Virus record (IMG/VR): IMGVR_UViG_3300046804_003973 | Coordinates: 1-23,620 of that record | DNA: 23,620 bases | Strand: one strand, 5' to 3' | DNA from: a virus | In this document: positions 1 to 23,620 of the stretch, piece by piece | Position numbering within the stretch: position 1 is the first letter of the stretch | Layout of the letters: the number at the start of each line of letters is the position of its first letter | The notes under the pieces: model-generated | The model's input: only the letters and a program-made list of their open reading frames with translations | Database searches by the model: none | What the model was told of the DNA's origin: nothing | Made by a program: the position numbers and the translations under genes

Positions 1-165
1 ATTCAGAACATTCTCAAGGTGACGAGAGATTTTCTGTTTAGCGAACCAAGCACAGCTCAATTTTCCAAAACAGAACTTCAGTACTTAAATCAATCTGTAG
101 ATCATATCGATCTTGAACATCGTATGAAGCAGATTGAAAGAAAGCACACCGCACTTCGTTATTAA
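1..165 (+). CDS. C-terminal end of an unidentified phage protein (5' truncated)
   Basis: Frame 1 is open from the first base of the window to a TAA at 163-165 and encodes the last 54 residues of a protein, ending ...KHTALRY. The segment is hydrophilic with a predicted helical, charged tail (EHRMKQIERKH). In T4-like phages the genes just upstream of the polymerase are usually the clamp loader subunits and RegA, so it could belong to one of these, but the visible sequence does not let me decide. It is followed immediately by a GC-rich hairpin. The open frame running into the window edge and the position on the coding strand of a dense operon support it as a real gene; the identity is unknown. 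Confidence 0.6.
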   Translation: MQNILKVTRDFLFSEPSTAQFSKTELQYLNQSVDHIDLEHRMKQIERKHTALRY

Positions 166-169
166 TATG

Positions 170-188
170 GGGGGACGCAATGTCCCCC
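170..188 (+). terminator. GC-rich hairpin, possible weak terminator or mRNA-stabilising stem
   Basis: GGGGGAC (170-176) pairs perfectly with GTCCCCC (182-188) around a 5-base loop GCAAT, giving a 7-bp, very stable stem in an AT-rich region. It starts 4 bases after the stop codon of the upstream gene. The following bases (TTCTTCAAGG) are only weakly U-rich, so termination would be partial at best. The stem may instead protect the 3' end of the upstream message or expose the AAGGAC ribosome binding site at 195-200 for the next gene. Confidence 0.45.
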
Positions 189-204
189 TTCTTCAAGGAC
201 AAAC

Positions 205-516
205 ATGAGTATCAAAATTATTAAACTAGTTACTGGTGAAGAACTAATTGGTGAAGTAGTTACAATTCATAATACACTCGATGGAGATGTTGATTATGAG
301 ATTAAGGATGTAGCAATCGTTCAGATGGTACCCACTCAAACTGGACTCGGTCTTTCCCTCTTCCCATTTGCACCATACACAGAAGACAAAACCCATGTAT
401 TCAGAGGTAGACATATTATTATTTCCATGGATCCTGGTGTTGACCTAATCAACAACTATAACAAGATGTATGGATCAGGTATTCAGATTGCAGCAGCAGG
501 ATCGTTGATAAAATAA
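205..516 (+). CDS. LSm/Sm-like small protein of the polymerase region
   Basis: A 103-residue protein with the N-terminal pattern IKLVTGEELIGEV. This has the shape of an Sm1-type strand pair, as in LSm/Hfq-fold proteins: hydrophobic strand, a tight turn with Gly-Glu, then a second strand ending in GEV. A second beta-rich half follows (residues 28-75, including DVAIVQMVP and HVFRGRHIIISM). Proteins of this type sit directly before gene 43 in marine T4-like phages, to my knowledge without an experimentally assigned function. An RNA-binding or post-transcriptional role is inference from the fold only. The start at 205 follows AAGGAC at 195-200. The 3' end of the gene contains the -35 element of the promoter for the polymerase gene. 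Confidence 0.7.
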   Translation: MSIKIIKLVTGEELIGEVVTIHNTLDGDVDYEIKDVAIVQMVPTQTGLGLSLFPFAPYTEDKTHVFRGRHIIISMDPGVDLINNYNKMYGSGIQIAAAGSLIK

Positions 517-533
517 ATGTACTGCAGTATAAT
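505..533 (+). promoter_or_regulatory. Sigma70-type promoter for gene 43
   Basis: TTGATA (505-510) and TATAAT (528-533) are separated by exactly 17 bases. The -10 is a perfect consensus and the -35 matches 5 of 6 positions. Transcription would start near 540, giving a short leader before the ATG at 555. The -35 lies inside the end of the preceding gene. It implies that host RNA polymerase with its housekeeping sigma factor transcribes the replication genes early. Confidence 0.7.
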
Positions 534-554
534 GTTGGTTTAAAGTGAGGTGTC

Positions 555-3089
555 ATGCGTTTCTATACTAATGTCCATGTCAACGGAAGTACTGCATTCC
601 TAAGAGGGTATGATAACGGTGTTCGTTTTGAGCACCAGCAGTCATACTCCCCTTTTCTGTTCCTACCGTCTCAAACTTTATCAGACTTCAGAACTATTGA
701 TGGTAAGTATGTGAAGCCCGTGCACTTCACTGATTCTAAAGAGGCAAGAGACTTCATTAAGCGATATGATGAAGTTGGTAACTTTCCGGTCTATGGAACT
801 ACCTCATTCACATACCAATGCATCTACGAGAACTTCAAAGGTGACATGGATTATGATGTTGATCTAATCAATGTGGTTTCGCTTGACATTGAGACCTCAA
901 CTCAGTACGGCTTTCCTAACATTGCTACTGCAGACAAAGAGATTATCACTCTCTCCATGAGAAAGCGTGGTAAGTGTATTGTGCTTGGCACTAGACCATA
1001 TACACCAAAGTCCAATGATGTAAAATATCATCAGTGTAAAAACGAAGTCGATTTGCTAACAACGTTCTTGAGAGTATGGAACTCAGATCAATGGAAACCA
1101 GATGTTGTTACTGGATGGAACATTGAGAACTTCGATATCCCATATCTCTATATTAGAATATCCAACGTATTGGGAGTCAAGGAAGCGAAGAAACTTTCTC
1201 CATGGGGATTAGTGAACGAAAGACAGATTGCTGGATATGCTAGTGCTACTGTCTATGATTTGATTGGAATTGCTACTCTCGACTATCTTGCTCTCTACAA
1301 GAAGTTCTCGTATACTCCACAAGAGTCATACAAGCTAGACCATATTGCAGAGTATGAACTTGGAGAAAAGAAACTTGACTACTCTGAATATGAATCGATG
1401 CATGAGTTCTACGTACAGAACTTTGAGAAGTTTGTCGACTATAACATCCACGACGTTGTGCTCGTGGATAAGTTAGAAGAGAAGCTTAAATTTATTGAGC
1501 AAGTATTTGCAATCGCTTACGATGCAAAGGTAAACTTTGTTGATACATTCACAACTGTTCGTATTTGGGATGTAATCATTGCAAACTATCTGATGGACAA
1601 GAAGATAGTCGTTCCTCATTTTAAGACAGAGTCGATTGAACAACGAATCGAGGATGATAAGCGAATGGGTAACATTGTTGGAGCTTATGTTAAAGATCCG
1701 CAAGTTGGCCTGCATAAGTGGGTCTGCTCTTTTGACTTGAACTCTTTGTATCCTCATCTTATCATGCAGTACAACATTAGTCCCGAAACGTTCCGTGGTA
1801 TGGAACCAGATATCACTATAGAAGGTCTTGTTGGTAATCAGCTAAGTGATGATCTCTCAGAGAAACTAGAATCACAAAACTTAACGATGGGTGCCAATGG
1901 AGCTTTGTTCGATAAAGACTTTAAAGGATTCTTGCCTACATTGATGGATAATATGTACAACGACCGTTCTGCTTGGAAGAAGCGAATGATCGAAGCAAAG
2001 AAGCAATACGAGAAGACTCCGACTCGAGCTTTAGAGAATGAGATTGCTCGATGCAATAATATGCAGATGGCCAAGAAGATTCAGTTGAACTCTGCTTATG
2101 GTGCTTTGGGTAACACTTACTTTAGATGGTATCAGCGTAACCTTGCAGAAGCCATCACAATGTCTGGTCAGCTTTCTATTCGTTGGATGGAGAAGCATAT
2201 CAATGCCTATCTGAACAAACTCTTTAAGACAGAAGATGAAGATTATGTGATTGCTTGTGATACTGACTCGATGTACATTCGACTTGAGCGATTGGTTGAT
2301 AGTGTCTTTGGTGAAGATCAATCTGATAACGAGAGGATTGTTAAGTTCTTGGATGATGTGTGTGAAAAGAAGATTCAACCCTTTATTGATAAGACGTTTG
2401 AAAACCTTGCCACCTACATGAAGGTCATGGACCAGAAGATGGTCATGAAACGCGAAGCTATCGCTAACAAAGGAATCTGGACTGGTAAGAAGCATTACAT
2501 TCTGAATGTATATAATAATGAGGGTGTTCAGTACGCTGAACCTAAACTGAAGATTCAAGGTATCGAAGCTGTCCGTTCATCTACACCAGCAGCTTGTAGG
2601 AAGAACATTAAGACAGCTCTCAATATTATCATGAACAAGAGTGAGAAAGATATTATTGAATTTATCAAGAACTTTAGACGAGAGTTCAATACTCTTTCTT
2701 TTGAGGAGGTTGCGTTCCCAAGAGGAGTCCGAGATCTCAAGAAGTATGCTGAAAAGTCTTTAATATACAAAAAAGGTACTCCAATTCACGTGAAGGGGTC
2801 TCTGATCTACAATCAAATGTTGGTTGACCAAAACATAAGGAATAAATATCCACTTATTGTGGATGGAGATAAGATCAAGTTTTCCTATCTACAGAGACCC
2901 AATCCAACCAGAGACACAGTTATATCTTGTCCCGGAGCACCACCTAAGGAGCTCGGTATTGAGCAGTACATTGATTATGATATGCAGTTTGATAAAGCAT
3001 TCCTTGAACCGATTCGATCTATCCTTGAAGTTATTGGATGGAAAACTGAATACAGTACCAGAGCAACTCTCGAAGACTTTTTCCAATAG
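555..3089 (+). CDS. 43: Family B DNA polymerase with 3'-5' exonuclease (T4 gp43-like)
   Basis: An 844-residue replicative DNA polymerase, slightly shorter than T4 gp43 (898). The proofreading exonuclease domain comes first: Exo I DIET at residues 111-114, Exo II around N189-D194 (GWNIENFD), Exo III with D300 (YNIHDVVLV). The polymerase domain follows: motif A SFDLNSLYP at 392-400, motif B KKIQLNSAYG at 507-516, and motif C DTDS at 569-572. All catalytic acidic residues are present, so both activities should be intact. It copies phage DNA with the clamp, the clamp loader and the gp41 helicase encoded downstream. The start is preceded by GAGG at 547-550 and by a sigma70 promoter at 505-533. The next gene begins 8 bases after its stop. 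Confidence 0.97.
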   Translation: MRFYTNVHVNGSTAFLRGYDNGVRFEHQQSYSPFLFLPSQTLSDFRTIDGKYVKPVHFTDSKEARDFIKRYDEVGNFPVYGTTSFTYQCIYENFKGDMDYDVDLINVVSLDIETSTQYGFPNIATADKEIITLSMRKRGKCIVLGTRPYTPKSNDVKYHQCKNEVDLLTTFLRVWNSDQWKPDVVTGWNIENFDIPYLYIRISNVLGVKEAKKLSPWGLVNERQIAGYASATVYDLIGIATLDYLALYKKFSYTPQESYKLDHIAEYELGEKKLDYSEYESMHEFYVQNFEKFVDYNIHDVVLVDKLEEKLKFIEQVFAIAYDAKVNFVDTFTTVRIWDVIIANYLMDKKIVVPHFKTESIEQRIEDDKRMGNIVGAYVKDPQVGLHKWVCSFDLNSLYPHLIMQYNISPETFRGMEPDITIEGLVGNQLSDDLSEKLESQNLTMGANGALFDKDFKGFLPTLMDNMYNDRSAWKKRMIEAKKQYEKTPTRALENEIARCNNMQMAKKIQLNSAYGALGNTYFRWYQRNLAEAITMSGQLSIRWMEKHINAYLNKLFKTEDEDYVIACDTDSMYIRLERLVDSVFGEDQSDNERIVKFLDDVCEKKIQPFIDKTFENLATYMKVMDQKMVMKREAIANKGIWTGKKHYILNVYNNEGVQYAEPKLKIQGIEAVRSSTPAACRKNIKTALNIIMNKSEKDIIEFIKNFRREFNTLSFEEVAFPRGVRDLKKYAEKSLIYKKGTPIHVKGSLIYNQMLVDQNIRNKYPLIVDGDKIKFSYLQRPNPTRDTVISCPGAPPKELGIEQYIDYDMQFDKAFLEPIRSILEVIGWKTEYSTRATLEDFFQ

Positions 3090-3097
3090 GAACTACC

Positions 3098-3394
3098 ATG
3101 AGTAAAATACAAATTGATCTAGAAGATCACGACTTTGGTTTTTCTGCTGTTAGTGAAGACGAACTCAAATCAATGGAGCGTCAGCTCCAACAGCAGGTTG
3201 AGCAGAAAGAACAAGAACTGTCGTTGACTTCCAAAGAATATAAAGATAAACTGGAAGCTCTTTATAAACTTATTATGCCATTGCTACTCAACCTAGCTAA
3301 GGATAGTGACAAAGAGTACATTCTTTGGCCAGATCGATCTAAAAAGATGAAGGCCTTCATTGATAAGGTAAACAAGTTAGTGGAAAATGATTAA
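3098..3394 (+). CDS. Conserved-looking small acidic protein between polymerase and membrane protein
   Basis: A 98-residue hydrophilic protein of unknown function. The N-terminus IDLEDHDFGFSAV is followed by a helical, Glu/Gln-rich stretch (about residues 25-48) that looks like a short coiled coil. A C-terminal part containing EYILWPDRSKK and a basic helix comes next. I recognise this arrangement from marine T4-like phages, where such a gene often follows gene 43, but no function is established to my knowledge. AGGA at the end of the polymerase gene provides the ribosome binding site. Its end overlaps the next gene by 8 bases, so the two are probably translated together. Confidence 0.75.
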   Translation: MSKIQIDLEDHDFGFSAVSEDELKSMERQLQQQVEQKEQELSLTSKEYKDKLEALYKLIMPLLLNLAKDSDKEYILWPDRSKKMKAFIDKVNKLVEND

Positions 3395-4289
3395 CTATAT
3401 TGCTTTAGTTGTTGCTATTGGTCTATCAACCGTAGCGGCATACTTCTCCATACTTGGACTGACTGCAATCTTTGCAGCCTCATACTGGCCCGTCATTATT
3501 ATGGGCTCAATGTTAGAGGCTGCTAAAGTTGTTGCAGCTTCCTGGGCATTCCGTAATTGGAATCATGCTCCTGCTTTCATTAGATACTATCTCGTGATTG
3601 CGGTTGCTATTCTAATGATGATTACTTCGATGGGCACTTTTGGATACCTATCAAAAGCTCATATTGAACAGACTGCATCTGTTGGAGACTTATCAGCTCA
3701 AGTTGCAGTATATGATGAGAGGATCAAAAACTTAAATGAGAACATCGAAGCCAACCGTAAACTTCTTAAACAGTTTGACGAAGCAGTTGATCAAGTTATG
3801 TCACGCTCGACGGATTCTAAGGGGGCCGAACGCTCGCTCCAAATTAGAAAAGCACAACAGAAAGACCGTAGCCACCTCATGGAAGAAATTTCTACTCTAC
3901 AAAAAGAGGTTGGGAGGCTTAGTGCTGAGAGATCCCCTTTGGTATCACAGGTCAAAAAAGTCGAGAAAGAGGTCGGTCCAATCAAGTACATCGCGGAACT
4001 TTTTATTGATAGGGCTGATGAATCGTTTTTGGAGAAAACGGTCCGCTGGGTTATTATAATGATCGTGACTGTATTTGATCCACTTGCTGTACTGTTGCTT
4101 ATTGCAGCTAACATGGGTATGATACGTCAGACCAGAATCAGTAAGATGAATAACACCAGAGCTGCAAACATTGAAGTGAATAAAGATCTTGCTGCTGAGA
4201 AAAGATTCAAGAAGTTGCAAGAGTTGACTGGCAAAGCAAGTCGTAGTAAAATTACTATCGACAAAAACAAGATAAGGAAAATGACATGA
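3387..4289 (+). CDS. Inner-membrane protein with large central coiled coil
   Basis: A 300-residue protein of unknown function. Three hydrophobic segments lie in the first third (about residues 3-20, 22-52 and 66-86). A long charged coiled-coil region follows (about residues 95-205; ERIKNLNENIEANRKLL and similar heptads). A fourth hydrophobic segment occurs near 220-245 (WVIIMIVTVFDPLAVLLLI), then a basic tail rich in Lys/Arg. This predicts a membrane-anchored protein with a rod-like domain. Its gene sits between gp43 and UvsX and shares ATGA with the UvsX start, so a role in tethering replication or recombination complexes to the membrane is possible but is only inference from position. Similar proteins occur in other marine T4-like phages. 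Confidence 0.8.
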   Translation: MINYIALVVAIGLSTVAAYFSILGLTAIFAASYWPVIIMGSMLEAAKVVAASWAFRNWNHAPAFIRYYLVIAVAILMMITSMGTFGYLSKAHIEQTASVGDLSAQVAVYDERIKNLNENIEANRKLLKQFDEAVDQVMSRSTDSKGAERSLQIRKAQQKDRSHLMEEISTLQKEVGRLSAERSPLVSQVKKVEKEVGPIKYIAELFIDRADESFLEKTVRWVIIMIVTVFDPLAVLLLIAANMGMIRQTRISKMNNTRAANIEVNKDLAAEKRFKKLQELTGKASRSKITIDKNKIRKMT

Positions 4290-5329
4290 GTTTTTTGAAA
4301 GCATTGATTAAGGAGGTTGGTGATGAGGATACTTACTTGGCCAGTGACGGCACTGGTAGTGCTGAGTTTACTGGTTGTATTGATACTGGCAGCTACATTC
4401 TCAACGCTCTTCTCTCTGGTAGCTTCTATGGTGGCGTACCTGATAACAAGATTACTGCTTTTGCAGGAGAGTCCGCTACTGGTAAAACTTTCTTCGTACT
4501 TGGTATCGTTAGAGCCTTCCTTGACAAGAACCCAGACGCAGCAGTCGTCTACTACGACACAGAAGCCGCGGTCACGAAAGCAATGATGGAGTCTCGAGGT
4601 ATTGATACCAATCGAGTTATTATTGCAGAACCAGATACAATTCAGAAGTTTAAGACTCATGCTCTGAAACTATTAGAAGCATATGAGAAACAAGACAATC
4701 GTCCACCAATGATGTTTGTGTTGGACAGCCTCGGTCTTCTATCTACTACTAAAGAGATGGAAGATTCGTTGGAAGGTAAAGATGTTAGGGACATGACTAA
4801 GTCGCAAGTTATCAAAGCTGCTTTCCGTGTTCTTACTCTTAAGTTAGCAAAGGTCAGAGTACCAATGCTTGTCACTAACCATGTCTATGAGGTTGTAGGA
4901 TCGTATGTACCAACAAAAGAAATCGGTGGAGGAACTGGACTCAAGTACGCTGCCAGTACTATTGCAATGCTCTCCAAAAAGAAAGAAAAAGACTCAGATG
5001 GAGACATCATCGGTAACCAAATCAAAATCAAAATGTACAAGTCACGGCTCTCAAAAGAGAACCAAGACGCAACTGTGCTACTTACTTACGACAAAGGCCT
5101 AGACCGTTACTTTGGTCTGCTCGACTTTGCAGAAGAGCATAAGGTATTTGTTAAGTCGGGCAATCGATATGAGCTGCCTGATGGACGCAAGGTATTTGGT
5201 AAAGAGATCAACAGTAATCCAAGCGCATACTTCACTGAAGAGATCATGCAGCGTCTGGAAGAATGTGCGCAAAGGGAATTCAGCTATGGATCAGCAGGTG
5301 CAGCAGTACAAGGTGACGTTCAGGAATGA
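4286..5329 (+). CDS. uvsX: UvsX RecA-like recombinase
   Basis: A 347-residue RecA/RAD51-family strand-exchange ATPase. The Walker A motif is GESATGKT at residues 61-68. The catalytic glutamate lies in YYDTEA (E93), the Walker B strand MMFVLD ends at D147, and a loop region follows (EIGGGTGLKYAAS near 213-226). The order and length fit T4 UvsX. It forms filaments on single-stranded DNA for recombination-dependent replication and repair, working with the polymerase and helicase on either side. The start ATG overlaps the stop of the membrane-protein gene (ATGA at 4286-4289), and the 3' end overlaps a small downstream gene by 44 bases, so translation is likely coupled in both directions. Confidence 0.95.
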   Translation: MSFLKALIKEVGDEDTYLASDGTGSAEFTGCIDTGSYILNALLSGSFYGGVPDNKITAFAGESATGKTFFVLGIVRAFLDKNPDAAVVYYDTEAAVTKAMMESRGIDTNRVIIAEPDTIQKFKTHALKLLEAYEKQDNRPPMMFVLDSLGLLSTTKEMEDSLEGKDVRDMTKSQVIKAAFRVLTLKLAKVRVPMLVTNHVYEVVGSYVPTKEIGGGTGLKYAASTIAMLSKKKEKDSDGDIIGNQIKIKMYKSRLSKENQDATVLLTYDKGLDRYFGLLDFAEEHKVFVKSGNRYELPDGRKVFGKEINSNPSAYFTEEIMQRLEECAQREFSYGSAGAAVQGDVQE

Positions 5330-5468
5330 CAAAAACCAAGTAGGGTTCAAGTTCTTTTTTAGGGACAAGGACCTACTTGAGTTTTTAGGTAGCAGACCAA
5401 ACGGTGCCACTGTAATTTTACTGGAGCAATATGATAGAGAAACTCATACTTTCAAACCTCTTAAATAA
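5286..5468 (+). CDS. Small overlapping gene between uvsX and gene 41
   Basis: This encodes 60 residues from ATG 5286 (MDQQVQQYKV...), preceded by AAGGGA at 5272-5277 at normal spacing. The frame is open further upstream (to about 5112), but a start there would lie deep inside uvsX and lacks a comparable site. The product has a beta-strand start (YKVTFRND), an aromatic-rich middle (VGFKFFFRDKDLLEFL) and a C-terminal strand (ATVILLEQYD), which looks like a small alpha/beta domain. It overlaps uvsX by 44 bases and gene 41 by 38 bases. Small genes at this position occur in other T4-like phages. Function is unknown; a helicase or recombination accessory role is only positional inference. Confidence 0.7.
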   Translation: MDQQVQQYKVTFRNDKNQVGFKFFFRDKDLLEFLGSRPNGATVILLEQYDRETHTFKPLK

Positions 5469-6819
5469 TGAAGAGTATGGCCGTAAGGCCATTCCTTTTT
5501 TGAAGTCCGAGTACTTTCAAGATAGGAAACTCAAAGCAGTATTTGATGGTATCGATACTTTTGTCAAGCTATATAACAAGTTTCCAACCAAGGAAGCATT
5601 AAACATTGAGCTTGATAATGATAAGACCATATCATCATACTATGCTGAGGTTGCTGATGTTGTTAGTCAGCTAGAAGATGTACCAACTACGAACATTCAG
5701 TGGTTGGTAGACCAGACAGAGAAGTTCTGTCAAGATAAAGCAATTTACAATGCTATCATGAAATCGATTCAGATTCTTGATAGCGATCAGGATAAGCACA
5801 GCAAGGGTGCAATCCCACAAATACTTTCCGATGCTCTTGCAGTGTCATTTGACTCTCACATCGGACACGACTTCTTAGAAGACTTTGATGCACGATACGA
5901 ATTCTATCACAAGAAAGAACACCGCGTTCCTTTCGACCTTGAATATCTTAACAAGATTACCAAAGGTGGTTTACCAAATAAAACACTTAACGTGGTACTT
6001 GCTGGCACTGGTGTTGGTAAGTCTCTCTTCATGTGTCATTGTGCAGCAGCTAACCTTTCCAAAGGTAATAATGTCCTTTACATAACAATGGAGATGGCTG
6101 AAGAGCGTATTGCTGAACGTATTGATGCTAATATGCTCAATGTCACAGTTGATGAGCTGTCTATCCTACCAAAGGACGCATACGATAAGAAGATCAATCG
6201 TGTACGTGAAAAGACAAGCGGTAAGTTGATTATTAAAGAATATCCTACTGCATCTGCTGGTGCTGGTCATATGCGTCATCTGTTGAATGAGTTGAAGTTG
6301 AAGAGAAACTTCAAACCAGATATCATTTACATTGACTACCTAAATATATGTGTATCATCAAGGTTGAAGTATGGTGCCAATGTAAACAGCTACACTTACA
6401 TTAAGGCTATTGCAGAAGAACTACGTGGACTGGCAGTTGAGTTTGATGTACCTATCGTTACAGCGACTCAGACTACTAGAAGTGGTTTTACTAGTAGTGA
6501 TCTTGGATTGGAAGATACGAGTGAATCGTTTGGCCTTCCAGCTACAGCTGACTTCATGCTTGCTTTGATCAGTTCAGAAGAGTTGCAGGATCTTAATCAG
6601 TTTATGGTCAAGCAGTTAAAGAACCGATACAGCGATCCAGGGATGCATCGTAGATTTGTAATAGGTGTTGACAGGTCTAAGATGAAGCTGTATGATGTAG
6701 AGCAGAGTGCCCAAGAAGATGTCGTGGATGACAAACCAGTGTTTGACAAATCCGATACAGGCATGAGACTGAAACAGGAGAAGGGCAAATTCAAAGATGC
6801 TTTTGACACGTTTATTTAA
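5431..6819 (+). CDS. 41: Replicative DNA helicase (T4 gp41-like, DnaB family)
   Basis: A 462-residue DnaB-type hexameric helicase. An N-terminal helical domain (residues 1-150) precedes the RecA-like motor. Walker A is GTGVGKS at 192-198, the H1a-like strand with acidic residue is YITMEMAEER at about 217-226, Walker B is IIYID ending at D302, and the H3 sensor region is IVTATQTTRSG. It unwinds DNA ahead of the fork 5'-3' on the lagging strand and cooperates with gp43. The size matches T4 gp41 (about 475). GGAG at 5423-5426 precedes the start, inside the upstream small gene. No primase gene (gp61) follows directly; it must lie elsewhere if present. Confidence 0.94.
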   Translation: MIEKLILSNLLNNEEYGRKAIPFLKSEYFQDRKLKAVFDGIDTFVKLYNKFPTKEALNIELDNDKTISSYYAEVADVVSQLEDVPTTNIQWLVDQTEKFCQDKAIYNAIMKSIQILDSDQDKHSKGAIPQILSDALAVSFDSHIGHDFLEDFDARYEFYHKKEHRVPFDLEYLNKITKGGLPNKTLNVVLAGTGVGKSLFMCHCAAANLSKGNNVLYITMEMAEERIAERIDANMLNVTVDELSILPKDAYDKKINRVREKTSGKLIIKEYPTASAGAGHMRHLLNELKLKRNFKPDIIYIDYLNICVSSRLKYGANVNSYTYIKAIAEELRGLAVEFDVPIVTATQTTRSGFTSSDLGLEDTSESFGLPATADFMLALISSEELQDLNQFMVKQLKNRYSDPGMHRRFVIGVDRSKMKLYDVEQSAQEDVVDDKPVFDKSDTGMRLKQEKGKFKDAFDTFI

Positions 6820-7006
6820 CGCAGTAGGATTTCTGATTACGTTTACCTGGGTGTTTCTTCTCTCCACATTCATACTAACGTTTCAAACTTTATTCATCTA
6901 TCTCTTAAAGATGTTTGATCTTCCTTACGATGTGATAACAGCTATACATATGATTAAAGAAATGAAGAAAGAACATGAAGATATTGACGAGACAATTCAG
7001 AAATAA
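6797..7006 (+). CDS. Small membrane protein overlapping the helicase gene
   Basis: A 69-residue protein with one long or two short hydrophobic segments in the first 40 residues (FLITFTWVFLLSTFILTFQTLFIYLL). A charged helical tail follows (IKEMKKEHEDIDETIQK). It has no signal-peptidase site and probably sits in the inner membrane with the tail in the cytoplasm. The gene overlaps gene 41 by 23 bases and the next gene by 32 bases. The ribosome binding site is weak (CAAAG), so translation probably depends on coupling with gene 41. Function is unknown. The clean hydrophobic/charged partition and the strand support a real gene. Confidence 0.6.
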   Translation: MLLTRLFNAVGFLITFTWVFLLSTFILTFQTLFIYLLKMFDLPYDVITAIHMIKEMKKEHEDIDETIQK

Positions 7007-7424
7007 AAAGCTATCCAATACCCTCAGAAGAGCTACTTCTTTTTATCTCAGCAGACTAAACCAAGACACATCAAACATCACCATCCATATTATTCAAATG
7101 CCAAACTTAGGAGCTGATGGTACTTGTGAAAAAGTATCCAGTAAAGAGTTTATTATTGAACTCAATCAGGATCTTGGATTAGAGCATCGCCTTGTTACAT
7201 TAGCTCATGAGACAGTGCATATTAAACAATACATTACTAAGCGACTGAGAACCTGGCACCTAAAGACAGGTACGATTGATATATGGGAAGGCAAACGATT
7301 TCGTAATGTGGACTACTTTCAGCAGCCGTGGGAAGCTGAAGCATTGTTACTAGAAGAACAACTCTACATAGATTTTGTGACAGAATGTTATGCTATGGGA
7401 ATTGATCTTCGAGAATACGCATGA
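6975..7424 (+). CDS. HExxH zinc-metallopeptidase-like protein (cytoplasmic type)
   Basis: A 149-residue protein with a basic N-terminal region and a zinc-binding helix LAHETVHIKQY in which H78-E79-T80-V81-H82 is the HExxH motif. A downstream PWEAEA (E120/E122) in a helix about 40 residues later is a good candidate for the third, glutamate, zinc ligand of a gluzincin. No signal peptide is visible, so it should act in the cytoplasm or be packaged. Similar compact HExxH proteins are found in other large phages, generally uncharacterised. Substrate is unknown. The start at 6975 overlaps the small membrane protein gene by 32 bases and the Shine-Dalgarno is weak, so the exact start is less certain than the frame. 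Confidence 0.75.
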   Translation: MKILTRQFRNKKLSNTLRRATSFYLSRLNQDTSNITIHIIQMPNLGADGTCEKVSSKEFIIELNQDLGLEHRLVTLAHETVHIKQYITKRLRTWHLKTGTIDIWEGKRFRNVDYFQQPWEAEALLLEEQLYIDFVTECYAMGIDLREYA

Positions 7425-7441
7425 ATAGTGGGGTTTACCTG

Positions 7442-7470
7442 TTGACCAAATTACTACATTATTGTATAAT
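7442..7470 (+). promoter_or_regulatory. Sigma70-type promoter for the secreted metallopeptidase and clpP-like genes
   Basis: TTGACC (7442-7447) and a perfect TATAAT (7465-7470) are 17 bases apart, in the 73-base gap between two genes. Transcription would begin near 7477, about 20 bases before the ATG at 7498. This is the strongest host-type promoter in the window by eye. It suggests early expression of the two genes downstream, independently of the replication operon. Confidence 0.75.
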
Positions 7471-7497
7471 TAGTCATACTTTCTTGTAGAGGACCCC

Positions 7498-7950
7498 ATG
7501 TTTAAATACCTATTTGTTATTCTTTTGTTAACTAGCTCTGCTGCGCACGGAGCTAATTCTGATTTCCTGCCTATGCTTGAGCAGGCAAAGCAGTTGATGA
7601 AGTATAATAAGGAAATCAAACTTCCAATAATGGTTCCAAAGACCGAGAAGCAATTGAAGCAAATATTCTGTCCCGGACAGGACTGTTCTGTGTCTGCCAT
7701 ATACAGTGATGGTACTGTATATTATGACAAGCGAATAGATTATAAGAACAATATTATCGATCGATCAATTATTATTCATGAAATGATCCACCATATCCAA
7801 GCCAAGAAGCACGGTCTCACCTACGAGTGTGATATGTGGTATCATAAAGAACGTCAAGCATATCGACTCCAGGCTCAGTTTCTTCGAGCAAATGGAATCA
7901 ATGCCTCTTTTGTTAACGATGTAACTGCGAGCCTAAAATGTCCAAAGTAA
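7498..7950 (+). CDS. Secreted HExxH zinc-metallopeptidase-like protein
   Basis: A 150-residue protein with an N-terminal signal peptide (about residues 1-19: MFK, then a hydrophobic core LFVILLLTSSA, with a likely cut after AHG-A). It should be exported to the periplasm, or lipid-free beyond it. H94-E95-M96-I97-H98 forms HExxH in a helix (IIIHEMIHHIQ), and E118 in KERQAYRLQ is the likely third ligand, as in gluzincins. Four cysteines (58, 63, 111, 148) remain after cleavage and could form two disulfides, which fits an extracytoplasmic location. Preceded by AGAGGA at 7488-7493 and its own sigma70 promoter. It overlaps the ClpP-like gene by 13 bases. Target unknown; host envelope proteins are a guess. 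Confidence 0.8.
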   Translation: MFKYLFVILLLTSSAAHGANSDFLPMLEQAKQLMKYNKEIKLPIMVPKTEKQLKQIFCPGQDCSVSAIYSDGTVYYDKRIDYKNNIIDRSIIIHEMIHHIQAKKHGLTYECDMWYHKERQAYRLQAQFLRANGINASFVNDVTASLKCPK

Positions 7951-8513
7951 ATGAACCAGAAAAGTTTCAACCACAAACAGTGTGGGATGATGTCGATTGG
8001 ATCATCCATAACTCAGGATCTTATTACCTAACAGGTGATATAGATGAGAACAGCATCACACCAGTTATTAAATGGATCCTAGCTGAAAATATTGCTCAGC
8101 GTCACAAGCAGCTCAACCTTTTTATTAATAGTTGCGGTGGAGATCTCTACCAGGCATTCGGCTTAATTGATATAATGAAGTCGAGCAAGATCCCGGTAGC
8201 TACAAACGGTGTTGGCAGCCTTATGAGTGCTGCTTTCCTCATATTCATGTCGGGTGTCAAGGGTAAGCGATTTATTACTAAAAATACAAGTATCATGTCA
8301 CACCAGTTCTCTACCTTTTATGAAGGTAAGGAGCATGATGTCAAGGCCTCTGAAAAGGAAACAAGGTACATCAAGCAGCGTATGCTGGATGTTATGAAAG
8401 AGAGCTGCTCAATGGATGAGCGGATGATTAAGCGAAAACTCTTACCACCGTCAGATGTTTGGCTATCCGCAGAGGAATGCGTCGAGCTAGGAGTAGCGGA
8501 CGCAACTTTTTAG
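7938..8513 (+). CDS. clpP: ClpP-like serine protease
   Basis: A 191-residue ClpP/crotonase-fold peptidase, about the length of bacterial ClpP. Conserved landmarks are INSCGGDLYQAFGLIDIM (residues 64-80, equivalent to the ClpP INSPGG region), the nucleophile S97 in GSLMSAAF, H122 in IMSHQFS, and D173 in SDVWLSAEE aligned with the D-x-F-L-S-A motif of E. coli ClpP. The triad therefore looks complete. Cytoplasmic; ClpP normally forms a tetradecamer and needs a Clp ATPase, none of which is encoded in this window, so it may work with a host unfoldase. A role in prohead maturation is also possible for ClpP-fold phage proteases, but the gene sits outside the head genes and precedes the late promoter. 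It overlaps the preceding gene by 13 bases. Confidence 0.88.
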   Translation: MSKVNEPEKFQPQTVWDDVDWIIHNSGSYYLTGDIDENSITPVIKWILAENIAQRHKQLNLFINSCGGDLYQAFGLIDIMKSSKIPVATNGVGSLMSAAFLIFMSGVKGKRFITKNTSIMSHQFSTFYEGKEHDVKASEKETRYIKQRMLDVMKESCSMDERMIKRKLLPPSDVWLSAEECVELGVADATF

Positions 8514-8515
8514 AA

Positions 8516-8523
8516 TATAAATA
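8516..8523 (+). promoter_or_regulatory. T4-type late promoter TATAAATA
   Basis: An exact match to the T4 late-promoter -10 octamer, 41 bases before the ATG at 8557 and just after the ClpP-like stop. T4-type late promoters need only this octamer, recognised by the phage late sigma factor with the sliding clamp. By eye, TATAAATA occurs at only three places in the window, all intergenic and all directly before genes. Confidence 0.8.
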
Positions 8524-8556
8524 AGTACATCTTAACCTCACTTTTGGAGAGAAATA

Positions 8557-8922
8557 ATGTCGATGAAAAAATACTCTGAATACATTTCAGTGCACGAACA
8601 GAAAGCTAAAACAATTGGTCTCAGATCAATGGCAGAATCCGCATCATACACTTACGATGATGATAAAGCTCCACAAGGTGCAGATCTCACATCTGGTAGA
8701 GGTGGTGATATTAATCATAAAGCAGTAGCTGCTCACCTAAAGTCAATGGGAGTTCCTGCTGCCCACGCTAAGGCTATCTCAGCTCACTTGAAAAAAGACG
8801 ATATGGATATGGCAGCTTCTACCAAGCTCAAGCACGGTGTAATGAGTAAGCACGGTGATCTAACGGTTCACAGCTTTTCTGACCCTGATTCAGGAAAAAC
8901 CAAGATTCGTGTCGAGGGTTAA
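8557..8922 (+). CDS. Unknown late protein with capsid-targeting-like N-terminus
   Basis: A 121-residue protein of unknown function transcribed from the late promoter at 8516 and ended by the terminator at 8948-8973. The N-terminus MSMKKYSEYISVHEQ resembles the tags of the cargo genes downstream and the T4 internal-protein leader MKTYQEFIAE, but has Val where the cleavage Glu would be. The middle (residues 45-85) is a small helical segment with two similar halves (HKAVAAHLKSMGVPAAHAKA and ISAHLKKDDMDMAAS), reminiscent of a helix-turn-helix or UBA-like bundle. The C-terminus is beta-rich (LTVHSFSDPDSGKTKIRV). GGAGA at 8546-8550 supports the ATG at 8557; an in-frame ATG at 8563 would begin exactly at MKKYSEY. 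Confidence 0.75.
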   Translation: MSMKKYSEYISVHEQKAKTIGLRSMAESASYTYDDDKAPQGADLTSGRGGDINHKAVAAHLKSMGVPAAHAKAISAHLKKDDMDMAASTKLKHGVMSKHGDLTVHSFSDPDSGKTKIRVEG

Positions 8923-8947
8923 TTGATCCTTGCTCAAACTGCTTCAT

Positions 8948-8973
8948 AAAAACCCACTTCGGTGGGTTTTTTT
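8948..8973 (+). terminator. Rho-independent terminator with UUCG tetraloop
   Basis: CCCAC (8953-8957) and GTGGG (8962-8966) close a TTCG loop. The stem is extended by A/T pairs (AAAAA at 8948-8952 with T's from 8967) and followed by TTTTTTT (8967-8973). This is a textbook intrinsic terminator. It isolates the single-gene transcript 8557-8922 from the cargo operon, whose promoter starts five bases later. Confidence 0.92.
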
Positions 8974-8977
8974 ATGA

Positions 8978-8985
8978 TATAAATA
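8978..8985 (+). promoter_or_regulatory. T4-type late promoter TATAAATA for the cargo operon
   Basis: An exact TATAAATA octamer immediately downstream of the terminator and 25 bases before the ATG at 9010, whose ribosome binding site GGAG lies at 9000-9003. It should drive the tightly coupled genes 9010-12471 late in infection, when heads are assembled. Confidence 0.85.
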
Positions 8986-9009
8986 CTGGATAATGTTACG
9001 GAGTATGCA

Positions 9010-9996
9010 ATGAAATCATTCTCAACCTTCCTATCTGAATCCCTTCTTATTGAACGTGCACCTATGAAAGCATCTGGTGCCAAAGCAGATTACGATGTTA
9101 ACAAGTATCTCAACCCTGAGATGCGCAAGCAGCACACGTACAACACTGCCAGAGATACAGAAGGTATTCCAAAGGGTACATCTGTAAAGGTAAAGAAAGT
9201 TGTTACTAAAGATGGTAAGTACCATGCTCATGTAGAGCACGAAGGTAAAACAAAGGTTGTTCCTGTTAATCATCTCGAAAAGCCAGGTGGGTATGAGAAT
9301 CTGAAGTCAGAGGATGCTCAAATCAAGTCTCTACACAGCCAAATTCAGGCTCACGTCAAAGCAAACGGTGGAAAGCCAATTGATCTTCACATAGGTGGTA
9401 ACAAGTACAAGGTAGCTGGTGCTCGTAAGGTTGAGGGTAATGTCAAAGCTGATTTCGTTTTGCATGATCACCATGACAAACCTGTATACTATGGTTCTCT
9501 CAAGGCTGGTGCACACCCATCTAAGTTTTCAGGGTACGGTGGTTTCTCGCATATGAAAAATGCATCTGTGCACGCTGCATCAAGAAGTTTAGCAACAAAT
9601 ATTGCCAAGAAACCTTTAGAACAGGGTGAGATGGCGTTCCATAAATTCCACGCTGGTGAAGCAGACCACGAGCATGTTGTGAGACAAGCGTTGTTTGGAA
9701 AAGAGGTTGGTGCCAAGGAACACGGTGAATCAAATATTAATGGTGTTCATCACGGTAATATTACTATTGGTAAAAACTCCAAAGGTCATCTTGAGATGCA
9801 TTCTGACCTAGACTTCCATAACACAGGTCATGACATGATCAAGCATCTTGAAAAGTCCCATGGTGGCCACGTTGGTATATTTGTTAGGAAGGGTGAGCAA
9901 GGAAGAAAGATTCCTAACACTAACATTGAAGGTAGAGGTGGCATTGGTATGTCAAATATGAGAAAAGATTCATCTAAGATTAGGCCGGTAAAATAA
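9010..9996 (+). CDS. Tagged late protein, possible capsid cargo, nuclease-like pattern
   Basis: A 328-residue His-rich protein. The first ten residues MKSFSTFLSE resemble the capsid-targeting leader of T4 internal proteins, and LSE-S at 8-11 fits the L/I-x-E/small prohead-protease cleavage rule. Residues 55-90 look like a small beta-barrel (SVKVKKVVTKDG...KTKVVPV). At 146-165 the pattern KADFVL...PVYYGSLK resembles the D-x(n)-(D/E)xK core of PD-(D/E)xK nucleases with Ser in place of the acidic residue, followed by a Gly-rich GYGGFS. I treat this as suggestive only. It is the first gene behind the late promoter at 8978; GGAG at 9000-9003 supports the start. Its TAA shares a base with the next ATG (TAATG), so translation is coupled. 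Confidence 0.78.
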   Translation: MKSFSTFLSESLLIERAPMKASGAKADYDVNKYLNPEMRKQHTYNTARDTEGIPKGTSVKVKKVVTKDGKYHAHVEHEGKTKVVPVNHLEKPGGYENLKSEDAQIKSLHSQIQAHVKANGGKPIDLHIGGNKYKVAGARKVEGNVKADFVLHDHHDKPVYYGSLKAGAHPSKFSGYGGFSHMKNASVHAASRSLATNIAKKPLEQGEMAFHKFHAGEADHEHVVRQALFGKEVGAKEHGESNINGVHHGNITIGKNSKGHLEMHSDLDFHNTGHDMIKHLEKSHGGHVGIFVRKGEQGRKIPNTNIEGRGGIGMSNMRKDSSKIRPVK

Positions 9997-11162
9997 TGCG
10001 TCACATATTCCTCTTATTAAAAGAATCAGCTGCTAACGAAGAGAAGCTGACTCACCTTGAGCACGCTGAAGACCATCCTATCAATGCTGGTGTCGAAGGA
10101 TACAAGCACGCTATGAATACTCTGACAGCTGTGCACAAGACACTAACTGGCCAAAAGGGTGGTGCTGATCTAATGACCAAATATGATGGTAGTCCAAGTA
10201 TTGTATTTGGACATCATCCTCAGACTGGCAAGTTCTTTGTTGCATCTAAATCAGCTTTCAACAAGAACCCAAAGATCAACTACACAGAAGAAGACATTGA
10301 AAACAACCACGGACACGCTCCTGGACTAGTTTCGAAGCTTAAGACTGCTCTACACTACCTTCCAAAGGTTGCACCTCAGAAAGGCGTCTTTCAGGGTGAT
10401 GTAATGCATACTTCAGAAGATGTAAGTGAAAAGGGTGGTAAGGTTCACTTCAAACCAAATCTAATTAAATACTCAACTCCATCCAACTCTGCAGAAGGCA
10501 AAGCAATCAAGAACTCTAAGATCGGTGTATACGTTCATACAGGGTATGAAGGTAAGGATGTTGAGTCAATGAAAGCAAATTACACTCCAAATCTTTCTGG
10601 GTTTGCTAACCATGGTGATGTTCATTTAATGAAGTATGGATACAATACAAAGAATGCTGACTATAATGAAGACTCTCAGAAAGAGTTCAGACGTCATATG
10701 GAAGATGCTGCTGATGTTGGTAAGAAGCTTAAGAAGCAGCACTATGATATCCTTGCACCTCACACCGAGCACGTAAAGACTTACATCAACAAGACTGTAC
10801 GTGAAGATACAAAGCCAACTGCAGAAGGTCTTTATGATCATGTTAAAGAGCAACATGAGAAGGGTATTGACAAAGTAAAGACTCAGAAAGCAAAAGATCA
10901 AAAGACTCAAGCAATGAACTCTGATTTATCTCACATCAGAGCTAACCACGAGACTATTAATAACGTATTCCAGTTGCACCACCACTTACAAAAAGCTAAG
11001 GATGTGTTGGTCAATGCAATGTCACACGGTCAAGATTACGAACATCACATTGGTGATACTAAAACAAAACCAGAAGGGTTTGTTGCTGTTGTAAATAACA
11101 GGCCAACTAAACTTGTTGATAGAAATGAGTTTAGTAAACAGAACTTCTTAGCGAGACAATGA
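9996..11162 (+). CDS. Ligase-type (KxDG) nucleotidyltransferase-like protein, possible capsid cargo
   Basis: A 388-residue protein of a family I know from marine T4-like phages as conserved but uncharacterised. K62-Y63-D64-G65 (TKYDGSPSIVFG) matches motif I of covalent nucleotidyltransferases such as DNA/RNA ligases and capping enzymes. Further candidates in the expected order are KSAFNKNP (about 85-92), FQGDVMHT (132-139), VHFKPN (150-155), KIGVYVHT (175-182), and near the C-terminus EGFV (360-363) with K372 (PTKLVD), which resemble motifs IV and V. A helical, charged insertion spans about 240-350. The N-terminus MRHIFLLLKESAA ends in LKE-S, compatible with a processed capsid-targeting tag. 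Coupled to both neighbours by TAATG (9994-9998) and ATGATG (11159-11164). The substrate (DNA, RNA or other) is unknown. Confidence 0.8.
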   Translation: MRHIFLLLKESAANEEKLTHLEHAEDHPINAGVEGYKHAMNTLTAVHKTLTGQKGGADLMTKYDGSPSIVFGHHPQTGKFFVASKSAFNKNPKINYTEEDIENNHGHAPGLVSKLKTALHYLPKVAPQKGVFQGDVMHTSEDVSEKGGKVHFKPNLIKYSTPSNSAEGKAIKNSKIGVYVHTGYEGKDVESMKANYTPNLSGFANHGDVHLMKYGYNTKNADYNEDSQKEFRRHMEDAADVGKKLKKQHYDILAPHTEHVKTYINKTVREDTKPTAEGLYDHVKEQHEKGIDKVKTQKAKDQKTQAMNSDLSHIRANHETINNVFQLHHHLQKAKDVLVNAMSHGQDYEHHIGDTKTKPEGFVAVVNNRPTKLVDRNEFSKQNFLARQ

Positions 11163-11767
11163 TGAAAAGGTTTTCTCAATTCATAGCTGAAGCAGTGCAG
11201 AAGAAAGCACTCCATGTGTTTGATATTGATGATACTCTTATGCATACCACAGCCAAGATCCACGTTAAGGATCCACAAGGCAAAGTAGTGAAAACTCTTA
11301 CAAATCAAGAGTTTAATGACCACAAGCTACCAGCTGGTCACAGCTACGACTTTGGTGAATTTAGAAATGCTGAGAAGTTCAACAGAGAATCAAAGCCAAT
11401 GCCACACATGATTAACCATGTTAAGAAGTTAACAGCTGATCCAAGCAATCATGTAATCTTTAATACTGCACGTGCTAACTTTGATGATAAGAATACTTTC
11501 TTACGAACATTCAAGAAGCACGGTATTGATATGAGCAAGATTCACGTCATCAGGGCTGGTAACCTCAGTAAAGAAGGTGCTCCTGCTGAAAAGAAAGCTG
11601 TTGTTATTCACGGATATATAAAGAAGCACAAATACAATGATGTTCATATGTACGATGATAGTAAAACCAATCTAAAGTCTTTTGTTGGATTAAAACAGGT
11701 CCATCCAAACACAACATTCCATGCTCATCATGTTGAGGGTGAGAATGTAACAACAAAGGTAGTATAA
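11162..11767 (+). CDS. HAD-superfamily phosphatase with T4-like capsid-targeting tag
   Basis: A 201-residue HAD hydrolase. Motif I is FDIDDTL (D21 nucleophile, D23 acid/base), motif II is NTAR (T102), motif III Lys is probably K144 or K145, and motif IV is MYDDSKTN (D165, D166). All catalytic positions are present, predicting a phosphatase, possibly acting on a nucleic-acid or nucleotide end as in the phosphatase half of T4 Pnkp; substrate is inference. The N-terminus MKRFSQFIAE matches 6 of 10 residues of the T4 internal-protein leader MKTYQEFIAE and is followed by Ala, the preferred cleavage position. Two adjacent ATGs exist (11159 and 11162). I chose 11162 because it lies at better spacing from GAG at 11153-11155 and gives the MK start seen in its neighbours. 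Confidence 0.88.
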   Translation: MKRFSQFIAEAVQKKALHVFDIDDTLMHTTAKIHVKDPQGKVVKTLTNQEFNDHKLPAGHSYDFGEFRNAEKFNRESKPMPHMINHVKKLTADPSNHVIFNTARANFDDKNTFLRTFKKHGIDMSKIHVIRAGNLSKEGAPAEKKAVVIHGYIKKHKYNDVHMYDDSKTNLKSFVGLKQVHPNTTFHAHHVEGENVTTKVV

Positions 11768-12471
11768 TGAAAAGATTTTCAAGTTTCCTATTAGAAGGAA
11801 AAGACAAGACTGCTGTTCTATTATTTGGTAGAATGAACCCTATTACTAGTGGTCACGAAGAGAATGTGAATGCTGCTCATGATATAGCTACATCAGCTGA
11901 CGGTCATCTCCATATTGTTGCTAGTGGTTCTCACGATGAAAAGAAGAATCCGCTTTCACCAGAACAAAAACAGACACACCTCAATCGTGCTTTTGGACAC
12001 CTTGAAAATACTACAATAACAACAGCATCAAAAACAAATCCTACTATAATGCACCACGCTTCAGAGATTGCGAAGACAGGTGCAAAACATTTAGTTATTG
12101 CTGGTGGTGGCGATAGAGCAGAAGAGTATAAGACACTACTCAATAAGTATAACGGAGTCAAAGGAAAAGGCCATGGTGAGTATAACTTTGACACAATTAC
12201 AGTAAAAAACACTGGTGAACGTAAAGCTGGTGTAAGTGGTACAGATATGAGACAACACGCTGCTAGTGGAAACTTCAATCAGTTTAGAGCTGGACTTCCA
12301 TCTCAAATTCAAAAGAACGTAACACACTCGAAGGAAATCTATAATGATGTGCGAAATGGGATGAACATTGGAGGATCAAGAAGTGGTGGAGGTGGTGGAG
12401 GTGGGCCTGGTATGGTTGGTTCCACATCCGGCAATTTACTGCGAATGATGAACCCTCAAAAAATATATTAA
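11767..12471 (+). CDS. HIGH-type nucleotidyltransferase (NMNAT/cytidylyltransferase-like) with capsid-targeting tag
   Basis: A 234-residue protein. After the tag MKRFSSFLLE (LLE-G fits the cleavage rule) comes a Rossmann-like domain. FGRMNPITSGHEENV at 20-34 corresponds to the (H/T)xGH nucleotide-binding motif, with T27-S28-G29-H30 replacing the first His by Thr. VSGTDMR at 156-162 corresponds to the ISxTxxR motif of the same superfamily, and LVIAGGGDR at 109-117 is a central strand and loop. This predicts adenylyl or cytidylyl transfer. NMN adenylyltransferase is the closest activity by motif, but substrate is not proven. The C-terminus has a seven-glycine run (SGGGGGGGPG, about residues 206-216) and a short basic tail, perhaps a flexible tether. 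Start shares TAATG with the previous gene. Confidence 0.85.
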   Translation: MKRFSSFLLEGKDKTAVLLFGRMNPITSGHEENVNAAHDIATSADGHLHIVASGSHDEKKNPLSPEQKQTHLNRAFGHLENTTITTASKTNPTIMHHASEIAKTGAKHLVIAGGGDRAEEYKTLLNKYNGVKGKGHGEYNFDTITVKNTGERKAGVSGTDMRQHAASGNFNQFRAGLPSQIQKNVTHSKEIYNDVRNGMNIGGSRSGGGGGGGPGMVGSTSGNLLRMMNPQKIY

Positions 12472-12493
12472 GCAAATCTATAACAATATGCGT

Positions 12494-12498
12494 AAGGA
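12494..12498 (+). promoter_or_regulatory. Ribosome binding site deciding a GTG start
   Basis: AAGGA lies five bases before GTG at 12504. The nearby ATG at 12502 is followed directly by a stop (ATGTGA), so GTG is the only usable start at this site. It is the only non-ATG start I assign in the window. Confidence 0.7.
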
Positions 12499-12503
12499 CT
12501 AAT

Positions 12504-13151
12504 GTGAACACTTTATTTGATGATAACTCTAAATACAGACATGAAGAAGTAGAGGGTGTTAAGGGTTGGTGGTGGCCTAAAGCAGACGATGGAGCTTGGG
12601 AAGGCCCTCTACAAGACTGGTATGCACTTAAGAGTGCCTTTGACCTTGTGAAAGAAAAGAAAGTAGTTGTACAGGCTGGTGGTAATTGTGGTCTTTATCC
12701 TAGATTGCTTTCTGATATATTTGAGAGAGTGTATACATTTGAACCTGATTCATTCAATTTTCACTTCCTAGTAAAAAATTGTCAAAAAGAAAACATTATT
12801 AAAATTAATGCTGCACTTGGAGATGTCAACAAGTTAGTTGATTCTGTAAGAGCCAAAGGAGACTTTGGTAATTCAAACTGCGGTGCATTAACAATCAATG
12901 ATAACAATAAGCTCGTTCCTGTTTTTACCATTGACCAGTTATCACTTGACCGTTGTGATTACATTCAACTGGATTGTGAAGGATATGAAGCTAATGTTAT
13001 TGTTGGTGCAATGGAAACAATATTTCAATTTAAGCCTGTAATCACTTTAGAGACCATGACTCCTGAAATTGAGCAGTTACTATTTCCTCTTGGATATAGT
13101 GAAGTGGCTGGTAGCTTTGGTCACATCGATCGCTGCTTTGCAGTAGTTTAA
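12504..13151 (+). CDS. FkbM-type SAM-dependent methyltransferase
   Basis: A 215-residue protein. VVVQAGGNCGLYPRLLS (residues 54-70) is a class I methyltransferase motif I, with the SAM-binding Gly-rich loop. YTFEPD (77-82) carries the acidic residue at the end of strand 2, and DYIQLDCEGYEANVIVGA (152-169) is the diagnostic FkbM-family signature. These enzymes methylate O or N positions on sugars, polyketides and other small molecules, often in surface polysaccharide clusters. A phage copy could modify a virion or host glycan or a nucleotide, but substrate cannot be inferred. No capsid-targeting tag is present, unlike its upstream neighbours. GTG start at 12504; the gene lies 32 bases after the cargo operon and just before a late promoter. 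Confidence 0.85.
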   Translation: MNTLFDDNSKYRHEEVEGVKGWWWPKADDGAWEGPLQDWYALKSAFDLVKEKKVVVQAGGNCGLYPRLLSDIFERVYTFEPDSFNFHFLVKNCQKENIIKINAALGDVNKLVDSVRAKGDFGNSNCGALTINDNNKLVPVFTIDQLSLDRCDYIQLDCEGYEANVIVGAMETIFQFKPVITLETMTPEIEQLLFPLGYSEVAGSFGHIDRCFAVV

Positions 13152-13153
13152 TT

Positions 13154-13161
13154 TATAAATA
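13154..13161 (+). promoter_or_regulatory. T4-type late promoter TATAAATA for the structural operon
   Basis: An exact TATAAATA octamer 3 bases after the methyltransferase stop and 44 bases before the ATG at 13205. The leader between (13162-13204) is relatively GC-rich and contains the palindrome GGCC and a purine-rich GGAAAG ribosome binding site. Confidence 0.82.
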
Positions 13162-13204
13162 GTAAGTCCCGGCAGTAAGGCCTAGGTAAACCTGCGGAAA
13201 GAAT

Positions 13205-15046
13205 ATGAAAAAGAGAAAAAAAGCCCCACAAGATGTGGCACTAATGACTGGTAACCCTAACGATATTATCGTGGTTTCACCAGAAGAAAAGCCAGTAAAA
13301 TATCAAACAGAAGCCGCACAGGCTATCAAACAGCTTAAGTCTAAACTTAAAGCTCCAGATTTTGTCTATATTGCTCCCACAGAACGCGTAGCCATCGATA
13401 AGAAGGCTGACAAGCAAGCAAGAGACATCAAAAAACTAGTTAGTAAATTAAGCACACAAGAAGTCACAGAAGAAGACCTCAACGGCATATTTACGTCGTT
13501 GGGTGAGGGTGAGCTTGCTAAGAATGCTTTGTCTGTTGCCACTTCTCCAATTCGTGCTGTTGGCTTACTAGGTAAAGCAGCACTGGGTGCTGGAACAGCT
13601 GCAACTCTACTTTCTACACCTCAATCTGCAGCAATCACAACTGTAGGTGCAGCTAAAGTTCTTTCTGATAAGCTGGCAGGAGTTGGTAAGAATAAAACTA
13701 ATCCTGATACTGAGAAGATGTCTAAGTATCACACTGCGATCATGAAGCAGCGTGTTGCTCTATCTAAAGAGCAAACAAATCAAGCAAAGATTGATACAGC
13801 TATTCAAAAGAAAAGACTTGATGCCATCAACGATATCAAGAGAGGTGTAAACAGAAAGATATACGCTTACAATCAGGCTAATAAAGGTAAGGATTCTATT
13901 CAGACCTATTCCAAGTCTGGGGTGTATGGAACACCTAAACCAACTTCTACATCACCAGTATCTAATACAGCACCGTCTGTGATTATTCCATCATCTTATA
14001 GAACCAGACCCACCACAAGTAATACTACAATTGTATCCCACAGAGAATGGGACCGTGAAAAGTATATTGAAGAGAAGAATCAGCTTGCACTTCAGAGGAA
14101 AGCTGAAAAGTATGGAGTTGATATTGAGATTGTAGAGAATGTTTTCAAGCAAGGCCTTGTAGAGTATGACGAAAGAGGCAACGCCACTGTCAACCAATTT
14201 GCTATGCAGAGAGTCAATTCTTTCCTTGCTAACTATTTGGAAGAGAAGAAGACGGTGATGATCCGCGGTAAGAGAAAAAGGATCGTTGGAGAAACTCCAG
14301 GTGCTGTTTATACAAGAACTGCTCTAAAGTCTTCTGGTAAGACAAAGATTTTAAAAACTCCTATGACTGCTCAGCAAAAGCAGAAAAGAGCTGTAATAAC
14401 TCTAAAGAGGAAGCTCAAGCAGAAAGTCTATGAGGAGACTGGTTTAGAAGAAGGTGGTTTGTGGGATAACATTCACGCTAAGCGTGCCCGTATTAAAGCC
14501 GGTTCTGGTGAGAAGATGAGAAAGCCAGGATCAGAGGGTGCACCTACCAAACAAAACTTCATTGATGCTGCAGAGCAAGTTGATAACGTCAATGAAGTGT
14601 CCAAAGAGCTTCTTAACAGATACTTGTGGGCTGCAAAATCTGAAGATAAAGATAGAATGGATAAGGCTATGAAGATAGTCAAAAAGCCTTTAGACAAAAA
14701 AACTAAAAAAGACTATGATAAAGTAGATAAGCTACTTACCAAATCAATCAAACGTAGTCAGGGAATTCAAAATGCAGCCGAAAAGATTATGGCGAAGGAG
14801 TCTATTGAAGAAAGCTTCATCGTAGATCGTGCAGCAGGTTACAGTACTACCTACACAGCAGCGGATCTTGGAATCAAGATTCAAGGTGGATTTGAGCTAC
14901 ATCCTTCGGTAACTGAAGAGGGTGGTGCAGGAGACATCGGTACTGATAAACTCGTTAAGAAGTATAAAAAAGACACACCAGGAGAAGCTGTAGAGCAGCT
15001 CCAACGTGTTATCAGAGCAAGAAGAAAGGCAAGTACACAATGCTAA
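13205..15046 (+). CDS. Large modular probable virion protein
   Basis: A 613-residue basic protein with recognisable segments but no known activity. Residues 1-100 are Lys-rich and helical. A hydrophobic Ala/Gly/Leu-rich stretch runs at about 115-152. A Ser/Thr/Pro linker occupies 238-280. A segment at 302-345 (KYGVDIEIVENVFKQGL...) resembles a short domain common in marine T4-like phage proteins. A basic motif follows at 419-446 (GLWDNIHAKR...KAGSGEKMRKPGS), also widespread in such phages. Residues 464-530 form one copy of the NEVSK...RSQGI module that recurs in the gene at 19553. The C-terminus has GDIGTDKLVKKYK (577-589). First gene of the third late transcript; probably structural or scaffold-associated. 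It overlaps the next gene by 7 bases. Confidence 0.75.
   Translation: MKKRKKAPQDVALMTGNPNDIIVVSPEEKPVKYQTEAAQAIKQLKSKLKAPDFVYIAPTERVAIDKKADKQARDIKKLVSKLSTQEVTEEDLNGIFTSLGEGELAKNALSVATSPIRAVGLLGKAALGAGTAATLLSTPQSAAITTVGAAKVLSDKLAGVGKNKTNPDTEKMSKYHTAIMKQRVALSKEQTNQAKIDTAIQKKRLDAINDIKRGVNRKIYAYNQANKGKDSIQTYSKSGVYGTPKPTSTSPVSNTAPSVIIPSSYRTRPTTSNTTIVSHREWDREKYIEEKNQLALQRKAEKYGVDIEIVENVFKQGLVEYDERGNATVNQFAMQRVNSFLANYLEEKKTVMIRGKRKRIVGETPGAVYTRTALKSSGKTKILKTPMTAQQKQKRAVITLKRKLKQKVYEETGLEEGGLWDNIHAKRARIKAGSGEKMRKPGSEGAPTKQNFIDAAEQVDNVNEVSKELLNRYLWAAKSEDKDRMDKAMKIVKKPLDKKTKKDYDKVDKLLTKSIKRSQGIQNAAEKIMAKESIEESFIVDRAAGYSTTYTAADLGIKIQGGFELHPSVTEEGGAGDIGTDKLVKKYKKDTPGEAVEQLQRVIRARRKASTQC
14579..14794 (+). 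repeat. Copy 1 of the VDEVSK...RxxGI protein module
   Basis: Codes for residues 459-530 of the 613-residue protein. It begins QVDNVNEVSKELLNRYLW and ends IKRSQGIQNAAEKIM. The same head (VDE-V/L/I-S/K-K-x-x-x-x-x-Y) and tail (R-x-x-G-I/V-x-x-A) occur three times in the gene at 19553. Similarity is at protein level and degenerate. Confidence 0.55.
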
Positions 15047-15621
15047 CATTCTCTCAATTCCGCTCTGACATAGAAGAGCAGCAATACAATCCTATGTCTA
15101 AGGATGTTACGCCTGAGAATCCGAGAACTCAGCAGATGATTGATGCATTTAAGAAGATGCAGCAGAGACAAGAATTCTATGGAAAAAATCCTGGTGACAT
15201 TAAAGGTGATCCTAGTGAAATAGGTGACACATGGGATGATTACAAAAGACACATAAGAGTACATGGTAATGCTCCAATGAGGTTACCTAATCCTAAACCT
15301 GAAACTGGTAATGAAGTTCCTTTAGATTTAGATAAGCATGATCCGGATGTTACAGGTAGCAGAAAAACAAAGAAGATCATGGAAGCAGAATACCAAGGTC
15401 GTGATGTTCCTCTAAACAAACCAATGGCTGGTGACGTTAAGAAGTCAAAAGTGTTTGTTAAGAACGAACAGGGTAATGTTGTCAAAGTAAACTTTGGTGA
15501 CAAGAACATGACTATCAAGAAGAACATCCCTGCTCGTCGCAAGAGCTTCAGAGCAAGACACAATTGTGAAGAGCCAGGTCCTAAAACAAAAGCAAGATAT
15601 TGGTCTTGCAAAGCATGGTGA
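15040..15621 (+). CDS. Probable virion protein with C-terminal Cys/basic domain
   Basis: A 193-residue protein in two parts. The N-terminus MLTFSQFRSDIEEQ resembles the MK-F-S-x-F tags of the cargo genes. Residues 10-110 are polar and probably flexible. From about residue 118 comes a compact domain (QGRDVPLNKPMAGDVKK..., then KVFVKNEQGNVVKVNFG), ending in a basic segment RRKSFRARHNC and YWSCKAW with two cysteines and several Trp/Tyr/Arg residues. I recognise this C-terminal domain as recurrent in marine T4-like phages, sometimes fused to other proteins; its function is unknown to me, and the Cys/His pattern could bind metal. The start overlaps the previous gene by 7 bases. Confidence 0.75.
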   Translation: MLTFSQFRSDIEEQQYNPMSKDVTPENPRTQQMIDAFKKMQQRQEFYGKNPGDIKGDPSEIGDTWDDYKRHIRVHGNAPMRLPNPKPETGNEVPLDLDKHDPDVTGSRKTKKIMEAEYQGRDVPLNKPMAGDVKKSKVFVKNEQGNVVKVNFGDKNMTIKKNIPARRKSFRARHNCEEPGPKTKARYWSCKAW

Positions 15622-15625
15622 TAAT

Positions 15626-16072
15626 ATGAGAGAACAATTGATTGAAAAAATGAAGGTAGTGCTTGCTGATAGCTTTGCACTGTACTTGAAAGCACACCAA
15701 TATCATTGGAATGTAGAAGGTCCAGACTTTCCTCAGTACCACGAGTTTCTTGGAAACTTGTACGAAGAAGTATTTGGAGCTGTTGATACGATTGCAGAAG
15801 AGATCAGAGCTCTTGGTGAGTATGCACCAGGATCGTTTAGTAGGTTTTCAGAACTGACTTCTATCAAAGATAGTCGTAATACTCCAACTGCTGCTGAGAT
15901 GATGACAACTCTTCTTGCTGATAATCAGATCGTTCTAAATACGTTAATGGAAGCATACAAATTAGCAGAAGAGTATAACGAGATTGGATTATCTAACTTT
16001 ATTCAAGACAGATACGATGCTCACAAGAAGCATGCTTGGATGATCAGATCTATTCTAAAGAGAGCGCAATGA
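15626..16072 (+). CDS. dps: Dps-like ferritin-family protein
   Basis: A 148-residue four-helix ferritin-fold protein. H27 (YHWNVEG), H39 (QYHEFL), D54 and E58 (AVDTIAEEI) align with the E. coli Dps ferroxidase ligands H51, H63, D78 and E82. The residue corresponding to D67 is Gly43. Dps dodecamers oxidise and store iron with hydrogen peroxide and often protect DNA. Here the N-terminus lacks the long Lys-rich DNA-binding tail of E. coli Dps, and the C-terminus is basic (RSILKRAQ). A longer open frame starts at 15566, but ATG 15626 is preferred: it follows GGTGA at 15616-15620 and directly gives the conserved first helix. It lies inside the late structural operon, which suggests late expression and perhaps packaging with the virion. 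Confidence 0.88.
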   Translation: MREQLIEKMKVVLADSFALYLKAHQYHWNVEGPDFPQYHEFLGNLYEEVFGAVDTIAEEIRALGEYAPGSFSRFSELTSIKDSRNTPTAAEMMTTLLADNQIVLNTLMEAYKLAEEYNEIGLSNFIQDRYDAHKKHAWMIRSILKRAQ

Positions 16073-16677
16073 AAAGATACAGAACAATGGAGAATGTGAT
16101 TCGTGACGTTGTTCGCAAGTCGAGACTTGGTGAGCAAAAAATGCCTATGGGTATGAAGTTTGGCAGAGGTCACATCGAAAAAGATCAGAGTGATCAGATC
16201 GTTGCTGGTACCTATAAAACTAAAAACTTTGAGATGTGCCCTGGAGCACAGAAGTTATTTTCTAATATCAATAAAGATCAAACAGTAACTAATCCAGATA
16301 AGCTCGAAAAAATGGCTATCCTACACGATCAGCTATTCGCACTAGAGAAGCAAGCTATTGCCAAAGAGCAATCGTCTACAGATGACACTAAAGAAGCTCA
16401 ACAGATTGCTCAGAAGATTTATATGCTCGGTGATGATCTGAAGCTGGGAGACAAGTTAAATTATATTGGAAAACATATTGATAACATTAAGTCATACGAA
16501 AAACCAGACCAGATGGTATTTGATAATCCTTCTCCTGATTTAATCAGAAAGAGATTGACAGAGCCACCAGCATCAAGAACAAAAGAGCCAGAAGATAGAG
16601 ATGTTGATAACACCAAGTTCCTCATCTCGAGAAATATCAAGGCACAACGTAAACTAAAGATTATCGACGCAGATTAA
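16069..16677 (+). CDS. Unknown late protein, probably virion-associated
   Basis: A 202-residue mostly helical, hydrophilic protein with no motif I can assign a function to. Visible landmarks are KNFEMCPGAQKLF (about residues 47-59), which I associate with conserved proteins of other marine T4-like phages, and a polar, Pro/Asp-rich C-terminal region. The N-terminus MKRYRTMENVIRDVVRKSRLGE begins like the tagged proteins nearby but lacks a clear cleavage site. An upstream ATG at 16036 is in frame, but it would overlap the Dps gene by 37 bases. ATG 16069 has AAGAGAG at 16058-16064 and shares ATGA with the Dps stop, so I use it. Confidence 0.75.
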   Translation: MKRYRTMENVIRDVVRKSRLGEQKMPMGMKFGRGHIEKDQSDQIVAGTYKTKNFEMCPGAQKLFSNINKDQTVTNPDKLEKMAILHDQLFALEKQAIAKEQSSTDDTKEAQQIAQKIYMLGDDLKLGDKLNYIGKHIDNIKSYEKPDQMVFDNPSPDLIRKRLTEPPASRTKEPEDRDVDNTKFLISRNIKAQRKLKIIDAD

Positions 16678-16679
16678 AA

Positions 16680-19556
16680 ATGAAAAAAATATACGAATCT
16701 GCTAAAGAAATTCTCTCTGAGAAGTACAATAGAGAAGATCTAGAGAAGGAAGCTCAGAGACTTTCCAAAGTACACAACGTTCCGTACGATGTGGTAAAAC
16801 ACGTTATTAATAAAGAGACTGGTGGTACGTGGAAAACAGATCAGGTCAATCCAGATAGTGGTGCCACTGGCATCATGCAGATCCTTCCGAGATATGCAAC
16901 TAACACTCCAGCTGGGTATGAAGTTCACAAGAAAGATCTTTTGGATCCTTATAAGAGTATGAATGCTGGTATCAAGAAGCTTGGTCAGTGGTACAACGCA
17001 CATAGAAACAAGAAGCTACCGGAAGATCAACTTGATGTAGCAGCAGCTAAAAAAGCTATGGCTTCATACAATGCTGGACCAAATGGTGGTATTGAAAAAG
17101 ATAAGCAAGGTAAAGTTAAATACGTAGGTGCTGCCACATATATTAAAACAGGAAACCCTAAACATCTACCTCTTGAAGCTCAAAACTATATCAAGGATTT
17201 TGGAGTAGAAAATAAAGTTGCAAGTAACAAGTCGGATAAACCATTCAAACGTGATGCCTCAGCTATAAAGGCTCAAATAGATCCAAAGCAGCACGAGATC
17301 AAAGATAATCGTCCGCAGGCTAACACTGTAGCAGCTCCAGTAGTGCAGTCTAAGCCAGCTCAGGAAGCTCCTAAAAAAGAAGTTAAGGTTAATACTCAGC
17401 AGCAGGCTGCTCCTGAAGTCAAAACTCAAGTATCAGATCCTAATTCTGATAATCCATATCCTCCTGGATCAAAGGATTGGTACTTCAAAGATGCAAGGAA
17501 CAGGGGATTGAAGTCGTACAAAGATCCAAATACCGGTAAAGAAATTGCAGTTAAATTAAAAGAAGATAGTGCTATGAAAAACGTTTACGGAGTAATCAAA
17601 GACATTCTTTCTGAGGCTAAAAAAGAAAGAATAACTGCACAACTTCCATCTAAAGAAGAACAGCAAAGAATAAGTAAAGAGCTGTCAACCTCCATTAGGA
17701 AAAGTTCTGCTAATCCAACTTATGGAGTAGCACCACTTAGTGGTGGTAATTATGAAAGAACTCCTGAGACTGTGATCAAACATAAAATCGCAGCTGATAA
17801 ATCATGGGGAGGTAAAGAATTTTCATACAATCAATATGTATCTACTGGTAAACCTGTTGAGACACAACAAAATGTAGCTGCTGTTACAAAAGCAGCTAAA
17901 CAGACCTCAAACAACGCTGGAGATATAAGACACACTCTTTCAGCCAATACGCTTAGTAGAATGCTACCAGATGGTAATAACCAGGTTATAGCTACTTCTA
18001 TAGTGCCAAAAACAGTAGTGTCTCAAGCTAACAATAATACTAAGCAAGTTCTATCGAAAGCTGTATCTCAGGCTAATAATGTGGTCCAGGCAAAAGCTGT
18101 ATCTAAGGCTAATACAGTAGTAGCACAAGCCAACACTGCTCCTCAACAGAAGTCACCATCTGTCAAAAAAGAACTAACTCCTTTTGAGAAAGAGTTTGCT
18201 AGAGCAAGAGCAGCAAAAGAAACGGAATTCACATGGCACGATGAAAAGGGCAGACCATATAAGGTTGGTACTAAACTTAAAGGTGAGACAAGTCCTCCCG
18301 AAGTTAAAAAAAGTGGCCCTGTAAGAACAACAACTACAAGAACAAGAAGTGTAACTCCTAGTGCTACAATAAGCCCTAACACTAGCGCACCTTCCAGTTC
18401 GGAAAAACCAGTTGACACCAAGTCTGTTGAAATTCCCCCAGAGGAAATGAGCAGTATAGATACTGAGATTGCGAACCAAAAGGCTGCAAAAAAAGCTGAA
18501 GTTGATGCGAAGATCAAAGCTGACTCTGAGAATATGTCGATGGAGTTCATTGGTGACAAAGAAGACCAAAATGTAAACAGTAATCCAGAAAAAGAAAATC
18601 AACCAGAAAAAAAACGCAAGTTCGATTATTCAAAAGGACTTCTAGGCCAGGACAATTCAAAAACTAACGAGGAAACCCAAATGTCAATCAATAAGAAATT
18701 TAATGTATCTGACTCTCTTTACACCGCAGTAATGGAAGTCATGAAGAAACCTTCTCAGGGATCTGCCCCAAGAAATGAGAAGGAAAAAGACCTTGCAGCC
18801 ATGACTCCACCAGGTCATCTAATTACTCACGGTGATGTTCTCAAGGCACGTGGCGTCAAGATGAAAGAGGATACAAATGTAGTTGGTGAAAGCTTAGCAA
18901 ACACTATTGTAACGTTAGGCAAAACAGTTGGATTGTTCAGAGATGAGCCTGAATCTACATCAACGCATGCATCTAAAAAAGATGAAAAGGAATCTATTAA
19001 GCAGACAAATCAAGGTAAGGCTAATATGCCTCCACCATCTAAAAAAGCGGTCAAAGAAGGGGTGATGGATACTGTTAAGAGTGTTAAAGATAAGCTAGTT
19101 AAAATTGGTCAGGATGCTGCTGAGCCATTCACAGGTACTCCAATTGGTCCTTCAGCTTCACTACTATCCACTATTACTGATAAGAGATGGCCAGAAAGAA
19201 AACCAGGTGATTTTGGGTATCCAGAAGGGAAACCTGATTGGACTAAACATATTGTTGGTGATGAAAAATCTACTGCAAAAGTACCTCAAAAAACACCTTC
19301 AAAGCCTGTACAGAAAGAGTCGATGGATACTCCAGGAAACAGCTACGAGCATCAATGTGCTATTCATGTTAAGAGTGAGTCGTTTGGTGAAGGACGTACA
19401 ATCACAACTCAACACGCTGATCCAGATCAGAATGGTAACATTGCATGGTATGATGTTATGTTTGAACATGGTATCGAAAGATATGTTCCAACAGCTGAGT
19501 TAGAGATCCTTGTTTCTGAGTCGCATATGCACTCAATGAAGAAAAAGAAAAAATGA
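16680..19556 (+). CDS. Large virion protein with N-terminal lytic transglycosylase (SLT) domain
   Basis: A 958-residue protein. Residues 1-14 (MKKIYESAKEILSE) resemble a tag. Residues 20-175 are a GH23/SLT-type transglycosylase: catalytic E46 in NKETGG, the GATGIMQILP motif at 61-70, and AMASYNAGP at 126-134, as in MltC/Slt70-family enzymes that cleave the MurNAc-GlcNAc bond of peptidoglycan. Residues 180-290 and 390-680 are low-complexity, rich in Ala, Lys, Pro, Ser, Thr and Gln, probably disordered. A second tag-like sequence MKNVYGVIKDILSEAKK starts at residue 299. A conserved-looking C-terminal domain (about 880-945: SYEHQCAIHVKSE..., GNIAWYDVMFEHGIE, AELEILVSE) ends in a Lys tail. Probably a virion-associated lysin used at entry; the long linkers would give reach. 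It starts 2 bases after the preceding stop and overlaps the next gene by 4. Confidence 0.87.
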   Translation: MKKIYESAKEILSEKYNREDLEKEAQRLSKVHNVPYDVVKHVINKETGGTWKTDQVNPDSGATGIMQILPRYATNTPAGYEVHKKDLLDPYKSMNAGIKKLGQWYNAHRNKKLPEDQLDVAAAKKAMASYNAGPNGGIEKDKQGKVKYVGAATYIKTGNPKHLPLEAQNYIKDFGVENKVASNKSDKPFKRDASAIKAQIDPKQHEIKDNRPQANTVAAPVVQSKPAQEAPKKEVKVNTQQQAAPEVKTQVSDPNSDNPYPPGSKDWYFKDARNRGLKSYKDPNTGKEIAVKLKEDSAMKNVYGVIKDILSEAKKERITAQLPSKEEQQRISKELSTSIRKSSANPTYGVAPLSGGNYERTPETVIKHKIAADKSWGGKEFSYNQYVSTGKPVETQQNVAAVTKAAKQTSNNAGDIRHTLSANTLSRMLPDGNNQVIATSIVPKTVVSQANNNTKQVLSKAVSQANNVVQAKAVSKANTVVAQANTAPQQKSPSVKKELTPFEKEFARARAAKETEFTWHDEKGRPYKVGTKLKGETSPPEVKKSGPVRTTTTRTRSVTPSATISPNTSAPSSSEKPVDTKSVEIPPEEMSSIDTEIANQKAAKKAEVDAKIKADSENMSMEFIGDKEDQNVNSNPEKENQPEKKRKFDYSKGLLGQDNSKTNEETQMSINKKFNVSDSLYTAVMEVMKKPSQGSAPRNEKEKDLAAMTPPGHLITHGDVLKARGVKMKEDTNVVGESLANTIVTLGKTVGLFRDEPESTSTHASKKDEKESIKQTNQGKANMPPPSKKAVKEGVMDTVKSVKDKLVKIGQDAAEPFTGTPIGPSASLLSTITDKRWPERKPGDFGYPEGKPDWTKHIVGDEKSTAKVPQKTPSKPVQKESMDTPGNSYEHQCAIHVKSESFGEGRTITTQHADPDQNGNIAWYDVMFEHGIERYVPTAELEILVSESHMHSMKKKKK

Positions 19557-21205
19557 AACCAACAAAAACTCCACAAGAGAAGTTCAAGGCCGGACTAAAA
19601 AAGTCCGGCTACGATCCGGATGCTGGTGCAAAGAGATTACTTGATCTTATTGCCAAGCAGAAAAAAGAACGTGAAGAATTTGAAAGTAAGTACAAATCCG
19701 CATACGAAGGAAGAGAGATGAAGACTCTTAAACAAATTATTGAAGGCACTGTCGTGATGTCTGATTTCAAATTAGACAAGAGAGGCAGAAAGTATAAAGC
19801 TCATCGTTCTACTATGGGACGTGGTGCTGAAATGACTGAAGGTCTTGCTGATGATGCTTTTGCTGAATTGGATGCGGAGGTTGAAAAGTCTAAGTCAGGA
19901 AAGAAGTCTATGGATCAAGCTAACTCTCTTGATAGGGATGTTGATAAATTCAGAGAAAGAGTTAAATCTGGACAAGCTGGTAAAAGCACTAAACTTAGTG
20001 ATATGAATCCATTGGACAGAGAGCAATGGGAAAAATCAAAGAAGGCTGCTGGAATTGAGGAAGATGTTGAGCAAGTCGACGAAGTTTCGAAAGAAACAGT
20101 GAGTGGCTACAATAAAAAAGCCATGGCATACATAAAAAACTACAAATACTCGAACAATCCTCCTTCAGTAAGACGTAAACTCGAGAATCGTTTCTCTGGT
20201 GTGGAACGTGCCGATGAGAGACTAAAAGGATCAAAGCCAACGAGTGAAGCAGTTGAAATGACAGAAGCATTGAAGTCTCCGGGACAAAAACAAGACTTTC
20301 AACGTATGATGTCTGGTGCAATGTCTCGTAAAGAATATAATGCAAAATATCCAAAGACTGCTGATCCAACTAAAAAATTAGATTCAACTGGTGTTTATAA
20401 GAATCTTATAAAAACTACAAAAGAAGAAGTTGAGCAGGTTGATGAGTTGAAGAAATCAACCTTAGCTTCTTATGTTAGCAAAGCTGTTACTGATGTTCAT
20501 AATCAAGCCTACAGATCTGGTGAAGCTTGGAATGATGCTATGACAAGAACAGGTAATTATAAAAAAGCATTGCCAACGTTAGCAAAAAGTATGAATCGTC
20601 AATCTGGTATCAGAAAAGCTGTTGGTAAAATGGCTAATGAAGAACTTGAACAGGTTGATGAGATCAGCAAAGGTAGTATCGAAAAGTATATGAATAGTGC
20701 TGTGCCTGATTACGGTCATCAAAATCTTATCAGCCGTGTAGGTAAAGGATCTGATAAAGAAGAGGCTACCAGAAAATTAGCTAACAGGTCTAGAGGTATC
20801 ACGAGGGCTGTTATGAAAACTACTGAAAAGAATATGAAGGAAGAACAGGAGTTAGATGAAGCACGTGGACGTCCACCTAGCGCAGCCACTCTTGCTAAGC
20901 GTGCAGCTGCAGCTGCCAAGCCACAGCATGACGATGATGAAGGCGAACATTATGATGCAGATAGCGGAGTAGAAGCAGATCAGCATATTCATGTTCAGCT
21001 AAAGAAAGCTGCTGATTCAGATCAAAAGCCATTTGAAGTATCATTCAGAAATGGTAAGAAGCACAAGGTATCTCAGAAGGTTGCTAAGGATATTCTTAGT
21101 GCTACAGAGAGATTAAAACCAGAACACAGAAAGAATGTTCACGACGAGATTCACCAGTCGTACGACAATCTGATGTCTGTTCACAGATTAGTAGCGGGTA
21201 GATAA
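19553..21205 (+). CDS. Large modular probable virion protein with repeated VDEVSK modules and an RGRP motif
   Basis: A 550-residue charged protein. Residues 1-55 form a Lys/Glu-rich helical segment. M56 begins MKTLKQIIEG, a tag-like sequence with a cleavage-like IIE-G and a strong internal ribosome binding site (AAGGA at 19707-19711), so a second or alternative start at 19718 is likely. Three repeat modules occur at about 171-224, 290-360 and 362-425. Residues 438-441 are RGRP, an AT-hook-like core, before an Ala/Lys stretch. A C-terminal domain (about 475-550: DQHIHVQLKKA..., FEVSFRNGKKHKVSQKVAKDIL) is of a type found in other marine T4-like phage proteins. Function unknown; probably a head-internal or structural protein. 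The start at 19553 lacks a strong Shine-Dalgarno and overlaps the previous gene by 4 bases. Confidence 0.78.
   Translation: MKPTKTPQEKFKAGLKKSGYDPDAGAKRLLDLIAKQKKEREEFESKYKSAYEGREMKTLKQIIEGTVVMSDFKLDKRGRKYKAHRSTMGRGAEMTEGLADDAFAELDAEVEKSKSGKKSMDQANSLDRDVDKFRERVKSGQAGKSTKLSDMNPLDREQWEKSKKAAGIEEDVEQVDEVSKETVSGYNKKAMAYIKNYKYSNNPPSVRRKLENRFSGVERADERLKGSKPTSEAVEMTEALKSPGQKQDFQRMMSGAMSRKEYNAKYPKTADPTKKLDSTGVYKNLIKTTKEEVEQVDELKKSTLASYVSKAVTDVHNQAYRSGEAWNDAMTRTGNYKKALPTLAKSMNRQSGIRKAVGKMANEELEQVDEISKGSIEKYMNSAVPDYGHQNLISRVGKGSDKEEATRKLANRSRGITRAVMKTTEKNMKEEQELDEARGRPPSAATLAKRAAAAAKPQHDDDEGEHYDADSGVEADQHIHVQLKKAADSDQKPFEVSFRNGKKHKVSQKVAKDILSATERLKPEHRKNVHDEIHQSYDNLMSVHRLVAGR
19707..19711 (+). promoter_or_regulatory. 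Internal ribosome binding site before a tag-like start at 19718
   Basis: AAGGA six bases before an in-frame ATG at 19718 whose product would begin MKTLKQIIEG. It is much better than the site for the annotated start at 19553, which has only AAGAAAAAG upstream. Confidence 0.5.
20063..20224 (+). repeat. Copy 2 of the VDEVSK...RxxGI protein module
   Basis: Residues 171-224 of the 550-residue protein. Head DVEQVDEVSKETVSGYNKKA, tail NRFSGVERADERL. The shortest of the four copies. Confidence 0.55.
20420..20632 (+). repeat. Copy 3 of the VDEVSK...RxxGI protein module
   Basis: Residues 290-360. Head EEVEQVDELKKSTLASYVSK, tail MNRQSGIRKAVGKM. Directly followed by copy 4 with only one residue between, so the two form a tandem. 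Confidence 0.6.
20636..20827 (+). repeat. Copy 4 of the VDEVSK...RxxGI protein module
   Basis: Residues 362-425. Head NEELEQVDEISKGSIEKYMN, tail ANRSRGITRAVMKT. It is followed at 431-437 by EQELDEA, which looks like the start of a fifth, truncated copy leading into the RGRP motif. Confidence 0.6.
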
Positions 21206-21426
21206 TGCCTATTTTTATTGGTGGTCAGCATATCGTTGCGCGTGGTAAAGACGAACCTGATCCAATTACTATTCAGAGACAGGAAGAAGTTGAACCCACT
21301 ATTGAAGCCAAGCGAGAGAAGGTAGCAACCCTGCCTCCTAAAACTAGAACAGTGGCAAACAACAACTTAATTGATTATAAACAATCATCGTTTATTTCCG
21401 ATATGCTACAATCTAATAAAGACTAA
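21205..21426 (+). CDS. Small unknown protein
   Basis: A 73-residue polar protein starting MPIFIGGQHIVARGKDEPD, with a Glu/Lys/Thr-rich middle and a C-terminal part NNNLIDYKQSSFISDMLQS that may be a helix. No domain recognised. The start shares a base with the stop of the preceding gene (TAATG at 21203-21207), so it is translationally coupled to the large modular protein. It precedes the next probable late promoter. Small genes at such positions in T4-like phages often encode minor virion or assembly proteins, but nothing here shows that directly. Confidence 0.65.
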   Translation: MPIFIGGQHIVARGKDEPDPITIQRQEEVEPTIEAKREKVATLPPKTRTVANNNLIDYKQSSFISDMLQSNKD

Positions 21427-21430
21427 ATAC
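21423..21430 (+). promoter_or_regulatory. Probable variant late promoter CTAAATAC
   Basis: The octamer differs from TATAAATA-type sites at the first bases but keeps the TAAATA core. It overlaps the stop region of the previous gene and lies 30 bases before an ATG with the strongest ribosome binding site in the window (AAGGAG). Variants with this core are used as late promoters in marine T4-like phages. The same octamer also occurs inside coding regions (near 12525 and 15935), so the string alone is not decisive. Confidence 0.5.
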
Positions 21431-21459
21431 TAACACAACCTCAATTCAAGGAGTAAAAA

Positions 21460-22317
21460 ATGCCATTATGGGGAAATTCGGACGCAGCAAGTAACTCAGT
21501 TATTTCTGCACCAGCTCAATTTAAACAAGCACCTACAAGAGCTAACGCTAATCTCTTGTATGGTAACACAACGTTAGACGGTGTTGTCACTGGTCAGATC
21601 GTTGGTATGTACGCAGCTGATGCTACAGAATCTGGTGTTGGTACCGGTCCTGTCGTAGATGCTATCATTACATTCCCAGGTTCTGGTTACATTGCAAACG
21701 CTACTGTTGCTTTCAGCTCTAATAACACAGGATCTTCTGCAGCTGCTAACGCAACTGCAAACGCTTCGGGAAGAGTCAGCGCTGTTAATATTACTACTAA
21801 TGGTTCTGGATATACTACTAGTCCAATCATTACTATTGCCGCTCCTGCAGCGCAGACGTTTGCCGGTAACACATCAGCAGTAACAGTTGGTAACACAACT
21901 AACACTGGTTGGATTTCACTAGGATCAAACAGAGCATTCTTCGTTAACAACGACATTGTAACATACCTTGTTGCTGCAAGTAATACTGCTCTTGGTGGTT
22001 TAACGAACAACACAACTTACGCTGTTCAGACAATCAACTCTTCAGCAATCCAACTTCTAACTAATGTTGGTGGTGCCGCAGTTAATATCTCTTCTGTCCC
22101 AACGTCAGCACAAGCTGGTCACTCAATTACTGGTGAGACAGCTACAGGTGTTGTTACTATCGGTGGTGCTAAGAACAAAGGTCTTGCACACTCGGGATGG
22201 GTAATCAGAACTGAAGGTACTGGTGGTCGTGCTGGTCGTGTTCAGTACGAAACATTGGTTGCTATGAGCTCCATCTCTACAGATGGTTCTGATGATAACG
22301 TATTACCTGACGCATAA
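21460..22317 (+). CDS. Beta-rich virion surface or tail-associated structural protein
   Basis: A 285-residue protein rich in Ala, Gly, Asn, Ser, Thr and Val, with no cysteine and few charged residues, typical of beta-structured virion proteins. Two similar units occur at about 65-87 (AIITFPGSGYIANATVAFS) and 107-129 (SAVNITTNGSGYTTSPIITI), each with a GSGY turn, indicating an internal duplication. The C-terminal region (about 241-285: HSGWVIRTEGTGGRAGRVQYETLVAM) looks like a conserved domain of marine T4-like phage structural proteins. AAGGAG at 21448-21453 is the strongest Shine-Dalgarno in the window, and a probable late promoter precedes it, so high expression is expected. Capsid decoration or neck/tail are both possible; the precise position in the virion is not determinable. 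Confidence 0.82.
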   Translation: MPLWGNSDAASNSVISAPAQFKQAPTRANANLLYGNTTLDGVVTGQIVGMYAADATESGVGTGPVVDAIITFPGSGYIANATVAFSSNNTGSSAAANATANASGRVSAVNITTNGSGYTTSPIITIAAPAAQTFAGNTSAVTVGNTTNTGWISLGSNRAFFVNNDIVTYLVAASNTALGGLTNNTTYAVQTINSSAIQLLTNVGGAAVNISSVPTSAQAGHSITGETATGVVTIGGAKNKGLAHSGWVIRTEGTGGRAGRVQYETLVAMSSISTDGSDDNVLPDA

Positions 22318-22323
22318 TAAAGT

Positions 22324-22608
22324 ATGAGTGATCGTGCTAAAAAGATAACGGAGCTGTCTGCATTGGCAGCTCCGGCTGCAGAAGACCTGATGGTGATTGT
22401 AGATGATCCATCAGGTACTCCTACTACTAAGTATGTTACAGTTGGTAACTTGCTTGGTAACGTTGCAGCTAACGTAGTAATTTACAATGCGACCCCAGCT
22501 AACAGTACAATCACTGTTAAAAAGGGTACTATTATGTTTGATAGCACATATCTATATGTTGCAACAGCAAACAATGTTTTAAAGAGGATTACCTTAAACT
22601 CGTTCTGA
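22324..22608 (+). CDS. Small structural protein, fibre- or surface-type N-terminal domain
   Basis: A 94-residue protein. KKITELSALAAPAAEDLMVIVDDPSGTP (about residues 6-33) followed by TKYVTVGNLLG resembles a segment found at the N-termini of many phage fibre and surface proteins. There it is followed by long beta-structured regions; here the protein stops after one more beta-rich stretch (TITVKKGTIMFDSTYLYVATANNVLKRITL). It may be a stand-alone attachment domain or small decoration protein. It starts 6 bases after the preceding stop with only a weak ribosome binding site, so it probably depends on coupling to the highly expressed upstream gene. Confidence 0.75.
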   Translation: MSDRAKKITELSALAAPAAEDLMVIVDDPSGTPTTKYVTVGNLLGNVAANVVIYNATPANSTITVKKGTIMFDSTYLYVATANNVLKRITLNSF

Positions 22609-22609
22609 T

Positions 22610-23005
22610 ATGCCTATAGATGATTTGAATGAAGCGAATGCTTTGATATATGCTGCTAAACATTATGACAACCCACACTTCTTTGATACGGTAGAATTTT
22701 ATGAAGACTTGAGTAGATTCAAGTACCTTAAAAAACTATTTGGAAGATATGAAGAAACTGGTGATCTAAACGAAAGACTTGTTTTAAATCACCTGATTGT
22801 AATCTACAATGTGTTTGGAGTTGAAGCAGCAACAAAATTATTATTCTTGAAGATGGATAACTACGGCTCATATTTGAAGCCGTTTTTATTGCTCCTTAAT
22901 TTTCTACCCGATGTGATTTATAATGTAGAAGGTAGAAACATCATCACATCAGAAATAGTGATGGATCCAATAATTGTAGAAAAGTTGAGACAAATCAATG
23001 GCTAA
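22610..23005 (+). CDS. Conserved helical protein of T4-like phages, function unknown
   Basis: A 131-residue, all-helical protein: LNEANALIYAAKHYDNP, then FYEDLSRFKYLKKLFGRYEETGDLNERLVLNHLIVIYNVFG, a hydrophobic LKPFLLLLNFLPDVIYNV, and a C-terminal MDPIIVEKLRQI. I recognise the arrangement from a family present in many marine T4-like phages, with no established function that I know. It begins right after the stop of the previous gene and overlaps the next by 8 bases. It has no signal peptide and is probably a cytoplasmic or virion assembly protein. Confidence 0.8.
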   Translation: MPIDDLNEANALIYAAKHYDNPHFFDTVEFYEDLSRFKYLKKLFGRYEETGDLNERLVLNHLIVIYNVFGVEAATKLLFLKMDNYGSYLKPFLLLLNFLPDVIYNVEGRNIITSEIVMDPIIVEKLRQING

Positions 23006-23519
23006 CATCCCACAAAATATCAAAGACGTACCATCGATGTCTTCCAATCCATTGGTTGATATGTTCTTAACATACCAATTCCTCAAAAGAATCAACACTC
23101 CATTCGAAGAGTGGGATGCTTATAAGATGGGCATCATCGATAAGAATGGCAAAGTCCTCAAAAAGAAAAAACAATTAAAGACTGCTCAGCAGAAAGCTGC
23201 ATGGGGGTACTTTGATATAGTAACTTGCAATCTCAAAAAAATGCTAGCAAAAGTTCCTGGAGGTCAGTCTCAAACTGGCACATTGGCTGCCTCTTATTTG
23301 TTAATGAAAGAAAGCGAAGAGAGACAGTTAGATGAACAGCAAGTACAGCAACTATGTGAAGATGTATTTGGTATTGCAGCAATGAATGCTGGTGATAGTG
23401 GTGGTGCAGGAGTTACTCCAGCTAACAATGTTGGACAAGGCAATGTTAAAATGTTTGATCCATTACTGCCTAAAGTGAGAAGGATTCTTAGAAGAAAGGT
23501 TCCTAATGTGGGTTCTTAA
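22998..23519 (+). CDS. Conserved protein of T4-like phages, function unknown
   Basis: A 173-residue protein. NPLVDMFLTYQFLKRINTPFEEWDAYKMGIIDKNGKVL spans about residues 17-55, and a helical segment with LKKMLAKVPGG lies near 80-90; both are typical of a family conserved in marine T4-like phages. A Gly/Asn-rich linker (about 130-152) leads to a basic C-terminal helix (LLPKVRRILRRKV). Function is unknown to me. The gene overlaps its upstream neighbour by 8 bases and the following membrane-protein gene by 14 bases, which places it in the same late transcript. Confidence 0.8.
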   Translation: MANIPQNIKDVPSMSSNPLVDMFLTYQFLKRINTPFEEWDAYKMGIIDKNGKVLKKKKQLKTAQQKAAWGYFDIVTCNLKKMLAKVPGGQSQTGTLAASYLLMKESEERQLDEQQVQQLCEDVFGIAAMNAGDSGGAGVTPANNVGQGNVKMFDPLLPKVRRILRRKVPNVGS

Positions 23520-23620
23520 TTTTTTACCTGACTGGTTTTTTCATGCACTATTGTTAATTGGTGTACTGGGATATACTTCCACATTCTTAATAAGATTCCT
23601 TCCCTCATTCGTTTATATGT
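23506..23620 (+). CDS. Membrane protein, N-terminal part (truncated by window end)
   Basis: An open frame from ATG 23506 to the end of the window gives 38 residues: MWVLNFLPDWFFH, then a hydrophobic segment ALLLIGVLGYTSTFLI, then RFLPSFVYM, open at the edge. It has GAAAGG just upstream. I recall a short membrane protein with a similar LPDWFFH start following this neighbour in marine T4-like phages, sometimes discussed as spanin-like; the visible part does not prove this. It overlaps the preceding gene by 14 bases. Confidence 0.6.
   Translation, partial: MWVLNFLPDWFFHALLLIGVLGYTSTFLIRFLPSFVYM

Follow-up and report, generated by a model that had tools for sequence, protein, structure and literature searches.

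A putative T4-like operon of internal head proteins carrying predicted enzymes in an uncultivated phage

Introduction

Why do four consecutive phage genes, whose products belong to different families, begin with ten-residue N-termini of one and the same pattern? The genes lie in a T4-like phage fragment of 23,620 bases, which is the whole of an IMG/VR record and is termed the window below. A preliminary description likened these N-termini to the leaders of the T4 internal head proteins and predicted a dedicated operon of packaged and injected proteins. Here we examine this prediction in the window, in related phages and in the published mass spectrometry of cyanophage virions.

Operon structure and the putative late promoter

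The four open reading frames were found where the preliminary description had placed them, all on the forward (+) strand: P1 at 9010-9996 (328 aa), P2 at 9996-11162 (388 aa), P3 at 11162-11767 (201 aa) and P4 at 11767-12471 (234 aa). Their N-termini read MKSFSTFLSE, MRHIFLLLKE, MKRFSQFIAE and MKRFSSFLLE; the next residues are S, S, A and G, respectively. Neighboring genes share start and stop bases as had been claimed, the overlaps being TAATG, TGATG and TAATG in order. There is a second ATG, in frame with P3, at 11159. By inspection, homologs of gp43, UvsX and gp41 are located 5' of the operon.

A terminator-like hairpin with a UUCG loop (AAACCCAC-TTCG-GTGGGTTT plus a T run; 8950-8973, + strand) parts the operon from the upstream gene. 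Directly 3' of the hairpin, the T4-type late promoter motif TATAAATA was found at 8978-8985 on the same strand, preceding all four genes as the single late promoter proposed earlier. The window holds three copies of the motif where 0.99 are expected, so that its count is weak as evidence by itself. The hairpin and the motif also precede the operon of the nearest long relative (G001; 162 kb), ahead of a different first gene, and the motif 5' of the first gene of the cassette is conserved in both G001 and Melnitz. Across seven sequences, 61 of the 1226 ORFs have the motif at most 70 nt upstream. The motif and its conservation in G001 would fit a late expression of the operon.

Pattern of the N-terminal tags and its expectation by chance

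All of the four N-termini fit M-x-x-F/I-x-x-F/L-L/I-x-E, with S, S, A or G as the next residue. The tags are encoded at 9010-9039 (P1), 9996-10025 (P2), 11162-11191 (P3) and 11767-11796 (P4), all on the + strand, and the predicted cuts fall before S11, S11, A11 and G11, respectively. The tag is helical by prediction. T4 gp24 (LLRE then S) as well as IPII and IPIII (FIAE then A) conform to the tag pattern and to the cleavage rule of gp23. MKTYQEFIAE, which the preliminary description had given as the start of all three T4 internal proteins, is correct for IPII and IPIII but not for IPI, which starts with MKTFKEFTSTTTPVSTITE followed by A.

We counted matches to a strict pattern (^M.{1,3}[FYI]..[FYL][LIV].E) and obtained the chance expectation by shuffling residues 2-16. 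Four of the 26 ORFs in the window matched against 0.05 expected, albeit this count is partly circular, because the pattern was devised after the tags had been seen. The circularity touches neither the other genomes nor the S-CREM2 test described below. Strict matches amounted to 6/213 ORFs in G001 (0.31 expected), 6/213 in a second relative, G003 (0.21 expected), and 4/179 in C48C1 (0.14 expected), and to just one or two per genome in HTVC008M, Melnitz and DLP6. A census of all the loci fetched, which had been selected by homology to P1-P3, found 122 tagged proteins among 2736 distinct ones (3.6 expected), falling into 23 sequence clusters. A looser version of the pattern is also matched by UvsX, which is a cytoplasmic recombinase and no virion protein, and the tag rule alone is thus not specific.

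Predicted identity of the cargo proteins

The proteins behind the tags had been described as unrelated, and profile searches indeed assigned P1-P4 to separate families. P1 matched phrog_13937 (E 6e-16), and D148, S163 and K165 are invariant in six sequences; these residues may form a weak PD-(D/E)xK-like motif, D148...S163-x-K165. The structure model of P1 was set aside (pLDDT 42.9). P2 is a member of DUF6267 (PF19782; E 1e-99, 334.6 bits against the curated cut-off of 27, residues 19-386) with the conserved motifs K62-x-D-G, Q133-G-D, E360-G and K372. The top PDB folds retrieved by Foldseek with the P2 model were DNA/RNA ligases at an E of about 0.2, which is not significant. P2 is a probable ligase-like covalent nucleotidyltransferase. 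The best PHROG of P3 was phrog_415, a polynucleotide-kinase PHROG (E 1e-8). The HAD motifs of P3 are complete (D21/D23/T25, T102, K145 and D165/D166, conserved in 52 sequences), and by these catalytic motifs we regard P3 as a predicted intact phosphatase of the HAD superfamily. P4 matched phrog_3041 (E 6e-45), and its GRMNPITSGH and SGTDMR, conserved in 39 sequences, agree with the HxGH class signatures GxxxPxxxGH and SGTxMR, by which P4 is predicted to be a nucleotidyltransferase of the cytidylyl/adenylyl type. Searches of PDB sequences with P2, P3 and P4 yielded no useful match. Altogether, the cargo of the operon appears to consist of three predicted enzymes and one variable protein. Some phages encode fusions of a P2-like with a P4-like domain (phrog_455, L101 and S-PM2); the ligase-like motifs of P2, the proximity of P3 to polynucleotide kinase and these fusions suggest that the proteins work together on nucleotides or on the ends of nucleic acids.

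Conservation of the tags and turnover of the cargo

The preliminary description had proposed an alignment of the first residues across related phages, and such a comparison found the tag class kept, with varying letters, in the mutually unrelated families of P2, P3 and P4. In viral contigs, the tags were MTAFKNFLTE, MLRFKQYLLE and MKFTEYLTE for P2 homologs, MISFKEFITE, MKTFKSFLTE and MKNYKKYITE for P3 homologs, and MKSFGSFLLE and MKKFKDFLTE for P4 homologs. The strict pattern was matched by 39/52, 25/47 and 22/39 distinct homologs of P2, P3 and P4, respectively, some of the non-matching ones being truncated or from other phage groups. The tag was absent from the DUF6267 proteins of P-HM2, S-CRM01, S-SZBM1 and S-PM2. 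E10 is invariant in 29 aligned P2 homologs, in which residues 2-9 are variable, and at least 90% conserved in the P3 homologs that cover the position; small residues are common right after E10. The model of P2 is confident (pLDDT 89.7) except for residues 1-16, which are disordered. In some members of these families, the tagged protein also contains long additional regions.

G001 shares the operon with the window, and its first-slot protein is unrelated to P1 (21% identity). This first gene of G001 follows the same promoter as the window operon and its product begins with the tag MKSFFQFILE; unrelated cargo genes are likewise tagged. From these comparisons, the first position appears to be a cargo slot with changing contents, and the IP loci of T-even phages are cargo slots whose contents change (PMC3012670; PMC12373910).

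Prohead protease and its cleavage rule

The preliminary description had considered that the protease of this phage might follow a rule incompatible with L/I-x-E; what was found in the relatives speaks for a compatible one. Among the relatives with a gp23 match in the first search, a single one, G002, gave no match to the protease gp21 (PF03420); it was detected in all the others, and G001 has both gp21 and the matching cleavage rule. L-x-E is present at the T4 gp23 cleavage position in six relatives, T4 and S-SM1. The T4 gp23 cut, FLTE/AEIG (the slash marks the cut), aligns with LTE/TAAN, LNE/VSAT, LGE/IANV, LSE/AAPT, LTE/TGPT and LGE/AAPT in the six relatives. The PF03420 profile had no match in the 23.6-kb record of the window itself because the record is a fragment. 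gp23 is likewise absent from the window. Contigs with tagless P3 homologs were considered as a gp21-minus control and rejected, as gp21 was found neither in these nor in the co-scanned tagged fragments; consequently, just G006 and G008 (contigs of 118-167 kb) are suggestive.

Tagged enzymes in the virions of relatives

Transferases of the P4 family have been detected in the virions of S-SM1 (T4-GC190; PMC3037559), S-SCSM1 (ORF91; PMC9602691), S-SZBM1 (S-SZBM1_140; PMC9146016) and S-CREM2 (gp154; PMC10665884). All four are tagged (MKKFSAFLNE, MKSFLQFLKE, MRFRQFIIE and MKNFSSFLTE, in this order), with A as the next residue. Absence from virions, which the preliminary description held to be decisive against packaging, is thus contradicted for proteins of the P4 family; mass spectrometry of this kind reports presence in purified virions and says nothing on location, the cut of the N-terminus or injection.

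The virion list of S-CREM2 contains 52 proteins (PMC10665884). Among these, the SAM hydrolase (MKDFDSFLEE), the kinase (MKRFDAFLTE) and the cytidylyltransferase are strict tag matches, and Cas9 carries LRFASFMAE followed by A at residues 17-25, behind a 16-residue N-terminal extension. Strict tags were found in 3/4 of the non-structural, non-lytic virion enzymes, as grouped in the table of PMC10665884, versus 1/135 ORFs undetected in virions (Fisher p 4e-5). Over all virion proteins the strict comparison gave 3/52 versus 1/135 (p 0.066), since tail and baseplate parts constitute most virion proteins, and the loose pattern gave a p of 0.019. The S-CREM2 authors allow for co-purification or contamination of the virion enzymes (PMC10665884); judged from sequence, the tags argue for active packaging over contamination.

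S-PM2 was dropped as a negative control: GC190 was undetected in its virion, but the protein that lacks the tag is its DUF6267-transferase fusion, and its GC190 is a separate protein. In S-CRM01, the virions of which are reported to contain a kinase, the large kinase SCRM01_130c begins with MISFDQFLSE.

Discussion

We propose, with a probability of about 0.8, that P1-P4 are packaged into the head by their tags and that their genes constitute a T4-like operon of internal head proteins, here known from sequence. Late in infection, transcription of the sigma-gp55 type from TATAAATA would yield P1-P4, and the amphipathic ten-residue leader (M-x-x-F-x-x-F/Y/L-L/I-x-E) would dock each protein in the scaffold core of the prohead. 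The head protease gp21 would then cleave after L/I-x-E and release the mature protein, which would remain in the DNA-filled head and enter the next host together with the genome. There, the cargo may immediately repair nucleic acid or replenish nucleotide cofactors after an attack by host defenses. Targeting, cutting, injection and the repair function are what we infer for the source phage; the repair role, taken alone, is tentative and somewhat short of an even chance.

The T4 proteins IPI-IPIII provide the closest parallel. Both systems combine short N-terminal leaders (capsid targeting sequence, CTS) that share one pattern and end in L/I-x-E with bodies unrelated to one another, late genes (here putative), a lineage that has gp21 and scaffold, and variable cargo at a fixed slot. 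In contrast to the T4 internal proteins, those of known function being small restriction inhibitors, conserved enzymes are among the bodies here, and the four genes form one operon 3' of uvsX/gp41 in phages distant from the T-evens. Enzymes as cargo would represent a new variation on the T4 internal-protein system. The predicted pairing of a ligase-like nucleotidyltransferase with a HAD phosphatase resembles that of T4 Pnkp and RNA ligase, although any kinship of DUF6267 with ligases would be remote. T4 Pnkp and Rnl are produced after infection and, to our knowledge, bear no head leader. P4 is homologous to GC190, the virion-detected members of which have the same tag. The enzymes found in cyanophage virions (NMNAT/cytidylyltransferase T4-GC190, kinases, SAM hydrolase and S-CREM2 Cas9) were treated as possible passengers in their reports, in which no packaging signal was named; the tag would supply such a signal. 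In a partial literature search, we found no paper connecting capsid targeting sequences with these enzymes. Foreign proteins are known to ride into heads on T4 leaders (reviewed in PMC3012670).

The proteins may be packaged and injected to serve host takeover or NAD metabolism and not the repair of nucleic acids, a reading to which we give close to an even chance. Relatives of P4 are annotated as NMNAT-like and were proposed to raise NAD (PMC9602691), and a kinase and a SAM hydrolase are tagged as well, whereas the ligase-like motifs of P2 beside a phosphatase nearest to polynucleotide kinase, as well as the fusions of P2 and P4 domains, favor work on nucleic acids. Alternatively, the tag may be a helix, left uncut by gp21, through which the proteins dock onto a different component of the virion or onto an assembly complex (tail, baseplate, portal or scaffold). 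The predicted helix, the long regions fused to some tagged proteins and the published mass spectrometry, which gives no position of the enzymes inside the virion, would suit such a helix; it is improbable, however, as the end of the tag agrees with the gp21 rule found in the lineages that carry it, the tag resembles T4 leaders known to target the head, and E10 is invariant with small residues commonly next. Least probable by our estimate, the N-termini are a common helix of phage proteins with no packaging role, virion detection reflecting abundance or the contamination raised by the S-CREM2 authors themselves: UvsX does match loosely, but the excess over shuffled N-termini is strong, the tag class persists though the bodies turn over, and in S-CREM2 the tag singles out odd non-structural enzymes among the virion proteins.

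Returning to the tag as a head leader, we lean toward the broader view that one gp21-cleaved tag drives modular protein delivery in T4-like phages whose hosts are bacteria from marine and freshwater habitats, shipping into the host kits of enzymes that may comprise ligase-like proteins, phosphatases, nucleotidyltransferases, kinases, SAM hydrolases and even Cas9. The tag would account for the recurrence of NMNAT-like transferases, kinases and Cas9 in cyanophage virions, which the original authors left unexplained. Injected proteins work before phage gene expression, when host defenses are encountered. The tag would offer a readable rule to predict them, so that the injected proteins of uncultivated phages may be listed from sequence alone.

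Tag-like sequences and putative processing sites outside the operon

The EYQGRDV-domain protein encoded at window 15040-15621 has the N-terminus MLTFSQFRSDIEEQQ and an internal KKIMEAEYQGRDVPLNKP. Sequence comparison identified this domain as a stand-alone 88-aa protein in G001, the 162-kb relative with the same operon, starting with MLSFLEYIAE|AEYQGRDV (the bar denotes the predicted cut position), while the counterpart in phage C48C1 reads ELTEAEYQGKK. As the x-E|A junction ahead of EYQG is constant among the window, G001, and C48C1 despite the variable sequence preceding it, the comparison suggests that the window protein is another protease-processed protein. A protein of 958 aa that includes an SLT transglycosylase domain (window 16680-19556) starts with MKKIYESAKEILSE|KYN and contains an internal MKNVYGVIKDILSE|AKK; it may be a polyprotein processed by the head protease.

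Between the gene for a ClpP-like protease (window 7938-8513; PF00574, E 7.5e-31) and the P1-P4 operon lies a 121-aa ORF (window 8557-8922), preceded by its own TATAAATA at 8516. The N-terminus of this small protein, MSMKKYSEYISVHEQ, is a possible variant of the tag.

Tag-like N-termini in related phages

The annotated start of the C48C1 transferase (L006:11661-13004) looks too far downstream: reading from an upstream ATG, which gives MIKNFSQYLLEEEREVYFTFGRMNPP, regained both the tag and the beginning of the catalytic motif. The genes of contig G008 are present twice in opposite orientations (L191-L196), probably representing an assembly palindrome.

In cyanophages, a 183-aa protein of S-CRM01 (L004:14406-14957) starts with MRQSRWAKWSRGTEVKLSLDSFIKE|A, resembling the tag-like LRFASFMAE|A at residues 17-25 of the phage-encoded Cas9 of S-CREM2 (gp12; L208:7704-10313, minus strand), which has been reported in virions (PMC10665884).

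Follow-up and report, generated by a model that had tools for sequence, protein, structure and literature searches.

What does a mini-ferritin do for a T4-like virus, and why does its gene stand among late genes? This question is raised by the dps gene in a viral DNA stretch of 23,620 nucleotides (IMG/VR record IMGVR_UViG_3300046804_003973, hereafter the window). Dps is an iron-oxidising, peroxide-consuming mini-ferritin whose usual home is bacteria. The DNA polymerase gene of the window is approximately 50% identical to those of T4-like cyanophages. Among 12 long contigs with a related dps gene, 11 carry a T4-type gp23 gene, and all 12 have a single dps.

Identification and structure of the window Dps

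The gene and its product are as follows.

15626-16072, + strand: dps, encoding a Dps-family mini-ferritin of 148 residues with a conserved W28; assigned from Pfam and PHROG matches, an AF2 model, a PDB match and conservation

The ORF is intact and starts with ATG. A longer reading from a GTG at position 15566 was rejected because nearly all relatives begin at the ATG-equivalent position, which lies 25-26 residues ahead of HWN in 124 of 137 viral relatives, and they do not share the longer start. The preliminary description had called the product a Dps-like ferritin, and this is borne out by the match to the Pfam family PF00210 Ferritin (E 4.3e-27; score 95 bits, cut-off 24.5). The match to phrog_3636 covers the full length (E 1.3e-34, residues 3-145 on profile positions 6-148 of 149), and the strength of these two matches excludes chance. 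NCBIfam Dps models also match, with scores under their equivalog cut-offs. The gene is under strong purifying selection, with a median dN/dS of 0.08 over 73 viral pairs.

The AF2 monomer model, built with 44 sequences in the alignment, has a mean pLDDT of 94.6. Its predicted helices span residues 2-29, 35-51/53-62, 71-77 (short), 89-116 and 120-147, which corresponds to a four-helix ferritin fold with the short helix in the B-C loop that is expected of a Dps. In a structure search, the model matches many Dps proteins at Z scores of 20-23. By both sequence and fold, the best solved match is the Pseudomonas aeruginosa Dps PA0962 (PDB 8ff9), with a TM score of 0.93, a Z score of 23.4 and an rmsd of 1.2 over 146 residues at 38% identity. 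A 24-subunit ferritin or bacterioferritin was considered and rejected: there is no fifth (E) helix, helix D ends at residue 147 of a 148-residue chain, and the ligands are of the Dps type. It is thus close to certain that the product is a genuine mini-ferritin of the Dps family, of the same type as PA0962.

The ferroxidase center and its likely chemistry

The ligands H27, H39, D54 and E58, which had been noted as kept, are invariant in all 116 distinct viral and all 80 cellular relatives compared. Their spacing (+12, +27, +31) is that of Dps proteins and points to an inter-subunit His-His-Asp-Glu center. The assignment of Gly43 to the position of Escherichia coli D67 was confirmed as well. In the viral family, this position is occupied by Gly in 70, Glu in 16, Ser in 10, Gln in 9 and Asp in 4 of 116 sequences; an acidic residue here, absent in the window Dps, was not taken as defining a Dps. 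In the PA0962 structures, both irons are held only by the equivalents of H27, H39, D54 and E58 (PMC10002758). Since PA0962 holds both irons without a D67-type ligand, Gly43 need not cost activity.

PA0962 oxidises Fe2+ with H2O2 and not with O2; cells in which it is deleted are sensitive to H2O2, and it protects its host from this oxidant (PMC10002758). The window Dps resembles PA0962 (PDB 8ff9, 8ffa-8ffd) in its fold, in its four iron ligands and their spacing, in the lack of a D67-type ligand in use and in the lack of a basic tail. On the other hand, the phage protein starts about 10 residues later and has G43 where PA0962 has Glu, and the Tyr network of PA0962 (Y27, Y30, Y81 and Y84) is mostly not kept in the alignment, where the window residues are F17, Y20, F71 and F74. 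With Phe in place of most of this Tyr radical trap, the phage protein may differ from PA0962 in the details of its chemistry.

Viral relatives and phylogeny

Two collection scans, the broader of which gave at least about 600 rows, found at least 137 viral loci with close Dps relatives. In a tree made from a short alignment, with cellular sequences picked by similarity, the viral Dps group together in a single clade (SH-aLRT 98), separate both from the closest bacterial Dps, which are mostly proteobacterial, and from the Dps of isolated phages. The phage clade has G121 and H136, whereas the nearest proteobacterial Dps lack both, and H136 separates the two. These residues were considered as new metal ligands and set aside, as H136 is also found in Bacillus anthracis Dlp-1 and B. 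brevis Dps. A literature search for dps described as a metabolic gene carried by T4-like or freshwater phages found nothing specific.

Late promoters upstream of dps

Exact matches to the T4-type late promoter box occur three times in the window, each on the + strand and in a gap directly ahead of a gene.

8516-8523, + strand: late promoter box TATAAATA in the gap ahead of the gene at 8557
8978-8985, + strand: late promoter box TATAAATA in the gap ahead of the gene at 9010
13154-13161, + strand: T4-type late promoter box TATAAATA, 43 nt ahead of the gene at 13205, heading the unit that contains dps

Three matches alone are mildly unusual (6 of 100 shuffles). Among 115 distinct viral loci, 65 of 114 such boxes lie in gaps 5-60 nt ahead of genes, while 55 other permutations of the same letters place a mean of 6 and at most 36 there. 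In 11 loci, a box lies 28-55 nt ahead of dps itself, and a Shine-Dalgarno-like stretch is found between the two. The window dps comes third in the unit that starts from 13154, whose genes overlap or are separated by a 4-nt gap. Sigma-70 promoter-like sites in the region are no more frequent than in shuffles. From this promoter arrangement, dps is very likely expressed late.

Neighbors of dps and capsid-targeting N-termini

The genes of the dps unit and the cluster ahead of it are listed below.

9010-9996, + strand: predicted internal head protein, CTS-like start MKSFSTFLSE
9996-11162, + strand: phrog_455 protein, CTS-like start MRHIFLLLKE (I4, L7, L8, E10)
11162-11767, + strand: HAD-like protein (weak match to DUF2608), CTS-like start MKRFSQFIAE from the second Met
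11767-12471, + strand: cytidylyltransferase-like protein, CTS-like start MKRFSSFLLE
13205-15046, + strand: first gene of the late unit, 613 residues, short match to phrog_16028
15040-15621, + strand: gene directly upstream of dps, CTS-like start and basic phrog_7595 C-terminus
16069-16677, + strand: gene directly downstream of dps, 202 residues, ATGA overlap with dps
16680-19556, + strand: next gene in the unit, 958-residue protein with an SLT transglycosylase domain (Pfam)

The CTS is the 10-residue capsid targeting sequence of T4, in which residues 4 and 7 serve packaging and residues 8 and 10 serve cleavage by gp21 (PMC9026906). Among 80 relatives that share the window's gene cluster, its layout (F4, F7, [LI]8, E10) is found in 105 genes against 2.4 in shuffles, although many of these genes are mutually homologous and hence not independent. 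They cluster one to seven genes upstream of dps. For the CTS-bearing enzymes at 9010-12471 of the window, the N-termini predict packaging, cleavage by gp21 and injection. On the other hand, none of the 137 viral Dps carries a CTS.

The gene at 15040 begins MLTFSQFRSD, with F4, F7 and D10. Asp at position 10 reportedly allows targeting and does not allow cleavage. Its C-terminal phrog_7595 domain (pI 10.1, charge +12) follows a gp21-type site, IME/A. Of 23 distinct members, 14 have a site of the form [LIVM]xE/[AGS] ahead of this domain, where 2.6 would be expected. The domain is very basic, has approximately 80 residues and occurs by itself, as the terminal part of long proteins or in fusion with Dps. 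Its fold model has a moderate pLDDT of 82, with no PDB match at E<0.001 and no Pfam family. The sites considered were as follows.

15040-15621 of the window: phrog_7595 domain protein
3379-3618 of locus L306: phrog_7595 domain
5747-5998 of locus L140: phrog_7595 domain

A homologue of the gene at 16069 adjoins dps in 14 distinct relatives. Other products of the window include a ClpP-type protease (7938-8513, E 7.5e-31) and an FkbM methyltransferase (12504-13151, E 7e-11), both upstream of dps. Two small HExxH proteins (6975-7424 and 7498-7950, with HETVH and HEMIH) match domains of unknown function weakly; one of these weak matches is of metallopeptidase type, and the protein at 7498-7950 has a signal-peptide-like start. 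A 550-residue protein at 19553-21205 repeats the motif E.VEQVDE(L/V/I)SK.T at least three times and has no family match.

Gene contexts and fusions in relatives

Two contexts of dps account for most of the 113 classified loci. In 80 of them, the gene cluster is that of the window, and in 27, dps lies in the canonical structural cassette. Of the latter, 26 have dps beside one or both of the terminase genes gp16 and gp17, as a rule with gp15-gp16 on one side and gp17 on the other, and one has it after gp20; in one such locus (L003), gp13-15 and gp17-21 were identified by Pfam and PHROG and gp16 by position. The tree places two loci of the cassette type (L209 and L217) outside its main clade, a sign that dps may have moved into the gp16/gp17 site more than once. 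The gp23 gene is usually tens of kb to more than 100 kb from dps on contigs of the window's type and lies at approximately 10 kb in the one cassette-type contig checked. Because of this distance, the window cluster is to be read as a late cluster and not as a capsid or tail operon. The preliminary description had placed dps inside a virion-protein operon; late transcription and the CTS-bearing neighbors support this placement in part, whereas a capsid or tail cassette does not surround the gene. Its neighbors in the window are predicted, not proven, virion proteins.

A structure search of viral proteins found Dps domains within proteins named prohead protease. In L298 (4469-5884, - strand), a head-maturation protease (Pfam Peptidase_S78_2) and a Dps form one protein. 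In L270 (5440-7833, + strand), Dps is fused with Zeta_toxin (phrog_16619, minor head protein), and the fusion gene is flanked by genes for head morphogenesis and a head-maturation protease. A 1113-residue protein in L306 and L378 (in the latter at 4313-7651, - strand) holds Dps and the phrog_7595 domain in one chain, thus uniting the products of two adjacent window genes, dps and the gene at 15040; its gene abuts the portal gene, which is followed by the protease gene. In L366, dps directly follows the portal gene.

A less selected pattern scan covered 113 dps loci, fusion loci included; with its small query set, the counts are lower bounds. Head, neck or packaging neighbors were found in 11 loci, the window-type cluster in 25, only replication neighbors in 19 and none of the tested neighbors in 58. 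In the isolated phages examined, dps stands beside genes of nucleotide metabolism, sugar, sulfur or tRNA functions, and in S-SRM01, S-EIVl and Lactobacillus phage 3-521, it lies among non-head genes. Since many dps loci have no head neighbors, head association is a trait of part of the family.

Comparison with other phage systems

Dps is also encoded by the Grimontviridae C3 podophages (Privateer, 7-11 and others; phrog_3636), and these proteins share the four ligands. However, they are only approximately 26-31% identical to the window Dps, stand apart from the T4-like clade in the tree and, in those sequences that were read, carry Asp where E. coli has D67. Their genes sit with thioredoxin, dCTP deaminase, thyX or ribonucleotide reductase and not with late genes. 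The Privateer Dps was detected by mass spectrometry in CsCl-purified virions (PMC7881722), and a virion-associated phage Dps is thus already published. For SU10, the preparation in which Dps was detected contained thioredoxin, DNA polymerase and a sigma factor as well (PMC4281155) and hence was not pure. Gut phages (Gratiaviridae and others) and Lactobacillus phages bear Dps too, but belong to other phage groups. In the available portions of the reports, their Dps is proposed to aid infected cells against oxidative stress, and these portions propose no link to late promoters or head genes (PMC8008677, PMC6669764).

Two systems of other kinds offer a parallel. The neighbors of dps share the CTS layout of IPIII, one of the T4 internal proteins (IPI-III, Alt; PMC9026906), whereas Dps itself lacks a CTS. 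The multidomain proteins of L270, L298 and L378, which lie in head cassettes, resemble the polyvalent injected proteins (Iyer et al. 2017, PMC5512222), whereas the window Dps stands alone; neither Dps nor ferritin domains are mentioned in the survey's text. What is new here is the late T4-like Dps clade and the fusions to head proteins.

Proposed function of the window Dps

With its Dps fold, its ferroxidase ligands and its late-promoter setting, the window protein is probably a late, peroxide-dependent ferroxidase that guards phage DNA around the time of packaging and is possibly head-associated. By analogy with the family, 12 subunits would form a hollow shell in which Fe2+ is bound between paired subunits, by H27 and H39 of one and D54 and E58 of the other. 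H2O2 would be spent in oxidising this Fe2+, and the Fe3+ would be stored inside, leaving little hydroxyl radical. Made late, during genome replication and packaging, Dps would guard phage DNA from Fenton damage. This protective ferroxidase role is likely. Among the functions proposed earlier, the quenching of peroxide late in infection is the best supported, by the PA0962-type ligands (H2O2, not O2) and the late-promoter unit, and protection of phage DNA is probable. That at least some Dps of the T4-like group is associated with the head or virion has about an even chance, with the balance slightly in favor.

A reading that overlaps with this one but fixes the place is that Dps is incorporated into the head alongside the internal proteins that bear a CTS and is ejected with the DNA. 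It would protect the DNA in the particle or, during the first minutes, shield the arriving DNA against iron and peroxide. It is supported by the late unit that dps shares with the basic, CTS-like, gp21-site protein directly upstream, by the concentration of CTS genes just ahead of dps and by the insertions at the gp16/gp17 site, with two loci outside the main clade. The fusions to a head-maturation protease and a minor head protein, the portal adjacency and the published Dps in Privateer virions and SU10 preparations point the same way. However, the CTS is missing from all 137 viral Dps, the SU10 preparation is impure and a 9-nm dodecamer can co-purify as debris. We give this reading a little less than an even chance.

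Alternatively, Dps may be a free late stress protein, which buffers iron and peroxide from the failing host in the cytoplasm and never enters the particle; late-gene position would then set only timing and dose. An acidic, tail-less protein without a targeting signal is consistent with this, as are the many phage dps genes away from head genes and the 11 loci in which dps has its own late promoter and Shine-Dalgarno-like stretch, which would allow high expression without a structural partner. On the other hand, the fusions of Dps to head proteins and to the phrog_7595 domain in other phages are left unexplained. This reading is plausible but leans to the doubtful side.

A more specific proposal is that Dps is a recurrent component of phage heads. 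In T4-like phages, it would form a late pair with the gp21-processed phrog_7595 protein, the Dps as an iron and peroxide shell and its partner bound to DNA, both residing in the head and passing into the host together with the genome. Elsewhere, Dps would serve the same end as a domain fused with a head-maturation protease, with a minor head protein or with phrog_7595 itself. We offer this pairing tentatively and consider it rather unlikely as a whole.

The preliminary description had also suggested that the protein might coat phage DNA, that is, bind and condense it as E. coli Dps does in stationary phase. The PHROG label of the family is "DNA binding protein", and the neighboring product of the gene at 15040 is very basic. 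However, the window Dps has a pI of 5.2, as does the viral median, a charge of -7 at pH 7 and no Lys/Arg-rich N- or C-terminal tail of the E. coli DNA-binding type. Dps proteins of several organisms do not bind DNA (PMC10002758), and PA0962 acts on DNA as a nuclease. Coating is therefore improbable.

Delivery of iron, with virion Dps iron used for docking on host iron receptors or for feeding an iron-poor host in the manner of the Ferrojan hypothesis, found no support and is highly improbable: a ferritin-fold protein near structural genes is the component that this hypothesis needs, and a predicted ferritin was seen in virions of a Vi01-like phage, but Dps iron would be locked inside the shell and not displayed, no siderophore-like or tail gene is linked to dps, the one direct test on a phage with a predicted virion ferritin showed that Vi01-like phages infect hosts deficient in TonB or FeoB no less well than the wild type (PMC10892097), and Vi01-like (Kuttervirus) records are absent among the listed tblastn matches of the window Dps.

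Implications

The Dps encoded by phages has been interpreted as helping the infected cell. Three features, namely late promoters, insertion at gp16/gp17 and fusion with head proteins, suggest a place for Dps at the head or packaging stage in some phages. The debate on iron in phage particles gains a concrete candidate, although not in its receptor-docking version. If a head-stage Dps is confirmed, these particles would carry their own protection against oxidation.
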